The notes below the pieces were generated by a model. The model worked only from the letters and a program-made list of their open reading frames with translations. It made no database searches and was not told the origin of the DNA. From Hyphomicrobiales bacterium (GTDB lineage Bacteria; Pseudomonadota; Alphaproteobacteria; Rhizobiales; Devosiaceae): 64,000 nt of DNA. The DNA lies in assembly GCA_004144345.1 (NCBI GenBank), contig SEEL01000006.1, positions 1 to 64,000 of the forward strand. The letters are read 5' to 3'. Both the position numbers and the translations under genes were made by a program. Shown here piece after piece: positions 1 through 64,000 of the stretch (its first letter is position 1; each line of letters starts with the position of its first letter).

Positions 1-20
1 TCATGACGAGTGATCTGGGA

Positions 21-294
21 GGGGGAGGCCGGGTGGGGCGGGGTCGCTCGCCACTACAAAACCCGGGATCGAGGCTGTGTCCGCCATTGGCGGCACGGTG
101 GACGGCAGGGACAGTTACCAGCCCTGTCGAGCAGGTGCGTTATGAGCCGCTAGGGCGGCGCATCTGAACCACCGCCGGACGTGGAGAGAGATTCCGGCAG
201 ATCATCGGTTCCGAGGAAACCCTGGTTGCAGCGGCGAGGCGCGAGCCTCACCCACTGCGGACGACCCGCGTCGAGGCAAAGCCCTCGCCGCTGC
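21..294. repeat. Dispersed non-coding repeat, copy A
   Basis: This stretch upstream of the arabinanase gene shares ordered sequence blocks with 20837-21118 in the same orientation. One block, GGGGGAGGCCGGGTGG, lies at 21-36 and 20837-20852. GGGGTCGCTC follows 19-20 bp later in both. At the right end both copies carry the 12-bp arm GCAGCGGCGAGG followed by its exact inverted complement (228-239 with 283-294; 21055-21066 with 21107-21118). Block spacing is nearly equal (274 versus 282 bp) while the sequence between is diverged. Open frames exist across it but none has a family signature, so I treat it as an intergenic repeat. The function is unknown. Confidence 0.6.
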
Positions 295-420
295 TCGCTC
301 CATCCCCTCGGATGGAGCACCCGCGTAACCGGGAGCCGCAAGGCCGCCCGGAGCCCCTTCATGCCTTGCATTGCCCGCTCGTTCATTGGACACTTTTTCG
401 GCCATGGGAGTTTTCGTTTG

Positions 421-1413
421 ATGAAGCAATTTGTCCTCGCTGCCGCCCTGCTCCTCATCGGCGCCGTCGCCCACGCGCAGGACTATCCCCCTGCCCCCGC
501 CATGGCTGGCGACGTCAAGATCCACGACCCCTCAATCATCGTCGTCGACGGGCATTGGGTGTCGTTCCAGACCGGCGATCAAGGCGGGCTCTATCGCGGC
601 GCGATCAAGCTCAAGATTTCTCCCGACGGGATCAACTGGACCAATGCCGAAGCCATCGGCAAGGGCGTGCCGCGCTGGACGCGGGACGTGCTCAAATACA
701 CCAGCCAGAACATCTGGGCACCCTCGGTCAGCAAGCATGGCGACCGCCTCAACCTCTATTATTCGGTGTCGATGTTCGGGCTCAATGTCAGCACCATCGG
801 CCTCATGACCAATGATGCGTTCGACCCGGCCAAACCCGGCGAGGGCTGGGTGGACCAGGGCGAAGTGTTGAGCAGCAATGCGCGCTCCGACTGGAACGCC
901 ATCGACCCCTATCGCATCGACACGTCGGACGGCCGCGCCTGGCTGACCTATGGCTCGTACTGGTCGGGCATCAAGCTGCGCGAACTCGACCCGGCGACCG
1001 GCAAGCTGCTGACCCCGGATACGCCCGTGCACGATCTCGCCTGGTATGGCGGCGGCGTCATCGAGGCCCCTGCCATCATCGAACGGGAGGGCAGCTTCTA
1101 CCTCTTCGTCTCCTATGATCGCTGCTGCGCCGGCGTCGACAGCACCTATCGCATGATGGTCGGCCGCGCCGAGGCGATCACCGGGCCCTATCTCGGCCGT
1201 GATGGCACGCCGCTGCTTCAGGCCGGCGCCAGCCCGCTGCAGGCCGCCATGGGCCGCTATCTGGGGCCCGGCGGACAGGAGCCGGTGGCCGGCGTGGCGG
1301 ACCGCTTCGTCTACCATTATTACGATGGCGACGACCTCGGCGTGGCCAAGCTCCAGATCGTGCCGCTCAATTGGACCGCCGATGGCTGGCCGGAGCTGTC
1401 GCCGCCGCCGTGA
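421..1413 (+). CDS. Secreted GH43 endo-arabinanase / arabinosidase
   Basis: The protein is 330 aa, with a signal peptide at about residues 1-20 (hydrophobic LAAALLLIGAVA, then AHAQ). The start at 421 is chosen because it places this leader first; the frame is open further upstream. It has the three acidic residues of the GH43 five-bladed propeller: the base Asp36 in HDPS, the pKa-tuning Asp in NAIDPY, and the acid Glu in VIEAPAI. Family members of this type cleave alpha-1,5-L-arabinan. Export implies it cuts polymer in the periplasm or outside the cell, feeding the downstream importers and intracellular GH51, GH2 and GH127 enzymes. A plain arabinosidase activity is also possible. The class is certain; the exact substrate is inferred. 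Confidence 0.88.
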   Translation: MKQFVLAAALLLIGAVAHAQDYPPAPAMAGDVKIHDPSIIVVDGHWVSFQTGDQGGLYRGAIKLKISPDGINWTNAEAIGKGVPRWTRDVLKYTSQNIWAPSVSKHGDRLNLYYSVSMFGLNVSTIGLMTNDAFDPAKPGEGWVDQGEVLSSNARSDWNAIDPYRIDTSDGRAWLTYGSYWSGIKLRELDPATGKLLTPDTPVHDLAWYGGGVIEAPAIIEREGSFYLFVSYDRCCAGVDSTYRMMVGRAEAITGPYLGRDGTPLLQAGASPLQAAMGRYLGPGGQEPVAGVADRFVYHYYDGDDLGVAKLQIVPLNWTADGWPELSPPP

Positions 1414-1450
1414 GCATTGATTTTTCAGGCGCTTTCTTGGAAGCCCTCAC

Positions 1451-1475
1451 GAAAGCTGATATGTATCATGCTTTC
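1451..1475. promoter_or_regulatory. Palindromic operator candidate upstream of the ArsR-type regulator
   Basis: TGATA-TG-TATCA is a perfect dyad at 1458-1468, nested inside GAAAGC (1451-1456) and GCTTTC (1470-1475), with one unpaired T on the right. It ends 14 bp before the regulator start codon, a good position for autoregulation. The binding protein is inferred, not shown. Confidence 0.5.
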
Positions 1476-1489
1476 CGAGAACCCATTTC

Positions 1490-2488
1490 ATGAGCCGCAA
1501 CTTCCTCTTGGTCGATCCTGAAGAGCGGCCCGACGTGCTGCGTGGCCTCGCCTCGCCCGTCCGCGTCCAGATCCTCAAGGCGCTGCACCAGCGCGGCGGC
1601 CTCAACGTCAACGACATCGCCGAACTGCTCGAGCTGCCGCAATCGACCGTCTCGTCGAACCTCCAGATTCTCGAAGAGGCCGGCCTGATCAAGACCGAGA
1701 CGCAGAAGGCGCGAAAGGGCAACCAGAAGATCTGCCGCGCCGTCTATGACGAGGTGCTGGTGATGTTCAAGGAAGACGTCGCGACGACGCGCCCCGACAT
1801 CATCGAAGTGGCCATGCCCGTCGGCCTCTACACCAGCTGCGAAGTCAGCGCACCCTGCGGCCTCTGCTCGACCGAAGGCATCATTGGCCTGCTCGACGTG
1901 CCCGACACCTTCCTCGATCCGAGCCGCATGCGCGCCGGCCTCATGTGGTTCACGCGCGGCTTCGTCGAATACCAGTTCCCCAACAATGCGCGCCTTTCCA
2001 AGACCGGCGTCGAGGCGCTGGAATTTTCCGTCGAGCTGTCGTCGGAAGTGCCCGGCACCGCCACCGACTGGCCGAGCGACATCACCGTCTGGGTCAACCA
2101 GCAGGATGTCGGCACCTGGACCAGCCCCGGCGATTTCGGCGACCAGCGCGGCGTCTATACGCCGGCATGGTGGACGCTGCGCGGCAGCCAGTACGGCATG
2201 CTCAAGACCTGGCGCATTGCGCGCGACGGCACCTATGTCGATGGCGTCAAGATTTCGCCGGTGTCGCTCAAGGATCTCGACGTCGCCAACCACCACTCCA
2301 TCCGCTTCCGCATCGGCATGAAGGACAATGCCAAGAACCCCGGCGGCGTGAACATCTTCGGCCGCGGTTTTGGCAATTACGACCAGGACATCGTGCTGCG
2401 CATCCACACCACCGCGTGGCCGAGCAATGCCGGCACGAGCAACGACATCGACCGCAAGATCGCGGGCCTGTTCGGTAATGGCGGCTAG
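1490..2488 (+). CDS. ArsR-type winged-helix regulator with C-terminal sensor domain
   Basis: The protein is 332 aa. Residues about 15-80 form an ArsR winged helix (LASPVRVQILKALHQRGGLN, ELPQSTVSSNLQILEEAGLI). A much longer C-terminal part of about 220 residues follows. It starts with a cysteine cluster, C-x5-C-x2-C (CEVSAPCGLC), and continues with Trp- and Gly-rich, beta-strand-like sequence (VWVNQQDVGTWTSPGDFGD). Classical ArsR metal sensors are only about 100-120 aa, so this is a fusion with a probable ligand-binding beta-sandwich. It sits tail-to-tail (2 bp gap) with the importer operon on the other strand. It most likely senses a sugar and controls the arabinoside genes. The ligand is unknown. 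Confidence 0.75.
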   Translation: MSRNFLLVDPEERPDVLRGLASPVRVQILKALHQRGGLNVNDIAELLELPQSTVSSNLQILEEAGLIKTETQKARKGNQKICRAVYDEVLVMFKEDVATTRPDIIEVAMPVGLYTSCEVSAPCGLCSTEGIIGLLDVPDTFLDPSRMRAGLMWFTRGFVEYQFPNNARLSKTGVEALEFSVELSSEVPGTATDWPSDITVWVNQQDVGTWTSPGDFGDQRGVYTPAWWTLRGSQYGMLKTWRIARDGTYVDGVKISPVSLKDLDVANHHSIRFRIGMKDNAKNPGGVNIFGRGFGNYDQDIVLRIHTTAWPSNAGTSNDIDRKIAGLFGNGG

Positions 2489-2490
2489 CG

Positions 2491-3570
2491 CTAGATGACC
2501 TTGCCGTCGGCGCCGAACAGATGCGAGCGCGACGGATCGAGGGTCAGGCCCACGCTGTCGCCGACCGCCACCTTGAGGTTGCCCTCGGCTTCGACGATCA
2601 GCGTACCGGCCGGTGTATCGACATAGAGCAGCGTCGAATTGCCGAGCTGCTCGACAATGCCCACCTTGCCGTCGAACGAGGTCCCCGCCGCCCCGGCCGC
2701 GCCGAGCCGCAGATGCTCGGGCCGCACGCCGACGTCGACGCTGTTGCCGCTGGCCGTGCCGCCGCGCGTCGCAATGCTCGCACTGTGGCCGCCGGGCAGC
2801 GTCACAGTATAGGCGTTGCCATTCTTGCTGCCGAGTTCGGCGGCAATGAAGTTCATCGCAGGTGAGCCGATGAAGGACGCGACGAATTTGTTGGCCGGCT
2901 GATTGTAAAGCTCGAGCGGCGAGCCCTGCTGGCTGATGACGCCCTTGTCGAGCACCACGATCTTGTCGGCGAGCGTCATCGCCTCCACCTGATCGTGCGT
3001 CACATAGATCATCGTGGTCTTGACGTCCTGGTGGAGCTTGGCCAGCTCCACGCGCATCTGCGAGCGCAGTGCCGCGTCGAGGTTCGACAGCGGCTCGTCG
3101 AACAGGAACACTTTCGGGTCGCGCACCAGCGCCCGGCCGATGGCGACGCGCTGACGCTGGCCGCCCGAAAGCTGCGCCGGGCGGCGGTCGAGCAACTGGT
3201 CGAGCTGCAGCATCTTGGAGACGCGCTCCACCTGCTGCGCCTGCACCTGCCGCGAGGCATGGGCCAGCGACAGCGAGAAGGCGATGTTCTGGCGCACCGT
3301 CATGTGCGGATAGAGCGCATAGGACTGGAATACCATCGCCGTGCCGCGCTTGGACGGTGGCGTCTCGGTCTGATCGACACCGTCGATGAAACACGAGCCG
3401 ATGGTGATCTCTTCCAGCCCCGCAATCATGCGCAGAAGCGTGGACTTGCCGCAGCCCGACGGACCGAGCAGCGCGGTGAACGAGCCCTCCTCGATCTTGA
3501 GCGAGAGATCGGTGATCACCTCCACATTGCCGTAGCGCTTGGTGACGTGCTGCAGATCGACGGTGCCCAT
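2491..3570 (-). CDS. CUT1 sugar ABC transporter ATPase (MalK/UgpC type)
   Basis: This 359-aa ATPase energises sugar uptake at the inner membrane. The Walker A motif GPSGCGKST is at residues 36-44. The signature LSGGQRQR, the Walker B stretch VFLFDEPLSNLDA and the switch His in YVTHDQ are all present. A C-terminal regulatory OB-type domain starts at about residue 240 (VGVRPEHLRL). It is the last gene of a four-gene operon (binding protein, two permeases, ATPase) and follows the permease by 30 bp. It is the only CUT1-type ATPase in the window although three CUT1 binding-protein/permease sets are present, so it may serve more than one. Confidence 0.95.
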   Translation of the reverse strand: MGTVDLQHVTKRYGNVEVITDLSLKIEEGSFTALLGPSGCGKSTLLRMIAGLEEITIGSCFIDGVDQTETPPSKRGTAMVFQSYALYPHMTVRQNIAFSLSLAHASRQVQAQQVERVSKMLQLDQLLDRRPAQLSGGQRQRVAIGRALVRDPKVFLFDEPLSNLDAALRSQMRVELAKLHQDVKTTMIYVTHDQVEAMTLADKIVVLDKGVISQQGSPLELYNQPANKFVASFIGSPAMNFIAAELGSKNGNAYTVTLPGGHSASIATRGGTASGNSVDVGVRPEHLRLGAAGAAGTSFDGKVGIVEQLGNSTLLYVDTPAGTLIVEAEGNLKVAVGDSVGLTLDPSRSHLFGADGKVI

Positions 3571-3600
3571 GCCGGTAGTGATCCTTGTTGTTCTTGTGCG

Positions 3601-4488
3601 TTAGCCCTTGATGCCGGCCGTCAACATGATTGCCTGCGTCACACGGCGCTGGAAGATGAGGTACATGATGGCGACCGGCAGGCCGGCCAGCATGGCCGCG
3701 CCGAGGTCACGCGCATATTTGACGCCGAACGCGTCGGTCACCTGCGTGATGCCGACAGTCACGTTCATCGCCTGCTCCTTGGTCACCGCGAGGAACGGCC
3801 AGAGGAAATTGTTCCAGGCGCCGATGAAGGCGATGATGGCCAGCGCGGTGGTGATGCCCCAGTTCATCGGCAGATAGAGCCGGAAGAACAGCTGCAATTC
3901 ATTGGCGCCGTCGATCTTGGCGGCCTCGCGGAATTCCTTGGGCACGCTGTCGAAGAACTGCTTGTAGATGATCACCGTCACCGGCGCGATCAGCTGCGGC
4001 AGGATCACGCCCATCCACGTATTGATGAGCTTGAAATTCGCCATCAGCACGTAGTGGTTCACGATCAGCGCCGGGATCGGGATCATGAAGCTCGCAAGGA
4101 TCAGCCACCACAGAATCCGGCGGCCGGGGAAGTTCAGCTGGCTGATCGCATAGCCCGACAGGGCGCCGATGAAGACGACGAGGAACGTCGTTCCAAGCGC
4201 GGTGGCCAGCGAGTTGATGTACCACGTGCCGATCTTGGTGTTGAACAGGACGTGGGTATAGGCCTCGAGCGAGAAGCGGCGGGGCCAGAGGTCAATGCCC
4301 GGCTGCACGATGTCGTTTTCGACCTTGAGGGTGGTGATCAGGCCCCAATAGAGCGGGAACGCCCAGATGATGGCGCCCAAAAGGGTAACCAGCGTCGCGA
4401 TGAGCCCGACGATATCGAGGGTCTTGATGACGCGCCGGCGGCGCGGCGACAACGTCACGAGAGCGTCGTCTGTGGCAATGGCGGTCAT
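3601..4488 (-). CDS. CUT1 sugar ABC transporter permease (MalG type)
   Basis: The 295-aa inner-membrane permease starts MTAIATDDAL. It has about six membrane segments and the EAA loop that docks the ATPase (EFREAAKIDGANELQLFFRLYLP). The start at 4488 is chosen because it overlaps the stop of the preceding permease gene by ATGA (4485-4488), a typical translational coupling. A longer reading into the other permease gene is an artefact. It pairs with the MalF-type permease at 4485-5414. Confidence 0.93.
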   Translation of the reverse strand: MTAIATDDALVTLSPRRRRVIKTLDIVGLIATLVTLLGAIIWAFPLYWGLITTLKVENDIVQPGIDLWPRRFSLEAYTHVLFNTKIGTWYINSLATALGTTFLVVFIGALSGYAISQLNFPGRRILWWLILASFMIPIPALIVNHYVLMANFKLINTWMGVILPQLIAPVTVIIYKQFFDSVPKEFREAAKIDGANELQLFFRLYLPMNWGITTALAIIAFIGAWNNFLWPFLAVTKEQAMNVTVGITQVTDAFGVKYARDLGAAMLAGLPVAIMYLIFQRRVTQAIMLTAGIKG

Positions 4489-5414
4489 TTCTCGCCTCCC
4501 CGGGCCCGCAGCAGTTGGTATTGCAGCACCGAGAAAATCACGATGATGGCAAACAGGACGACGGCGACCGTCGCGCCATAGCCGCCCATGTTCTTCTGAA
4601 AGGCGTTGCGGAAGATCATCTGCACCAGCGTCATGGTGGCGTCGACGCGCCCGCCATTGCCGAACAGATACACCTGGTCGAAAATCTTGAACTGCAGGAT
4701 GAGCTGGATGGTGAGCACCAGCACGGTGACCGGCCAGATCAGCGGCCAGGTGATGCGGCTGAATTGCTGCCAGCGCGTCGCGCCGTCGAGCTCGGAAGCC
4801 TCGTAGATCTCGGGCGAGATGTTGCGGAGGCCCGCAATGAACAGCAGGATATTGAAGCCCACGCCCCACCAGATGGTGATCCACGCCACGGTCGGCATGA
4901 ACAGGGGCAGCGTGCGGAAGACCGGAAGATGGTCGCCCGTTATAGCCTCGATGGGATATTGCAGGATGCCGAACTGGCTGTCGAACATCCAGCCCCAGAT
5001 GCGGAACACGACCGACACCGGCAGGATGTGCGGAATGAAGAAGCAGGCGAGGATCGCCGACTGCGCCCAGCCCTTGAGGCGATTGATGCCCAGGGCGATC
5101 AGGAGGCCGAGGATCGTCGATGGCACGACGGTCAGCAGCACGAAGTAAGCGGTGTTCCAGAACGCGACCGAGAACAGCCTGTCCTTGAAGAGCTTCACGT
5201 AATTGTCGAAGCCGACCCATTTGCCGGGCCCGATCAGCGGCGCATTGTGCAGGCTGAGCCAGACCATCTGGATCGTCGGCCAGACGAAGATGACGCCGTA
5301 CACGACAATGAAGGGGAGGACGAACAACGCCGCGACGATCACTTCGGACCAGTTGTAGCGACTGGATTTGCGAGCAACGCCAGTTGTGGCGCCTGAGGCG
5401 TCTGAAACGGCCAC
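4485..5414 (-). CDS. CUT1 sugar ABC transporter permease (MalF type)
   Basis: The protein is about 309 aa with six or more membrane spans and an EAA loop (IYEASELDGATRWQQFSRITWP). I chose the GTG at 5412-5414 because GGGAGGAGG lies just upstream; an in-frame ATG at 5468 has no comparable ribosome-binding site. It forms the second half of the translocation channel with the MalG-type permease. Its gene follows the binding-protein gene, with a stem-loop in between. Confidence 0.92.
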   Translation of the reverse strand: MAVSDASGATTGVARKSSRYNWSEVIVAALFVLPFIVVYGVIFVWPTIQMVWLSLHNAPLIGPGKWVGFDNYVKLFKDRLFSVAFWNTAYFVLLTVVPSTILGLLIALGINRLKGWAQSAILACFFIPHILPVSVVFRIWGWMFDSQFGILQYPIEAITGDHLPVFRTLPLFMPTVAWITIWWGVGFNILLFIAGLRNISPEIYEASELDGATRWQQFSRITWPLIWPVTVLVLTIQLILQFKIFDQVYLFGNGGRVDATMTLVQMIFRNAFQKNMGGYGATVAVVLFAIIVIFSVLQYQLLRARGGEK

Positions 5415-5443
5415 GTCGTGCCTCCTCCCGATGGCAGGTGGTA

Positions 5444-5466
5444 GGCCGGCACCAGAGGCGCCGGCC
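5444..5466 (-). promoter_or_regulatory. Intercistronic stem-loop after binding-protein gene
   Basis: GGCCGGC (5444-5450) pairs with GCCGGCC (5460-5466) around a 9-nt loop, between the binding-protein stop and the permease start. No T tract follows. Such structures commonly protect the upstream binding-protein mRNA and lower permease expression; that role is inferred here. Confidence 0.5.
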
Positions 5467-5485
5467 ATATAGTCAGGCCAGAAGC

Positions 5486-6766
5486 TTAGCGCTGGCCGTT
5501 GAGGTCGTCACGCATCTGTTCGGTGGCCGACTGCGCGTCGAGTTCACCGTTGACGGCGGGGACCAGGTAGTTGCCCATCGCGTCGTAGAGCGGCGAGGCC
5601 ACGCCCGCGAGCGTCGACACGGGGTCGAACACGGCGGTTTCGGCCAGCTTCGAATAGACGGCGTTCGGCTGCATGTTGCGGAACTCGTCATTGTCGCGAG
5701 CCGGCTTGTACGACGGGATGTGACCCGCCGTGGCCCAGAACGTCGAGTTCTCGTTCATCCAGTGGATGACCCGCAGCACGGCCGCACGCTTTTCGGGCGT
5801 GAGTTCGTTGCCGACGCGATTGGGAATCACGAAGGCATGCGAGTCAGCCCAGGTCGCGGGATGGTCGAAGAAGGTCGGGAGCTGGATGGCGCCCCATTCG
5901 AAGCCGAGTTCGCCCTTGGCGGCGAGGTCGGTAAACGTCGGGACTTCCCACACGCCGTTGATGTGCATCGCGGCATTGCCGCCGGTGAACAGGGCGATCG
6001 ACGCGGGATATTCGGTCTGCGACGGCGCAAGGCCGCTCGCAACCCAGTCGGCAACAACGGCAGTGGCCTTGACGGCCTTGTCGAGGTTGTCGCCCGGCAG
6101 GAAGCCCTCATCGGTGAGGAACTGACCGTCCTGCTGACCGAACAGCGAGTACATGATGCGCCACTGGCTGTCGCCCGCGGCAGAGTGGATGGAGACGCCG
6201 TATTCCGAGCCGCCGTCCTTGAGCTTCTGCAGCGCCGCCTTGAAGTTGTCGACGCCGTCGAGGCCCGTGGGCAGACCATCGGGACCGAGCAGGCCGGCCG
6301 CGGCCAGCTTGTCCTTGTTGTAGTAGAGCACGACCGAGTGGATATCGAACGGGACGCCATACTGGGCGCCGTCCGACTGGCCGGCCTTGAAGTTGGCATC
6401 TTCGAAGTCCGTGGCGTTGATGCCGGCGGCGGCCAGTTCTTCAGCCGTGATCGGGCTCAGCGTGCCGGTCGAGGCACCGAGCGGAATGCGCGACAGATGG
6501 TAGGTCGAAATATCGGGACCTTCGCCGATCGCGGCAGAGGTCTGCAGCTTGGTGTAGAACGGGGTACCCCATTCCAGCGTCGTCGCCTCGATCTTGATGT
6601 CCGGATTCTCGGCAGCGAATTTTTCGAGCAGCGTCTTCATGCGGACGCCGTCACCACCGCCCAGGAAGTCCCACCAGACGACAGTCTCCTGCGCCAGCGC
6701 GCCGCCAACGGCGGTGCCAACCAGTGCCGTGCTGAGCAGCGCGGCCCTTACGAAATTGCGGATCAC
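5486..6766 (-). CDS. CUT1 sugar-binding protein
   Basis: The 426-aa periplasmic family 1 extracellular solute-binding protein has a signal peptide at about residues 1-22 (VRAALLSTALVGTAVGGALAQ). The mature part starts ETVVWWDFLGGGDG, typical of sugar-binding proteins. The GTG at 6764-6766 is preferred because GGGAGG precedes it (reverse strand) and it gives a clean leader; an in-frame start at 6883 would bury the signal. It is the first gene of the importer operon and is divergent from the GH51 gene. An arabino-oligosaccharide ligand is inferred from the neighbouring glycosidases only. Confidence 0.92.
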   Translation of the reverse strand: MIRNFVRAALLSTALVGTAVGGALAQETVVWWDFLGGGDGVRMKTLLEKFAAENPDIKIEATTLEWGTPFYTKLQTSAAIGEGPDISTYHLSRIPLGASTGTLSPITAEELAAAGINATDFEDANFKAGQSDGAQYGVPFDIHSVVLYYNKDKLAAAGLLGPDGLPTGLDGVDNFKAALQKLKDGGSEYGVSIHSAAGDSQWRIMYSLFGQQDGQFLTDEGFLPGDNLDKAVKATAVVADWVASGLAPSQTEYPASIALFTGGNAAMHINGVWEVPTFTDLAAKGELGFEWGAIQLPTFFDHPATWADSHAFVIPNRVGNELTPEKRAAVLRVIHWMNENSTFWATAGHIPSYKPARDNDEFRNMQPNAVYSKLAETAVFDPVSTLAGVASPLYDAMGNYLVPAVNGELDAQSATEQMRDDLNGQR

Positions 6767-7213
6767 GATATATCCTCCCAAGGTTGCACGATCGGGCGCC
6801 ATTTCGTGCCGGCGTCCCGACAACGCGGGTGGGCAATCTCCTCCTGCCCCACCGCGCGCTGATGTGAACCATATGCACATCAAAAAAATCGATCAATACC
6901 CGATCTGTGGATCAAGTTGCCGGATGCAGTTTGGCTATTCTCCGGAACCTTCGATATGGATGGTACCCGCCGCGACCGCCTCGGCGCGCTGGCGGCACCG
7001 CGCCGGCGGTATCTCCATGATTTCACATGTCATATAAGTGCGGCCTGTGGAAAACTCGTGACGACGCCACTCCGAGCCGACATGGGTCAGCAACGTTGTC
7101 CGACTGCGGTTCACTGTTGAAATCCGCTCTTGACGAGCGCCGGGGAGTTCGGCTCCAATAAGCCCAATTACCCGATATAAATCAAAACTTCGGGTTCGCG
7201 GGAGGAGAGGACT
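6767..7213. promoter_or_regulatory. Divergent promoter region with palindrome
   Basis: This 447-bp gene-free stretch separates the importer operon (leftward) from the GH51 gene (rightward). At 6860-6882 the arms TGATGTG (6860-6866) and CACATCA (6876-6882) form a perfect 7-bp inverted repeat with a 9-bp spacer, followed by an A-run. This is the best operator candidate for controlling both directions. I see no small gene or RNA in the remainder. Confidence 0.5.
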
Positions 7214-8731
7214 ATGCGTGCGAGCGTTGTGGCGCATCGCGACTTTGCGGTTTCCGATATCGACGACCGGCTCTACAGCGCCTTCCTCGAACATCTCGGC
7301 CGCGCGATCTACACGGGCATCTACGAGCCCGATCACCCGACCGCCGACAAGAACGGCATGCGCGGCGACGTCGCGCAACTGGTCCGTGATCTGAAGATCC
7401 CCTATGTGCGCTATCCGGGCGGCAATTTCGTCTCGGCCTACAATTGGGAAGATGGCGTCGGGCCGCGCGAGCAGCGCCCGACCCGCCTCGACCTCGCCTG
7501 GCACACCTCCGACTCCAACGCCGTCGGCGTCCACGAATTCCACGATTGGTGCCAGACCGTCGGCACCGAGATGATGCTGGCCATCAACCTCGGCTCGCGC
7601 GGCCTCGATGAGGCGCGCAATTTCGTCGAGTATGTCAACGGCCCGACCGGCTCCTATTGGGGCGATCTGCGTAAGAAGAACGGCCGCGCCGATCCCTTCG
7701 ACGTCAAGCTCTGGTGCCTCGGCAACGAGATGGACGGCCCCTGGCAGGTCGGCCACAAGACCGCCGACGAATATGGCCGGCTTGCCGCCGAGACCGCCAA
7801 GACGCTGCGGGCCTTCGACAAGTCGCTGGAACTGGTCGTCTGCGGCTCGTCCAATGCCGACATGCCCACCTATCCCGAATGGGAGCGCGTGGTGCTCGAG
7901 CACACCTATGACTCGGTCGACCACATCTCGCTGCACATGTACTTCGCCAACCGCACCAACAACACGGCGAACTATCTGGCGCTCAACCACAAGCTCGACA
8001 ATTACATCGCCACCGTCGGCTCGACGATCGACTATGTGCAGGCCAAGAAGCGCTCCAAGAAGAAGGTCACTATCTCCTTCGACGAATGGAACGTCTGGTA
8101 TCACTCCAACGCCGCCGACCGCGCCGTGCTCGATGGCAAGGGCGGCTGGCCGCATGCGCCGCGACTGCTCGAGGATGCCTACAATTTCGAGGACATCCTG
8201 CAGGTCGGCTGCATCCTCAACACCTTCATCCGCCGCTCGGATGTGGTGCGCATCGCCTGCATCGCGCAGCTGGTCAACGTCATCGCGCCGATCATGACCG
8301 AGCCCGGTGGCGCGGCCTGGAAGCAGACCATCTACTACCCCTATTATTTCGCCTCGATCTTCGGCCGCGGCACCGCGCTCAACCTCAGCGTCGATTGCCC
8401 GGGCTATGATGCGGACGTGGCCGACAATGTGCCCTATCTCGATATCTCGGGCGTGCACGACAAGATTGCCAAGACGCTGACCTTCTTTGCCGTCAACCGC
8501 CACGCCACCGACGCGCTTGAACTGTCGCTTGATCTCAAGGGATTTGGCGGCAGTGCGCGGGTGATCGACCATCAGGTCATCACCCATGCCGACCTCAAGA
8601 TCGCCAATACGCTCGGCAACCAGAACGCCGTTGCACCCAAGGCGGGCAGCGGCATTGCGGTTGATGGCAGCACGCTCAGCGGCAAGCTGCCGGCCTATTC
8701 GTACCAGATGGTGCGGGTGCAGCTGGGCTGA
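7214..8731 (+). CDS. GH51 alpha-L-arabinofuranosidase, intracellular
   Basis: The 505-aa protein has no signal peptide. It removes non-reducing terminal alpha-L-arabinofuranosyl residues from imported oligosaccharides in the cytoplasm. The acid/base Glu172 lies in LGNEMDG and the nucleophile Glu291 in SFDEWNVWY, both diagnostic of the GH51 (beta/alpha)8 barrel. The N-terminal RYPGGNF also matches. The C-terminal ~130 residues fit the usual beta-sandwich. The full length is normal for the family. GGAGGAGAGG directly precedes the ATG. It is divergent from the importer operon. Confidence 0.95.
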   Translation: MRASVVAHRDFAVSDIDDRLYSAFLEHLGRAIYTGIYEPDHPTADKNGMRGDVAQLVRDLKIPYVRYPGGNFVSAYNWEDGVGPREQRPTRLDLAWHTSDSNAVGVHEFHDWCQTVGTEMMLAINLGSRGLDEARNFVEYVNGPTGSYWGDLRKKNGRADPFDVKLWCLGNEMDGPWQVGHKTADEYGRLAAETAKTLRAFDKSLELVVCGSSNADMPTYPEWERVVLEHTYDSVDHISLHMYFANRTNNTANYLALNHKLDNYIATVGSTIDYVQAKKRSKKKVTISFDEWNVWYHSNAADRAVLDGKGGWPHAPRLLEDAYNFEDILQVGCILNTFIRRSDVVRIACIAQLVNVIAPIMTEPGGAAWKQTIYYPYYFASIFGRGTALNLSVDCPGYDADVADNVPYLDISGVHDKIAKTLTFFAVNRHATDALELSLDLKGFGGSARVIDHQVITHADLKIANTLGNQNAVAPKAGSGIAVDGSTLSGKLPAYSYQMVRVQLG

Positions 8732-8760
8732 TTTTCCGCCGCGTCCCGGCGCGGCGGTGA

Positions 8761-8819
8761 CCGGCCCTCGGGCCGGCTAGGCGGGATCGGTAGATGTTCC
8801 TCCCGGCGCCACCGATCCC
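8761..8819 (+). terminator. Two stem-loops between GH51 and GH2 genes
   Basis: CCGGCCC-TC-GGGCCGG (8761-8776) is a near-perfect hairpin. A second, GGGATCGGT (8783-8791) with ACCGATCCC (8811-8819), follows. Neither has a clear T tract, so they may act as a weak terminator or an mRNA-stabilising structure. Confidence 0.4.
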
Positions 8820-8873
8820 ACCCCTGTTTTGTGAGGCGCAGCGGGAGCCCAGCGCGCGCCGGCGGAGAAGACA

Positions 8874-10718
8874 ATGAGCGACCACACCCACCCCCTCCAC
8901 CCCCGGCCCCGCGTGCAGCGTGAGGCCTGGGTCGACCTCAACGGCCAGTGGCAGTTCGCCTATGACGACGCGAACGCCGGCATCGACGAGCGCTGGCAGG
9001 ACGATGCCGCCCGCTTCGACCGCACCATCACTGTCCCCTTCCCGCCCGAATCCGAGATGTCGGGCATCGGCGACACCAGCTTCCATCCGGTGCTGTGGTA
9101 CCGCCGCAGCTTTACCGTCAGCGCCCACCCCGGCCAGCGCCTGCTGCTGCATTTCGGCGCCGTCGATTATCGCGCCAGCGTCTGGGTCAATGGCGACCTC
9201 GTCGCCACCCATGAGGGCGGCCACACGCCCTTCTCCGCCGACATCACCGCGAGCCTCGCTGCCGGCAGCGAGCAGATCGTCGTGGTCCGCGCCGAAGACC
9301 AGCCGCGCGACATCACCCAGCCGCGCGGCAAGCAGGACTGGGAACCGAAACCCCACGCCATATGGTATGACCGCACCTCGGGCATCTGGCAGGCCGTGTG
9401 GCTCGAGCCGGTCGCCGCGACCTACATCGCCGATTTCCAGCTGACCCCCGATCTCGTCCAGGGCAGCGTCAAGGTCGAGGCAACGCTCAACCAGGCGCAT
9501 CGCGGCTTCCTCGAAGTGCAGCTGCGAAAGGGCGGCGAAGTGCTGGCCCAGCAGCGCGTCATGGTGAGCGGCAATTATGTGGAGACAATCATCGTCATCC
9601 CGGCCGCGCAGAATGGCGTGCATCGCGGCGACCTCTACTGGATGCCGGACAATCCGAACCTCATCGACGTCACAGCGACCGTGCTCGACGGCGACTCGAA
9701 GGCCGGCGATACGCTGCAGAGCTACTTTGGCCTCCGCAGCGTCGGCTTTGCGCATGGAAGGTTTCTGCTCAACGACAAGCCGATGTTCGTGCGCTCCGTG
9801 CTCGAACAGGGGTTCTGGCCGAAATCGCATCTCGCGGCGCCCAGTGCCGATGCGCTCAAGGCCGAAGTCGAGCTCATCAAGTCGCTCGGCTTCAACGCCG
9901 TGCGCATCCACCAGAAGATCGAGGATCCCCGCTTCCTCTATTGGGCCGACAAGCTCGGCCTGATGGTGTGGGGCGAGATCGCCAATGCCTACGAGTACAA
10001 TGCGCTGGCGGTCGACCGGCTGACACGCGAATGGCTCAGCGCCGTCAAGCGCGACCGCAGCCACCCCTGCATCGTCACCTGGGTGCCGATCAATGAGAGC
10101 TGGGGCGTCACCGACATTGGCCTGCGCAAGGACCAGCAGGATTTCGCGACCTCGCTCTACCATCTCACCAAGGCCATCGATCCGATGCGCCCGGTGATCT
10201 CCAATGATGGCTGGGAGCACACCAAGTCCGACATCATCGGCCTCCACGACTACACGCAGTATCGCGAGCAGCTCGATGATCGCTATGGTTCGGCCGAAGC
10301 GATCGCCAAGACGCTCACCGAGATGCGCCCCACGCGCAAGCGCCTGCTGCTCAACCCCGAGGACAAGCGCGGCCAGCCGGTGATGCTCACCGAGTTTGGC
10401 GGCCTGTCGATCCATCCGGCGAAGGGCAAGGCGTGGTTCGGCTATGCCACGGCGCAGAGCGACGACGAATATCTGGCGATGATGAAATCGCTGTTCGACG
10501 CCATCTATGAAAGCCCCGACCTCGCCGGCTTCTGCTACACGCAGATCACCGACACGCAGCAGGAAACCAACGGCCTCTACGACGAGAACCGCAAGCCCAA
10601 GCTGCCGGTCGAAAAGCTGCGCGACATCATCTGGCAGCCGAGCAGAGCGGTGCCCACCGAGGCGCTCGACATCGCCCGCCAGAAGGCGCTGCGCGTCGCG
10701 TTCGGCCAGGTCATTTGA
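8874..10718 (+). CDS. GH2 family glycosidase
   Basis: The 614-aa cytoplasmic enzyme has the GH2 order: a jelly-roll sugar-binding domain at about 1-190 (WYRRSFTV, NGDLVATHEGGHTPF), an Ig-like domain at about 190-300, then a TIM barrel. The acid/base Glu408 is in PINESWG and the nucleophile Glu507 in LTEFGG. GH2 covers beta-galactosidases, beta-glucuronidases, beta-mannosidases and some arabinosidases. Given GH43, GH51 and GH127 neighbours, a side-chain galactosidase or arabinosidase for arabinan/arabinogalactan is likely, but sequence alone does not settle it. Its stop overlaps the TTG start of the next gene. Confidence 0.88.
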   Translation: MSDHTHPLHPRPRVQREAWVDLNGQWQFAYDDANAGIDERWQDDAARFDRTITVPFPPESEMSGIGDTSFHPVLWYRRSFTVSAHPGQRLLLHFGAVDYRASVWVNGDLVATHEGGHTPFSADITASLAAGSEQIVVVRAEDQPRDITQPRGKQDWEPKPHAIWYDRTSGIWQAVWLEPVAATYIADFQLTPDLVQGSVKVEATLNQAHRGFLEVQLRKGGEVLAQQRVMVSGNYVETIIVIPAAQNGVHRGDLYWMPDNPNLIDVTATVLDGDSKAGDTLQSYFGLRSVGFAHGRFLLNDKPMFVRSVLEQGFWPKSHLAAPSADALKAEVELIKSLGFNAVRIHQKIEDPRFLYWADKLGLMVWGEIANAYEYNALAVDRLTREWLSAVKRDRSHPCIVTWVPINESWGVTDIGLRKDQQDFATSLYHLTKAIDPMRPVISNDGWEHTKSDIIGLHDYTQYREQLDDRYGSAEAIAKTLTEMRPTRKRLLLNPEDKRGQPVMLTEFGGLSIHPAKGKAWFGYATAQSDDEYLAMMKSLFDAIYESPDLAGFCYTQITDTQQETNGLYDENRKPKLPVEKLRDIIWQPSRAVPTEALDIARQKALRVAFGQVI

Positions 10719-11746
10719 CCACCGATACCGCCTCCATCGAGGTCGGCCGGCCCGGCCGGGCCGCCGACCTCGATCTGTTCAAGACGCTGCTCGTCTGGGG
10801 CATGATCGCGGCCCATTGCATCCAGCTCCTGGCCTTCCGGCCGAAGCTGCCGGCAGTTGTGGTCAGTGAGGTCGTCAACCTCATCACCTTTTCGGGCTTC
10901 ATGTTCGCCTTCGGGCTCGGCATAGGCCTGTCGCGCGGCCAGCCCAAATCGTGGTGGGCACGGCTGAAGCCGGCGCTCCTGCTGCTCGTCGCCACCTGGG
11001 TGTCCGAACTGGCCTTCATGCTGCTGGTCGAGCGGGCCAATCTCACGCCCGACCTGCTGTGGAACATTCTTTCACTCAGCCGCCTCTATGGCTGGAGCGA
11101 GTTCCTCGCGAGCTTCTTCACGCTCTATCTGATTATCGCACTGGCGCGGCCGCTGCTCGTCGCCATCGGCAGCGCCTGGTACTTCCTCGTGCCGACGGCC
11201 CTGCTCTGCCTCGCCTCGACCCAACTCGTCGTCAGTGCGGATTTGCCGCTGCTGGCGACGCTGCTCGGCACCACGAACTTCGCCAGCTTCCCGCTCCTGC
11301 CCTATCTGCCCTGGTTCCTGATCGGCATCTATTGCGGCCGCCATCCAGAGCGGCCGCTCGCCGTCGACTGGGTCCTCGCCGTCGCGGCCACCGGCCTCTG
11401 CACGCTGTATCTCGTCTATTACGACTTCACTTGGCCGGGCCGTTTCCCGCCGACGGCGCTGTGGATCATCGGCCCCGCCCTGCTCCTCCTCGTCTATCTC
11501 AGCCTGTCGCGCCTCACCGCCAGACACATCGCCATCCCGCCGATCCTGCTCGGCGCCGGCCGGCATGTGCTCGCCGCCCTGCTCGTGTCCAACCTCGTGA
11601 TCTTCGGCCTGCGCTATTGGTTCGGCTTCCGGCTCGGCCAATGGTGGTGGACGCCGGTCCTGGCCATCGGGCTCATCGTCCTCGTCACGGTCTGGGCGGC
11701 CCTCCTCGACGCCCTCGCCGCGCGCCGCCGCGCCCGCGTCAGCTAG
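10715..11746 (+). CDS. Acyltransferase-like multi-span membrane protein
   Basis: The 343-aa integral membrane protein has about ten hydrophobic segments. The N-terminal pattern RAADLDLFKTLLVWGMIAAH resembles the start of acyltransferase-3 / DUF1624-type proteins, where a conserved R...LD and the His at the end of the first span contribute to O-acyl transfer. Translation probably starts at the TTG at 10715, overlapping the GH2 stop (TTGA), so the two are co-translated. Acyl modification or de-modification of glycans is a guess. I recognise the fold class only. Confidence 0.6.
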   Translation: MTTDTASIEVGRPGRAADLDLFKTLLVWGMIAAHCIQLLAFRPKLPAVVVSEVVNLITFSGFMFAFGLGIGLSRGQPKSWWARLKPALLLLVATWVSELAFMLLVERANLTPDLLWNILSLSRLYGWSEFLASFFTLYLIIALARPLLVAIGSAWYFLVPTALLCLASTQLVVSADLPLLATLLGTTNFASFPLLPYLPWFLIGIYCGRHPERPLAVDWVLAVAATGLCTLYLVYYDFTWPGRFPPTALWIIGPALLLLVYLSLSRLTARHIAIPPILLGAGRHVLAALLVSNLVIFGLRYWFGFRLGQWWWTPVLAIGLIVLVTVWAALLDALAARRRARVS

Positions 11747-11793
11747 AAGCCGAACAGGCTTGCCAACTGCGCCAAACCGTGCAAAAAGCCGCT

Positions 11794-11810
11794 CAGAAAA
11801 GCTTTTCCGA
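11794..11810. promoter_or_regulatory. LacI-type operator O1
   Basis: CAGAAAAGCTTTTCCGA contains the perfect 12-bp palindrome GAAAAGCTTTTC (11796-11807). Its exact inverted copy lies at 11860-11876. Even, A/T-flanked palindromes centred on GC are typical LacI-family sites, and a LacI gene is in the downstream operon (15112). Confidence 0.7.
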
Positions 11811-11859
11811 CTTCGTCACACTGGCTGCTCATGCCGAGCCGCCAAACGATGGCTCAGGC

Positions 11860-11876
11860 TCGGAAAAGCTTTTCTG
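11860..11876. promoter_or_regulatory. LacI-type operator O2
   Basis: TCGGAAAAGCTTTTCTG is the exact reverse complement of O1, with core palindrome 11863-11874. The centres are 67 bp apart. It lies about 60 bp before the binding-protein start, so repressor bound at both sites could loop the promoter region. Confidence 0.7.
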
Positions 11877-11935
11877 GATGCCGGGAGGAGTCCGTTTGCG
11901 GACCGGCAGAATGAGCTGGCAATAGGGAGGAACCG

Positions 11936-13198
11936 ATGAAATTGCCGAAGCTGATGATAAGCGCCGCCGTGGCGGTCGCCGCCTTGCTGGCGGCCACGCC
12001 GATGGGCGCTTTCGCCCAGGACTTGCAGATGTGGGAGCGCACCGGTGGCAACGCCACCATGGTGGATAAGCTCGTCGAGATGTGGAACGAGAAGAACCCC
12101 AACCGGAAGATCGTTCTCACCTATATCGAGCACTCCGAAATGGTGCCCAAGCTCGCCCAGGCGATCGCTTCGGGCGAAGTGCCGGATCTGATGGGGCTCG
12201 ACCTGATCTATGGCCCGCAATTCGAAGCAGCCGGCCAGCTCGAGGACATCACCGACTATTTCAAGGACGACGCCACGCTCAAGACCGCGAGCCCCGGCCA
12301 CATCCTCGTCTCGACCTACAATGACCGCCTCTATGGCGTGCCGCTCTATGCCGACGTGTCGGTGCTGTACTGGAACAAGCTCCTGTTCAAGGAAGCCGGC
12401 CTCGATCCGGAAGTCGGCCCGGCGAGCCTGCAGGACATCCACGACATGGCGGCCAAGATCACCGCCCTCGGCGATGGCAAATATGGCTACTACCTCCCCG
12501 GCAATTGCGCGGGCTGCAACATCTTCACCTTCGGCCCGCTGATCTGGGCGTCGGGCGGCAAGATCGAGCCGCTCGATGCCAATGACGAGCCGCTGGTGGG
12601 CGACAACATCGCCAAGGTGCTCGAATGGGCGCGCCAGATGCACAAGGACGGCCTGATCAATCCGGCCAACCAGTCCGAGAACGGCTCGACCTTCGCCGAG
12701 CAGCTCGGGTCGGGCAAGGTGGGCATCATGGGCACGGGCAATTTCAACCTGTCCCTGCTGCAGGCGCAGAACCCGGATCTGTTCAACAATGTCGGCGTGA
12801 CGTTCCTGCCCGGCCTTGAGCCCGGCTCGGCGGCGTCCTTCGCCGGCGGCGATATCGTCACGGTGCCCAAGGGCTCGAAGCGTGTTTCCGATGCGGTGGA
12901 CTTCATGAAATTCATCCTCTCGGACGAAGTCCAGGTCGAAGGCTATGCCAAGCTGCTCAACCTCACCACGCGCGGCGACATGGCCAACAACCAGTACTTC
13001 ACCGACCCGCGCGTCGTGAAAATGGCCTCGGCGCTCGATGTCGCCCGGACCCCCTACACGCTCAAATTCTTCGAGCTGATCAACTCCCCGCAGGGTCCGT
13101 GGCTGCAGATGCTGCAGCGCGTCTACTACACCGATGATCCGATCGATCAGATCATCACCGATGCGAAGGCCCAGATGAAGGCCATCGCCGCGGAGTAA
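11936..13198 (+). CDS. CUT1 sugar-binding protein, second system
   Basis: This is a 420-aa periplasmic binding protein with a signal peptide at about 1-25 (AAVAVAALLAATPMGAFAQ). The mature start is DLQMWERTGGNATMVDKLVEMWNEKNP-like, characteristic of family 1 solute-binding proteins for sugars. A strong AGGGAGG site precedes the ATG. It heads a transcript with two permeases, a LacI regulator and a GH127 enzyme, and is preceded by two LacI-type palindromes. The ligand is probably an arabino-oligosaccharide, perhaps beta-linked given GH127; this is an inference from context. No ATPase gene is in this unit. Confidence 0.92.
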   Translation: MKLPKLMISAAVAVAALLAATPMGAFAQDLQMWERTGGNATMVDKLVEMWNEKNPNRKIVLTYIEHSEMVPKLAQAIASGEVPDLMGLDLIYGPQFEAAGQLEDITDYFKDDATLKTASPGHILVSTYNDRLYGVPLYADVSVLYWNKLLFKEAGLDPEVGPASLQDIHDMAAKITALGDGKYGYYLPGNCAGCNIFTFGPLIWASGGKIEPLDANDEPLVGDNIAKVLEWARQMHKDGLINPANQSENGSTFAEQLGSGKVGIMGTGNFNLSLLQAQNPDLFNNVGVTFLPGLEPGSAASFAGGDIVTVPKGSKRVSDAVDFMKFILSDEVQVEGYAKLLNLTTRGDMANNQYFTDPRVVKMASALDVARTPYTLKFFELINSPQGPWLQMLQRVYYTDDPIDQIITDAKAQMKAIAAE

Positions 13199-13218
13199 CC
13201 GCCTCCCGGGCGGTCATC

Positions 13219-13249
13219 GGTCGCGGCATCTCGCAAGAGGGCCGCGACC
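13219..13249 (+). promoter_or_regulatory. Intercistronic stem-loop after binding-protein gene
   Basis: GGTCGCGGC (13219-13227) pairs perfectly with GCCGCGACC (13241-13249) between the binding-protein stop and the permease start. It lacks a T tract. The position mirrors the stem-loops downstream of the other binding-protein genes in this window. Confidence 0.5.
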
Positions 13250-13334
13250 ATCCCCGGGGCTGGCTGAACAGTTCCCTCAGCATCTAGTGTTGGCGCGCCG
13301 GCCCAGGCCGGCCGGAAGTCGCAAGGCGGGTTCG

Positions 13335-14213
13335 ATGTATTCCTCTCCCAGAAGCAAATGGCTGGGCCTGCTCTATCTGACGCCGGCGCTGCTGTTCGTC
13401 GCGCTCTTCACCGTCTATCCGCTGACCCAGATGATCTGGGTGTCGTTCAACAACTGGACGCTCATCTCGCCGCCGAAATTCGTCGGCCTCAACAATTTCA
13501 CCAAGGCGTTCAGCGATCGCCAGTTCTGGGTCTCGCTCACCTTCACCCTCAAATACACAGCCATCATCACGCCCATCCTGATGATCGGCGGCTATGCCGT
13601 GGCCCTGCTGGTCGCCGGCAATTCGCCGCTGCAGCGTTTCACCCGCACGATCGTCTTCCTGCCGGTGGTCATCGGCCTCGGCGCTTCGAGCCTCCTCTGG
13701 TACTGGCTGTTCGCCGCCGATGCGGGCTTCATCAACACCATCCTCAGGGATCTCGGCCTCATCCGGACGCCGATCCTTTGGCTCGGCGTCAATGCCGATG
13801 TCTCCAATTTCGCGATCATCATCTCGGTGGTGTGGAAGGTGCTCGGCTTCGGCATGATCCTGTTCGTCGGCGCCATCCAGGCGGTCTCGACCGAGGTCAA
13901 TGAAGCGGCGCTGGTCGATGGCGCGTCGGGCTGGCAGCGCGTGCGCTCCATTACCCTGCCCCTGACGCTGCGGACCATCCTCCTCGTCACGCTGATCTCG
14001 GTGATCGGCTCGCTGCTTGCCTTCGACCAGTTCTACATCATGACCGCCGGCCAGCCGCAGAACCTCACCGCGACCTCGGTGTTCTTCATCTATCTCAACT
14101 CCTTCCCCTATCTGAAGCTCGGCTATGGCGCGGCGCTGTCGCTGATCCTCGCGGTCTTCGTGCTGCTGTTCACGCTGGTGCAGATGCTGGCCACGCGCAG
14201 GAGCCACGCATGA
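13335..14213 (+). CDS. CUT1 sugar ABC transporter permease (MalF type)
   Basis: The permease is about 292 aa, starts MYSSPRSKWLGLLYLTPALLF, has six predicted spans and carries the EAA loop (EVNEAALVDGASGWQRVRSITLP). I prefer the ATG at 13335 with AAGGCGGG upstream; an in-frame GTG at 13287 would add 16 residues rich in Arg and Gly. The last codons overlap the next permease start by ATGA. Confidence 0.92.
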   Translation: MYSSPRSKWLGLLYLTPALLFVALFTVYPLTQMIWVSFNNWTLISPPKFVGLNNFTKAFSDRQFWVSLTFTLKYTAIITPILMIGGYAVALLVAGNSPLQRFTRTIVFLPVVIGLGASSLLWYWLFAADAGFINTILRDLGLIRTPILWLGVNADVSNFAIIISVVWKVLGFGMILFVGAIQAVSTEVNEAALVDGASGWQRVRSITLPLTLRTILLVTLISVIGSLLAFDQFYIMTAGQPQNLTATSVFFIYLNSFPYLKLGYGAALSLILAVFVLLFTLVQMLATRRSHA

Positions 14214-15112
14214 GCACCGTCACCGCCGACACCGCCATCGAGCGCGCCGCCATGCGGCCGGGCCTGTTCGCCGCCTTCTGGCAGGGGCGCACGAAGTATC
14301 TCCTCGGCGCCATCATGATCGCGCTGGCGCTGATCATGCTGCTGCCGATCTACGCCACCATCACCGCCTCGGTGAAGCTGCCGGCCGAAGCGGCCGCCAT
14401 CCCGCCGACCTATTTCCCGCAGAGCTTTTCGCTCGAAAGCTACGCCAAGCTCTGGGACTATCAGCACGGCCTGCCGCGCTATCTGTTCAACTCCTTCGCC
14501 ACGGCGTTCCTCGCGATCCTCTTCACCGTGCTGCTCACCGTCCCCGCCGGCTATGCGCTCGCCCGCTTCCCGATCCCGGGCAAGGAACTGCTGTTCGTGT
14601 TCCTGCTGACGGCGCTCATCATCCCCTACCAGGCGCTGCTGACGCCGATCTTCCTGATGTTCGCGCAGCTCAAGCTCACCAATTCGCTGGTCGGGCTCGC
14701 CATCATCCACACCGCCATCCAGCTGCCCTTCAGCCTCTACATCATGCGCAACTCTTTTGAGGCCATCCCGCGCGAGCTCGAGGAGGCCGCCGTGATCGAT
14801 GGCTGCAACAGTTTCCAGCTGCTGACCCGCATCTGCATCCCGTCCGTCATCCCCTCGATCGTCACGATCGCGCTCTTCGCCTTCATCACCTCGTGGAACG
14901 AGTTCCTCGGCGCGCTGGTGATGCTCAACAAGGGCGAGATGTTCACCCTGCCGCTGGTGCTCGCCGCCTCGCGCACCGTCAACATGCTGGGCGGCACCGA
15001 CTGGGGCATGCTGCAGGCGGGCGTGACCGTGTCGATCATTCCATGTGTTGCAGTGTACCTTCTGCTCCAGAAATATTACGTCTCGGGTCTACTCAGCGGG
15101 GCGGTGAAATAA
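14210..15112 (+). CDS. CUT1 sugar ABC transporter permease (MalG type)
   Basis: The 300-aa inner-membrane protein has six spans and an EAA loop (ELEEAAVIDGCNSFQLLTRICIP). It is coupled upstream by ATGA (14210-14213). Its TAA (15110-15112) shares a base with the start codon of the LacI gene, so importer and regulator are made from one mRNA. No ATPase follows; the one at 2491-3570 is the nearest CUT1 ATPase. Confidence 0.93.
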   Translation: MSTVTADTAIERAAMRPGLFAAFWQGRTKYLLGAIMIALALIMLLPIYATITASVKLPAEAAAIPPTYFPQSFSLESYAKLWDYQHGLPRYLFNSFATAFLAILFTVLLTVPAGYALARFPIPGKELLFVFLLTALIIPYQALLTPIFLMFAQLKLTNSLVGLAIIHTAIQLPFSLYIMRNSFEAIPRELEEAAVIDGCNSFQLLTRICIPSVIPSIVTIALFAFITSWNEFLGALVMLNKGEMFTLPLVLAASRTVNMLGGTDWGMLQAGVTVSIIPCVAVYLLLQKYYVSGLLSGAVK

Positions 15113-16185
15113 TGAGCGACGGACGGCCGGTGCGGACGGGGCGGCGGGGCCTCACCATCAATGATGTGGCGCGCGCCGCGGCGGTCTCGATCGGCACCGC
15201 CAGCAAGGCCCTCAACGGCACCGGGCACCTCCGCACCGAAACGCGCGAGAAGGTGCTGGCGGCGGCGCGTGAGCTCGGCTACCGGCCCAACGATCTGGCG
15301 CAGAGCCTCCATCGCGCCCGCTCGATGACCGTCGGGCTCATCACCAACGACTCGTTCGGCCGGTTCAGCTTCCCCATCGTCGAGGCGCTGGAGCAAAAGC
15401 TCGCCGACCAGGGCATCGCTGTCTTCATGTGCAACGCCACCGACGATCCGGCCCGCGAGCGCCAGCATCTCGAACAGCTGATGCGCAAGCGCATCGACGG
15501 CCTCATCGTCACCGCCCGCCGCGCCGACAAGCGCCCCGCCCTCGGCCCGCTCGTTCCGGGCCTCCCCATCGTCTACGTCTATTCGCAGGCCGATGACGAC
15601 AGCGCCCTCTGTCTCGTGCCCGATGACGAGGGCGGCGCCCGCCTCGCTGTCGAGCACCTCATCGGCCTCGGCCGGAAGCGCATCGCCCACATCGCCGGCC
15701 CCGAGCGCTTCGACGCCGTGCGGCTGCGCGCCGCCGGCTATCGCGCCGCCCTCGCCGCCGCGAACCTGCCGCACGACCCTGCCCTCAGCCTCAACGGCCC
15801 GTGGTCCGAGGCCTGGGGCCGCGAGGCCGTCACCACCCTCTTCGACGGCACCCGCCCGCGCCCCGATGCGATCTTCTGCGACAATGACCAGCTCGGCCGC
15901 GGTGCCATCGAGCAATTGCGCGAGCGCGGCATTTCCATCCCCGGCGAGGTGGCGCTGGTCGGCTTCGACAATTGGGACGTGATGGCCCTCGCCGCGCGCC
16001 CGCCGCTCTCCAGCGTCGACATGAACCTCAGTGCCCTCGGCCACGCCGCCGGCGAAGCGCTGCTCGCCCTGATGGCGGGCGAGGAGCGGCGCGGCATCCG
16101 CCGCCTGCCCTGCAGCCTCGTCATCCGCCAATCGTCTCAAGACCCAGAAGGCGGCGCCCTGCCGCCCGGAACGGAGCCCAAATGA
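15112..16185 (+). CDS. LacI-family transcriptional regulator
   Basis: This is a 357-aa repressor. An N-terminal LacI helix-turn-helix plus hinge helix lies at about residues 14-60 (LTINDVARAAAVSIGTASKALNG, ELGYRPNDLAQSL). A periplasmic-binding-like effector domain follows (VGLITNDSFGRFSFPIVEALE; PDAIFCDNDQLGRGAIEQLRE; VALVGFDNWDVMALA). The start at 15112 overlaps the permease stop; the end overlaps the GH127 start (ATGA). It probably represses its own operon through the two GAAAAGCTTTTC sites at 11.8 kb, with an arabinose-type sugar as inducer (inferred). Confidence 0.93.
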   Translation: MSDGRPVRTGRRGLTINDVARAAAVSIGTASKALNGTGHLRTETREKVLAAARELGYRPNDLAQSLHRARSMTVGLITNDSFGRFSFPIVEALEQKLADQGIAVFMCNATDDPARERQHLEQLMRKRIDGLIVTARRADKRPALGPLVPGLPIVYVYSQADDDSALCLVPDDEGGARLAVEHLIGLGRKRIAHIAGPERFDAVRLRAAGYRAALAAANLPHDPALSLNGPWSEAWGREAVTTLFDGTRPRPDAIFCDNDQLGRGAIEQLRERGISIPGEVALVGFDNWDVMALAARPPLSSVDMNLSALGHAAGEALLALMAGEERRGIRRLPCSLVIRQSSQDPEGGALPPGTEPK

Positions 16186-18089
16186 GCCAGTACCATCCCG
16201 TGCGTTTCGTCGATGTGCGCCTCGAAGGCGCGTTCTGGCGCGAGCGGCTCGAGACCGTGCTTACCCGCACCATCCCGAGCCAGCACAAAAAGCTCGGCGA
16301 ATACGGCATCCTCGATTCGCTGAAGCTGCCGCAGCCGCCGCCGCCGCTGCGCTTCCCGCGCCATGCCAACGGCTTTTCCGTGCAGGTGTTCTGGGATTCC
16401 GACGTCGGCAAATGGATCGAGGCGGCGAGCTATGCCCTGTCGCATCGCCGCGACGAGGCGATCGAGGCGCGCATCGAGGCCGTCATCGACGATTTCGAGC
16501 GCGCCCAGGCGCCCGACGGCTATCTCAATTGCTGGTATCTCGGCCGCGAGCCGGAACGGCGTTTCACCAACCTCCGCGACAATCACGAATTCTACAATGC
16601 CGGCCATCTGCTCGAAGGCGCCATCGCCTATTTCGAAACCACCGGCCGCCGCCGCTGGCTCGACATCATGGAGCGCTATCTCGCCCTCATCTGCCGCACT
16701 TTCGGGCCCGCCACGGGCCAGAAGCACGGCTATGACGGGCACCAGGAAATCGAGATCGCGCTGATCAAGCTCTACCGCCTCACCGGCGAGCGCCAGCATC
16801 TCGATTTCGCCACCTACCTCATCAATGAGCGCGGCACCCAGCCGCCGCACTTCTTCGACACCGAGCGGCAGGAGCGCGAGGCCAAGGGCTGGGAGGTGCA
16901 GCGCTACACCCAGGGCAATTACGAATATTCGCAGTCGCATCGCCCGGTGCGCGAGCAGACCAAGGTGGTCGGCCACGCGGTGCGCGCCATGTACATGTAT
17001 TCGGCCATGGCCGATCTCGCCGCCGAGCTCGGCGACGCCGCCCTCAAGCAGGCGTGCGAGACGCTGTGGAACGACGTCATGGTCACCAAGATGTATGTGA
17101 CCGCCGGTCTCGGCCCCTCGGCGCACAATGAAGGTTTTACCTTCGACTACGATTTGCCCAACCAGACCGCCTATGCCGAAACCTGCGCCTCGGTGGCGCT
17201 GATCTTCTGGGCGCAGCGCATGCTGCATCTCGATCTCGACGGCAAATATGCCGATGTGCTCGAACTCGCCCTCTACAATGGCGCGCTCAGCGGCCTCAGC
17301 CGCGACGGCGAGCATTATTTCTACGCCAATCCGCTCGAAAGCAACGGCGCCGCCGAGCGCTGGGACTGGCACACCTGCCCCTGTTGCACCATGAATGTCA
17401 GCCGCCTCGTCGCCTCGGTCGGCGGCTATTTCATCTCGACCGCCGCCGATGGAATCGCCTTCCACATCTATGGCGGCATTTCCGCCAGCCGCGACATCGC
17501 CGGCACCAGCGTCACGGTCCGCGAAACCTCCAACTATCCCTGGTCGGGCGATATCCGCATCGCCATCGACCCGGCGGCGCCGGCGAGCTTCGACGTCAAG
17601 CTGCGCATCCCCGGATGGGCCCGCTCGCACCAGCTCAAAATCAACGGCCAGCCGGTCACCGCAGCGCCCATCAATGGCTATGTCACCATCCACCGGCTGT
17701 GGACCGCAGGCGACGTGGTCACGCTCGACCTGCCCATGCCGGCCGAACGGCTCTACGCCCATCCCGGCGTCAACATGGACATCGGCCGCGTCGCCCTCAA
17801 GCGCGGCCCCCTCGTCTATTGCGTCGAGGAAGCCGACAATCCCGGCGGCGCCGTGCAGCGCCTGAAACTTCCCCGCACCGCCCAACTCGACGCGACCCAG
17901 CGCCCCGACCTCTTCAACGGCGCCATCACCCTCACCGCCCCCGCCCGCGCCATCGACCCCACGGACTGGCAGGACCTCTACCGCACCTCAGCCCCGCGCG
18001 AAGTGGCGTCGAGCCTCACCGCCATCCCCTATTACCTCTGGGCCAACAGGGGCAAAGGCTCGATGGTGGTGTGGATCCCGGAGGGGTGA
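16182..18089 (+). CDS. GH127 beta-L-arabinofuranosidase
   Basis: The 635-aa cytoplasmic enzyme starts at the ATG overlapping the LacI stop. GH127 enzymes (HypBA1 type) use a zinc-bound cysteine nucleophile. The matching residues are visible: Glu333 and Cys335 in ETCASVAL, and Cys401-Cys402 in CPCCTMN, where Cys402 aligns with the HypBA1 nucleophile. The (alpha/alpha)6 barrel spans about residues 10-420, followed by beta-sandwich domains. The enzyme releases beta-L-arabinofuranose from imported oligosaccharides such as those of hydroxyproline-rich plant proteins. A related specificity within the superfamily cannot be excluded. Confidence 0.9.
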   Translation: MSQYHPVRFVDVRLEGAFWRERLETVLTRTIPSQHKKLGEYGILDSLKLPQPPPPLRFPRHANGFSVQVFWDSDVGKWIEAASYALSHRRDEAIEARIEAVIDDFERAQAPDGYLNCWYLGREPERRFTNLRDNHEFYNAGHLLEGAIAYFETTGRRRWLDIMERYLALICRTFGPATGQKHGYDGHQEIEIALIKLYRLTGERQHLDFATYLINERGTQPPHFFDTERQEREAKGWEVQRYTQGNYEYSQSHRPVREQTKVVGHAVRAMYMYSAMADLAAELGDAALKQACETLWNDVMVTKMYVTAGLGPSAHNEGFTFDYDLPNQTAYAETCASVALIFWAQRMLHLDLDGKYADVLELALYNGALSGLSRDGEHYFYANPLESNGAAERWDWHTCPCCTMNVSRLVASVGGYFISTAADGIAFHIYGGISASRDIAGTSVTVRETSNYPWSGDIRIAIDPAAPASFDVKLRIPGWARSHQLKINGQPVTAAPINGYVTIHRLWTAGDVVTLDLPMPAERLYAHPGVNMDIGRVALKRGPLVYCVEEADNPGGAVQRLKLPRTAQLDATQRPDLFNGAITLTAPARAIDPTDWQDLYRTSAPREVASSLTAIPYYLWANRGKGSMVVWIPEG

Positions 18090-18236
18090 GGGGGGACGGA
18101 GCCACATCGGTAGCGGTGACGCGGCCGCTTCGCGCAAGGGGTGGGTGATGGAATGGTGCCGGGAACCGCCGTACGGCAGCGGCGCATTCCGCCAGACCGG
18201 CCGCAGTGAAATGTCCGGCGAGCGCCAGAAGCGGAC

Positions 18237-20441
18237 TCATCGAGCTTCGGTTTCGTCCAAGGGGTCTAGCGAAGTGCCTGCACGGATGCGGCCAACACCG
18301 TCTACCAGCGCCTTAAGAAGCGACCGTTCATCCTCAATCAGGTCTTTCGACTTTTCCAGATGGCGCTTTGCAGCTTCGTATGTGGCGTCGATATCGTAAA
18401 GGTCCTCGTCAGGGTCCTTCCGATAGGTGTACCGGATGCCATCGCCAGAGAAGCTCTGCGTCACCATTCCCTTGACGACTTTGGCTGTGAACTTGCCATC
18501 CCTGTCCATGCCCAGGCGCAGCCACGACTTCACGTTGGCGGGATCGCCTAGCTGTTTCCATGTGCGCGCAACGTCCCAATAGAACGGGGCACTGACGAGC
18601 GAACCGTCGTCGACTGCTGCTTGGATCTTGGGCATCAGAATGGCGCCAAGCCTCTCGAAATCCTCTTTGCTGATGACACTTCTGCCGCCGCCGTCACTTG
18701 GAAAGACGCCGAGTTCCCTGCCGCGATCGACATAAATGTCAGCGAGCATGAAGGCTGAGTTCGAGTGCTCGAATGCGGCGATCAGGTGCATGCCAGCCTC
18801 CTCGAGCCCCCAACTCTCAAGCAGGTCGTTTAGGAGGAAGCGGAGAGTGCCACTCGGCTCGACCGCGAACATCTCGCCGCGCCACGGCAGCGCAAATACC
18901 TCTTCGCCGATCGCTATCAGGGCGTTGAGCAGCGCCTGGGTCGGCTGTGGTTGCGGACTAACCCCGAACCTAAACCGCAGGTCGCTCAGGAAGAGCCCAA
19001 TCATCGCCCGGCCGCGGCTGTTGTTCTTGCCAATGTATGTGCGGAAGGCACTCGTAAGTTTCTTCTCGTCGTCCAGATTATCAAAAACAGCGTCGACGGT
19101 GCTCTTTGGGATCGCGTCCACGCTGGGACGCAGGGCAAAGTAGGAGTCATAGCCGGCCTCGGTTGCGATGCCACGCCGGGCCTGGGCGGCGGCATGGTTT
19201 TCGCGGATCATGTACCGGTCACCCTCGAACCACTTGCCCTGCGATGGGAAAAGCACCGTAAGTAGCTCGATCATTGGCTCCACCGTCGCCGCGGGAAGGG
19301 ACGCCTTCAGCGCCTCGACATTTGCCTTCCGCTCATCCTCAGCGCCGATGAAGTACCGGCCTTCATCGAACAGGAAGTCGCGGTTCCGACGGATCCAGTC
19401 GAACGCTATGGGGTCGAAGAGTCGAATACCCTCGACGGCGACGAGGTCCTGGGCATCGAACTCGCCTTTCAACGCCGGCCAAGCGAATTTCAGGGCGTTT
19501 GAATACCGGAGGACGTCGCGCGGGAAGTTGATCCAACGGTGAACGCCGTCCCGGACGATGTACTGCCATCTGGTAGAAACGTCGCCGTTCGAGGTGATGA
19601 ACTTGATCTCCTCATCAAGCAAGGTCAGAAGGGCGTTCTTGCTCGGCAGCGGGAGCTCAACTTCTTGCTGCACGATCTTCTCCGCGAACCGCGGCCCTAC
19701 CCTATCTACCTTCTCGTCGAGGGCCTGGTAGACGATCTCACGGTCGTAGACGAGCAGGTAGACGACATTGGGCAGTCGGCCGATGGTTTTCACCATCTGC
19801 ATGATCGACTTGATCTCCTCGTCCCCGAGGCGGTCGATGTCGTCGATGGTGACGAGGAAGCGGCGGCCGCTGCTGGTGAGCTGGTTCCTCAGGTCCTCAT
19901 ATGCCTTCTGCAAACTCGGCGTGTCTAGGTACTTCCCCAGTACCGACTTAAGCGCTTTCTTGCCGATATTGCTGGCGAAACCAGAGATCACGCCGCCGCT
20001 TGGGTCGACCGTCAGGGCCATAGTCGCTGCGGCATCGACCAAGTTGTCCGACCCCTCTGCGGCAGTTCGCATGCCGATGTTCCAAGCCCCTTTGACCTTG
20101 CCCTCTTTTGGCTTCAGCTGCTCGGACAAAAGCTTGAAGAACGCGGCCATAAGGTCTTGATGGCCAGAAACGATCCATGGCCTAAAGTCAATGTGCTCAA
20201 CCTTGTGCGTTTGGTCGCGGGCCCCCTCGTTATGCTTTTTGAGGTGCTCCAGGATGAAGTTGACGACGGTGGTCTTTCCCGAACCCCACTTGCCGTGGAG
20301 CCCTATGACGTAGCCGTTGGGCACACTCATGTTGACGATTACGTTGGCCAGCCGTCCCGAAAAGGGCGCATAGCTAAGTCGATCATCCTTGAGGTCTTTC
20401 TTCGGCTGATCGTCACCGAAAGCGTATTCGTCGCGCTTCAT
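18237..20441 (-). CDS. KAP-family P-loop NTPase
   Basis: The predicted protein is 734 aa. The Walker A motif GKWGSGKTT is at residues 50-58 and the Walker B motif RFLVTIDDIDRL at about 194-205, as in the KAP NTPase family. The first ~420 residues are the NTPase. The C-terminal ~300 residues have no domain I recognise. Many KAP proteins carry transmembrane helices inserted between the Walker motifs; here that segment (about 125-175) is only weakly hydrophobic. KAP members include plasmid- and phage-exclusion proteins such as PifA, so a defence role is possible but unproven. The start at 20441 (MKRDEY) fits the domain; a start at 20498 is open too. The gene stands alone between the sugar and nitrite regions. 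Confidence 0.82.
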   Translation of the reverse strand: MKRDEYAFGDDQPKKDLKDDRLSYAPFSGRLANVIVNMSVPNGYVIGLHGKWGSGKTTVVNFILEHLKKHNEGARDQTHKVEHIDFRPWIVSGHQDLMAAFFKLLSEQLKPKEGKVKGAWNIGMRTAAEGSDNLVDAAATMALTVDPSGGVISGFASNIGKKALKSVLGKYLDTPSLQKAYEDLRNQLTSSGRRFLVTIDDIDRLGDEEIKSIMQMVKTIGRLPNVVYLLVYDREIVYQALDEKVDRVGPRFAEKIVQQEVELPLPSKNALLTLLDEEIKFITSNGDVSTRWQYIVRDGVHRWINFPRDVLRYSNALKFAWPALKGEFDAQDLVAVEGIRLFDPIAFDWIRRNRDFLFDEGRYFIGAEDERKANVEALKASLPAATVEPMIELLTVLFPSQGKWFEGDRYMIRENHAAAQARRGIATEAGYDSYFALRPSVDAIPKSTVDAVFDNLDDEKKLTSAFRTYIGKNNSRGRAMIGLFLSDLRFRFGVSPQPQPTQALLNALIAIGEEVFALPWRGEMFAVEPSGTLRFLLNDLLESWGLEEAGMHLIAAFEHSNSAFMLADIYVDRGRELGVFPSDGGGRSVISKEDFERLGAILMPKIQAAVDDGSLVSAPFYWDVARTWKQLGDPANVKSWLRLGMDRDGKFTAKVVKGMVTQSFSGDGIRYTYRKDPDEDLYDIDATYEAAKRHLEKSKDLIEDERSLLKALVDGVGRIRAGTSLDPLDETEAR

Positions 20442-21227
20442 TCCGCTGTTGTCCCCCGCCACAAAGTGCCTGCATTTTAGTCGAGGGGGCCGGGCCAAGG
20501 CCAGTAGAATGGTGCACTCTAGGACGGCGTAGCGAGGGCTGTAACAGTCCTATCTTCCGCTCACGGCTAGCGGCGGTCGTTCGGTGTACCCCGCTCAACC
20601 GCAGACTCTGGCCCTTTGTTAGCCATGCGAGACCAACCGGTCGAACTTTGAGCACCGCAACATGGGATCGCTACCCCTTAACTCCACTAGCACCTTTCGC
20701 CCCCTATCCCCCTGCCCCGCCTAGAACTTCCCGCAAACACACCCCGTTTTTTGGCGAACTTATCCACGTCGATTCCAGCGGGTGTATTGTCCACCCATCC
20801 CCCCGCACTGAGCGGAGTCGAGACGAACGGGTCGTGGGGGGAGGCCGGGTGGTGTGGGGGTCGCTCCGCATCAGGCCGGGACTGCCCGAGGCCGTGGGAG
20901 AGAAATCCTGCTCCCGGGGTCCGGCACTGCCGGGTGGCGTGACCACCGCCCGGGATGGAAGGCGAGCGCCGGTCACGGCGCAACCCGACCAGACAGTGCT
21001 GCGCGCCGCTGTCAAGTTGGCCGGCAGAGGCAGGTTCCGGACTAGAACCCGGTTGCAGCGGCGAGGCGCGAGCCTCACACACTGCCGACTACCGCGACGG
21101 GGCCAGCCTCGCCGCTGCTCGCTCTCCCCTGCAACGGGAAGGGCCACGCTCCTTGACATCGCCGGCGCGGGCCGGTGGCGGCTTCCGCTCGCCCGCACAA
21201 CAGCAATTGCCCGGGCGAGCGCGCGGA
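20442..21227. other. Gene-free stretch of 786 bp
   Basis: Between the KAP gene and the exported-protein gene I see only short overlapping frames of biased composition and no recognisable gene or RNA. Its right half is repeat copy B. The left part (about 20442-20700) should contain the KAP promoter. Confidence 0.5.
20837..21118. repeat. Dispersed non-coding repeat, copy B
   Basis: This is the direct-orientation partner of 21-294, sharing the G-rich left block and the right-end 12-bp inverted repeat (21055-21066 with 21107-21118) at matching spacing. The region between is diverged but keeps short islands (ACCACCGCC, CCGGCAG, GGTTCCG) in the same order. Confidence 0.6.
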
Positions 21228-22127
21228 TCAGCTGGCGGGCCACTCCAGCGGCACCGCCAGCGTCTGGATCTCGCCGCCGCCGATGAATTCGAGGAACAGC
21301 GTGTAGCGGCCGGCTCCCGGCGGCGTCAGATGGAGCGTCATTTCAGGCGCCACGCTTGCCGGCGCCGCGTGCCCCGCATGCGCGTTTTCGGCCGGTGCGG
21401 GCGCATGGGCATGACCGCTCGCATGCGCGTCGTGGCCAGTGTCCGCGCCGCCTTCGGTCGGATGGGCATGGACATAGGAAAGGTCCGCGGCCCGGATCAG
21501 GATGGCGTGCGCGGCAACGCCCAGATAGGGCGAGAGGTCGGTGGCGGGCTGGCCCGCCTTGCTGATGGCGATGTGCCAGGCGCCCTCGACATAAGGCTGT
21601 GCCTCCCGCGCGTCGATCGTCACCTCATAGTCGCCGATGGGCACAGCGATGAGCGCATCGAGCGCGAAGGGCTGCGGCGCCGGAGCGATATCGGCGGCCG
21701 CCTCACCAACCTGCACGTCGAACCGCACGACCTGCTGCCCCCTGCCCTCGGGCACCGCGTCGGCATAGATGTGGTAGAGCCCGGGCCGGGGTACCTGCAT
21801 CCCGGTCGCGAAGCGCCCATCGGCCGTGGCCGCCTTCACATGCTCATGGACGAGATGCGTCAGGCTGCTGTCGACCGCCAGCAGATGCAGCTGCTGCGTC
21901 AGCTCCTCGGTGAAGGCGGTGACCGGCTCACCGATCCCGGCATCGGTGTAGGTCAGCTCCAGCTCGAGGCTCAGCGGCGCCGTCTCCGTCACCGCAAGAT
22001 GCCCCTCGACCGTCGCCTCACCCCCCGCCAGCGCGAAGCTGCCGGACAACATTTCATCCGCGGCCATTGCCGGAGCCACTGTCGCGACAAGGCCGGCGAC
22101 AGCGAGCACTAATGATCGTCTGGGCAT
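21228..22127 (-). CDS. Exported His-rich protein of the nitrite/copper module
   Basis: The 299-aa protein has a signal peptide at about 1-22 (SLVLAVAGLVATVAPAMA). The body is beta-rich, and a histidine-rich linker at about residues 215-255 (YVHAHP, GHDAHASGHAHA, ENAHAGHAA) suggests metal binding. It starts immediately after the NnrS stop with no gap, so the two are co-transcribed and probably translationally coupled. I cannot name the family with confidence. A periplasmic copper-related or FixH-like auxiliary role fits the neighbours (NirK, pseudoazurin, CopCD). Confidence 0.6.
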   Translation of the reverse strand: MPRRSLVLAVAGLVATVAPAMAADEMLSGSFALAGGEATVEGHLAVTETAPLSLELELTYTDAGIGEPVTAFTEELTQQLHLLAVDSSLTHLVHEHVKAATADGRFATGMQVPRPGLYHIYADAVPEGRGQQVVRFDVQVGEAAADIAPAPQPFALDALIAVPIGDYEVTIDAREAQPYVEGAWHIAISKAGQPATDLSPYLGVAAHAILIRAADLSYVHAHPTEGGADTGHDAHASGHAHAPAPAENAHAGHAAPASVAPEMTLHLTPPGAGRYTLFLEFIGGGEIQTLAVPLEWPAS

Positions 22128-23393
22128 TCAGGTTTTCCTCTCCTCAAATGTGGATGTGCCAGGAACTGGCGACGATGCCGCCTTCCGCCCGGCACGGGGG
22201 CGCAGCAGCATGGCGCCGTACTCGATGGTGTAGAGCGAGAACGCGATCATCCAAGCGATGCCGCTCAGGCCAAGCACGAGCAGATAGTGGTCGGGCGCAA
22301 TTTCTGCGAAGGGTCGCACCGCCGCCGCAAGGAACAACGCAGCAAAGGCCACCAGCGTGACCGGCGAGGCGTTGATCGGGCGGCCCGTATGACCGAGCGT
22401 GGCCCGCGTCATCACCGCAAGCGTCATGTTGCTGATCGCCCCGACGGTCAGAATGTGCAGCGCCGACGTCCCGTTGATGAGATCAAGCGCCGCAAGGCCG
22501 ATGGCGACGAGCCCCGCCGGCACGAAGCCATAGCCAAGGTGGAGCACGGCCAGCATCGGCTCGCGGGCGGCAGCCAGCCCCCGCCAGCGCAGCAGCCGAT
22601 AGGCATGGGCAAGCGCCGCAACGGCGGCAAGCGCGGCCGTTAGCAGCCCGTGCGGCAACACCGTCCAGCATGAGAGGGCCGCGATCAGCACCACCATGGC
22701 GGCCACGTCGTAGCGGCCGAAGGGGATGGGCAAGCGCACCGCGCCCTGTTTCACCAACCAGTTGCGCGTGAAGCTCGGCACGATCCGCCCGCCGACGATG
22801 CCGATCAGTACCACGAACACGGCGATCCCCGCGCGGAACAGCAGTGACGCGTCGCCGCCGGTCGCAACGGCGAGGTGGAAGCCCAGATTGATCAAGGCCA
22901 GCACGCTGAGGACAGCCGCCACCTTGAGATTCTTCCAGTTCTTCCCGGCAATGATTTCGCGGGCGCAGATCACCGCAAACACCGGCAGGAATGCCCCGTC
23001 GAGTGTCGCGGTCAGCCAGATCCCGAGCCCATCGGGAAAGGCCATCGCGAAGCGGCCCGCCGCCCAGAGCGCCACCAGCCCGAGCAGCGGGATGCCCGAT
23101 ACCGGCAGCCGGCCGGTCCAGTTGGGAATGGTCGTCAGCAGGAACCCGGCGAGCGGCGCGACCGCATAGCCGAACAACATTTCGTGGCCGTGCCACCATA
23201 CCGGGCCGTAGAGGGCGCCGCCGATCGGCCAGCCCAGCACCAGCGCCGCAATCCACAGGGGCATGGCGATGAGGGCAAAGATTCCGGCCACGAGGAAGAA
23301 CGGGCGGAAGCCATAAGAGAGGACCGCCGGCCCATCTGTGGCAATGCCCCGGGGAATGCCGCCGCTTCGCTTATCCGCCGAGTGTTCCGTCAT
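22128..23393 (-). CDS. nnrS: NnrS-family membrane protein
   Basis: The protein is about 421 aa with around 12 hydrophobic spans. It has typical NnrS motifs near the N terminus (LSYGFRPFFLVAGIFA, WHGHEMLFGYAVAPLAGFLLT) and near the C terminus (ILTVGAISNMTLAVMTRATLGHTGR). NnrS proteins are copper/heme-containing membrane proteins that relieve nitric-oxide stress during denitrification. The ATG at 23393 (MTEHSAD) is chosen over an in-frame start at 23504, which would cover the Fnr-type box at 23444-23459. It is divergent from the DUF1858 gene. Confidence 0.92.
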   Translation of the reverse strand: MTEHSADKRSGGIPRGIATDGPAVLSYGFRPFFLVAGIFALIAMPLWIAALVLGWPIGGALYGPVWWHGHEMLFGYAVAPLAGFLLTTIPNWTGRLPVSGIPLLGLVALWAAGRFAMAFPDGLGIWLTATLDGAFLPVFAVICAREIIAGKNWKNLKVAAVLSVLALINLGFHLAVATGGDASLLFRAGIAVFVVLIGIVGGRIVPSFTRNWLVKQGAVRLPIPFGRYDVAAMVVLIAALSCWTVLPHGLLTAALAAVAALAHAYRLLRWRGLAAAREPMLAVLHLGYGFVPAGLVAIGLAALDLINGTSALHILTVGAISNMTLAVMTRATLGHTGRPINASPVTLVAFAALFLAAAVRPFAEIAPDHYLLVLGLSGIAWMIAFSLYTIEYGAMLLRPRAGRKAASSPVPGTSTFEERKT

Positions 23394-23443
23394 CGAAGAT
23401 CCCGCGCTTTGCTCCACCCTACGCGGTTGGTTGCCGTGGGAAC

Positions 23444-23459
23444 TTTGACCTGGCGCAAA
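23444..23459. promoter_or_regulatory. Fnr/NnrR-type box between nnrS and the DUF1858 gene
   Basis: TTTGACCTGGCGCAAA contains TTG-N8-CAA (23445-23458), the Crp/Fnr-family dimer site used by NnrR/Dnr regulators. It lies 50 bp from the nnrS start and 18-45 bp from possible DUF1858 starts, so one dimer could serve both promoters. Confidence 0.72.
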
Positions 23460-23503
23460 GAGCGGAGGAGATCGCGGTGCCAGTGTGCCCCATGGAGGCG
23501 GCA

Positions 23504-23824
23504 ATGGCTGACACGGAATTGGTCGACCTCAGCGTGGCGGAAATCATGCGGCGTTGGCCAGCCACGCTGGGTGTCTTTATCGACCTTGGCATGCACTGCG
23601 TGGGATGCCCGATCGGCGTCTTTCAGACACCAGTCGAGGCGGCGGCGGAACATCATCTGCCGCTGGACGTGCTGCTCTCCGAGCTGCAGGCCGCGATTGC
23701 CGGCATCAGGGTCAGAGGAGCCCGGGCTGGTTCCCTTCCGCGATCAGGAACAAGCGATGCGGCTCACGGACGAGGAGCTTCTGTCGTCCCCCTTCGACCA
23801 CTCCCGCCTTCTCCCAGGCGGTGA
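23504..23824 (+). CDS. DUF1858 small protein
   Basis: The product is 106 aa from the ATG at 23504 (GGAGG seven bases upstream); a GTG at 23477 with GGAGGAG upstream is an alternative. Residues about 1-67 match DUF1858: VDLSVAEIMRRWPATLGVF, then HCVGCPIG with a C-x2-C pair. Relatives occur beside nitric-oxide and hybrid-cluster genes and may bind a metal or NO. Odd feature: beyond the domain, a ~38-residue Pro/Arg/Gly-rich tail runs antiparallel into the last 113 bp of the regulator gene on the other strand. Confidence 0.72.
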   Translation: MADTELVDLSVAEIMRRWPATLGVFIDLGMHCVGCPIGVFQTPVEAAAEHHLPLDVLLSELQAAIAGIRVRGARAGSLPRSGTSDAAHGRGASVVPLRPLPPSPRR

Positions 23825-24416
23825 GGATGCGCGAGACGGTGTGCAGCGTGGTCCCCGTCATCTCGGCGATGTCCTGCTTCGAGATCGGAAAATCGATGCG
23901 GATGCCATCCGCTTCTTTCCTGCCGCCCTGATTGGCCAGGCGCAGCACCGCATGAGCCACCCGGCGTTCCACCTCCTCGGTGGAAAACTCCTGTAGCCGG
24001 GTATGCGCCTCCTGCAGCCGCTGGCCCATCGCCAGCATCGTGTTGGCAAGAAACCTGGGATGGCCCTCCACAAGGCTATCCCAGTCCGTCATCGGCCATT
24101 GCAGGGCCACACTATCGATGACCGCAAGTGCCGTGCCGGGATAGTCGGTGCGCCGCAACGCCCGGGCAATACCGAAAAGGTCTCCGGGATTGACCATGCG
24201 GACAATCGTCTGCTGCCCCTCGGCGGTTGTCTGCGTCACCCGCAGCCGCCCGCTCAACAGGACATAGAAGTTCTCGGCCAGCATGCCCTGTTCGAACACC
24301 ACCGTACCGCCGGCATAGTGACGACTGCTGGCCCGGGCCAGAATGTCGTCCTGCTCGGCCTCGCTCATCCCAGCAAACATGGGAACGGCCGCGACGAGGC
24401 TGCGGTGAACGGTCAT
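23712..24416 (-). CDS. nnrR: Crp/Fnr regulator, NnrR/Dnr type
   Basis: This is a 234-aa activator from the ATG at 24416 (MTVHRSL). A cyclic-nucleotide-like sensor fold at about 15-125 (YAGGTVVFEQGMLAENFYVLLSGRLRV) is followed by a dimer helix and a C-terminal winged helix (SKQDIAEMTGTTLHTVSRILTAWE). The TLHTVSR recognition helix is of the Fnr type that reads TTG-N8-CAA. It lacks the N-terminal cysteine cluster of oxygen-sensing Fnr, so NO sensing through heme, as in NnrR/Dnr, is likely. It is divergent from the pseudoazurin-nirK operon. The symbol is assigned by context. Confidence 0.85.
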   Translation of the reverse strand: MTVHRSLVAAVPMFAGMSEAEQDDILARASSRHYAGGTVVFEQGMLAENFYVLLSGRLRVTQTTAEGQQTIVRMVNPGDLFGIARALRRTDYPGTALAVIDSVALQWPMTDWDSLVEGHPRFLANTMLAMGQRLQEAHTRLQEFSTEEVERRVAHAVLRLANQGGRKEADGIRIDFPISKQDIAEMTGTTLHTVSRILTAWEKAGVVEGGRQKLLVREPHRLFLIAEGNQPGLL

Positions 24417-24540
24417 AGCCACGAAACTGAATCTCCTCCGGCGGGCCGCTGGCACGGCCAGGGGGCAGGCGCGACTTGCCGAGCCACTATAGGGACTGCG
24501 CGGTGCCCATCCAAGGCGGAAGTCTTCGCAGCGCGTTTTG

Positions 24541-24556
24541 TTTGCGCCGGATCAAA
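24541..24556. promoter_or_regulatory. Fnr/NnrR-type box upstream of pseudoazurin-nirK
   Basis: TTTGCGCCGGATCAAA contains TTG-N8-CAA (24542-24555). It is centred about 73 bp before the pseudoazurin start, compatible with activation from around -41.5 of a promoter near 24590. Together with 23444-23459 it predicts NO-dependent control of the module. Confidence 0.75.
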
Positions 24557-24621
24557 GAACGGGACCGGGTGCTCGTCTAGACAGCATTCGAAGCCCAGCT
24601 TCACAACATCGGAGAAACAAA

Positions 24622-25062
24622 ATGAGAGCGCTCGCAGCACTCGGTCTCGCAGCACTATTGACGATCCCGACGGCCACCTTTGCGGCCGATCATCAGGTCC
24701 TCATGCTCAACAAGGATACCGACGGGCGGCCGATGCAGTTCGAACCGGCATTCCTCAAGGTGGAGCCCGGCGACACCGTGACCTTCATTGCACAGGACAA
24801 GGGACACAATACCGAGGCGATTGCCGGCAAGTTGCCCGATGGCGCGGTCACCTGGAAGGGCAAAATCAACGAAGAGATCACGGTGACCTTCGATGTGGCT
24901 GGCTTCTACGCCTACAAATGTCTGCCTCACTATTCGCTCGGCATGGTCGGCCTGATCCAGGTTGGCACACCCGGCGCTCCGGATGCGACCCTGGCAGATG
25001 GCGCACCCGGGAAGGGCAAGACCCGTCTGCTTGAACTCATCGCCGAAGCGCAGGAGCAGTAA
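24622..25062 (+). CDS. Pseudoazurin (blue copper protein)
   Basis: The 146-aa protein has a signal peptide at about 1-21 (LAALGLAALLTIPTATFA). Type 1 copper ligands are visible: His in KGHNTE and the C-terminal Cys-x2-His-x4-Met in KCLPHYSLGM. Pseudoazurin donates electrons to NirK in the periplasm. The ATG at 24622 has GGAG upstream and is 2 bp ahead of nirK in the same operon, behind an Fnr-type box. Confidence 0.95.
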   Translation: MRALAALGLAALLTIPTATFAADHQVLMLNKDTDGRPMQFEPAFLKVEPGDTVTFIAQDKGHNTEAIAGKLPDGAVTWKGKINEEITVTFDVAGFYAYKCLPHYSLGMVGLIQVGTPGAPDATLADGAPGKGKTRLLELIAEAQEQ

Positions 25063-25063
25063 G

Positions 25064-26236
25064 ATGACGGACAACAATCAGAACACCAAACCCGAAGCCG
25101 AGGATGGCGTCCTCAGCCGCCGGAGCCTCATCGTTGGCTCGGTAGGCGCCATCGGCGGAATGCTCGCGGCCGACGCGGCACTTGCTCAGCATGCGGACCA
25201 CGCTGCCGGGCAGCCTGCCGCCAAGCTGATGCCTGCCGCTCATTCGACGCCGAGCGGCAGCCTCAGCAACCGCATTTACTCGGTCAATCCGGCCCATCCT
25301 GACATGGCGGACGTCGCCGAAAACCCGACGAACATCCCGCCGCCGATCACCCGGCGTACGCCGGAAACGGTGCGTGTCGATCTCGAGACGGTGGAAGTCG
25401 AGGCGCCTCTCGACAACAACAGCACGTTCCGGTTCTGGACCTTCAACGGCAAGGTCCCTGGCCCGTTCGTGCGGGTGCGGGTAGGCGACACCGTCGAGGT
25501 GCATCTCAAAAATCCGGAGGATAGCTGGATGTTCCACAACGTGGACTTCCATGCGGCCACCGGACCGGGTGGCGGCGCCGGCGCAACGACTGCCGCACCG
25601 GGCGAAGCTCGCTCGTTCACGTTCAAGGCCCTCAACCCTGGGATCTACGTCTATCACTGTGCCGTGCCGCCGGTAGCGATGCACATCGCAGCGGGCATGT
25701 ACGGCCTGATCCTGGTCGAGCCTGAGGAAGGCTTGCCGCCGGTCGACCGCGAATTCTACGTAATGCAGGGCGAGATCTACACCGAGGAGGCCTTCGGCAG
25801 CAGCGGCCTGCTGACCGAGAGCTACGAAAAGCTCATCAATGAGCGGCCAGAATACTTCGTCTTCAACGGCCACGTCGGCGCTCTCACCGACCACTACCCG
25901 CTTAAGGCCAAGGTGGGCGAGACAGTCCGTATCTTCTTCGGCGTCGGCGGACCGAACTTCACCTCGGGCTTCCACGTCATCGGGGAGATATTCGACAGGG
26001 CGTACCAGCTAGGGTCGGTGACGTCGGAGCCTATCACCAACGTGCAGAGCATCTCGGTGCCCCCTGGCTCGGCCAATATCGTCGAGTTCAAATGCGAGGT
26101 CCCCGGCCGCTTCGTGCTGGTCGACCACGCGCTGTCGCGCGCCGAGCGGGGTCTGGCAGGCTATCTGATGGTCGAGGGACCGGAGAACCCCGAGATCTTC
26201 AATGCCCCGCCGAACGACAACGACAGCGGCCACTAG
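25064..26236 (+). CDS. nirK: Copper nitrite reductase (nitrite to NO)
   Basis: The 390-aa protein has a Tat leader (SRRSLIVGS at about 18-26). Two cupredoxin domains carry both copper sites: type 1 ligands His158, Cys199, His207 and Met212; type 2 ligands His163, His198 and the late His in LVDHALSR. The catalytic Asp161 (NVDFH) and the His in SGFHVIGE are also present. The spacing is that of class I NirK. It reduces nitrite to nitric oxide in the periplasm with electrons from the adjacent pseudoazurin. No nitric-oxide reductase gene is visible in this window; only NnrS is nearby. Confidence 0.97.
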   Translation: MTDNNQNTKPEAEDGVLSRRSLIVGSVGAIGGMLAADAALAQHADHAAGQPAAKLMPAAHSTPSGSLSNRIYSVNPAHPDMADVAENPTNIPPPITRRTPETVRVDLETVEVEAPLDNNSTFRFWTFNGKVPGPFVRVRVGDTVEVHLKNPEDSWMFHNVDFHAATGPGGGAGATTAAPGEARSFTFKALNPGIYVYHCAVPPVAMHIAAGMYGLILVEPEEGLPPVDREFYVMQGEIYTEEAFGSSGLLTESYEKLINERPEYFVFNGHVGALTDHYPLKAKVGETVRIFFGVGGPNFTSGFHVIGEIFDRAYQLGSVTSEPITNVQSISVPPGSANIVEFKCEVPGRFVLVDHALSRAERGLAGYLMVEGPENPEIFNAPPNDNDSGH

Positions 26237-26246
26237 GAGAGATCGA

Positions 26247-26765
26247 ATGCTCAACCGGATACTGATATCTGCGGCAATGCTGGTGGGGCTCACCGGTCCC
26301 ACCCTGGCTCATATCGGCGTCACACCCCGGGGGGCCGCGATCGGCACGACCTATCGTGGCAGTCTCGTGGTGGGACACGGTTGCGCCGGAGCAGCCACGA
26401 CCCAGGTGCGGGTGCAGATCCCCGAGGGTTTCTACAATGTCCGCCCCATGCCCAAGGCTGGCTGGCAGCTCGAAACGGTCACCGGCAAATATGCGACACC
26501 GTTCGACAGCCACGGAACGACGTTGACCGAAGGCGTCAAGGAGATCGTCTGGTCCGGCGGTGAACTGCCGGACGGCCAGTTCGACGAGTTCACCTTCCGG
26601 GGAACCTTCGGCGCGCAGCTCGAGGTGGGGACGCAGTTCTACTTCCCTGTGCTGCAGCAGTGTGGAGATGTCGAGGACGCCTGGATTGATACGACCGGCG
26701 ACGCGGAGGCCGAATTTCCGGCGCCGTCGGTCGAGCTTCAGCCCGCAGCGGGACACCATCAGTAG
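26247..26765 (+). CDS. YcnI-like (DUF1775) exported copper protein
   Basis: The 172-aa protein from the ATG at 26247 (AGGAGAG upstream) has a signal peptide ending at LA|HIGVTP, giving a mature N-terminal histidine, the copper-binding feature of YcnI. The DUF1775 body includes VGHGCAGAATTQVRVQIPEG and the conserved KAGWQLE Trp. YcnI-family proteins deliver or store copper in the envelope, which fits the CopC-CopD gene just downstream and the copper enzymes upstream. Confidence 0.87.
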   Translation: MLNRILISAAMLVGLTGPTLAHIGVTPRGAAIGTTYRGSLVVGHGCAGAATTQVRVQIPEGFYNVRPMPKAGWQLETVTGKYATPFDSHGTTLTEGVKEIVWSGGELPDGQFDEFTFRGTFGAQLEVGTQFYFPVLQQCGDVEDAWIDTTGDAEAEFPAPSVELQPAAGHHQ

Positions 26766-26776
26766 GCGGACTGCAC

Positions 26777-28402
26777 TTGCATAAGCGAGCAACCAGCGGC
26801 AGCGAACTCGGAGCTATCCGTGCCCTGCTGCTGGTTGTCCTGTTTCTGCTCGGGGCGGCGCCGGCGCTTGGGCATGCCTCACTGATTGCCAGCGAGCCTG
26901 CGACCGGCACCATCCTGACGACCGCGCCGGACGAAATCGTCCTCACCTTCAGCGAGGCGGCCAGTGCCTTGGCGGTGCATCTGATCGATGTCGATGGGAC
27001 TCGAACGGCACTGACAAACGATGCCGCGTTGGCTGACGGCAACCGCATCGTTGTGACGCTACCGTCGGGGCTCGCAAACGGCACACATATGCTGTCGTGG
27101 CGCGCTGCGTCGAGCGACGGACACCCCATTTCGGGCACGGTGATCTTTTCAATTGGCGCCCCTAGCGAGGCGCCTCCCGCGGCAGAACCAGAATCCGACG
27201 CGGCGGTTCGCAGTCTGCTCTGGCTATCACGCTGCATAATGCTTGCGACTTTGCTCCTCGGGGCGGGCAGCAGCGGTTTTCGCATGGTCGCCGCCGCGCT
27301 CCCGCTGCTGGCCGGCCGGGTAGCGATCGCCGCATTGAGCGTGGGCGCTGTGGCCACGATCGCAACTTTCCCCTTGCATGGCCTTGATGCTCTCGGCCGG
27401 CCGCTTGCCGATTTTGGTGTGCCCGAAGTATGGGAAACGACAGCGTCCAGCGCCTACGGAGCAAGCGCTCTGGCGGCACTCGTGGCAATGGCGCTTGCGA
27501 GCGTGGCCATACTGGCGCGTCGCCCCAATCTGGCGGGATGGATCTCGCTGTCATCGCTGGTCGCCATTGGCCTGACCGCGTCGCTCAGCGGCCATGCCAG
27601 CTCTGCCGATCCTCGCTGGTTGACGCGCAGCATGGTCTTTCTTCACGTGGCCAGCATCGCGTGGTGGGCGGGCGAACTACTGCCGCTGGCGTTGCTTCTC
27701 CGCCAGGCAAGCGCGACAGCCAAGCCCCCGCTCTTGCGTTTTTCGCGCTTCATCCCCTACGTCGTCGCGCCACTGGTAGTCTCGGGCGTCACGTTGACCG
27801 TCATCCAGCTCGGGCCTCCAGGTCCATCCTGGTGGACGCCTTACACCTATCTGCTGGTCGCCAAGCTGCTCTTGCTCGTTGTCCTGTTTGCGGCTGCTGC
27901 GTGGAACCGCTGGTTCCTCACTGTGCGGGTCGTGGCCGGCGAGCATATGGCCATCCGGCATCTCCGCGCATCGATCCTGCTTGAGGTCGTACTGATCTTA
28001 ACCATTGTGGGGGTCGCAGCCGGCTGGCGCTTCACCGCGCCGCCACGAGCTGTGGCGGCGGCTGTGGCCAGCAGCGAAATACACGCCGATCTCGATTTCG
28101 ATAGCGGTCAGTTCACGGGAGGGCTGTCCATCAACCCCGCCCGAACAGGGCCGAATGTTCTCGACGTTGCCCTCTCGGGCAAGGACGGCGAGGCGGCACC
28201 CGCGCTGTCCATCCGGGTCTTCTTCAGCAAGCCCGAACTAACTATGGAAAAGTTCGAAATCGTCGGCGTGATGGGCGCTACTGGCTGGCACGCGGAAGAT
28301 GCCATCCTGCCTGGCGCGGGGATATGGATCGTCAGCGTCGAGGTCCGGATTTCAGACTTCGAGAAGGCGCACGCCAAAACGAACGTGGTGATCGCGGAGT
28401 AG
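26777..28402 (+). CDS. CopC-CopD fusion, copper uptake/resistance
   Basis: This 541-aa protein starts at TTG 26777. A leader (LLLVVLFLLGAAPALG) is followed by the mature HASLIASEPATGT, where the N-terminal His and the later DGHPISG are CopC copper ligands. CopC covers about 33-128. Then come eight or more membrane spans of CopD (LVVLFAAAAWNRWFLTVRVV) and a C-terminal extracytoplasmic domain of about 110 residues. It is predicted to move copper across the inner membrane to supply NirK and pseudoazurin. Such CopC-CopD fusions are common. It is the last gene of the rightward operon. Confidence 0.88.
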   Translation: MHKRATSGSELGAIRALLLVVLFLLGAAPALGHASLIASEPATGTILTTAPDEIVLTFSEAASALAVHLIDVDGTRTALTNDAALADGNRIVVTLPSGLANGTHMLSWRAASSDGHPISGTVIFSIGAPSEAPPAAEPESDAAVRSLLWLSRCIMLATLLLGAGSSGFRMVAAALPLLAGRVAIAALSVGAVATIATFPLHGLDALGRPLADFGVPEVWETTASSAYGASALAALVAMALASVAILARRPNLAGWISLSSLVAIGLTASLSGHASSADPRWLTRSMVFLHVASIAWWAGELLPLALLLRQASATAKPPLLRFSRFIPYVVAPLVVSGVTLTVIQLGPPGPSWWTPYTYLLVAKLLLLVVLFAAAAWNRWFLTVRVVAGEHMAIRHLRASILLEVVLILTIVGVAAGWRFTAPPRAVAAAVASSEIHADLDFDSGQFTGGLSINPARTGPNVLDVALSGKDGEAAPALSIRVFFSKPELTMEKFEIVGVMGATGWHAEDAILPGAGIWIVSVEVRISDFEKAHAKTNVVIAE

Positions 28403-28505
28403 CGGCCATCTCACCGCGATCGCACAGGGGTCTGCCGAGCTCTCGAGTCTTCCAGAGGGCGCTCGCATCTGCACCACCATCCACCTCTCGCCGCGCGGTC
28501 TGGCC

Positions 28506-29657
28506 TTACAGCGCGGCGGCTGTTCCCAGGATAGCCGTGACCTGCGCAGAAAGGGTAAGGCCATTGCCATGCGTTAGGGCAATCGCGGCCTCCGGGACCT
28601 GCCTGGCACCGGCGTGGCCGCGCAGCTGGGTAACGGCCTCGATCAGCATGAAGATGCCGTACATGCCCGGATGAATGCAGGAGAGGCCGCCGCCATTGGT
28701 GTTGACGGCGAGCCGCCCGCCCGGCGCGATGGCCCCATTCTGCACAAAGCGGCCGCCCTCCCCCTTGGGACAAAAACCGAGGTCCTCAACGAACAAGATC
28801 GGATTGATCGTGAAGGCGTCATAGAGCATCGCCACATCGATATCGGCCGGGCCGAGCCCGGCCATGCCAAACGCGGCAGGGCCACTTTGCGACGCGGCGG
28901 TCACCGTGAGGTCGGGCATGGCGCTGATGGCTCGATGCCAATGGGCGGCACCCACGCCAAGCATATAGATCGGCGGCTGTGACAGTCCACGGGCCCGGTC
29001 GGCACCGACCACGACAAGAGCACCGCCACCGTCGGTGACGAGGCAGCAATCGGCGATAGTCAACGGATCGGAGAGCATGCGGCTCGCGAGAACGTCGTCG
29101 ATGCTGAGTGGACCTTGCGCAAAGGCATCCGGGTTGAGGTTGGCCCAGGCGCGCGCCGCTACGGCTATTTCGGCGAGCATTTCGCGCGTCGTGCCGTACT
29201 CATGCATGTGGCGGCTCGCGGCGAGACCATAGGCGGTGATCGGGTGGCGGGGCTTGTAGGGCGCTTCATGCCATTGCGGCTCGGCCAGCGAGACAAGACG
29301 GCCACCGGCCGTGCGCTGGTTGGAACCATAGGCGATCAGCGCCACGTTGCAGAGGCCGGCCTCAATGGCGAGGGCAGCCTGCAGCAGATGCATTTGCGGC
29401 GATGCCCCACCCACATTGGTGCCGTCGAAATAAGTAGGATGCAGCCCAAGGTGCTCTGCCACTGACATCGAGGGAAAAGCATGCGTCGACGTTGCGGCGA
29501 AGACGCCGTCGACATCGCCAAGTTTGAGCCCGGCATCGGCGATGGCCTTGAGCGACGCCTCGGCCAGCAGTTCGATGGCGGAGAAACCGGGGGCCTCGCC
29601 GAGCCCAGCGGTGCCAATGCCGGCAATGGCGGCGCTGCCGCGAAGTGAACGGGTCAT
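28506..29657 (-). CDS. Thiolase-like / lipid-transfer (Ltp2-like) protein
   Basis: This 383-aa thiolase-superfamily protein is paired with a DUF35 gene (ATGA overlap). Where catalytic thiolases have a Cys in the N-terminal active-site loop, this one reads GTNVGGASPQ, with no Cys. It keeps LYDAFTINPILFVEDLGF and IHPGMYG, the Tyr-containing stretches typical of Ltp2-type retro-aldolases. So C-C cleavage of a beta-hydroxyacyl-CoA to a carbonyl and an acyl-CoA is a better prediction than classical thiolysis. It is the last gene of the acyl-CoA operon. An ordinary 'acetyl-CoA acetyltransferase' label would probably be wrong. Confidence 0.75.
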   Translation of the reverse strand: MTRSLRGSAAIAGIGTAGLGEAPGFSAIELLAEASLKAIADAGLKLGDVDGVFAATSTHAFPSMSVAEHLGLHPTYFDGTNVGGASPQMHLLQAALAIEAGLCNVALIAYGSNQRTAGGRLVSLAEPQWHEAPYKPRHPITAYGLAASRHMHEYGTTREMLAEIAVAARAWANLNPDAFAQGPLSIDDVLASRMLSDPLTIADCCLVTDGGGALVVVGADRARGLSQPPIYMLGVGAAHWHRAISAMPDLTVTAASQSGPAAFGMAGLGPADIDVAMLYDAFTINPILFVEDLGFCPKGEGGRFVQNGAIAPGGRLAVNTNGGGLSCIHPGMYGIFMLIEAVTQLRGHAGARQVPEAAIALTHGNGLTLSAQVTAILGTAAAL

Positions 29658-30022
29658 ACCGGGTCACCGATCACATCGAAGACCACGGCGGGCTCCCCGT
29701 CGATTTCGGCGATACGAGCGCCGACGCGGGTGCCGATCGCGACCTCAAGGATGCCGTCAACACGGCTCATCAGGCGCGGTCCCTCATCGAGTTCGACAAT
29801 GACGACGTTGAAATCGCCGCTCCGCGCGCGTGTGACTGTGGCGGCGTAGACGGTGCCCGTCCCTCTCGCTTCCACCCATTCCAGATCCGTCTCGCCGGTG
29901 CCTGGCACCGCGACGCGGGGGAACAGAACGTAGCGATTGGCACTGGGGCTGTATTGCAGCATGAAGCGCCCTTCCCCAAGGAAGCGCTGGTAGGCAGCTT
30001 GAGGTCCGAGCGGGCTAGTCAT
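29654..30022 (-). CDS. DUF35 OB-fold protein, partner of the thiolase-like protein
   Basis: The 122-aa protein starts at ATG 30022, overlapping the GH2 stop; its own stop overlaps the thiolase-like start. It has a DUF35 layout: an N-terminal helix (YQRFLGEGRFMLQY), a rubredoxin-like zinc-ribbon position (RYVLFPRVAVPGTGETDLEW), and an OB fold (VYAATVTRARSGDFNVVIVELDEG...GARVEI-type strands). The four zinc-ribbon cysteines of typical DUF35 proteins are all absent. DUF35 subunits bind and orient CoA substrates in thiolase or aldolase complexes. Confidence 0.78.
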   Translation of the reverse strand: MTSPLGPQAAYQRFLGEGRFMLQYSPSANRYVLFPRVAVPGTGETDLEWVEARGTGTVYAATVTRARSGDFNVVIVELDEGPRLMSRVDGILEVAIGTRVGARIAEIDGEPAVVFDVIGDPV

Positions 30023-32805
30023 GATGCAGCGGGCGCCGCCGCGCACGCCGTCCTGATCAAGGCATCAAACAAGGCGGCCGCAACCGGATCGGCGCCGGGC
30101 GCCTCGTTCATCAGCCGGAACGTCGAGGCGACGAGGCTGCCTGCGCCAATATGCTTTTCGATAACAATGGCCGCTGGCTTGTGGGCCCAGCCGACGACGA
30201 TGCCGGCGTGCATGCGGTTGACCGTATTGTTCACTTCCCACGGCCGGAAACCGTCGAGAAGATAGTGCGGCACGACCGAGGTGAAAGAGAGATCGAAAAG
30301 CGGTCCACCGGGGATATCGGCAAAGGCCCCTGAGCGATCGACCCAGCTGAAGCCGGCAATCCAGTCGCCACGCCACATGGTCCCGTCGCGCTCGATCAGG
30401 CGGAGATTGGGGAGCGCGTGGTCCGACGATATCCGCATCTGCCGGCCATCCAGTTCAATCGCATCGAGATGCGCCGGGCCAGCCGAGGTAAGATCGCTGC
30501 GCAACCCTGGCGCCGGTTGCCTGCCGTCCGCCAGAACCAGATAGCGCGCACCTGCTTCGATTGCCGCTATGGCGCGGGCATCGAGCGTCCGCACGACGAT
30601 GAGGTCGGCCGCCCCCTCTGGCGCGCTGCGATAACCTAGGCCAGCAAGATACGCCGCGATGCCGGCATCTTCGGCAAAGATCGTCACATTGGGTACGCGG
30701 CGCGCGGCGTAAAGCGCGATGTCGCAACTGTTGGAGGCGAGCAGTTGGTCGCCAGATTTCAGCGTGAAGTCGATGCGTGCCATGCGACTGATATCGCTGG
30801 GCGGGAGCTGCATAGTGAGCGAACCGAAAGGCGCCGTCGCCAGCGGTCCGGTTGCGGGCACTTCAATGCTGCCCGAGGCGTCGCCGCTCCAGCTGAGCGT
30901 CGTGCCCGCGGGAAGCGATGCGCCGCCCGTGGCAATGGTCAGATCGATGGCGAGGGTGCTGCCCGCATAGGCGGCATAGCGCGCCGGGCGCGGCACGATG
31001 ACGATGTCGGCATTGATGGTGCCGAAGACATCGTGGAACACGCGCGGATTACGCCGCATATCGAGCAGGCCGTTGGCTTCCCAATGCAGATCGGTCAGCT
31101 CGGTGATGACATAGCCGACAATCTGCGGGTGGAGGCGTATCTGCTCGATCTGATAGCGGAGGTTCATGAACTGGTACCACTGCACCGCTTCAATGAACCG
31201 CGTGAAACCGCCGAAGACGCGCCCAAGGCCGAGAGCGGCAAAACGCTCTTCCATGCCGTGCGGCACGGCGGCGCCATCGCCCCAGCGGTCGCCGCTCTCA
31301 AACCAGGCTGGCTCGGTGCCATCAGCGCTGCGCAAGAGGGCCGGGTCCGGAAGACCCCAGACGCCGAACTCGGAGACGATCAGCGGTTCGTCGCCGCGCC
31401 GCTCGGCATCGCCGAAGGGCGAATAGGTCCAGTCGGCGCCCGTCGCGAACTGTGCCGTCAGATCGTTCCACTCCTGCCGGCGCTCGGGAACCGAGCGGTA
31501 GTAGTGGAAGTCGTTGATGTCGCTCCTCACGTGGAAATTGGGGAAGCAGGGCGAGTTGTCGACAACAAGGCGCGTCGGATCGAGCGCCTTCAGCCAGTCG
31601 TAGCTCTCCTTGAGCCAGGCGCGATGGGCGGCATTCTCGACCAGCCGCGTGCCCCAATCCTCATTGATGATGGTCCAGGCGATGATCGAGGGATGGTTGC
31701 GATCACGCGCCACGAGCCCGGCCAGGGTGTCGCGCATGCGACGCGCCGACTGAGCCGTGAAGGAGGCGACGTTCGGCACTTCGGTCCAGACGAGAAGGCC
31801 GAAGCGATCTGCCACGTCATAGTAGCGCGGATCGGGCACCTTGATGTGGCAGCGCAGCGTGTTGAGCCCGAGTGCAATGGCCTTGCGGGCCTGATCCTCG
31901 AGGAACGCGGTAGCAGGCGTGGTGTAAAGGCTATCGGCGTAGTAGTCTTGATCGAGCGCGGCGCGCATGAGGATCGCCCGCCCGTTGAGCAGGATGCGGC
32001 CCTCGGAGGTCGTGACACTGCGGAAGCCGAAGCGCTCTTCGACGATGTCGACACCATCGGCGAGATTGACCACCAGCCGATAGAGATGTGGCGCGCCGAT
32101 ATCCCATAGCTGCGCGCCGGGGACGTAGAGGGTGAGGGCAACATCATCGGCTGCGGTGAGCGTCGTGCTGGCGTGGATCGCGCCATCGGCATCGACGATC
32201 TGCACCACGGCCGGAAGTTGCCGCGCCGCGGGGCTGAAGCGCAAGTGTGCGCGCAGGGTGCGATCGGCACCGGCGTCGATCACTGCCGAAACGAGGCGGC
32301 GGGGGTCGCGGATCTCGAGCGCGACGGACTGCCAGATGCCGCCGACCGCGCCGTACCAGGACTGCTTGCCGTGTGGGATCTCGTCGAAGGGATAATCCGG
32401 GAAAGCCGCGCGATCAGCCGATGGCAGGGTGACGTGAACCTCGATCTCGTTCTGATCGCGCAGCAGATCGGGCGGCAGAAGCAGTTCGAAGGGCAGATAA
32501 GCGCCCTCGTGACTGCCGAGGGTGGCGCCGTTGAGCACCACCGTGCAGAAATAGCTGACGGCGCCGAAGCAGAGGGCCAGCTCCTGCCCGTCATGCAGAG
32601 CCGGCCGGGTAAAGCGCCGCCGGTAGATGGCGTGGCCGGTGCTGTCGGTAAGGTCGCGGAACTGCGCCTGCCAGGCCGACGGCACCGCCGTTTCGCGCCA
32701 GGGACCGCGCTCGTGCTGGAACTGCCAGATGCCATCGAGCGACAGGCGGCGGCGCGCCGAGCGCGACCCGGAGCCATAGATCGTCATCAAATCGCGTTCA
32801 GACAT
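30019..32805 (-). CDS. GH2 glycosidase embedded in the acyl-CoA operon
   Basis: The 928-aa protein has no signal peptide. The order is GH2 sugar-binding domain (about 20-180; ICRRRFTRP-like YRRRFTRP, LNGATLGSHEGAYLPFE), Ig-like domain (about 180-290), and catalytic barrel with acid/base Glu382 (IINEDWG) and nucleophile Glu479 (VSEFGVWG). About 300 residues of extra C-terminal beta domains follow. The specificity (beta-galactosidase, glucuronidase or other) is open. It lies between ETF-quinone oxidoreductase and the DUF35/thiolase pair, with its stop coupled to DUF35. This suggests that the substrate of the pathway is a glycoside. Confidence 0.85.
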   Translation of the reverse strand: MSERDLMTIYGSGSRSARRRLSLDGIWQFQHERGPWRETAVPSAWQAQFRDLTDSTGHAIYRRRFTRPALHDGQELALCFGAVSYFCTVVLNGATLGSHEGAYLPFELLLPPDLLRDQNEIEVHVTLPSADRAAFPDYPFDEIPHGKQSWYGAVGGIWQSVALEIRDPRRLVSAVIDAGADRTLRAHLRFSPAARQLPAVVQIVDADGAIHASTTLTAADDVALTLYVPGAQLWDIGAPHLYRLVVNLADGVDIVEERFGFRSVTTSEGRILLNGRAILMRAALDQDYYADSLYTTPATAFLEDQARKAIALGLNTLRCHIKVPDPRYYDVADRFGLLVWTEVPNVASFTAQSARRMRDTLAGLVARDRNHPSIIAWTIINEDWGTRLVENAAHRAWLKESYDWLKALDPTRLVVDNSPCFPNFHVRSDINDFHYYRSVPERRQEWNDLTAQFATGADWTYSPFGDAERRGDEPLIVSEFGVWGLPDPALLRSADGTEPAWFESGDRWGDGAAVPHGMEERFAALGLGRVFGGFTRFIEAVQWYQFMNLRYQIEQIRLHPQIVGYVITELTDLHWEANGLLDMRRNPRVFHDVFGTINADIVIVPRPARYAAYAGSTLAIDLTIATGGASLPAGTTLSWSGDASGSIEVPATGPLATAPFGSLTMQLPPSDISRMARIDFTLKSGDQLLASNSCDIALYAARRVPNVTIFAEDAGIAAYLAGLGYRSAPEGAADLIVVRTLDARAIAAIEAGARYLVLADGRQPAPGLRSDLTSAGPAHLDAIELDGRQMRISSDHALPNLRLIERDGTMWRGDWIAGFSWVDRSGAFADIPGGPLFDLSFTSVVPHYLLDGFRPWEVNNTVNRMHAGIVVGWAHKPAAIVIEKHIGAGSLVASTFRLMNEAPGADPVAAALFDALIRTACAAAPAAS

Positions 32806-32840
32806 CTGCCACCGCCATCCCTATCCGTCGCCGCGCGCGG

Positions 32841-34469
32841 CTACATGCCTGCATAGTTCGGACCGGAGCCGCCCTGTGGTGGTACCCAGTCTATATTGGC
32901 CGCGGGATCCTTGATGTCACAGGCCTTGCAGTGAACACAGTTCGCGGCGTTGATCCGGAGCGTCGGCTGTCCGTCGGCGCCGGTTTCGATTTCATAGACA
33001 CCGGCCGGGCAGTAGCGCTGCGCCGGTTCGGCATAGAGCGGTAGGTTCGAGCGCACCGGGACGGCAGGATCGCGGAGGCGCAGATGCACCGGCTGGCCCT
33101 CGTCATGCTGCAGATTGGCGAGGAACACCGAGGACAGCCGATCGAAGGTGAGCTTGCCATCGGGCGCCGGATAATCGATCCGCGCCGATTGCTGCGCCAG
33201 GCGCAGCTTGGTGTGATCGGGCGCCGGGTGGCGCAGGGTGCCGAAGGGCGAGCGGCCGATGAGCGCGTTAGCCCATAGATCGATGCCCGACAGCAGTGTG
33301 CCTAACCGTGTGCCGAATTTCGACAGCATGGGTTTGGCGTTGCGCGCCGGGCGCAGATCGGCGCCGATAGGACCAGCGAGCAGCGTGCTGCGCAGATCCT
33401 CGATAGCATCGTGGCTGCGGCCGGCGGTTAGGGCCGCGAACACCGCCTCGGCCGTGCCGATGCCCGACCACATGGCGTTGTGGCTGCCCTTGATGCGCGG
33501 CACGTTCATGAAGCCAGCCGAACAGCCGATCAACGCGCCGCCCGGAAAGGCCAGTTGCGGAATCGACTGAAGACCGCCCGAGGTCATGGCGCGCGCGCCA
33601 TAGGCGATGCGGCGTCCGCCTGCCAGCAGCGTGCGCAGGCGTGGATGTGTCTTCCAGCGTTGCATCTCATCGAAGGGCGAGAGCCAGGGATTGCTGTAGT
33701 TGAGATGGACCACATAGCCGAGGACCACCTGCGTGCCTTCAGCATGATAGACGAAGCCACCGCCGCCGGTGTCGTCGCGGAGCGGCCAGCCCAGATGATG
33801 TTCGACATGGCCGGCGCGATGCTGCGCCGCCGGGATTTCCCAGACTTCCTTGATGCCGAGGCCGTAGTGCTGTGGCTCACTGTTCTGGTCGAGGCCGAAG
33901 CGGGCGATCAGCCCCTTGGCCAGCGACCCGCGCGCGCCTTCGGCGATGAGCGTGTAGCGGGCGTGGAGCTCGATGCCGGGACTGTCGCCCACATCGCCGG
34001 TGGCGACGCCGGTGACGCGACCCGTCTCGTCGTGGAGCATCTCGGTGGCGGCAAAGCCGGGGAAGACATCGATGCCCATGGCGACGGCCTGCTCGCCAAG
34101 CCAGCGGCAGAGATTGCCGAGGCTGGCAATGTAGCAGCCATGATTGGCGAGCTGCGGCGGCAGCAGCAGCGAGGGGATTGCAACTGACCGCTGCGCGCCG
34201 AGAATGCGGAACTCGTCGGAGGCGACCGCGAGACCGAGTGGCGCGCCGCGCGCCTGCCAGTCCGGCAGGAGCGCGTTGAGCGCCGCCGGATCGATGATGG
34301 CGCCCGAAAGGATATGCCCACCAATCTCGGCGGACTTTTCCAGCACGGCGATTGCCAGAGAGACGCCGCTCGCATCGGCCAGCTGCTTGAGCTTGATGGC
34401 AGCAGCGAGCCCGGCCGGGCCGGCGCCGACGATCACCACATCGAAGGGGATGGCTTCGCGTTCGGTCAT
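32841..34469 (-). CDS. Electron transfer flavoprotein-ubiquinone oxidoreductase
   Basis: The 542-aa membrane-associated flavoprotein passes electrons from ETF to ubiquinone. It has an N-terminal FAD Rossmann motif (VVIVGAGPAGLAAAIKL), the family motif GGHILSGAIIDPAAL, and a C-terminal [4Fe-4S] ferredoxin domain with CPAGVYE and NCVHCKACDIKDP. The start at 34469 (MTEREAIPF) overlaps the stop of the FadJ-like gene by ATGA. With ETF alpha/beta at 48.7-50.4 kb it forms the electron outlet for the acyl-CoA dehydrogenase of the same operon. Confidence 0.95.
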   Translation of the reverse strand: MTEREAIPFDVVIVGAGPAGLAAAIKLKQLADASGVSLAIAVLEKSAEIGGHILSGAIIDPAALNALLPDWQARGAPLGLAVASDEFRILGAQRSVAIPSLLLPPQLANHGCYIASLGNLCRWLGEQAVAMGIDVFPGFAATEMLHDETGRVTGVATGDVGDSPGIELHARYTLIAEGARGSLAKGLIARFGLDQNSEPQHYGLGIKEVWEIPAAQHRAGHVEHHLGWPLRDDTGGGGFVYHAEGTQVVLGYVVHLNYSNPWLSPFDEMQRWKTHPRLRTLLAGGRRIAYGARAMTSGGLQSIPQLAFPGGALIGCSAGFMNVPRIKGSHNAMWSGIGTAEAVFAALTAGRSHDAIEDLRSTLLAGPIGADLRPARNAKPMLSKFGTRLGTLLSGIDLWANALIGRSPFGTLRHPAPDHTKLRLAQQSARIDYPAPDGKLTFDRLSSVFLANLQHDEGQPVHLRLRDPAVPVRSNLPLYAEPAQRYCPAGVYEIETGADGQPTLRINAANCVHCKACDIKDPAANIDWVPPQGGSGPNYAGM

Positions 34470-36511
34470 TTGGCGCTCCCCGTCGCGGCTGCGATGAGAC
34501 CGGCGGCAGGCGCGAAGCGCGCATCGCCTAGCGTTTGCTGCCAGCGGTTCAGACCGGCAATGGCCTGTCCCCAACCCTGCTGCTCTGCCCAATGCATCGG
34601 GCCGCCCAGCCAGCGCGGGAAGCCGTAGCCATTTGCCCAGACCACATCGATATCGGCAGCGCGCGACACGACGTTCTCATCGAGTATGCGCCAGCCCTCA
34701 TTGACCATCGGCAGATGCGTGCGCTCGAGGATTTCGTCGTGCGAGATGGACCGGCGCGTCACGCCCGCCGCGCGTGACTGCTGCTCGATGAGGCGCGTCA
34801 CCTCGCCGTCGGCCAGCGGCTCGCGGGACCCGGGCTCGTAGCGATAATAGCCGCTGCCGGTCTTCTGGCCGAAGCGGCCCTGTTCGCACAGGCTATCGGC
34901 GATGGCTTCGTGCTGGCCGAGGAATTTGCGGTTGCGCCAGGCAATATCAAGGCCCGCCATGTCCCACATCTGCAGCGGCCCCATGGGCCAGCCGAAGCGC
35001 CGGTGCGCCTCGTCAATATCGTGCGGCAGCGCGCCTTCGAGCAACAGACGAGGGATTTGTGCATTGCGCGCGCCCAGCATGCGGTTGCCGACGAAGCCAT
35101 GGCAGACGCCGACGACCACGGGCACCTTGGCCATGGCGCGGCCGAGCGAATAGAGCGTGGCGAGCACATCGGGCGCGGTCTCGGCGCCGCGCACCACTTC
35201 GACCAGCTTCATCACATGGGCGGGCGAGAAGAAATGCATGCCCGCGACATCCTGCGGACGCGACGTGGCGGCGGCGAGCACATCGATGTCGAGATAGGAC
35301 GTGTTGGTTGCTAGGATGGCGCCGGGCCGCAGGATGCGGTCCAGCTCGGCAAAGATCGCCTGCTTGATGGCGAGATCCTCGAAGGCGGCTTCGACGACGA
35401 GATCGCACGACGCCAGATCGGCGAGCGTCGTCGTGCCGGCTACCCGCGCCAGGCGCGCTTCCGCCTCGATGCGCGACAGCGTGCCCTTGCGCAGGGCGCT
35501 GTCATAGACCGCGCCGATGCGCGACAGGCCGGCGGCCAACGCCGTCTCGGAGACTTCGCGCACCGTGACGTCGAAACCGGCATTGACGAAGGCGAGCGCA
35601 ATGCCGCTGCCGAGCGTGCCGGCGCCGACGATACCGACGCGCCGCACCGGACGCCGGGCGATCTTGCGGAGATCGAGATCGCCGACGCTCGCCGTCTGGC
35701 GCTCTGCAAAGAACAGATGGCGCTGGGCGCGCGATGAGGGGCCGGCGCGCAAGTCCTCAAAGATCGCGCGCTCGGTGAGCAGGGCCGCGTCGAACGCGAG
35801 AGTTGCGGCGTTGCGCACCGCCTCGCAGGCGCGGGCTACGGCCGGATTACCCGCCTTGCGGGTGAGGGCAACAACGCGCGCCTCGAAAGCCGCATCAAGC
35901 ACCGGCGGCGGCAAGTCCCGCGCGCGGGTCGGAAGTGAGCGCAAATGGCTGCGCAGATAGTCGATGGTTTCGCCCTCGATTGCTTCGAAGGCCAGGGCAT
36001 GGACGATGCCCTGCTGCTGGGCGTCGCTGGCCGGTACAGGCTCGCCCGAGGCGATCATGACGAGCGCCGGGGCGGCGCCGATGAGACGCGGCAGGCGCAC
36101 GGTGCCCCCGCCGCCCGGAATGAGGCCGAGCTTGATTTCGGGAAGGCCGACCACCGCGTCGGCGGCGAGCACGCGGATGTGGCAGGCCAGCGCCAGCTCA
36201 AGGCCGCCGCCGAGAACTGTTCCGTGCATGGCGGCCGCCACCGGCTTTTGCATGGTCTCGATCCGCGCGATCAGTTCGGTGAGCGTCGGCGCGACCGGCG
36301 CCCGATCGAATTCCCTGATGTCCGCGCCGGCAAAGAAGGTGCGGCCGCGGCAGGCGATGACCACGCCCCGAACGCCGGCATCAGCGTCGGCAGCGTCGAG
36401 GGCATCATGAAGGGCGTGGCGCACGGCATGGCCGAGCGCATTGACGGGCGGGTTATCGATGGCGAGGACGACAATCCCGTCGGCACGCGTAATGTCGAGG
36501 ACGGAATCCAT
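34466..36511 (-). CDS. FadJ-like enoyl-CoA hydratase / 3-hydroxyacyl-CoA dehydrogenase
   Basis: This is a 681-aa bifunctional enzyme. The crotonase domain at about 1-190 includes [20 protein letters not shown] and [15 protein letters not shown] (oxyanion hole). The NAD-binding 3-hydroxyacyl-CoA dehydrogenase domain starts at about 290 ([16 protein letters not shown]) and includes [16 protein letters not shown] and two C-terminal helical domains. The start at 36511 has AGAGGA seven bases upstream. It follows the acyl-CoA dehydrogenase by 20 bp. It hydrates an enoyl-CoA and can oxidise the 3-hydroxyacyl-CoA. Confidence 0.92.
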
Positions 36512-36531
36512 CAGCACGTCCTCTCGCCGCG

Positions 36532-37707
36532 TCAGAAGAAAGCCTGGTGGCCCGTCTGGGCGCGCCCCAGGATGAGGGCGTGAATGTCGTGCGTGCCCTC
36601 ATAGGTGTTGACCGTCTCGAGGTTCTGGGCGTGACGCATCACGTGGTACTCGATCTGGATGCCGTTGCCGCCAAGCATGTCGCGCGCCGCCCGGGCGATA
36701 TCGAGCGCCTTGCCTGCATTGTTGCGCTTGATCAGCGACACCATCTCGGGGGCGAATTTGCCCTCGTCGAGCAGGCGACCGACGCGCAGGCTGGCCTGGA
36801 GGCCGAGCGCGATTTCGGTCTGCATGTCGGCGAGTTTTTTCTGGAACAGCTGCGTGGCGGCGAGCGGCCGGCCGAACTGCTTGCGCTGCAGCCCATAGTT
36901 GAGGGCGCGCTGCCAGCAATCCTCGGCGGCGCCCATGACGCCCCATGCGATGCCGTAGCGCGCGCGGTTGAGACATTCGAACGGGCCGCGCATGCCGGAG
37001 ACGCCGGGCAGCAGCGCGTCGTCGGAGACTTCGACGCCATCGAGCACCACCTCGCCGGTTACCGAGACGCGCAGCGACAGCTTGCCGCCGATGGTGTTGA
37101 CGCTGAGGCCCTTGGTCCCGCGCTCGATGAGGAAGCCGCGCACCTTGCCCTGATGGGCGTCGGACTTGGCCCACACGATAAAGAGATCGGCTATAGGGGC
37201 GTTGGAAATCCAGAGCTTGGCGCCCGAGATCTTGTAGCCGCCATCGGTCTTGATTGCGCGTGTCGTCATGCCGCCCGGATCGGAGCCGGCATTGGCCTCG
37301 GTCAGCCCGAAGCAGCCGACTATGTCCCCGCTTGCGAGGCGCGGCAGGTAAAGTCGCTTCTGCTCTTCGCTGCCGAAGGCGTAGATGGGATACATGACCA
37401 GCGAGGACTGGACGCTGAACATCGAACGATAACCCGAATCGACGCGCTCGATCTCGCGCGCCACAAGGCCATAGGTCACATAGCTGCCGCCGAGCCCGCC
37501 ATATGCCTCCGGAAGAGGGATGCCGAGCAGGCCGAGGGAGCCGAATTCGTGGAATATGTCGCGGTCCATAGTCTCGTCGAGATAGGCCCGATTGACGCGC
37601 GGCAGCAGCCGGTCCTGCGCAAAGGCGCGCACCGCATCCCGCATCATGATCTCTTCGTGGCCCAACTGGTGGTCCAGTAACAGCGGGTCATTCCACTCGA
37701 ACGACAT
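36532..37707 (-). CDS. Acyl-CoA dehydrogenase, glutaryl-CoA dehydrogenase-like
   Basis: The 391-aa flavoenzyme has FAD-binding motifs ([32 protein letters not shown]), the [10 protein letters not shown] signature and the C-terminal catalytic Glu in [26 protein letters not shown] and [12 protein letters not shown] are what glutaryl-CoA dehydrogenases show. Either glutaryl-CoA (with the adjacent CoA-transferase) or another short or branched acyl-CoA is the substrate. It is the first gene of the operon, about 50 bp downstream of an operator-like element at 37754-37769. Confidence 0.88.
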
Positions 37708-37753
37708 TGGGAGCCCTACCCTTCGTATGCTTGCGCAACTCTTCCCATATTAA

Positions 37754-37769
37754 TTACCGGTCAGCCGGT
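37754..37769 (-). promoter_or_regulatory. Operator-like element in the acyl-CoA dehydrogenase promoter
   Basis: On the minus strand this reads ACCGGCTGACCGGTAA, with the dyad ACCGG-N4-CCGGT. It overlaps a plausible -35 (TTGACC) and spacer, with TATGGG as a -10 candidate, so it looks like a repressor site. Thirteen of 16 bases match the element upstream of etfB (50491-50506). The TetR protein at 39031 is the nearest candidate regulator. Confidence 0.6.
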
Positions 37770-37804
37770 CAATAACTAAATGGAGGCTGCCGGATGTGAT
37801 CGCC

Positions 37805-38947
37805 TCAGTCCCAGAGCCGGGCGCGAATGTCGTCATCGTGCTCGCCGAGCAGGGGCGGTCGCGCGGCCCGCGGCCGTGCGCCATCGAGGCGCCACGGCGG
37901 CAGGAATCCCGGCGCCGGGACCTTGTTCGCTATGTCGTGTAGCACCGTCATTTCCGCGGCCCGTTCGCTATCGAGCGCCTCGAACAGGCCGGCAACCCGC
38001 CCCGAGGGTAGGCCGAGCTCCGCGAGGCGGCCAAGCAGCCAGTCGCGGGAGCGTTGTGCGAACTCGGCCGCCAGGGCCGTTTCCAGCGCGACGCGATTGC
38101 GCACCCGGTCCAGATTGCTGGCAAAGCGTGGATCGTCGGCGAGATCCGACCGCTCGAGGATGGAGATGCAGAGCTTACGGTATTGCGCGGTCGTGCCAGC
38201 GGCGAGGACGAACGGACCGTCCTCCGCCTCGAAGACGCCATAGGGCACGATGGACGAGTGCATGTTGCCGTAGCGCGGCATCTCGGCTTTGGCCAGCATG
38301 GCCTCTAGCCCGTAGTAGGAAGTGAGCGACAGCCCGCAATCAGCCAGTGCCACGTCAATGCGGCTGCCCACTCCCGATTGACGCGCGCTGAACAGAGCCG
38401 CGAGCATCCCCTGTGCCGCATACATGCCGGTGAACAGATCGACCACCGGCAGGCCAAACTTCAACGGCGGGCGGCCAGGCTCGCCGTTCGTCGCCATCAC
38501 GCCGCTCTCGCCCTGGAGAACGAGGTCATAGCCAGCGCGCGCCGCTTCGGGGCCGGCCGAATCGTACCCAGAAATGGCGCAATAGACGAGCGCGGGATTG
38601 AGCGCGCGCAGATCGTCATAGCCCAAGCCGAAGCGTTCGAGCGTGCCGGGCAAGAAATTCTCGACCACGATGTCGGCCCCGCGGGCCAGCTCGCGGACGA
38701 GGGCCTGCCCTTCCCTGCTGCCTAGATCGGCCGTAACCGAGCGCTTGCTGCGGTTGAACGCGTGAAAATAGGTGCTTTCATGCGGGCCGAAGCCGACGCC
38801 CCAGTCCCGCGTGCCATCGCCAGTTTCGGGCCGCTCGACCTTGATCACGTTCGCGCCGAGATCCGCAAGCACCATCGCGCTGAGCGGGCCGGCCAGCACC
38901 CGCGAAAGATCAAGGACCTTCACCCCTTCGAGGGGACGCATCGTCAT
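37805..38947 (-). CDS. Family III CoA-transferase (CaiB/BaiF type)
   Basis: The protein is 380 aa, starting MTMRPLEGVKVLDLSRVLAGP at 38947. Family III motifs are LADLGANVIKVERPETGD, the catalytic Asp region in AARAGYDLVLQGESGVMA (FD/YDxxxQ) and GRPPLKFGLPVVDLFTG. It transfers CoA to a carboxylic acid, producing the substrate for the acyl-CoA dehydrogenase. Pairing with a glutaryl-CoA dehydrogenase-like gene recalls succinyl-CoA:glutarate CoA-transferases. It lies upstream of the acyl-CoA operon on the same strand and is divergent from the TetR gene. Confidence 0.9.
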   Translation of the reverse strand: MTMRPLEGVKVLDLSRVLAGPLSAMVLADLGANVIKVERPETGDGTRDWGVGFGPHESTYFHAFNRSKRSVTADLGSREGQALVRELARGADIVVENFLPGTLERFGLGYDDLRALNPALVYCAISGYDSAGPEAARAGYDLVLQGESGVMATNGEPGRPPLKFGLPVVDLFTGMYAAQGMLAALFSARQSGVGSRIDVALADCGLSLTSYYGLEAMLAKAEMPRYGNMHSSIVPYGVFEAEDGPFVLAAGTTAQYRKLCISILERSDLADDPRFASNLDRVRNRVALETALAAEFAQRSRDWLLGRLAELGLPSGRVAGLFEALDSERAAEMTVLHDIANKVPAPGFLPPWRLDGARPRAARPPLLGEHDDDIRARLWD

Positions 38948-39030
38948 ATCTGAAACCCTGTTATACGTACGTGGGCACAATCGGTATGCCCGCTTCTCGA
39001 CCGCACGCCATTTGGTGTAACAGCGGTGGA

Positions 39031-39666
39031 ATGGCGACCTCGGAGAACAAAGTGCCCGCAGCTAAACCCAGGCGAGTGGGCCGACCGGCCTCGATGGCCG
39101 CGCCACGCGAAACCATCATGCGCGCGGCGTCCGACCTGTTCGCGCAGGGTGGCTTCGCCCAGACCTCGCTGATGGACATCGCCGCGGCGGTGGGCCTGTC
39201 GAAGGCTGCCGTCTACCACTACTTCCCCACCAAGCAGGTGCTCTACGACGCGATCGTGGTCGATCTGCTGCAACGGCTGCACGACCATGTCGCAGGTGCC
39301 CTGCCGGTCGAGACCGAGCCGGTGGGCATCAGGCTGCGCGCTGCGATGCGCGGCCATGCCGAGTTCTTCGAGAAGAACTTTGCCGAATATGTCACGCTGC
39401 TGCACGGCTTCGGCGGCCTCAACCGCGTGGTCAGCGACGATGAGCGGGCCATCCGCAAGCGTTATGAAACAATGTTCCGCGCAATTATCTCGAAAGGCAT
39501 CGCCGATGGCGCGATCCGCACCAGCGACGCAGCGGTGATCGCGCGGGGTGCGCTTTCGATGCTCAACTGGATGACGCGGTGGTTCGACCCCAAGGGCAAA
39601 CGCCGCGCGGTCGATTTCGCCGACGACTATTTCGACCTCCTGGCGCATGGCATCCTCAAGCCGTAA
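39031..39666 (+). CDS. TetR-family regulator
   Basis: The 211-aa protein starts MATSENKVP. A TetR helix-turn-helix lies at about residues 27-73 (IMRAASDLFAQGGFAQTSLMDIAAAVGLSKAAVYHYFPTKQ in pieces), followed by an all-helical ligand domain. Short in-frame starts upstream (38971) run into the CoA-transferase gene and are less likely. It is divergent from the CoA-transferase. TetR proteins beside CoA-ester degradation genes usually repress them and respond to an acyl-CoA. It is the candidate reader of the elements at 37754 and 50491. Confidence 0.88.
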   Translation: MATSENKVPAAKPRRVGRPASMAAPRETIMRAASDLFAQGGFAQTSLMDIAAAVGLSKAAVYHYFPTKQVLYDAIVVDLLQRLHDHVAGALPVETEPVGIRLRAAMRGHAEFFEKNFAEYVTLLHGFGGLNRVVSDDERAIRKRYETMFRAIISKGIADGAIRTSDAAVIARGALSMLNWMTRWFDPKGKRRAVDFADDYFDLLAHGILKP

Positions 39667-39678
39667 CGAACGGTCCGG

Positions 39679-41112
39679 TCAGTTCCAGGCCGATACGGAT
39701 TTGACGGTCAGATACTCCTCGAGCCCCCATTTTCCGCCTTCGCGGCCGCCCCCTGAGAAGCCGACGCCGCCGAATGGTGCCCCTGCCCCGCGCGGCTGAC
39801 CGTTCATTTCGATCATGCCGGCATGGAGACGACTGGCGAGACGCCGGCGGCGCTCAACGTCGGCGGTCTGCACGTAGTTGGTGAGGCCATAGGGCGTATC
39901 GTTGGCGATCTCGAGCGCGTGGCTCTCGTCCTCGAAGGGAATGATCGACAGCACGGGCCCGAAGATTTCTTCCCGCGCGATTGTCATCTGCGGCGTTACA
40001 TCGGCGAAAATGGTGGGCTGGACGAAGTAGCCATTGTTGAAGCCGCTCGGCCGGCCGGGACCGCCCGCAACGAGCCGCGCTCCCTCGCGAATGCCCGACT
40101 CAATCAGCGCCTGTACCCGCTCATACTGGCGCGCAGACACGACGGGTCCGATGTGGGTGCCAGGCGCATCCGAGCGGCCGACCGCAGTGGCCTCGGCCTG
40201 CTCGCGGGCTCGCTCCACTGCATCCGCATAGATCGACCGCTGCACCAGCATACGGGTGGGCGCATTACAGCTCTGGCCGCTGTTGGAAAAGCACTGACGC
40301 ACACCCCGCGCGACGGCATCGGCATCAGCATCGTCGAAAATTAGATTGGCGCCCTTGCCCCCGAGCTCCAGCGCCACGCGCTTGAACGTGTCGGCGGCGC
40401 TCTTCATCACCAGGCGACCGGCCGTGGTCGAGCCGGTAAAGCTCATCATGGCGACATCGGGATGGGCCGAGAGGCGAGCGCCGGCACCGGGGCCATCGCC
40501 ATGCACGAGATTGAACACGCCGGCTGGCACGCCGACGTCATGGAAAATCTCGGCCAGCAGATTGGACGACAGAGCCGCATATTCGGAGGGCTTCAGCACC
40601 ATGGTGCAGCCGGCAAGTATGGCCGGAATGACCTTGAGGCCCACCTGGCTCATCGGCCAGTTCCACGGGCTGATCATCCCGACGACGCCAATAGGCTGCA
40701 GGAGGATTCGATCGTTCGGCGCGTGCTCAGCGAAGGGCTGCGAGAAGGAAAAGGTTTCCATGACCCGCAGGAAATTGGTCGCGTGATTGGCTACGGCCGG
40801 CGCCTGGCGCTCAATGGCCATGTCGATGGGTGCACCCATTTCGGTCGAGATCGCGGCGCCCATCTCGGGCAGGCGACGGCGGTACTCGTCGCGAATTTTC
40901 TCGACGAGGCGTATGCGGTCGGCGACCGGGCTTTCCGACCAAGCTGGGAATGCGGCGCGCGCGGCAGCCACCGCGGTATCGACGTCCTGCTGGTCGCCCA
41001 GCACCACGGTGCCGATAACCTCCTCTGTCGATGGATTGACCATCGCATGCGCGTCCGTCCCATGGGCGGGAACCCAGCGGCCGCCGATATAATGCTTGTC
41101 CAGTTTGTACAT
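39679..41112 (-). CDS. Aldehyde dehydrogenase
   Basis: The 477-aa NAD(P)-dependent enzyme contains the N-acylating-free ALDH core: PWNWPMSQ, FTGSTTAGR, catalytic Glu in ALELGGKG and nucleophile Cys in NSGQSCNAP. It oxidises an aldehyde to the acid. It is the last gene of the sugar operon (15 bp after the GntR gene) and converges on the TetR gene (13 bp). It may handle an aldehyde from sugar-acid breakdown, or one released by the retro-aldolase-like pair of the neighbouring operon. Confidence 0.92.
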   Translation of the reverse strand: MYKLDKHYIGGRWVPAHGTDAHAMVNPSTEEVIGTVVLGDQQDVDTAVAAARAAFPAWSESPVADRIRLVEKIRDEYRRRLPEMGAAISTEMGAPIDMAIERQAPAVANHATNFLRVMETFSFSQPFAEHAPNDRILLQPIGVVGMISPWNWPMSQVGLKVIPAILAGCTMVLKPSEYAALSSNLLAEIFHDVGVPAGVFNLVHGDGPGAGARLSAHPDVAMMSFTGSTTAGRLVMKSAADTFKRVALELGGKGANLIFDDADADAVARGVRQCFSNSGQSCNAPTRMLVQRSIYADAVERAREQAEATAVGRSDAPGTHIGPVVSARQYERVQALIESGIREGARLVAGGPGRPSGFNNGYFVQPTIFADVTPQMTIAREEIFGPVLSIIPFEDESHALEIANDTPYGLTNYVQTADVERRRRLASRLHAGMIEMNGQPRGAGAPFGGVGFSGGGREGGKWGLEEYLTVKSVSAWN

Positions 41113-41127
41113 CGTCTGATCCTGATG

Positions 41128-41904
41128 CTAAACGGTCGCGCGGCGTTTTGAGGGCGTGGCCGCGCCCTGAGACTCGCGGGCTGCCTGCTCAGCGGCCTGC
41201 TCGAGTTCGATCATCTTCGCGATAATGAATTTGCCAGTGTTTACTTCGTGCTGGCGCGCCAGCATGGCAGCACCAGCAATGTCACGCTTGCGCAGCCGAT
41301 CTCTGATACCGCGATGTTCTTCAAGCGCCGCATCGAAGCGCTCGCGATATGATGGAATGCCATGTCTGCTCTGCGACAGGAGGCCCAGCATGTTCTCGAG
41401 AATCCTCGCGCAATACGCGCTGGCCGGACCGTCGCACAGCATCTTGTGGAACAGATGGTTCAGCCCGCTGAATGTCGCGTAGTCATTGCGCCCCAGCGCC
41501 TTCTCGGACTTGCTGATGTTGTCGTCGAGCCTAAGGATAAAGGCCTCGTCGAAACGCGCTGCATTGAGCTCGATAGCAAGTCCGCAAATGAGGCCCCGCA
41601 GGGCACTGATCTCCCTGAGCTGCTCCTTGTCCAGTCCCTGGACCACCGCGCCAATGTGGCTCTGCACATCCAGCCAGCCCTCGGCCGCAAGGCCGTTAAT
41701 GGCCTCGCGGCACGGGGTTTCGCTGATGCCGAGCGCCTCGGAGACTTCGCGGGTCGTGAGCCGGTCGCCGGGGCGCACCTGCCCCGACATGATCAGCTTC
41801 TTGATGTAACGCCGCGCCAACTGCGACTTGGTCAGAACGACACTGTCGGGCTGATAGAGATCGAACCAGCCCAGATCGTCGGCGCTTCTGTTACTTCCGG
41901 TCAC
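41128..41904 (-). CDS. GntR-family regulator, FCD type
   Basis: The 258-aa protein starts at the GTG 41902-41904, which overlaps the permease stop; a longer reading into the permease gene is an artefact. The winged helix spans about 22-90 (KSQLARRYIKKLIMSGQVRPGDRLTTREVSEALGISETPCREAI), then an all-alpha FCD effector domain with metal-site-like His residues (FSGLNHLFHKML, LEEHRGIRDRL). It is encoded inside the operon it probably controls. The 28-bp palindrome at 48529-48556 before the binding-protein gene is a plausible operator. Confidence 0.88.
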   Translation of the reverse strand: MTGSNRSADDLGWFDLYQPDSVVLTKSQLARRYIKKLIMSGQVRPGDRLTTREVSEALGISETPCREAINGLAAEGWLDVQSHIGAVVQGLDKEQLREISALRGLICGLAIELNAARFDEAFILRLDDNISKSEKALGRNDYATFSGLNHLFHKMLCDGPASAYCARILENMLGLLSQSRHGIPSYRERFDAALEEHRGIRDRLRKRDIAGAAMLARQHEVNTGKFIIAKMIELEQAAEQAARESQGAATPSKRRATV

Positions 41905-42746
41905 TTTGTGGTCCCGTCTGCAAGGCCCTGGATCAGCCATTTCTGGATGAACAGGGCGAAGATTACCACGGGTATCACGGTTGCTGTACCCACGGCGGTC
42001 AGAGCGCCCCAGTTTGCCCCGGTATCGGTGTCGCCCGCGATACCGGCAATCGCCACCGGGATGGTGGTGGCCTCGCGATTGGTGAGCACGAGAGCGAACA
42101 GCAGTTCTTCCCACGACAGGATCATCGAGAAGATGAAGGTCGAGATCAGCCCAGGCATCGAGAGCGGCACGATGATGCGAATGAACGCCCCGAAGCGCGA
42201 ACAGCCGTCGATCAGCGCAGCCTCTTCGAGTTCCCGCGGCAGCGAGAGGAAGAAGCCGCGCATTAGCCACATGACATAGGGGATGAGGAAGGTCGCGTAG
42301 GCGATGATCAGCGTGATGTGCTTGTCTGTAAGGCCATACTTACGAGCGACAAGGAAGATCGGCACGGCGAGTGCGATCGGTGGTACGCCGCGCGACAGCA
42401 GGATGATGACGCCGAAGGCATTGGCGCCTTTGAGCTTGATGCGTGCAAGCGCGTAGCCAGCCATCGATCCGACGACGATCGACAACAGCGCCGAACACGA
42501 TGCGATGATGACCGTGTTGGCCAGTTTGCCGACGATGTCGGAACGCTGGAAGTACCTGATGTAGGAATCGAAGGTCGGCTCGAAGAACAGCTTGGGGGGC
42601 ACCGTGAAGATGTCCACCTGCTGCTTGAACGACGTCAGCACCATCCAGAAGATGGGAAACAGGAACAGCAGCGAGACAATTACGCTGGAGACGACGCGAA
42701 CGTAGTGGCCGATCGGGAAATTTCTGCGAACAGCGACGGTGCTCAA
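41901..42746 (-). CDS. CUT1 sugar ABC transporter permease (MalG type), third system
   Basis: The 281-aa membrane protein has six spans and an EAA loop (ELEEAALIDGCSRFGAFIRIIVP). The start is a TTG at 42746 overlapping the preceding permease stop (TTGA). Its own stop overlaps the GntR start. This tight coupling indicates one polycistronic mRNA. No ATPase is encoded in this operon. Confidence 0.93.
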   Translation of the reverse strand: MSTVAVRRNFPIGHYVRVVSSVIVSLLFLFPIFWMVLTSFKQQVDIFTVPPKLFFEPTFDSYIRYFQRSDIVGKLANTVIIASCSALLSIVVGSMAGYALARIKLKGANAFGVIILLSRGVPPIALAVPIFLVARKYGLTDKHITLIIAYATFLIPYVMWLMRGFFLSLPRELEEAALIDGCSRFGAFIRIIVPLSMPGLISTFIFSMILSWEELLFALVLTNREATTIPVAIAGIAGDTDTGANWGALTAVGTATVIPVVIFALFIQKWLIQGLADGTTK

Positions 42747-43672
42747 TTGATATCCTCCAGTTTGCGGCTGACGGCGAGCAGGACGGCGGTGACGATCATG
42801 GTGAGCACCAGGACTATCATCGCCATCGCCGACGACTCGGCGAAGTGGAGTCCGCGGAAGGCTTCCTCATAAATGTAGAGGTTGACCACGACGGTGGACG
42901 TGCCCGGCCCACCCACGGTGGAGGCAAGAACGATGTCGAACATCTTCACAGCGCCAAGCCAGCGAACGATGAACGTCGCCGCGAGCACCGGCACGAGCAG
43001 CGGGATCGCAACCATGAACAGGGTTTGCCACCAGTTCGCGCCATCGACCTTTGCGGCCTCGAACACGTCCTTTGGCAGCGACAACAGCGACGCGGTCGCG
43101 ATGAGCACGACGAAGGGTGTCCAGCGCCAGATGTCGATGATGACAATGGATGCCATGGCGAGGTTGGGGTCGGCGAACCAGTTGAAGGGTCCAAGACCGA
43201 AAAAGCCCAAGAAATAGTTGGCGATCCCCCAGAGCGGGTCGAGGATCATCTTCCACACACCGCCCGCAACGACGGGCGCCACCACCATCGGGATGATGAA
43301 GGTGGCGCGTACCATCGAGCGTCCCCACCAGGGCGCATTGATCAGATAGGCAATCCCGAAGCCGAGGACGATCTGAATGGGCAGCGAATAGGCGAGATAG
43401 ACCAGGGTAACGCGCATCGACTCCCAGAAGCGGTAGTCACGCATCACCTTCCAGTAATTGTCGAAGGCGACCCACTTGCCGGGGCCGAACGTCATCAAAT
43501 CGAACTTCGAGAAGCTGATCTGGGCCGCATAGAGGAGCGGATAGGCCAGCACAATCGTCATCAGGACGATCGCCGGAACCATGAAGGACCAGCGTGATAC
43601 AAGGTCGGCAAGCCTTCCCTGCGTCCTGCTGCGCGTGTTCGCGGCCCGTCGGGCCATGGTAGTTGTCGCCAC
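42743..43672 (-). CDS. CUT1 sugar ABC transporter permease (MalF type), third system
   Basis: The 309-aa membrane protein, with a GTG start at 43672 after GGGGGAA, has six or more spans and an EAA loop (DVFEAAKVDGANWWQTLFMVAIP). It forms the channel with the MalG-type partner. It follows the oxidoreductase small-subunit gene by 10 bp. Confidence 0.92.
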   Translation of the reverse strand: MATTTMARRAANTRSRTQGRLADLVSRWSFMVPAIVLMTIVLAYPLLYAAQISFSKFDLMTFGPGKWVAFDNYWKVMRDYRFWESMRVTLVYLAYSLPIQIVLGFGIAYLINAPWWGRSMVRATFIIPMVVAPVVAGGVWKMILDPLWGIANYFLGFFGLGPFNWFADPNLAMASIVIIDIWRWTPFVVLIATASLLSLPKDVFEAAKVDGANWWQTLFMVAIPLLVPVLAATFIVRWLGAVKMFDIVLASTVGGPGTSTVVVNLYIYEEAFRGLHFAESSAMAMIVLVLTMIVTAVLLAVSRKLEDIN

Positions 43673-43682
43673 TAGTTCCCCC

Positions 43683-44135
43683 CTAGTTCACTTCTCGATA
43701 AATCTTGCCGCGCTGGCGGACCGGGTCGAGCAGACTGAGGTCGCTCGGCACCACGTCGAAACCCAGCGGAAACGGTGGCCGCGGCTCCATGCCGATGGCG
43801 CGCATCACGCGGTCGTCGCGGTAGTAGCAGCGGGCGGCGATGACCTCGCAGCTCCGCGCCAATGTAGGGTGGCTTTGCCGGAAGCGGCCAAGCAGTTCGG
43901 CCTGCTGCGGCCGCGACAAGGCAAGGAAACCACCGTCGGCTGCCCCGTCGACAACATCTATGGCTTCACGCAGTGCGGCCTCATCGCGGCGCACCGACGT
44001 CAGAATGTCGGCGAAGATCGTTTCGTCATCCGCACCAGGCACACCAAGACTACCGCTAGCGGGAATGACGTGCCCGACGATGGTTCGCAGAATTTGCTTT
44101 TCGTGGTCGGTAAGGGGCTGATTTGCGCTCATCAT
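43683..44135 (-). CDS. Gluconate 2-dehydrogenase subunit 3-like small subunit
   Basis: The protein is about 150 aa. The start at 44135 (MMSANQ) has GAGG six bases upstream; ATG 44132 is next to it. LTDHEKQILRTIVGHVIPASGSLGVPGADD is the usual beginning of the small subunit that accompanies membrane or soluble GMC dehydrogenases. Family members often carry a Tat leader that exports the complex; none is seen here, which suggests a cytoplasmic enzyme. It is immediately downstream of the GMC oxidoreductase (8 bp), so the two should form one complex. Confidence 0.82.
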   Translation of the reverse strand: MMSANQPLTDHEKQILRTIVGHVIPASGSLGVPGADDETIFADILTSVRRDEAALREAIDVVDGAADGGFLALSRPQQAELLGRFRQSHPTLARSCEVIAARCYYRDDRVMRAIGMEPRPPFPLGFDVVPSDLSLLDPVRQRGKIYREVN

Positions 44136-44143
44136 CAATGGCC

Positions 44144-45763
44144 TCAGTCGAACAGATCGTAGATGCGGTTCTTGACCTGATCGGCGATGTAGAGAGCGAC
44201 CGCCTGGATGGTCGAGGTCGGATTGACCCCCCCACCGGTGACGAACACGCTGCCGTCGATCACGAACAGATTGCGCACATCGTGACTACGGCCCCATTCA
44301 TTGACCACCGAGCGCCTTGGATCAGTGCCCATTCGCGCGGTCCCCATGAGGTGCCAGCCGGCATGGGGCAGCGGCGAGCGCGATGTGATGTGCCTTGCGC
44401 CTGCGGCCGTGAGAATGTCCCGGCCGCGAGCGATAGAATGCGCGAGCATGCGCTCGGAGTTCTCGCTCAGCCGGTAGGTGATCTTGGGCGCTGGAATGCC
44501 GTTGCTGTCACGCAGGTCGGAATCGAGCGTGACCGTGTTGATCTCTTCAGGCAGATCCTCGCAGATCGAGGCCATGCCGGCGCTGTGATCGAAGACGCCT
44601 CGGAAGGCGCTGTGATGGTCCTCGCCCCAGGGAATGAGGCCGTCAGCCATGCCATTGACGGCTGCCGTCACCGGACCCTGACCGCGGGAGAACTGATAGC
44701 AATAGCCGCGCACGAAATCACGCGAGGGATCGGTCTCGTAGAACTCCATGCTCCAGGTGCAGATATGCGGTCCGCGATAGCCGTCCATCGGCTCATCGAA
44801 ATAGCCGCGGATCTGCGCATAGGGATGCAGCATCAGGTTTTTGCCCAGTAAGCCGCTGGAGTTGGCGAGGCCATTGGGAAAGCGCTCCGAGGCCGAGTTG
44901 AGCAGCAGGCGCGGCGTGCCGACGCCGTTGCTCGCCATGACGACGATCTCCGCCGGCTGGAAGCGCTCGATATTGTCGCCGTCGAAATAGTAGACGCCAG
45001 TGGCGCGGTTGTTTGCATCGGTCTCGATGCGGCTGACCCGGCAGCGCGTGCGCACTTCAACGCGCTCGCGCATGGCCTCGGGCCAGTACGTGATGTCGGT
45101 AGTGGCCTTTGCACCCTGCGCGCAGCCGGCGCCGCACATGCCGAGGTTAATGCAGGGCGCGCGGCCGTTGAATGTTTCAGTCGCGATGGCAGCATCAGCT
45201 GGCCACCAGTGCCAGCCAAGCTTGTTCATCGCCTTGCCGATGGTGATGCCGGTACGCCCCATCGGGATCGGCGGCATCACCTGTGGCTTGCTCGGATAGG
45301 CCGGGTCGCCGGCAAGCGATGAGATGCCCATCTTCCGATCGTTGAGCGCGTAGAAGGGCTCGAGTGTCGCATAGTCGATGGGCCAGTCATCGGCCACTCC
45401 GTCGAGCGTCTTCACCCGGAAGTCGGAGGGATGGAGCCGGGGGAAATGCGCTGCATAGAGCATCGTTCCTCCCCCGACCCCGTTGAAGTTGGCCACCGCG
45501 ATCGGCGAGTCCTTGTCGTTGACCGGATAGTCACCCGGGTTGCGACGTATATTGGGGCTGATCGCGAAGTCCGTTGCCGCCCGCTCTTCGGCGTCCCGTC
45601 CGGTGCTCGGGAAGTCACCGGGCTGCACCCAGTCTCCCTGTTCAAGGCAGACGATGTGCATGCCGGTCTCGGCGAGGCTCCAGGCGAAAGCCGCGGCGGA
45701 TGCCCCGGCTCCCACGATGACCACATCAACTGCTTCGTTTCGTTCAACCATCGGACGGACCAT
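44144..45763 (-). CDS. GMC oxidoreductase (sugar or glycoside dehydrogenase large subunit)
   Basis: The FAD enzyme is about 539 aa with no signal peptide. Motifs are an N-terminal Rossmann fold (VVIVGAGASAAAFAWSLAETG), the GMC stretch NFNGVGGGTMLYAAHFPR, active-site His in HLMGTARMG and Asn/Thr in VNPTSTIQAVAL. A cysteine set C-x5-C-x3-C (CINLGMCGAGC) resembles the Fe-S hinge of FAD-dependent fructose, gluconate and glucose dehydrogenases. With the small subunit it may oxidise a sugar at C1/C2/C5, or a glycoside at C3 (glucoside 3-dehydrogenase type). Start alternatives are 45763 or 45751. Confidence 0.87.
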   Translation of the reverse strand: MVRPMVERNEAVDVVIVGAGASAAAFAWSLAETGMHIVCLEQGDWVQPGDFPSTGRDAEERAATDFAISPNIRRNPGDYPVNDKDSPIAVANFNGVGGGTMLYAAHFPRLHPSDFRVKTLDGVADDWPIDYATLEPFYALNDRKMGISSLAGDPAYPSKPQVMPPIPMGRTGITIGKAMNKLGWHWWPADAAIATETFNGRAPCINLGMCGAGCAQGAKATTDITYWPEAMRERVEVRTRCRVSRIETDANNRATGVYYFDGDNIERFQPAEIVVMASNGVGTPRLLLNSASERFPNGLANSSGLLGKNLMLHPYAQIRGYFDEPMDGYRGPHICTWSMEFYETDPSRDFVRGYCYQFSRGQGPVTAAVNGMADGLIPWGEDHHSAFRGVFDHSAGMASICEDLPEEINTVTLDSDLRDSNGIPAPKITYRLSENSERMLAHSIARGRDILTAAGARHITSRSPLPHAGWHLMGTARMGTDPRRSVVNEWGRSHDVRNLFVIDGSVFVTGGGVNPTSTIQAVALYIADQVKNRIYDLFD

Positions 45764-45786
45764 TCGTATTCCGGCGTATTGCGCCG

Positions 45787-47022
45787 CTAGATCGTGAGGA
45801 AACCGGGCGCGCTGCGCTTGGTCGGTCCCAGCTTGGGGTTGGCCGGGTACTTCGCGAACGCCGCCTCGTTGGGCTCGGTGCCCCAACCCGGCCGATCCGG
45901 GACGATGAGATAGCCGTCCTTGTATTCAGGCACATGCGTGAACAGCTCGTGATCCCAGGCGATGCGGTCGATGTCGGTTTCCATGATGCGGAAGTTCGGC
46001 ACCGCAGCACTGAAATGCGCATTCATCATCGTGGCAAGGTGGCCGTAGAAATTGTGCGGCGCGACGTTGACCTCGTAGGCGGCGGCGGCGGCGGCGATCT
46101 TCATCGACTGCCACACGCCATTCCACGGCGTATCGATGATGGCGACGTCGACGGCCTGCTGCTGGAAGAACGGCAGGAACTGGTTGAGGCCGATGAGGGT
46201 TTCGCAGGACGAGATGGGGTGCTTGCTCTGCGAGCGGATATAGGCGAGCGCTTGGGGGTCGAGCGTATCGATCTCGATCCAGAACAGGTCCAGATCGGCG
46301 AGTTCGCGCACCGTCCTGAGGTAACCCTCTGTCCGCATATTGAAGTTGAGATCGATCAGGATGTCCATGTCGGGACCGGCGGTCTCGCGGATGACTTCCA
46401 GGTGCTCGCGCATGCCACGCAGGATCGGCTTCTCGATGTTGCGGCCGGGCTCATAGCTGCCGCCCATGCCCGGGCCCCAATTGTAGATCTTGTCGTTTTC
46501 GTCGTAGTGGAAAATGTTGGTCTTGAGCGCAGTGAAACCCTGTTCCACCACCTCGCGGGAAATCTTACGCACGCCGTTCTTGTCGGTGATGCGCTTGTCC
46601 TCCGGGTAGTGCGAGCCGCGGCCGTGCCGGTAGGACACGCAGTGCGACCAGTAGACGCGCAGCTTGTCGCGCATCTTGCCGCCGAGCAGCATGTAGACGG
46701 GAACGTCGAGGCTCTTGGCCTTAAGGTCGAGCAGCGCGTTCTCGATGGCACCCAAGGCTTCGCTGACGACGCCGCCCCAGCCGGGGCGCACCATGTTGCG
46801 CAGGTCCTCATAGATGAACTCGTGATACATCGCGCTCTGCCCGATCAGGCGGTGGGCGAATTCGTCGATGATATGCGCGACGCCGGGCGAGCCGAAATTG
46901 ACGTCGAATTCCGCCCAGCCGACCGTGCCGTCCTCGGCCGTGATCTTCAGGAACTGATAATTTCGGAACGAGATGTTGGCCGACAGTGTCTTCACTTCGG
47001 CGATGATTGCTTTGTTGCGCAT
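45787..47022 (-). CDS. Enolase-superfamily sugar-acid dehydratase (mandelate racemase/MLE group)
   Basis: The 411-aa protein has an N-terminal capping domain (about 1-120; ITAEDGTVGWAEF) and a C-terminal barrel. Metal ligands are the Asp in ILIDLNFN, Glu in FWIEIDTLD and Glu in ISSCETLIG; a His base lies in VNVAPHNFYGHLA. Family members dehydrate aldonic acids (gluconate, galactonate and similar) to 2-keto-3-deoxy acids. With the GMC dehydrogenase it suggests oxidation of an imported sugar to the acid, then dehydration. GAGG lies before the ATG. Confidence 0.9.
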   Translation of the reverse strand: MRNKAIIAEVKTLSANISFRNYQFLKITAEDGTVGWAEFDVNFGSPGVAHIIDEFAHRLIGQSAMYHEFIYEDLRNMVRPGWGGVVSEALGAIENALLDLKAKSLDVPVYMLLGGKMRDKLRVYWSHCVSYRHGRGSHYPEDKRITDKNGVRKISREVVEQGFTALKTNIFHYDENDKIYNWGPGMGGSYEPGRNIEKPILRGMREHLEVIRETAGPDMDILIDLNFNMRTEGYLRTVRELADLDLFWIEIDTLDPQALAYIRSQSKHPISSCETLIGLNQFLPFFQQQAVDVAIIDTPWNGVWQSMKIAAAAAAYEVNVAPHNFYGHLATMMNAHFSAAVPNFRIMETDIDRIAWDHELFTHVPEYKDGYLIVPDRPGWGTEPNEAAFAKYPANPKLGPTKRSAPGFLTI

Positions 47023-47115
47023 GACTTCCTCGGCGGTCTCGACGTCAGCTCAGTGCGCGATGACCGGATGACCAGAACGTAGCGGCGGCGCTATGCAGCC
47101 GCTGGTGTTGGGTGA

Positions 47116-47142
47116 GGGCCACGGGCGAGACGCCCGTGGCCC
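47116..47142 (-). promoter_or_regulatory. Intercistronic stem-loop after binding-protein gene
   Basis: GGGCCACGGGCG (47116-47127) and CGCCCGTGGCCC (47131-47142) form a perfect 12-bp stem with a 3-nt loop. It lies 14 bp after the binding-protein stop on the minus strand and before the dehydratase gene. There is no T tract, so partial termination or 3' protection of the binding-protein mRNA is likelier than full termination. Confidence 0.65.
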
Positions 47143-47155
47143 CTTGGCAGTGGTG

Positions 47156-48469
47156 CTACTCGAGCACTTCGGCGATCTGCGCCGCGGCGCTGTTCAGGGC
47201 ATCCTCAGCCGAAGCTGCGCCGGAGAAAAAGCGCGACACTTCGTCGGCCTGGATCGCCTGGGTCGCGTCGGACTTCGGACTACGGATACGCCACATCTTG
47301 CCACCGGCAGCCGTGTCGTAGGCCAGACGGAGAGCCGGGAAGACGGCTTCCTGCCACGGGTCGCGAGCACCTTCCTCAAGGGTCGAGTTACGTGCCGGGA
47401 ACGAGCCCACGAGCTGTGAGTTCGTGCGCTCGCCTTCCTTGGAGGTCAGCCACTGCAGGAACGTCCAGGCTGCTTCCTTGTTGGGCGACTTGGAGGCAAT
47501 ACCAGCGCTCCAGATGCCACGATGTGCGCCGCCGCTGACGGTACCGACCGGCAGAATCTGCATGCCGACTTCGCCGTTGGTCAGGTTGCTGACGTTGGCG
47601 TCCGTCGCCGTAGCACGGTAGACGCTGCCCCAGGTGAAGAGCACGGCCACCTGACCCTGACGGAACGCCTGCAGCGATTCCGCAAACCCATGCGCCAGAG
47701 CGCCGGGCGGTGCGTAGTCGAGCAGACGCTTCTGCATTTCCAGCGCCTTGACGCCGACTTCGTTGTTGAAGGTAGGTTTGCCGGCGTCGTCGAGCAGATT
47801 GCCACCATAAGAGTTCATGATGGTCTGCCAGACGGTAGGCGTGAGACCGTCACGGTTGAACAGGGTGTCGATTGCCCAGGCATCGACCTGGCCGTCACCA
47901 TTGGTGTCCTGCACGAGCTTGGGGGCCTGCTCGAAGAACTCGTCCCAGGTCAGTTCGGGCGTGGGTGCAGGCAGGCCGGCCTTTTCGTACAGCGCGCGGT
48001 TGTAGAACATCATCAGCATGTTCGAGCGAACCGGGATGGCGTACTGCTTGCCCTGCCACTCGCCGGCGGCGAGCGGGGTCGCGTTGAAGTCAGCCCAATC
48101 ATAGTCGGGATCGGTCATCGCGGCGATCTCCGGCCCCTTGAGGTCGACGAGCGCGCCGATCTCGGCGAGCTGCGGCACCCACGGATCGTCCGGGAAGATA
48201 ATGTCGTAAACCGGCACGGGCGCGATGGCGTCAAGCATCTGCTTGGCCAGCATTTCCGGGCCGAAGGTGGCGTCGATGGTCACCTTGATGTCGGGATGGG
48301 CCTTCTCGAATTCCGGTACCAGCGTCGTCTGCCAGGCATTCGCATAGGCGTCGACCGCCATGATGCGAATCTCGGTCTGCTGGGCCATGGCCGAACTGGT
48401 GAGCGCAGTCGTAAGGGTGAAGCTGGCGATTGCCAGCTTACGGCCCCACATCGTCGCTTTCGTCTTCAT
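47156..48469 (-). CDS. CUT1 sugar-binding protein, third system
   Basis: The 437-aa periplasmic protein starts MKTKATMWGRK at 48469 with GGAGGAG upstream. The signal peptide (LAIASFTLTTALTSSAMAQ) is followed by TEIRIMAVDAYANAWQTTLVPEFEK, typical of family 1 solute-binding proteins. It heads the operon: binding protein, dehydratase, GMC large and small subunits, two permeases, GntR, aldehyde dehydrogenase. The neighbours suggest a sugar, aldonic acid or glycoside ligand. Confidence 0.92.
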   Translation of the reverse strand: MKTKATMWGRKLAIASFTLTTALTSSAMAQQTEIRIMAVDAYANAWQTTLVPEFEKAHPDIKVTIDATFGPEMLAKQMLDAIAPVPVYDIIFPDDPWVPQLAEIGALVDLKGPEIAAMTDPDYDWADFNATPLAAGEWQGKQYAIPVRSNMLMMFYNRALYEKAGLPAPTPELTWDEFFEQAPKLVQDTNGDGQVDAWAIDTLFNRDGLTPTVWQTIMNSYGGNLLDDAGKPTFNNEVGVKALEMQKRLLDYAPPGALAHGFAESLQAFRQGQVAVLFTWGSVYRATATDANVSNLTNGEVGMQILPVGTVSGGAHRGIWSAGIASKSPNKEAAWTFLQWLTSKEGERTNSQLVGSFPARNSTLEEGARDPWQEAVFPALRLAYDTAAGGKMWRIRSPKSDATQAIQADEVSRFFSGAASAEDALNSAAAQIAEVLE

Positions 48470-48528
48470 ACACTCCTCCACATTTTCCTCCTGTGTGTGG
48501 TTGGAATCTTGTCGTCCGTTCCCGTCCA

Positions 48529-48556
48529 CATTCCATACTATATAGAATATGGAATG
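48529..48556. promoter_or_regulatory. Palindromic operator before the third sugar operon
   Basis: Perfect 9-bp arms CATTCCATA (48529-48537) and TATGGAATG (48548-48556) flank a 10-bp AT-rich spacer that contains CTATATAG. The element is about 60 bp before the binding-protein start. It is the natural target for the FCD GntR protein encoded in this operon. The half-site TTCCATA recurs at 62678-62699. Confidence 0.68.
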
Positions 48557-48681
48557 CCGTAGAAGTGGGACGTGCGGTGTGGGTTGAAGCATCAATCCCT
48601 ACTCCGCGCGGAACGTTTTGGTGGGTCTAAAGCAGCAGGCGCCGAAGCCAGGCAGGTTACCGCTCACGGGGCTGACGCCGC

Positions 48682-49620
48682 TCATTTCAGCTTGGCCATC
48701 AGTTCGGGCACGGCCTCAAACAGGTCCTGGGCCAAGCCGTAATCGGAAACTGAGAAGATCGCGGCATCCGGGTCCTGGTTGATCGCGACGATCACTTTGC
48801 TGTCCTGCATGCCAGCCAGATGCTGGATGGCGCCAGAAATACCGAGGGCCAGATAGAGTTCCGGCGCCACGACCTTACCGGTCTGGCCGACCTGGCTGTC
48901 GCTCGCGACGTAACCAGCATCGACGGCAGCGCGCGATGCGCCGACAGCGGCCTGCAATCGCTCGGCTAGCGGGAGGACAAGGCGTTCGAAACTCTCGCGC
49001 GAGCCAAGCCCACGGCCGCCGGAGACCACACGGCGGGCGGTGCCGAGCTCAATGCGCCCGGCCGATGACTCGGAGCGCGAGACGAATTGCGACAGTTGGG
49101 GGCCGTCGAGCGGGTCGATCGCCACGCGCTCAAGCGGAGCCGCATTGGCAGTACCGATGGGGCCGAAAGCGGTCGTGCGAACGGTGATCACCCGGCACCG
49201 ATCCGTGGACTGCACGGTCTCGATGGCGTTGCCGGCATAGGTTGGGCGGCGGAAAGTATCGGGCGCAACGACGGCGACGATCTCGGAAATCTGCATCACG
49301 TCCAGCAGCGCGGCGACCCGCGGCAGGCAACGCTTCGCGACGGAACTCGCCGACCCCATGACGACATCGTGGCCAGCCGCGAGCCGCAACAGCAGAGCCG
49401 CCAGCGGTTCGGGCAATTGGTGCCGCAACGACTCATCGTCGGCCAGGAGGACGCGCTTAACACCATCGAGCTGGCGTGCCGCTTCGGCTGCTGCGGCACA
49501 ATCCGAGCCCGCAACGAGCACGACAATATCGCCACCGATCTGCCGGGCGGCATCGACCACCCGTGCCGTGGCCGGCAGGAGGGCACCCCGAGCATGATCG
49601 GCTAGCACAAGACAGCTCAT
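48682..49620 (-). CDS. etfA: Electron transfer flavoprotein, alpha subunit
   Basis: The 312-aa protein (start MSCLVLADH at 49620) has a C-terminal FAD-binding domain with SGGRGLGSRESFERL, SQVGQTGKVVAPELYLALGISGAIQHLAGM and INQDPDAAIFSVSDYGL, all classic ETF-alpha motifs. It shuttles electrons from acyl-CoA dehydrogenases to ETF-quinone oxidoreductase (32841-34469). It is downstream of etfB (34 bp). Confidence 0.95.
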   Translation of the reverse strand: MSCLVLADHARGALLPATARVVDAARQIGGDIVVLVAGSDCAAAAEAARQLDGVKRVLLADDESLRHQLPEPLAALLLRLAAGHDVVMGSASSVAKRCLPRVAALLDVMQISEIVAVVAPDTFRRPTYAGNAIETVQSTDRCRVITVRTTAFGPIGTANAAPLERVAIDPLDGPQLSQFVSRSESSAGRIELGTARRVVSGGRGLGSRESFERLVLPLAERLQAAVGASRAAVDAGYVASDSQVGQTGKVVAPELYLALGISGAIQHLAGMQDSKVIVAINQDPDAAIFSVSDYGLAQDLFEAVPELMAKLK

Positions 49621-49654
49621 CGCTCGGTCGTCCCAGATACGCTGCACAGCTTCA

Positions 49655-50404
49655 TCACAGCACCTTGGCCTCGGTCCGGAGCTTGTCGATCAACTCGTCC
49701 ACACTGCTCACCATCACGCCGCTGCGGCGCTTGGCCGGCTCTTCGGTGCGCAGCACCTTCAGTCTCTGGCGCAGGTCGACACCCAGAGCCGCAGGGGTGA
49801 TTTCTTCGAGCGGCTTGTTCTTGGCCTTCATGATATTTGGCAGCGAGATGTGGCGCGGCGTGTTGAGCCGGAGGTCGGCGGTGATTACGGCCGGCAGGCT
49901 GACACGCAACGTCTCGAGGCCATCGTCGCTTTCGCAGACGACAGTCGCGACATCCCCGTCCAGCCGCAACTCCGCGGCGGAGGCCGCCTGCGGCCAGCCG
50001 AGCAGTGCGGCAAGCATCTGGCCGGTCTGGTTGCTGTCGTCATCGATGGCCTGCTTGCCTAGCAGAACCATGCCCGCCCCCTCACGCGCCACGATCGCCG
50101 CGAGAGCCTTGGCTACGCCGAGCGGCTCAACCGCAGCATCGGAACGCACGAGGACGGCGCGGTCCGCGCCCATGGCGAGCGCGCGTCGTAGAATTTCGGT
50201 GGCGGGTTGCGGCCCGATCGAGACGACGACGATCTCGCTGGCGACGCCGGCCTCCCTGAGCTTGATCGCTTCTTCGAGGGCGATCTCATCGAAGGGGTTG
50301 ATGCTCATGCGCGCGCAGGCAAGGTCGGCGCCAGAGCCATCGCTCTTAAGCCGCACCTTGATGCTGAAATCCAGCACGCGCTTGACGCCCACCAGGATCT
50401 TCAC
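49655..50404 (-). CDS. etfB: Electron transfer flavoprotein, beta subunit
   Basis: The 249-aa protein begins [19 protein letters not shown], the usual ETF-beta N terminus (VKRVxD). It contains [16 protein letters not shown], a nucleotide-binding stretch and [26 protein letters not shown]. It heterodimerises with EtfA. Its promoter region carries the 16-bp element also found before the acyl-CoA dehydrogenase gene, consistent with joint control. Confidence 0.95.
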
Positions 50405-50763
50405 CGCCGCTCAACCCTCCTGCCCCGGCGCTGTGCCTGAAGCCTCAACGCATGCCCGAACTGACGTCGGTTTCTCGGCAAGATAAATACTTACCGGCCG
50501 GCTGGTTATACGAAGACCCGAAATCTGAGTCAATTGCCCGATACGGGTTGGCGAGGGAGATGGAGACGGGCCGACTTGATGCGCGGGAACGCGCACATAC
50601 GCACATGAGCAGCGTCTCCTACAACGCCTGACCTGAGCATCGTTCCGAATGTTGAGTAGCTTAGGGGACGTAGTGGAGGCCGAATCAGGTCCTGTGGCTT
50701 CGGCACGGACGCCCAGTTCCGCTTCGCGCCAGTGCGTCGGCCAATGTACCCGATGCAATGCTG
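50405..50763. promoter_or_regulatory. etfB upstream region with shared operator
   Basis: This is a 359-bp gene-free stretch. At 50491-50506 (minus strand) it holds ACCAGCCGGCCGGTAA, matching the element at 37754-37769 in 13 of 16 positions and followed by an AT-rich segment. A small hairpin GCGCG-GGAA-CGCGC sits at 50581-50594, near the middle. The remainder shows nothing I can name. Confidence 0.55.
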
Positions 50764-51456
50764 CTAGACGTGGACCTTAATGCGCGAGGCGGGCCAGACC
50801 GAGGTACTGATCTCTACGGGGACGCCTTTCGCATCGACGTTCCGCCCCTCCAGCACCAGCACGGGACTCGCCTGGGGAATTTCGAGCAGGGCGGCCTCGT
50901 GCTTGGCGGGCATGCGGGCGGAAATCGATGAGTTGCTGCGGCGAACATCCTGCATGCCGATCCGCCGCAGCAGATCGCTGATACCGGTGGCGACCTCAAG
51001 ATGCTCGGACAGCGTCGGAAACCGATCTTCCGACAGATAGTGGCGGGCGAGGCAGAGCGGCTCGCCATTGGACCGGCGCAGCACGTAGAGGTCAAAGATG
51101 CGCGCGCTCCGGTTGATTCCCAGGCCGCGGGCAATCTCGGGCGTCGCTTGGCGCGTCCGCAGTTCCAGGAACTCGATGGTCGGCGACGCATCGAGCCGCC
51201 TGACGTTGTGGTTGTAGCTCGTCCGCGATGAGATCTGGTAGTCGACAAGCTGGCCGAGGACGTAGGTTCCGCTGCCCTGTCGCGCACCCAGTACCCCGCG
51301 CTTTTCGAGCAGGTCGAGCGCTTTGCGGATGGAATGGCGGGGCGCGCCGTAGCTTTCGCCGAGCTCTTTTTGGGTCGGCAAGCGGGTGCCTGTCCGGACC
51401 CCGTTCGTGATCAGGCTCTCGGCGATAGCGTCGGCGATTTGCACGTGGTCGAGCAT
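50764..51456 (-). CDS. GntR/UTRA regulator resembling PhnF
   Basis: The 230-aa protein has a winged helix at about 5-70 (LITNGVRTGTRLPTQKELGESYGAPRHSIRKAL) and then a UTRA effector domain. The effector has the pattern seen in phosphonate regulators of the PhnF group: ALxLxR-like start, LCLARHYLSEDRFPTL, ISARMPAKHEAALLEIPQASPVLVLEGRNVDAKGVPVE in pieces, and a basic end. It is divergent from a peptide-type importer, PHP enzyme and PhnX, so it likely controls them. HutC-type sugar or amino-acid regulation is the alternative. Confidence 0.8.
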   Translation of the reverse strand: MLDHVQIADAIAESLITNGVRTGTRLPTQKELGESYGAPRHSIRKALDLLEKRGVLGARQGSGTYVLGQLVDYQISSRTSYNHNVRRLDASPTIEFLELRTRQATPEIARGLGINRSARIFDLYVLRRSNGEPLCLARHYLSEDRFPTLSEHLEVATGISDLLRRIGMQDVRRSNSSISARMPAKHEAALLEIPQASPVLVLEGRNVDAKGVPVEISTSVWPASRIKVHV

Positions 51457-51497
51457 CTTTCAGATCTGCCCTTTGGCTACTCCGACGCTACGTAACT

Positions 51498-51518
51498 CAC
51501 CAACCCGACGATTTGGTG
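51498..51518. promoter_or_regulatory. Palindrome between PhnF-like regulator and importer
   Basis: CACCAA (51498-51503) and TTGGTG (51513-51518) form a perfect inverted repeat with a 9-bp spacer. It is 42 bp from the regulator start and just upstream of TTGACG (51529-51534), a -35 candidate for the importer operon. It is a possible operator for both genes. Confidence 0.5.
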
Positions 51519-51657
51519 TGAAGTTTTCTTGACGAGACGAACTTTTTGCCGCGCACCGGCATCAGCGTCACCGAGCCGTCATGAGCCAAGCCTTTCCCTC
51601 GCGCCTGCCATTCACACCACCTCCCGCGGGGGAGGCGGCAATCGCGAAGGAAATTCC

Positions 51658-53256
51658 GTGAACTCGATGACGAAACGTCAATTCATTCAGATGCTTGGTA
51701 TGGGCGCTGCGGCCCTAGGCATCAACAGCGCGCTGGGCACTGCAGCTCTTGCAGCAACCGCCGATGCGCCGGATTGGGCCGCTCTGCCGGAGGGCGCCAC
51801 TCCCAAGACAGGTGGCAAGCTGATCTATGGCCAGACCTATCCCAACTGGGACATCGGAACGTCGGACAAGGGGCAGAATCCCTACTACTGGATCGACCTC
51901 CTGACCCGCTCGATCTGGAACCCGCTGGTCTGGATCGACGACGAGTTCAACATGCGCGGCGAGCTGGCCAGCTCCTGGGCGCCTACCGACGAAACCCTGA
52001 CCAAGTGGGACTTCCAACTTCGCGAAGGCGTGCAGTTCCACAATGGCCAGGAAATGACCTCGGCCGACGTCGTGTCCTCCTTCGTTGCACACATCGAGCG
52101 CAAGGGCAGCGGCTTCGTCAACAAGTGGGTGGCCAGTATCGAAGCCTTGGGGCGGTATGCCGTCCGCTTCAACCTGACCGCTCCCTACGCCGAATTCCCG
52201 TTCGTGCTGGCCGAGTACCGCCTGGTGGTCTTCCCGGCAGCGGCACCAGACGTCGTCGGCTACGACGGTATCGGCACCGGCCCGTACAAGCTCGTCGAAG
52301 TCGACAACAAGCGCGGCTTCAAGGCCGTCCGCAATGAGAACTACTGGATGGCGGGCCGGCCCTTCGCCGATGAAGTCGAAGGCTACATCGTCACCTCCCA
52401 GACCGCGATCAATGGCCTCCGGGCGGGCCAATTCAACGCCGTGTTCAACATCGACCCGACCACGGCCGGCCAGTTCGAGGACGCCGGGGCGCTCGTCCAT
52501 CGTGCCCGCGGCGGCGACCAGTTCCTCCTCAGCTTGCCCAAGAACCTCGACATGATCTGGAACGACGTCCGCGTGCGCAAGGCGCTCACCCTGGCGATCG
52601 ACCGCGATGCGATCAACACCATCGTCTACCAGGATCCGGGCAGCTGGGTGGGCAACGACACGCACATGTCGGGCCTGAATGCCGAGTTCCTGCCGCGAGA
52701 AGTTGCCTACAACATCGACGAGGCCAAGCGTCTGCTCGCCGAGGCCGGCTATCCCAACGGCATCGACCTGCCGAGCATCGTCTACTGCCCGTCTTTCCCC
52801 GAAGAGCCGCGCATCATGGCGATCGTTGCGGAGTCCCTGAAGAAGGCCGGCATCAACCTCGAGCTTAAGGAAATCGCCTGCGACGGCTTTTCGGCCTATG
52901 GCACCGCCGTCAACGCCCCCGTCGGTCGCCCGCGGCGCAGCCTTATCGGCCCGCGCAGCCCGGCGATCAACATGGGCCGTATGGAGCCCGAGGTCGGCGT
53001 CGGCGAGAACGGCGGCTGGGCCGGTACGAAAGCGGATGAGTACAAGGCGCTCTACAACGCCGCGGTCGCCGAACCCGACGCCGGAAAGCGCCTCACCATG
53101 TACCAGGAGCTACAGCGCGTGGCGCAGGACGACGTCCCGGCGATCATGCTGGGCGGCCGCCGTAACATGCTGGCCCACATGCCCAATGTGAAGAACCTTC
53201 GCGCCCACTCGCAGAACTGGTCGACGCGCTTCGACGAGTTCTGGATCGAAAGCTGA
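51658..53256 (+). CDS. Peptide/nickel-type (family 5) substrate-binding protein
   Basis: The protein is 532 aa from the GTG at 51658 (AAGGA five bases upstream); ATG 51667 (MTKRQF) is the alternative. A KR-type export leader (QMLGMGAAALGINSALGTAALAA) is followed by a family 5 binding fold: LASSWAPTDETLTKWDFQLREGVQFHNG, IGTGPYKLVEVD, VRVRKALTLAIDRDAI. Family 5 proteins bind oligopeptides, metals, opines or other large polar solutes. The neighbouring PHP, PhnX and dehydrogenase genes suggest an organophosphonate or its ester (inferred). Confidence 0.9.
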   Translation: MNSMTKRQFIQMLGMGAAALGINSALGTAALAATADAPDWAALPEGATPKTGGKLIYGQTYPNWDIGTSDKGQNPYYWIDLLTRSIWNPLVWIDDEFNMRGELASSWAPTDETLTKWDFQLREGVQFHNGQEMTSADVVSSFVAHIERKGSGFVNKWVASIEALGRYAVRFNLTAPYAEFPFVLAEYRLVVFPAAAPDVVGYDGIGTGPYKLVEVDNKRGFKAVRNENYWMAGRPFADEVEGYIVTSQTAINGLRAGQFNAVFNIDPTTAGQFEDAGALVHRARGGDQFLLSLPKNLDMIWNDVRVRKALTLAIDRDAINTIVYQDPGSWVGNDTHMSGLNAEFLPREVAYNIDEAKRLLAEAGYPNGIDLPSIVYCPSFPEEPRIMAIVAESLKKAGINLELKEIACDGFSAYGTAVNAPVGRPRRSLIGPRSPAINMGRMEPEVGVGENGGWAGTKADEYKALYNAAVAEPDAGKRLTMYQELQRVAQDDVPAIMLGGRRNMLAHMPNVKNLRAHSQNWSTRFDEFWIES

Positions 53257-53277
53257 TCTCTCGATCGTCTCCCTTAG

Positions 53278-53305
53278 GGCGGGCGGCGCTTCGACGCTGC
53301 CCGCC
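53278..53305 (+). promoter_or_regulatory. Intercistronic stem-loop after binding-protein gene
   Basis: GGCGGGC (53278-53284) pairs with GCCCGCC (53299-53305). GCG/CGC (53286-53288 with 53295-53297) extends the stem around a CTTCGA loop. It lies between the binding-protein stop and the first permease, the same position as in the three sugar systems. Confidence 0.6.
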
Positions 53306-53321
53306 GGAACCGCGAGCCCCC

Positions 53322-54293
53322 ATGCCCCATATCCTGATACTTGTCGGCCAGCGCATCGCCTTTGCTGTCCTGATCCTGTCCCTCGTCGTCGCCATCGTCT
53401 ACGCCGGCACCGAGATCCTGCCGGGCGATGCCATCACGGCCATGATCCCGCAGGACGAGCTCGTCTTCTTTAGCGAGGCCGACCTTACGGCCCTGCGCGC
53501 CGAGTACGGTATGGACCGGCCGGCTATCGTGCGCTTCGCCGAGATGTGGTGGAACCAGTTCACCTTCAACTTCGGTACCACGCTGGCGCAGCGCGAACCG
53601 GTGATCGACCGTATCTTTTACCCGATCCGCAACTCCGCCATCATGTCCGGCGTGGCGTTGTCGGTCATGCTTATATTGGTCCTCGGCATGGGCATCCTTG
53701 CCAGCCTCAAGCCCGGCGGCAAGCTCGACACAGCGCTGAGTACCGGGACGCTGGTCTCCTACTCGCTGCCCGATTTCGTCGTCGGCAATTTGTTCGTGAT
53801 GGTCTTTGCCGTGTGGCTCGGCATCGCGCCTGCCGTGATCATGATCAACACCAATGCCGATGCTCTGGCGGTGCTGGTCTCCTCCTTCCTGCCGGTCGCG
53901 GCGCTGTGCGTGGCTGGCGCCGCCTACCAGTTCCGACTCCTCCGTGGCGGCATGATCGAGGTCATGTCGACCGACTTCGTCGAACGCGCCCGCCTTGCAG
54001 GCCTGCCGACCTGGCGCATCGCGCTCATCCATGTCCTGCCTGCAGCAGTGATCCCGATGCTCAACGGCATGACCCAGTTCGTCGCCGGGCTGATCTCGGG
54101 CACTGTGGTGATCGAGGCGGTCTTCAAGTTCCCGGGTGCCGGTGTCGAACTACTCCGCGCCCTGTCGCAGCGAGAACTGCCCACCATCCAGGCCATCGCC
54201 TTTCTCGCCGCGCTCGCCGTCGTGGCCGCCAACCTCATCTCCGACCTGGCCGTCATTGCACTTGATCCACGCGTCCGCAGGAGGGCCGCATGA
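53322..54293 (+). CDS. Peptide-type ABC permease (DppB type)
   Basis: The 323-aa protein has an N-terminal span (LVGQRIAFAVLILSLVVAIVYA), the DppB signature region LRAEYGMDRPAIVRF and an EAA-like loop (DFVERARLAGLPTWRIALIHVLP). There are six membrane spans. It overlaps the next permease start by ATGA. Confidence 0.93.
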   Translation: MPHILILVGQRIAFAVLILSLVVAIVYAGTEILPGDAITAMIPQDELVFFSEADLTALRAEYGMDRPAIVRFAEMWWNQFTFNFGTTLAQREPVIDRIFYPIRNSAIMSGVALSVMLILVLGMGILASLKPGGKLDTALSTGTLVSYSLPDFVVGNLFVMVFAVWLGIAPAVIMINTNADALAVLVSSFLPVAALCVAGAAYQFRLLRGGMIEVMSTDFVERARLAGLPTWRIALIHVLPAAVIPMLNGMTQFVAGLISGTVVIEAVFKFPGAGVELLRALSQRELPTIQAIAFLAALAVVAANLISDLAVIALDPRVRRRAA

Positions 54294-55174
54294 CTGACAT
54301 TCACTTTTCTTCCACCCCCTCCCAACCCTGGTGGTCCCAGTTGCGCGCCGGCCGGGTCGGCAGGGCGCTGTCCGAACCGGTCACGCTGCTCGGCGTGATC
54401 CTGGTCACCATTCATCTCCTGATGGCAATCTTCGCGCAGGCGATTAGCCCTCACTCGGTCAGCGCCCTTGTCGGCACGCCGATGCAGACACCGAATGTCG
54501 AGTTCTGGCTGGGCACCGACCAGATCGGGCGGGACTATCTCAGCCGCCTCCTCGCCGGCGGACAGGTGGCCCTGCTCGTGGCCAGCTGTGGCATCGTGAT
54601 TGCCGTGGCGGTGGGCACTGCCCTCGGCATTGTCGCAGGCTATCTGGGTGGCCACACCGACGAGATCATCATGCGGGGCGTCGACACCATGATGTCGGTC
54701 CCCGAACTAATCCTCATCGCCATCCTCACCCTGGCCATCGGCAGCGACCTGAGTTCGCTCATCCTTGTAGTCGCCGTCACCTATTTCGCCGGTGTCGTTC
54801 GCGTGGTTCGCGCCCGCACCGTGATGCTCTCGACACAGGACTTCGTGCGCGCGGCGGAGCTGCGTGGTGAGAAGCGGTTGGCCATCATGTTCCGGGAGCT
54901 GCTGCCTAACCTGGTCGGTCTGCTTGGCATCGAACTGGCCGTGCGGATGTCCTCCGCCATCCTCAAGATCAGTGCCCTGTCCTTTCTCGGGCTCGGGGTC
55001 AGTCAGCCCACGCCCGATTGGGGCCTGATGGTCCAGGAGGCGATGGGCGTCGTCTACACCGATCCATGGTTCCTCATGCTGCCCGCAGCGGCGCTCGCGA
55101 GCCTTATCCTGGGCATCAATTTCGCGGTCGACGGCTTTACCCGTGCCTTCGGCATCTCGACCTCGGAACTCTAG
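54290..55174 (+). CDS. Peptide-type ABC permease (DppC type)
   Basis: The 294-aa protein shows the DppC features: WLGTDQIGRDYLSRLLAGGQVALLVA, an EAA-like loop (DFVRAAELRGEKRLAIMFRELLPN) and LSFLGLGVSQPTPDWGLMVQEA. It is translationally coupled to the DppB-type gene and 3 bp ahead of the ATPase gene. Confidence 0.94.
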   Translation: MTDIHFSSTPSQPWWSQLRAGRVGRALSEPVTLLGVILVTIHLLMAIFAQAISPHSVSALVGTPMQTPNVEFWLGTDQIGRDYLSRLLAGGQVALLVASCGIVIAVAVGTALGIVAGYLGGHTDEIIMRGVDTMMSVPELILIAILTLAIGSDLSSLILVVAVTYFAGVVRVVRARTVMLSTQDFVRAAELRGEKRLAIMFRELLPNLVGLLGIELAVRMSSAILKISALSFLGLGVSQPTPDWGLMVQEAMGVVYTDPWFLMLPAAALASLILGINFAVDGFTRAFGISTSEL

Positions 55175-55177
55175 AAC

Positions 55178-56845
55178 ATGAGCAAGTTTCCTCACGTGCA
55201 GATCGAGCATCTCCTCGTGCGCTACCGCACAGGGCCGGACACCGCACACACAGCCGTCGACGGCGTCTCGGTCAACATCCGCCGTGGCGAGACCATCGGC
55301 ATCGTCGGTGAGAGCGGTTGCGGAAAGTCGACCCTCGCCCGCACACTGCTTGGTTACACGCGGCCGGGTGCCTGGGTGGCTGGCGGTCACGTCAAGATCG
55401 ACGGCGCCAACATCTTCGACTTCGCCCCCTCCTCGCTACGCAACTTCCGCGGCCGTTCCGCTGCCATGGTGCCGCAGAACCCGCTCTCATCGTTGACGCC
55501 GCATGTGACCCTGGGCCAGCACCTAACCGAGTTGATCGCCTTCTACGGCAAGGCGAGGGGTCGCGAGGTGAGAGAGCGGGCACTCGACCTCATGGCGGCC
55601 ATGGGTCTGCCCGAGCCCAAAGCGCTGTTCGATCGCTATCCGCATGAAATCTCCGGCGGGCAGCGACAGCGCGTGGTGATCGCCGCCGCCCTGGTTGCAG
55701 AGCCACCCCTCGTGGTGCTCGATGAGCCGACCACGGCGCTGGACAAGACGGTCGAAACGCAGGTGCTGGACCTGGTGGCCGGCCTGCAGCGCCAGCACGG
55801 CACCACGCTCGTATATGTGAGCCACGACCTCAACGTAGTCCGACGTATGTGCAGGCGTGTGCTCGTAATGCATGCAGGCAAGGTGCTGGAAGACGGAGCC
55901 ATCGACGATGTCTTCAGCAGCCCGCGGACCGAGTACGCTCGCAACCTTGTCGCGGCGATTCCGCGACTAGAGGCAACACGCCCGCTGGTGTCCGCGGCTC
56001 GCGGCCGGCAGCCCAGGCTCGTTGTTGAGGATCTCGACTTCAGCTACGGCCGAAAGCGCGGTGGGCTGGCCAAGATGCTCTTCGGCGCCGGCAAGCGGCC
56101 GCCGCTGACCTTGACCGGCATCGACCTTTCCCTCGCCCCCGGACAGACGGTCGGCATCGTCGGCGAGTCGGGCAGTGGCAAGTCCACGCTCGCGGCACTT
56201 GTCGCTGGCCTTTACGCGGGCAACTCGGGCCGGATCACGCTGGACGGCACTCTGCTCTCCGGTCGGGCAGCCGGACGTGACCCGGATTTGCGACGCCGCG
56301 TCCAACTGATCTTCCAAGACCCGCTGTCATCGCTCAATCCACGCCACACCGTGGAGTCGCTGATCTCGCGACCGTTGCATATCTACCGCAACATGACCCG
56401 GGCGCAGGCTCGCGACCGGTGCGTCGAGCTGCTGGCCGAACTCGACCTGCCCACAGACATTCTGTCCCGAATGCCACGCCAGTTGTCGGGCGGCCAGCAG
56501 CAGCGAATAGCTATAGCGCGCGCCTTCGCCGCGGAGCCTGACCTGGTGTTGTGCGACGAGATTACCTCAGCGTTGGACGTCACGGTCCAGGCCCAGGTCC
56601 TCAAGCTGATGAAGCGTCTGCAGCAGGAGCGGGGCACGTCCTACCTGTTCATTTCGCACGACCTGCCGGTCGTCGCGCAGATGTCTGATCGCATCATGGT
56701 GCTCGAGCGCGGCCAGATCCGCGACTACGCCACCACCACCACCATTCTGACAGGACAGACGTCCGACTACACGCGGCGTCTCCTTGGCGCCTTCGACGCC
56801 AACAGAACTCACTCAACCCAAAGGACTATAGAACATGTCGCTTGA
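55178..56845 (+). CDS. Double ABC ATPase (DppD-DppF fusion) of peptide-type importer
   Basis: The 555-aa protein has two complete ATPase domains in one chain. Domain 1 (about 5-260) has Walker A GESGCGKST, ISGGQRQR, Walker B VLDEPTTALD and SHDLNVV. Domain 2 (about 280-545) has GESGSGKST, LSGGQQQR, CDEITSALD and SHDLPVV. The importer therefore needs no separate partner ATPase. Its last 11 bp overlap the PHP gene start, linking transport to the enzymes. Confidence 0.95.
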   Translation: MSKFPHVQIEHLLVRYRTGPDTAHTAVDGVSVNIRRGETIGIVGESGCGKSTLARTLLGYTRPGAWVAGGHVKIDGANIFDFAPSSLRNFRGRSAAMVPQNPLSSLTPHVTLGQHLTELIAFYGKARGREVRERALDLMAAMGLPEPKALFDRYPHEISGGQRQRVVIAAALVAEPPLVVLDEPTTALDKTVETQVLDLVAGLQRQHGTTLVYVSHDLNVVRRMCRRVLVMHAGKVLEDGAIDDVFSSPRTEYARNLVAAIPRLEATRPLVSAARGRQPRLVVEDLDFSYGRKRGGLAKMLFGAGKRPPLTLTGIDLSLAPGQTVGIVGESGSGKSTLAALVAGLYAGNSGRITLDGTLLSGRAAGRDPDLRRRVQLIFQDPLSSLNPRHTVESLISRPLHIYRNMTRAQARDRCVELLAELDLPTDILSRMPRQLSGGQQQRIAIARAFAAEPDLVLCDEITSALDVTVQAQVLKLMKRLQQERGTSYLFISHDLPVVAQMSDRIMVLERGQIRDYATTTTILTGQTSDYTRRLLGAFDANRTHSTQRTIEHVA

Positions 56846-57743
56846 CGCCTTTGCCGCCCCCGGCAGTTTCTACAAGGGCAACCTGCACACCCATTCCACG
56901 CGCTCGGACGGCAAGCTCGATCCCGCCGACGTCTGCCGACGCTACGCCGAGCACGGCTACGACTTCCTTTGCCTCTCCGACCACTTCCTCGGCGCCTACA
57001 ACTTCCCCATCACGGACACGCGCCCCTACCGCACGGACAGCTTCACGACTGTCCTTGGTGCCGAACTTCACGCCATGACCACTGATTTCGGTGACCTCTG
57101 GCACATCCTCGCGGTCGGCCTGCCCGAAGACTTCGCCGACACCGGCGTCAATGAAACGGCCCAACAACTGGCCGACCGGGCTGTGGCCGCTGGTGCTTTC
57201 GTGGCCATTGCCCATCCCGAATGGTACGGGCTCAGCCTGCCCGACGCCCTGACTATGTCATCCGCGCACGCCGTCGAGGTGTACAATCATACCAGCCACG
57301 TCCACAGCGGCCGTGGCGGCGGCGCCTACTGCCTCGACATGCTGCTGAACGGCGGTCGTCGGATCAATGCCCTCGCGTGCGACGACACGCACTGGAACGT
57401 CCCGGGCGACGAGAACCGCGACGCATTCGGCGGCTGGGTGATGGTGAAGGCAGAAACCAACGAACCCGACGCCCTCGTGGACGCGCTCAGGGCCGGCCAC
57501 TACTACTCTAGCCAAGGCCCGGCTATCGAAGCCATGCACCGCGACGGCAACGAACTTGTGGTCGAGGCCTCCGCCTGCCAGCAGATCATTCTCGCCGGGC
57601 CGCATTCGCTTTCTGTCTACGCCGCCGGTGAAGGCATGCAGTCGGCCCGGCTGCCGCTCGAACGCTTTGCCGGAAAGTGGGGCCGGCTGATGGTAATCGA
57701 CAAGGCCGGCCTCATCGCCTGGTCGAACCCGATGTGGTTTTGA
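56835..57743 (+). CDS. PHP-domain phosphoesterase
   Basis: The 302-aa protein has the PHP metal-binding series: GNLHTHSTRSDG at about 14-25, LCLSDHF, GAELHAM, FVAIAHPEW and LACDDTHW. PHP enzymes bind three divalent metals and hydrolyse phosphate mono- or diesters; one (PhnPP) acts in phosphonate breakdown on a cyclic ribose phosphate. Here it sits between an importer and PhnX. A phosphonate-ester or phosphodiester hydrolase that frees the PhnX precursor is a reasonable prediction. The start at 56835 overlaps the ATPase end. Confidence 0.83.
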   Translation: MSLDAFAAPGSFYKGNLHTHSTRSDGKLDPADVCRRYAEHGYDFLCLSDHFLGAYNFPITDTRPYRTDSFTTVLGAELHAMTTDFGDLWHILAVGLPEDFADTGVNETAQQLADRAVAAGAFVAIAHPEWYGLSLPDALTMSSAHAVEVYNHTSHVHSGRGGGAYCLDMLLNGGRRINALACDDTHWNVPGDENRDAFGGWVMVKAETNEPDALVDALRAGHYYSSQGPAIEAMHRDGNELVVEASACQQIILAGPHSLSVYAAGEGMQSARLPLERFAGKWGRLMVIDKAGLIAWSNPMWF

Positions 57744-57761
57744 ACAGAGGACGCGATAGAC

Positions 57762-58598
57762 ATGACAATGACTGAGAAGCTGGGCGCCGACTTTCGCGGG
57801 CCGGTGGCCGTCGCCATTTTCGATTGGGCTGGGACCGTGCTGGATTACGGCTGCATGGCGCCGGTGGTGGCATTTCGAGAAGCATTCGCCGAGAACGGCG
57901 TCGAGATTAGCGAGGCTGAAGCGCGGGCGCCCATGGGCGCGGCCAAGCGGGTGCATATCGAGATGATCCTCGACCAGCCGGCGGTGGCCGAGAGGTGGCA
58001 GGCAACCAAGGGCGGCAGAGCCGGCCAGGACGACGTCGATCGCCTCTATGCTGCGTTTCTTCGGATCGATGAGGTCAACTGCGCCAGGTTCAGTGACCTC
58101 ATCCCCGGCGCGCTCGATGCCATCCAGCGCCTTCGACGCGCGGGCATCGCGATCGGCAGCACGACCGGCTATCCGCGCAGTGTGATGGACGGTCTGATGC
58201 CGCTGGCCAGGGCGCAGGGCTACGAACCTGATCACTGCGTCACGGTCAGCGAAGTCAGGCGCGGCCGGCCCTATCCCGATATGGTGCTGGAGAATGCCGT
58301 GGTGCTCGGCGCACGGGACGTGATCGCCTGCGTCGTCGTGGACGATAGCCCGACGGGCCTCGTCGCGGCCCGCGCGGCCGGCATGTGGGCCATCGGCATC
58401 GTTGCGAGCGGCAATGAAGTCGGCCTGTCCCCCAAAGACTGGCAGGGCCTCACTGCTGGGCAGCAGCAGGACCACAGGCAGCGGGCCGAGGCCACGCTTC
58501 TTGCAGCGGGCGCCCATTTTACCATCGATACTGTCGCCGACCTGCTTCCGGTGATCGAGCAAATCAACACGATGCTTTCTGAGGGGCGGCGCCCGTGA
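57762..58598 (+). CDS. phnX: Phosphonoacetaldehyde hydrolase (phosphonatase)
   Basis: The 278-aa HAD-superfamily enzyme cleaves the C-P bond of phosphonoacetaldehyde to acetaldehyde and phosphate. The nucleophile Asp21 and Ala23 are in FDWAGTVLDYGC, the phosphonatase form of the HAD motif. The Schiff-base Lys62 lies in MGAAKRVHIEMIL, where Bacillus PhnX has Lys53. GSTTGYPRSVMD and VVVDDSPTGLVAARAAGMW complete the signature. The usual partner PhnW (2-aminoethylphosphonate transaminase) is not nearby. An alcohol dehydrogenase overlaps its 3' end instead. Confidence 0.93.
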   Translation: MTMTEKLGADFRGPVAVAIFDWAGTVLDYGCMAPVVAFREAFAENGVEISEAEARAPMGAAKRVHIEMILDQPAVAERWQATKGGRAGQDDVDRLYAAFLRIDEVNCARFSDLIPGALDAIQRLRRAGIAIGSTTGYPRSVMDGLMPLARAQGYEPDHCVTVSEVRRGRPYPDMVLENAVVLGARDVIACVVVDDSPTGLVAARAAGMWAIGIVASGNEVGLSPKDWQGLTAGQQQDHRQRAEATLLAAGAHFTIDTVADLLPVIEQINTMLSEGRRP

Positions 58599-59719
58599 CC
58601 ATCTGGACCTACCGCAACCCTGTGGACCTGCATTTTGGAAACGGGGTGATCGAACAAATCGGGCGCGTGGTGGCCGGGCGCCGCTACCTGCTGGTCACCC
58701 ATCCGGATGCACCAATAGCCCGGTGGCGAGACCGCGTCGTAGCGCTTGCCGGCGATCCCGTCGCTATTGCCGATGAGGTGGAACCCAATCCGTCGCTGGA
58801 GATGCTCGCCCGCATGTGCAGCCGACTGTCCACGATAGCCGATCGGGTCGAGGTTGTCGTTGCGCTCGGCGGTGGCTCGGTGATCGATTCCGCCAAGTTC
58901 CTCGCCGCCGGCCATCTGGTCTTCAAGCCGGTGCGGGATTACCTCGAACATGCCCAGCCACTCCCAGGCAAGGCATTGTCACTGATTGCCATACCGACGA
59001 CTGCGGGCACCGGTAGCGACCTCACCAAGTGGGCGACCATCTGGGACCCGCAGACCGACCGGAAGCTGTCGCTCAATTCCGATGACCTCTATGCGAAATC
59101 GGCGCTGGTCGATCCCGACATCACGACAAGCCTGCCCTGGGGCCTGACACTCGCAAGCGGCCTCGACGCATTATCCCACGCACTCGAGAGCATCTGGAAC
59201 GTCAACGCCAATCCAGTGACCCGCAACTTTGCCGTCGCCGCGGCCCGGGACGTCCTGTCGGCGCTGCCCGCGCTTCAGGTCGACCTGACCGATCCGGGGG
59301 CCCGAACTACCTTGGCTCGAGGCGCAACCTTTGCCGGTCTGGCGTTCTCCAACACCCAGACTGCCCTCGCGCACAATATCTCCTACCCCATCACACTTCG
59401 GCACGGCGTGATCCATGGCATCGCCTGCTCATTTTGTCTCCCGGAGGTTATGACCGCGGCAATCGGCGCCGCCGAGGAATGCGACGCTGCGCTCGCCGAC
59501 ATCTTCGGTGCAGTCGAAGCCGCCCCCCACAGACTGCGCGCATTTCTTTCCAGCCTCGGTGTTCCGCAGGATCACGCTGCATTGGGTATCGAAGAGGCGG
59601 AGTGGCAGTCGATCGTCACGAGTGCTTTCTCTGGGCCACGCGGCAGGAACTTCATTGGCCGCGCGGATCGCTTCAGTTTCCGCGACCGCCACCCGGCCGC
59701 CAACTCAGAGAAAAAATGA
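58595..59719 (+). CDS. Iron-type alcohol dehydrogenase next to phnX
   Basis: The 374-aa group III (Fe-ADH fold) enzyme starts at GTG 58595, overlapping the phnX stop. VVVALGGGSVIDSAKFLAAG binds NAD(P); IPTTAGTGSDLTKWAT is the nucleotide loop. Metal ligands include the Asp in DPDITTSL and the His residues in LDALSHALES and RHGVIHGIAC. Members called phosphonoacetaldehyde reductases interconvert phosphonoacetaldehyde and 2-hydroxyethylphosphonate. Beside PhnX it could oxidise hydroxyethylphosphonate to the PhnX substrate, or remove acetaldehyde. Which one is unknown. Confidence 0.88.
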   Translation: MTIWTYRNPVDLHFGNGVIEQIGRVVAGRRYLLVTHPDAPIARWRDRVVALAGDPVAIADEVEPNPSLEMLARMCSRLSTIADRVEVVVALGGGSVIDSAKFLAAGHLVFKPVRDYLEHAQPLPGKALSLIAIPTTAGTGSDLTKWATIWDPQTDRKLSLNSDDLYAKSALVDPDITTSLPWGLTLASGLDALSHALESIWNVNANPVTRNFAVAAARDVLSALPALQVDLTDPGARTTLARGATFAGLAFSNTQTALAHNISYPITLRHGVIHGIACSFCLPEVMTAAIGAAEECDAALADIFGAVEAAPHRLRAFLSSLGVPQDHAALGIEEAEWQSIVTSAFSGPRGRNFIGRADRFSFRDRHPAANSEKK

Positions 59720-59821
59720 TGCAACCTCAGCGCCATTGCTACCATAGGCACTTGAACAACATCTCGCACCCGACGAACCAATGGGAGATCGTGCTTCCAC
59801 AATGACGGCTGGAACGGCGCC

Positions 59822-61312
59822 CTATAGCGGGATTTCGTCGAGCGGGAAGATGGGGCGGCGCAGCTTGCTGTAAGGCAGGAGCCGCGGATCGTTGGTGCAC
59901 GGACCGCGGGTCGCCACGGTGTAGCTGCCGGCGGCGATCGGATCGTAGGCACGCCGATGGGCGACCGCTGCCTTGACCACGATGAGCTTCATCTTCTCGG
60001 GAATGATGCCCTGGCTGCGCAGCTGCCCGAGATCGAAGGGCGGCGTCTTGCGCGTCGTCAGCAGGATGGTGATGCCGCCATGCCGGACGACCACTGACGG
60101 CCCCATATCGATGTGGCGTCCGACCGATGCTGCGAGATGGCTGTTGATGTCTTCGAGGTCGAATTTGCCGTCGCTGCGCGAGACCAGTTGCACATCGAGC
60201 TGGACGGGACCGTCGTCGAACGGATTGTCCCTGCCCCCGATGGCCACGGCGGTGACCGAGCCTATGGGCGCAGCCGCGAGGGCGGATACCGCCTCGGCAT
60301 CGTCGATGACGATGGCCGCGTCTTCGACGGGATGACGCAGCAGGGCGCGCAATAGGCCGGTGCCGTTGCCGGGGGCACCGCCGCCGATATTGTCGGATGG
60401 CTCGACCAGCACCACCGGTCCCTTGGCGATGGGCAGGATGCGGGCCAGCAGCGCATCGGGATCATGCTCGGCGACGAGGGCGCGGCCCCGCAGTGCGACG
60501 GCCCTGTCCTCGAGCAGATCGAGCGCGGCATCGGCCTTGGCGAGGTCGGTGGTGACCAGCGAAAAGCTCACGCCGGCATCGGCGACGTCGGCATAGGAGA
60601 AGCCGGCCACGACATTGACCGCCCAGATGGCCGGCTCCTCGGCTTCGATCCGGCGGGCCATCGCCTCAAGGTCGCGCATGGGGCTATCGGCCGTTCCGGT
60701 ACCGGTCGGGGCCCAGAGCAGCGGCAGCTTGCGCGACACCATGCGAGGCACGCGGTTCTGCCGGAAGCAGCGCGCGAGAAGTTTCGCCGCCCGCACGCCG
60801 CTCTCTCGCGCATCGATATGCGGATTTTCGCGATAGCAGACGAGCCCGCTGGCGCCGCTGGCCATGGCAGGCGTGAAGTTGGCGTGGAGATCGAAGACGC
60901 CGAAGAGCGGCACGTCGGCGAGGCCGGGCATGGCGCGCAGCCGCGCGATCATTTCGCCTTCGGGATCATCGAGGCTCTGGGTGACCATGGCGCCATGGAG
61001 CGACAGGTAGATGGCGTCGACGCCCTCGCGCCCGGCGCGTTCGGCGATGGCATCTAGATCGGCCCAGAAGCTCGCCCATACCACGTCGTCGACACGGCCC
61101 GAGGGCATTGCGGTGTAGGAGCAGGCGGGCACGATCTCCCAGCCCTCACGATCGGCGACTTCGATAAATCCGTCTATCTGCGAGCCGTCGCCGCGCCGGT
61201 CGAGCACGGCATCGCCGCGCTCGATCCTGAAGTCGGCCAGCCCGGTAATGTCGGGCGTGAAGCAATGCGTCTCATGAAAGAGACCGGCGAACAGGACACG
61301 CTTGCTCGTCAT
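59822..61312 (-). CDS. M81-family (MlrC-like) metallopeptidase
   Basis: The 496-aa protein starts MTSKRVLFAGLFHETHCF at 61312. M81 landmarks are LFHETHCFTP, YLSLHGAMVTQSLDDPEGE, GVFDLHANFTPAM, YRENPHIDARESG and a C-terminal domain with DNIGGGAPGNGTGLLRALL. The family includes microcystinase MlrC, a zinc enzyme that opens small peptides, but most members have unknown substrates (amide or lactone-like). It is the last gene of a leftward operon, 13 bp after the aminotransferase-like gene. It converges on the alcohol dehydrogenase gene. Confidence 0.9.
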   Translation of the reverse strand: MTSKRVLFAGLFHETHCFTPDITGLADFRIERGDAVLDRRGDGSQIDGFIEVADREGWEIVPACSYTAMPSGRVDDVVWASFWADLDAIAERAGREGVDAIYLSLHGAMVTQSLDDPEGEMIARLRAMPGLADVPLFGVFDLHANFTPAMASGASGLVCYRENPHIDARESGVRAAKLLARCFRQNRVPRMVSRKLPLLWAPTGTGTADSPMRDLEAMARRIEAEEPAIWAVNVVAGFSYADVADAGVSFSLVTTDLAKADAALDLLEDRAVALRGRALVAEHDPDALLARILPIAKGPVVLVEPSDNIGGGAPGNGTGLLRALLRHPVEDAAIVIDDAEAVSALAAAPIGSVTAVAIGGRDNPFDDGPVQLDVQLVSRSDGKFDLEDINSHLAASVGRHIDMGPSVVVRHGGITILLTTRKTPPFDLGQLRSQGIIPEKMKLIVVKAAVAHRRAYDPIAAGSYTVATRGPCTNDPRLLPYSKLRRPIFPLDEIPL

Positions 61313-61325
61313 CGACCGATCTCTC

Positions 61326-62654
61326 TCAGGCGGCACTGCCCTGCAGCGCGGTTTTGGCGGCGGCCAGCGTGGCCTCGACCTCGGCGGCGCCATGCGCGGC
61401 GGAGACGAACCAGGTGCCGCGACCGGTGGGACGGATGCCGGCCAGCGCCAGACGCTGGATGAAATTCTTCTGCAGCGTCAGGTCGGTGCGGCGGTAGCTG
61501 CGATAATCCACCAGATCATGGGCAGCGTCGGCAAAGTAGGTATTGAACGCAGCGCCCACACCCGAAACGCGCAGCGGCACGCCCGCATCATGGGCGAGCC
61601 GGCGGAGGCCCTCGATCAGCCGATCGCCGGTCGCTTCCACGCGCTTCAACGCAGCGCCATCGTCCGCCGAGAGCACTTCGAGCGTTGCCACCGCGGCAAC
61701 TACGCTGGGCACGTTTGTGTTGTAAGTGCCCGAATGATTGACCGCGCCGGTGCCGAACATTTCCATGAGGTCGCGACGGCCGGTCAGTGCGGCAATGGGG
61801 AAGCCGCCGGCCATTGCCTTGGCGAAGGTCGCGAGGTCGGGTGTCACGCCGAAGCGCGACTGCGCTCCACCAAGCGCCACACGGAAACCGGTGATGACCT
61901 CGTCAAAGATCAGGATGACGCCATGCTTGGCGGTGAGCTCGCGCAGGCCTTCGAGGAAGCCGGGCTTGGGTGGGATCACCCCGGTGTTGCACATCATCGG
62001 CTCGGTTAGCAGCGCGGCGACATCGCTACCCGGCGCTTCCAGCACAGCCTTGACCGCGGTGAGATCGTTCCACGGCAGAACGATCACGTCCTCGGCGGCG
62101 GACTTCACCTGACCACGCGTCTCGAGGTGCGGCTGGCGCACATGCTCGTTGGGCGAATCCACATCGGGAACGGGCGGCGCATTGCTGATCAGGACGTTGT
62201 CGAACCAGCCGTGATACTGCCCCTCGAACTTGATGAACTTGCTGCGTCCGGTGGCGGCGCGCGACAGGCGCAACGCGGCCTGCACCATCTCGGAACCGGA
62301 CATGCCGACGCGGAGCATTTCGGCATTGGGAACGGCGGCCTGGATGAGGCGTGCCAGTGCCAGTTCGGCGCGATGCTGGCCGCCATACATCTGGCCCTGG
62401 CCAAGCGCCGCCGTCACCGCATCGATAACGGGCTTGGGTGCATGGCCGAGAATGGCCGGCCCCATACCCAGCGCGTAGTCCAGCATGCGGTTGCCGTCGA
62501 TATCGAAGAGATAGGCGCCTTCGGCCCGCTCGAAGCACAGCGGCACGGTCGCGCCGCTCAGCCGGACGTTGGAATTGACCGCGCCGGCAATCAGCGACTC
62601 CGCCTCGGCGTTGTACTGCCGCGATGCTTCAAAGCTCATGCTGTTGTCGGTCAT
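61326..62654 (-). CDS. Class III aminotransferase-fold PLP enzyme
   Basis: The 442-aa enzyme resembles glutamate-1-semialdehyde aminomutase and related class III enzymes: LGMGPAILGHAPKPVIDAV, SGSEMVQAALRLSRAATGR, FDEVITGFRVALGG (Asp and cofactor site) and the Schiff-base Lys in DLATFAKAMAGGFPIAAL. It is not a likely heme-pathway enzyme, given its neighbours (M81, SDR, threonine-synthase-like). A transaminase, racemase/mutase or ammonia-lyase role on an amino compound is possible. A palindrome 24 bp upstream suggests its own regulated promoter. Confidence 0.85.
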   Translation of the reverse strand: MTDNSMSFEASRQYNAEAESLIAGAVNSNVRLSGATVPLCFERAEGAYLFDIDGNRMLDYALGMGPAILGHAPKPVIDAVTAALGQGQMYGGQHRAELALARLIQAAVPNAEMLRVGMSGSEMVQAALRLSRAATGRSKFIKFEGQYHGWFDNVLISNAPPVPDVDSPNEHVRQPHLETRGQVKSAAEDVIVLPWNDLTAVKAVLEAPGSDVAALLTEPMMCNTGVIPPKPGFLEGLRELTAKHGVILIFDEVITGFRVALGGAQSRFGVTPDLATFAKAMAGGFPIAALTGRRDLMEMFGTGAVNHSGTYNTNVPSVVAAVATLEVLSADDGAALKRVEATGDRLIEGLRRLAHDAGVPLRVSGVGAAFNTYFADAAHDLVDYRSYRRTDLTLQKNFIQRLALAGIRPTGRGTWFVSAAHGAAEVEATLAAAKTALQGSAA

Positions 62655-62677
62655 TACCTACGCCTTGTCGTTTCAGA

Positions 62678-62699
62678 ATATGGATCGTGTGTTCCATAT
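62678..62699. promoter_or_regulatory. Palindrome before the class III aminotransferase gene
   Basis: ATATGGA (62678-62684) and TCCATAT (62693-62699) flank an 8-bp spacer, 24 bp upstream of the start codon and between this gene and the SDR gene. Its half-site resembles that at 48529-48556, so a GntR-type regulator may read both; this is untested. Confidence 0.55.
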
Positions 62700-62725
62700 C
62701 GTGGCACGAAGGTCAAGCGCCGCGG

Positions 62726-63496
62726 TCAGTAGATGAGCAAGCCGCCATCCGCCACGACAACGGCGCCGATCATGAAGCTCGCGGCCGGCGAAGCGAGGAA
62801 GGCGATGACTTCAGCGACCTCTTCCGGCGTCCCGGCGCGACCGAGCGGCGTCGTGCGGACATAAGGATGCGCCGGAGGGACGGCCGGAATGGTTGTCTCG
62901 GGCAAACCGCTCGTGGCCGGACGGATGTCGCCCGGCGCAATCGAGTTGACGCGGATGCCGAGCGGCGCCCATTCGAGCGCCATGTTGCGCGTCAGGGCGT
63001 CGAGACCGGCCTTCGAGGCACAGTAAGCGGATGCATTCATCTGCGCCGCAGCGGCGCCGACAGACGAGACGTTGACGATGGCGCCGCCGCCATTGGTCTT
63101 CATCAGACGCGCGGCCAGTTGCGACAGGGCGAAGGCGCCGGTGAGGTTCACGGCGATTACCCGCTCGAAATGCTCGAGCGTCTCGTCGAGCGCCGGACCC
63201 ATGGCACCGGGGCCGGTGATCGCGGCATTGTTGACGAGAATGTCGAGGCGACCATGCGCGGCTTCGATCGCTGCAAACAGCGCGGCGCGTTGCGCTGCAT
63301 TGGCGACATCGAGAACATGGGCGGTGGCGTGCCCGCCCGCCGCCTTGATCTCGGCGACAAGGCTTTCGATGGGGGCGGCGTCGAGGCCGGCGATCGCCAC
63401 GTGATGTCCGTCAGCCGCGAGGCGGCGACTCGTGGCTGCTCCGATGCCGGTGCCACCGCCAGTGACCAGCGCGATGCCTGGCGTTGTCTTCCTCAT
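62726..63496 (-). CDS. Short-chain dehydrogenase/reductase
   Basis: The 256-aa oxidoreductase starts MRKTTPGIALVTGGGTGIGAA at 63496. The classical SDR pattern is complete: TGGGTGIG cofactor loop, NNAAITG, catalytic Ser (NVSSVGAA), Tyr-x3-Lys (AYCASKAG) and GDIRPATSG after the active site. The substrate is unknown, probably a hydroxyl or keto group in the same pathway as the flanking PLP enzymes. It follows the threonine-synthase-like gene by 2 bp. Confidence 0.93.
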   Translation of the reverse strand: MRKTTPGIALVTGGGTGIGAATSRRLAADGHHVAIAGLDAAPIESLVAEIKAAGGHATAHVLDVANAAQRAALFAAIEAAHGRLDILVNNAAITGPGAMGPALDETLEHFERVIAVNLTGAFALSQLAARLMKTNGGGAIVNVSSVGAAAAQMNASAYCASKAGLDALTRNMALEWAPLGIRVNSIAPGDIRPATSGLPETTIPAVPPAHPYVRTTPLGRAGTPEEVAEVIAFLASPAASFMIGAVVVADGGLLIY

Positions 63497-63498
63497 TT

Positions 63499-64000
63499 TC
63501 AGTCCCCGAAACTGGCCTCGATGTCGGCGCGGGTGATGGCCCGCACGCCGGGCACGCTGCCCATGTTGCGCACCGAGACCGGGTCCTTGAAGCCGTGCCC
63601 GGTGAGGATGCAAACGGTGCGCGAACCTGGCTGCAACTCGCCCCGGCGCAGCGCTTCCAGCGCGCCGAGCACACTTACCGCCCCAGCCGGCTCGACGAGG
63701 ATCCCCTCCTCCTGAGCCAGCCGTCGTTGCAGCGAGAGGACTTCGGTCTCATCGACGATGTAGCCAGAACCGCCCGTCTCGCGCGCTGTGGCGATGACAT
63801 CATCGCCATCGAGGACGAAGCCCACGCCGAGGCCGCTGATGGTGGTCGACGTGCTGACCGGTCGTGCCGCGGCAGCACCGGCGCGCAAGGGCGTCACAAC
63901 CGTGTCGTTACCCTCCGGTTGGACAGCATGCAGGCGCGGCATCTGCGCCAGCGCCGCTTCGCCGTGCAGATCGGCAAAGCCCTTGGCGATTGCCACATAG
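63499..64000 (-). CDS. Threonine-synthase-like PLP enzyme, C-terminal part (runs off the window)
   Basis: Only the last ~166 residues are inside the window; the gene starts beyond 64000. MPRLHAVQPEGNDTV, GYIVDETEVLSLQRRLAQEEGILVEPAGAVSVLGALEAL and the threonine-synthase motif CILTGHGFKDP place it in fold type II PLP enzymes (threonine synthase / threonine dehydratase group). The operon setting (SDR, class III enzyme, M81) suggests a catabolic paralogue, for example a beta-eliminating lyase, rather than biosynthesis of threonine. The catalytic lysine is outside the window. Confidence 0.82.
   Translation of the reverse strand, partial: YVAIAKGFADLHGEAALAQMPRLHAVQPEGNDTVVTPLRAGAAAARPVSTSTTISGLGVGFVLDGDDVIATARETGGSGYIVDETEVLSLQRRLAQEEGILVEPAGAVSVLGALEALRRGELQPGSRTVCILTGHGFKDPVSVRNMGSVPGVRAITRADIEASFGD

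Follow-up and report, generated by a model that had tools for sequence, protein, structure and literature searches.

A compact operon probably serving import, release, oxidation and phosphate excision of bound 2-hydroxyethylphosphonate in a Hyphomicrobiales bacterium

In the PhnW–PhnX pathway for 2-aminoethylphosphonate, PhnX acts on phosphonoacetaldehyde and its gene is clustered with those for an importer and a regulator. The accessible parts of PMC11203657 and PMC10590968 also describe PhnX clusters in which the flavin oxidase HpnW/PbfD takes the place of PhnW. PhpC-like iron-containing alcohol dehydrogenase (Fe-ADH) genes have been placed in catabolic operons and read as reducing phosphonoacetaldehyde to 2-hydroxyethylphosphonate (HEP) (PMC9381506, accessible part), and the available portion of PMC12366243 mentions HEP oxidation feeding hydrolytic pathways. 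Together with methylphosphonate, HEP is the most abundant phosphonate in high-molecular-weight marine organic phosphorus, where it is ester-bound (PMC8931226, accessible part), and the HEP breakdown given in the corresponding part of PMC5649143 runs through C-P lyase and yields ethylene. In the same portions, release of methylphosphonate and HEP from marine polysaccharides is ascribed to postulated alkaline-phosphatase-like enzymes; PMC5649143 postulates the step and PMC8931226 draws it as alkaline-phosphatase-like. As far as the accessible text of each goes, the AccA–AccF agrocinopine system joins a binding-protein-dependent importer to an intracellular phosphodiesterase (PMC7356202), and the fGIphn-D island of marine HIMB59 carries C-P lyase with an oligopeptide-type importer suspected of phosphonate uptake (PMC10734472).

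The operon described here lies in a window of 64,000 nucleotides, the whole stretch of DNA analysed, and is read on the plus strand in the tight order SBP5-oppB-oppC-oppDF-PHP-phnX-Fe-ADH. Its first gene encodes SBP5, the importer's family 5 solute-binding protein (51658–53256; PF00496, 203.8 bits), whose start is probably the GTG at 51658, with GAAGGAA just 5′ of the start codon. Two permeases matching PF00528 follow, oppB-like (53322–54293) and oppC-like (54290–55174), and then a fused oppDF-like ATPase with two ABC_tran stretches (55178–56845). The last three genes encode a PHP-fold metallohydrolase of CehA/McbA type, a proposed phosphonate-ester hydrolase (56835–57743), the phosphonoacetaldehyde hydrolase PhnX (57762–58598), and a psrA-type Fe-ADH, a proposed hydroxyethylphosphonate dehydrogenase (58595–59719). 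Coding regions overlap at oppB/oppC (4 nt), oppDF/PHP (11 nt) and phnX/Fe-ADH (4 nt), the last overlap recurring in four further loci (L005–L008). A PhnF-type regulator gene (50764–51456, minus strand) is divergent. Every gene is found where the original prediction had placed it. Judged from gene neighbourhoods, this is probably a compact operon for importing bound HEP, releasing and oxidising it, and excising its phosphate.

PhnX exceeds the TIGR01422 cut-off (313.8 versus 220 bits), and its D21 and K62, which we take to be the catalytic Asp nucleophile and Schiff-base Lys, align with those of solved phosphonatases, bearing out the earlier statement that both are intact. The Fe-ADH passes the TIGR03405 "PsrA" cut-off only narrowly (428.4 versus 423.7 bits); D191, H195, H260 and H274, presumably its metal-binding Asp and three His, are invariant in all 87 aligned PsrA rows. 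This model and the phosphonate gene context connect it to the PsrA/PhpC-like dehydrogenases, a common family for PsrA and phpC being only putative; the direction read in the accessible part of PMC9381506 is reduction, whereas we propose oxidation.

We then looked for a source of phosphonoacetaldehyde in the host genome (completeness 99.99%), which has one PhnX over cut-off. For PhnW (TIGR02326), it yields three weak matches, all below cut-off and the best at E = 3.1e-6. This upholds genome-wide the prediction of a cluster lacking PhnW. PhnA and PEP mutase likewise have no match over cut-off there, HpnW (TIGR03364) has none at E up to 1e-30, and PhnJ was absent from the genome search. The locus thus differs from the PhnW–PhnX pathway in that a PsrA dehydrogenase replaces the transaminase. 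It resembles the HpnW/PbfD–PhnX clusters, as seen in the accessible text, in being a PhnX cluster without PhnW, but an alcohol dehydrogenase stands where those clusters have an amine oxidase. At 1.6 kb past the operon there is a gene for a HemL-like class-III aminotransferase (61326–62654, minus strand); as a flanking PbfA it was rejected, being HemL-like, on the opposite strand and with a relative (E up to 1e-20) at only one of 91 loci (L061, 38% identity), though absence of PbfA is unproven.

On balance we favour uptake and breakdown of an HEP ester or other HEP conjugate through PHP, PsrA and PhnX under PhnF control as the function of the operon. The family 5 ABC importer would take up the conjugate, and the PHP metallohydrolase would cleave it in the cytoplasm, putatively by ester hydrolysis, to free HEP. 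Oxidation of HEP by the PsrA-type dehydrogenase, with NAD(P)+ as acceptor, would then yield phosphonoacetaldehyde. PhnX would at once hydrolyse this to acetaldehyde and phosphate, so that the unfavourable oxidation would be pulled forward.

The dehydrogenase could instead remove the acetaldehyde made by PhnX by reducing it, in which case an enzyme not recognised here would produce phosphonoacetaldehyde from a different substrate. The 4-nt overlap with phnX, whose product is acetaldehyde, would suit such a role, alcohol-aldehyde dehydrogenases are among the PDB relatives of the Fe-ADH, and sources beyond PhnW, PEP mutase and HpnW, such as PbfA, PhnY or PhnZ, are possible. We nevertheless consider it quite unlikely, given a host genome with none of those three over cut-off and the neighbourhoods of PsrA elsewhere. 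Within 9 kb of PsrA at 80 loci, some of which end at contig ends, PhnX occurs at 7, PhnW at 4 and PhnA at 22, and PhnY is present at 21 of these 22. Acetate is formed there and no acetaldehyde, which argues against an acetaldehyde reductase.

HEP oxidation is further supported by co-occurrence across 49 genomes, the host and 48 drawn from the 80 similarity-chosen loci, which are not independent of one another. No PhnW match over cut-off was found in 19 of them, and 18 of these have PhnX (8) or PhnA (10). Put differently, PhnW is missing from 18 of 27 genomes in which PsrA adjoins PhnX or PhnA versus 1 of the remaining 22 (p = 6e-6 by Fisher test, on non-independent genomes). The pairing extends to Sphingobium SYK-6 (L006), which has phnX-psrA with neither PhnW nor PhnA over cut-off and no PhnJ. 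In four genomes (G020, G023, G031 and G039), coordinates place one PhnA next to PhnW, at a distance of 0.1 kb, and another inside the PsrA locus. The predicted combination of PhnX without PhnW and HEP oxidation by the dehydrogenase therefore gains support from neighbourhoods and genomes alike, but does not extend to all of the family: at 50 of the 80 loci, some limited by contig ends, the 9 kb around PsrA showed none of PhnX, PhnA and PhnY. Two of five plasmid contexts viewed (L092, L094) lack PhnX and PhnA, as does L124.

In a second alternative, the dehydrogenase would be a PhpC-like phosphonoacetaldehyde reductase that makes HEP, the direction proposed for phpC genes of catabolic operons in the accessible part of PMC9381506. 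Vibrio plasmid homologues are annotated as phosphonoacetaldehyde reductase. Neither PhnX nor PhnA occurs in 7 of the 49 PsrA genomes, while PhnW occurs in six of the seven, one of them with PhnJ; in the five with PhnW and none of PhnX, PhnA and PhnJ, the enzyme could act as a reductase or supply another consumer. For the present operon we regard this reading as very improbable. In 18 genomes, the host among them, the dehydrogenase is paired with PhnX or PhnA and no PhnW passes the cut-off, and PEP mutase exceeds its cut-off in only one of the 18 (G018), so that most have none of the searched-for sources of phosphonoacetaldehyde to reduce.

The PHP protein exceeds the NF038032 CehA/McbA cut-off (87.4 versus 80 bits), and its Pfam PHP score of 24.0 is below the gathering score of 26.4. 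H18, H20, D25, H50, E77, H127, D184 and H186, presumably metal ligands, are invariant in 25 of 25 aligned sequences. An AlphaFold model from a five-sequence alignment is weak (mean pLDDT 65.8); the top fold match of this low-confidence model is the PHP-like phosphoesterase 3e38, and its fold matches are consistent with a PHP protein. On the importer side, the PDB matches of SBP5 include agrocinopine-binding AccA (E about 1e-16 to 2e-17), although AccA is not the top match. The arrangement recalls AccA–AccF as far as the available text of PMC7356202 describes it, but has a PHP-type hydrolase and a proposed phosphonate-ester substrate, and membership of that system is not claimed.

The SBP5-opp-PHP module adjoins PsrA-PhnA-PhnY in Ensifer and PsrA with PhnX in Agrobacterium, at 61–66% identity per protein. 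Agrobacterium PsrA is only 46–47% identical to that of the window, so the pairing of module and PsrA is not just the descent of one block. An Opp-PHP set also adjoins HpnW-PhnX (L150), and PHP-opp-C-P lyase operons exist, with PHP-opp-phn arrangements in L119 and L144–L149. In L060, a Ugp-like importer and a GDPD phosphodiesterase stand in place of the Opp-PHP of L054 and L055; the downstream core DNA is 89–93% identical, and a PHP remnant (residues 204–302) persists. A Ugp-like importer, a GDPD and a metallophosphoesterase likewise precede PsrA in L045. The Opp-PHP set, or its Ugp-like and GDPD equivalent, is tentatively read as a portable cassette for phosphonate-ester import and release that may feed PsrA-PhnX, PsrA-PhnY-PhnA, HpnW-PhnX and C-P lyase.

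The importer might instead bring in some other phosphonate conjugate, N-substituted or peptide-linked, with PHP as an amidase or carboxylesterase and the dehydrogenase acting on a different hydroxyphosphonate. Opp-type importers carry many ligands, the PHP protein is of CehA/McbA type, a group whose named members hydrolyse carbamates, and the phosphonate beside HpnW-PhnX in L150 would be an amine. We judge this unlikely, however, considering the GDPD replacements in L060 and L045 and the fact that the phosphonate group, not an amine or alcohol, is common to all the output pathways. For the HEP-ester reading, context thus lends the predicted PHP esterase step indirect support, through the module beside PsrA and C-P lyase and the GDPD swap, but the PHP family reaches beyond phosphonate loci. 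In a class-wide draw, tblastn with a reference set placed phosphonate genes at 1 of 12 non-host PHP loci (L119); a PhnM-like match at L121 was left uncounted because Pfam found nothing there. The same search found none beside a PHP copy 59% identical to that of the window (L112), and three of seven plasmid contexts viewed, from 21 records, have no phosphonate genes. In Haematobacter, a Tn3 transposase separates PHP from C-P lyase genes that lie 5 kb away on the opposite strand.

The PHP-opp-phn operons of L119 and L144–L149 are similar to fGIphn-D in joining C-P lyase to an oligopeptide-type importer. Such operons occur in relatives from the same class with small genomes of low GC, which are possibly marine HIMB59. 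The accessible portion of PMC10734472 mentions no PHP gene, and the window has PhnX, not C-P lyase. Were the cassette reading true, these operons would give cells an internal substitute for the postulated alkaline-phosphatase-like enzymes.

The best reading of the sequence data is HEP-ester catabolism by a variant hydrolytic phosphonate pathway. It would point to a hydrolytic HEP route to acetaldehyde and phosphate with neither C-P lyase nor ethylene, would give the named PsrA family a direction, and would propose an enzyme class for releasing ester-bound phosphonates. In the accessible portions of a mostly open-access literature, we met no study in which an iron dehydrogenase and PhnX together break down HEP, no PHP hydrolase of phosphonates and no tested function for the PsrA family. 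The novelty originally suggested is nonetheless weaker, since NCBI names the family PsrA, and the parts seen of PMC12366243 and PMC9381506 contain HEP oxidation and PhpC-like genes, respectively.

The phnF product, a GntR/UTRA phosphonate regulator with both domains, exceeds the TIGR02325 cut-off (176.6 versus 156.8 bits). Between phnF and SBP5 lies a 21-bp palindrome, CACCAA-N9-TTGGTG (51498–51518), a candidate operator at which PhnF may repress the operon until it binds a phosphonate ligand. Palindromes of equal span were found in three of seven relatives compared, with identical half-sites in L005 (2930–2950) and CGCCCAAT-N5-ATTGGGCG in L054 and L055; no counterpart was seen in the other four (L007, L085, L086 and L089). 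The host genome has seven operator-like sites (two exact, five with one mismatch) versus five for a reversed control, a count that alone is near chance. The second exact site (L164) is inside, not upstream of, a gene for a class-V aminotransferase, the superfamily of PhnW; this gene was rejected as a co-regulated PhnW, no host gene exceeding the PhnW cut-off. A co-regulated phnW or pbfA elsewhere would have spoken against the proposed route; PhnW and HpnW have none over cut-off and the one site inspected is intragenic, which covers part of that question.

A promoter and terminator scan of 51400–51700 detected neither, and no tRNA was found in the window. Operon GC is 0.64–0.65, inside the window range of 0.62–0.67. 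At E up to 1e-90, PsrA was not found in any of 18 congeners, and a set of relatives comprising 41 genomes, host included, yielded it in 2; this rarity suggests horizontal gain.

The phnF gene (50764-51456, minus strand) diverges from an operon, ending at position 59719, that encodes SBP5, OppB, OppC, OppDF, a PHP protein, PhnX and a PsrA-type iron alcohol dehydrogenase. Scores for PhnF, SBP5, the two permeases, the ATPase and PhnX lie clearly above their curated or gathering cut-offs. PsrA passes narrowly (428.4 bits against 423.7), and the PHP protein scores 87.4 against a cut-off of 80 for NCBIfam CehA/McbA and falls below the Pfam PHP gathering score. Because genes overlap by 4 and 11 nt and the catalytic residues are intact, the operon is unlikely to be a product of chance or decay. 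We file it as a variant of the hydrolytic phosphonate pathways, with PsrA replacing PhnW and an ester-uptake module in front. Convergent genes on the minus strand (59822-63613) encode an MlrC-like M81 peptidase, a HemL-like class-III aminotransferase and an SDR.

We propose a 21-bp palindrome between phnF and SBP5 as a candidate operator. It recurs with the same half-sites at the related locus L005 and with equal span at L054 and L055, and was not found at L007, L085, L086 or L089. With one mismatch allowed, the window holds 2 sites versus 0.53 expected and the host genome 7 versus 5 for the reversed control, near chance by count alone, so the assignment rests on place and recurrence. A second exact copy in the host genome lies inside a class-V aminotransferase gene.

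The original prediction of a PhnX pathway lacking PhnW drew on 64 kb. The host genome (4.1 Mb, 132 contigs, 99.99% complete, contamination 2.02) gave three weak matches to the PhnW model, none over the cut-off. A profile search found one PhnX copy, and the host genome yielded no PhnA (E up to 1e-60), HpnW (1e-30), PEP mutase (1e-20) or PhnJ (1e-20). Of the C-P cleaving enzymes searched (PhnX, PhnA and PhnJ), PhnX is the only one found there.

One scan for dehydrogenase relatives gave 240 stretches, the best 80 of which were retained as loci. Among these best 80 of 240, PhnX lies within 9 kb of the dehydrogenase at seven (L005-L008, L061, L076, L082), PhnA at 22 (PhnY also at 21 of these), PhnY without PhnA or PhnX at one, and PhnW at four; 50 show neither PhnX, PhnA nor PhnY, with contig ends cutting some loci. 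L005-L008 form the clade closest to the window (dehydrogenase 58-65% identity); in each of them phnX lies ahead of psrA and the two genes overlap by 4 nt.

Genome-wide searches covered the host and the genomes that carry 48 of the 80 loci, 49 in total, which are similarity-chosen and not independent. Over the cut-offs, PhnW occurs in 30, PhnX in 10 and PhnA in 34. The 19 genomes without PhnW comprise eight with PhnX, ten with PhnA and one with neither (G005, a Reyranella MAG). PhnW is missing from 18 of 27 genomes in which PsrA adjoins PhnX or PhnA versus 1 of 22 others (p = 6e-6, for non-independent, similarity-chosen genomes). By coordinates, four genomes (G020, G023, G031, G039) carry a PhnA match separated from PhnW by 107-119 bp and another inside the PsrA locus, as expected if PhnW and PsrA clusters handle different phosphonates.

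The PsrA-type dehydrogenase would oxidise 2-hydroxyethylphosphonate (HEP) to phosphonoacetaldehyde. It may instead remove acetaldehyde, but such a remover would be needless beside PhnA/PhnY, a route that yields acetate. Alternatively, it may reduce phosphonoacetaldehyde to HEP, the direction given in PMC9381506. For this the host would need a phosphonoacetaldehyde source, and none was found among those searched. Seven of the 49 genomes lack PhnX and PhnA over the cut-off (G005, G017, G022, G027, G034, G037, G041); six of them have PhnW, with PhnJ in one (G037), so in the remaining five PhnW genomes the reducing direction or another consumer may apply. We prefer HEP oxidation, as predicted, because it fits both the PhnA/PhnY pairing and the missing aldehyde source in the host, although the seven genomes count against it.

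Five plasmid PsrA contexts were viewed, with PhnX or PhnA in three (L085, L086, L093) and absent in two (L092, which is unannotated, and L094, with PhnD, PhnC and PhnE). On the Comamonas plasmid (L093:1-10002), alkaline phosphatase family and phospholipase C genes precede PhnD-PhnC-PhnE-psrA-phnX, which suggests extracellular release of free phosphonate. Only PhnDCEE and LysR stand beside PsrA at L124, whose genome belongs to the same order as the host. At L082 (9854-13150), PsrA, the flavin oxidoreductase HpnW and PhnX are consecutive, and PsrA and HpnW may both feed the one PhnX. At L050 (11108-14423), PsrA is followed by phn_DUF6-like membrane protein and nitrile hydratase alpha-like genes, both scoring under their cut-offs, and an amidase gene.

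The SBP5-opp-PHP module (61-68% identity) also lies beside LysR-PsrA-PhnA-PhnY at L054, L055 and the Ensifer plasmid locus L085, and, together with PsrA and PhnX, on an Agrobacterium plasmid (L086). The dehydrogenases of these four loci share only 46-48% identity with that of the window, which suggests that the module joined PsrA more than once. At L005, PHP (65%) follows a more distant Opp-type importer, and L007 reads phnF-PHP-phnX-psrA, with no importer gene recognised adjacent. The PsrA-PhnA-PhnY core of L060 shares 89-93% DNA identity with L055 and L054. In place of Opp-PHP, its importer side (L060:1563-8801) carries an SBP_bac_1 protein, two permeases, an ATPase with a TOBE domain and a GDPD phosphodiesterase, and only a 3′ remnant of PHP (residues 204-302) is left. 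At L045, genes for an importer of this kind, a GDPD and a metallophosphoesterase immediately precede PsrA. From their domains and the GDPD, we infer that both importers are Ugp-like. That a phosphodiesterase and its own importer stand in for PHP here is the best hint at cleavage of a phosphorus ester by PHP, as predicted, although PHP also occurs at loci without phosphonate genes.

In PMC12366243, HEP oxidation to phosphonoacetaldehyde was weighed for another enzyme and judged less likely, and that enzyme is reported to be a racemase. PhnX clusters with flavin oxidases, described in PMC11203657 and PMC10590968, lack PhnW like the window's operon, whereas the latter uses PsrA instead. Agrocinopine uptake, according to PMC7356202, combines an importer with an intracellular phosphodiesterase, an arrangement like that proposed for the window's ester-uptake module. 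According to PMC5649143, bacteria with C-P lyase break down the HEP esters of marine polysaccharides, and the esterase is only postulated there. No paper in the literature searched combines PsrA, PhnX and an ester-uptake module.

PHP relatives occur in 21 plasmid records. Seven contexts were viewed; phosphonate genes were present in four (Ensifer, Agrobacterium, Haematobacter, R. leguminosarum) and none was seen in three. In Haematobacter, phnN to phnI start 5 kb from PHP on the opposite strand, beyond a Tn3 transposase. The R. leguminosarum phnF-SBP-ABC-PHP genes (L089:3709-18842) adjoin a PEP mutase cluster that includes cytidylyltransferase and CDP-alcohol transferase genes and may serve phosphonolipid synthesis. 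A class-wide draw found PHP (E up to 1e-40) in 12 of 385 genomes, host included. By tblastn with a reference set, L119 alone among 12 non-host PHP loci in 11 genomes had phosphonate genes, leaving out a PhnM-like match in L121 whose ORF gave nothing in Pfam.

PHP occurs in 21 of 150 genomes from the order to which the L119 genome belongs, and all 21 stretches also hold Opp-type genes. Seven read PHP-oppB-oppC-SBP5-oppDF-EamA-metallophosphoesterase-phnGHIJ; these seven are closely related (mostly 97-100% identity) and amount to roughly one case. The L119 operon (38-13546, low GC, 0.30) runs on to phnKLM, and the six other stretches stop in phnJ. A marine HIMB59 island, described in PMC10734472, pairs C-P lyase with an oligopeptide-type importer suspected of phosphonate uptake, and the L119-type genomes may be HIMB59. 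HpnW-PhnX adjoins PHP-opp at L150, and PHP is adjacent to PhoR-, PstS- and PstC-like genes at L151 (5225-10023).
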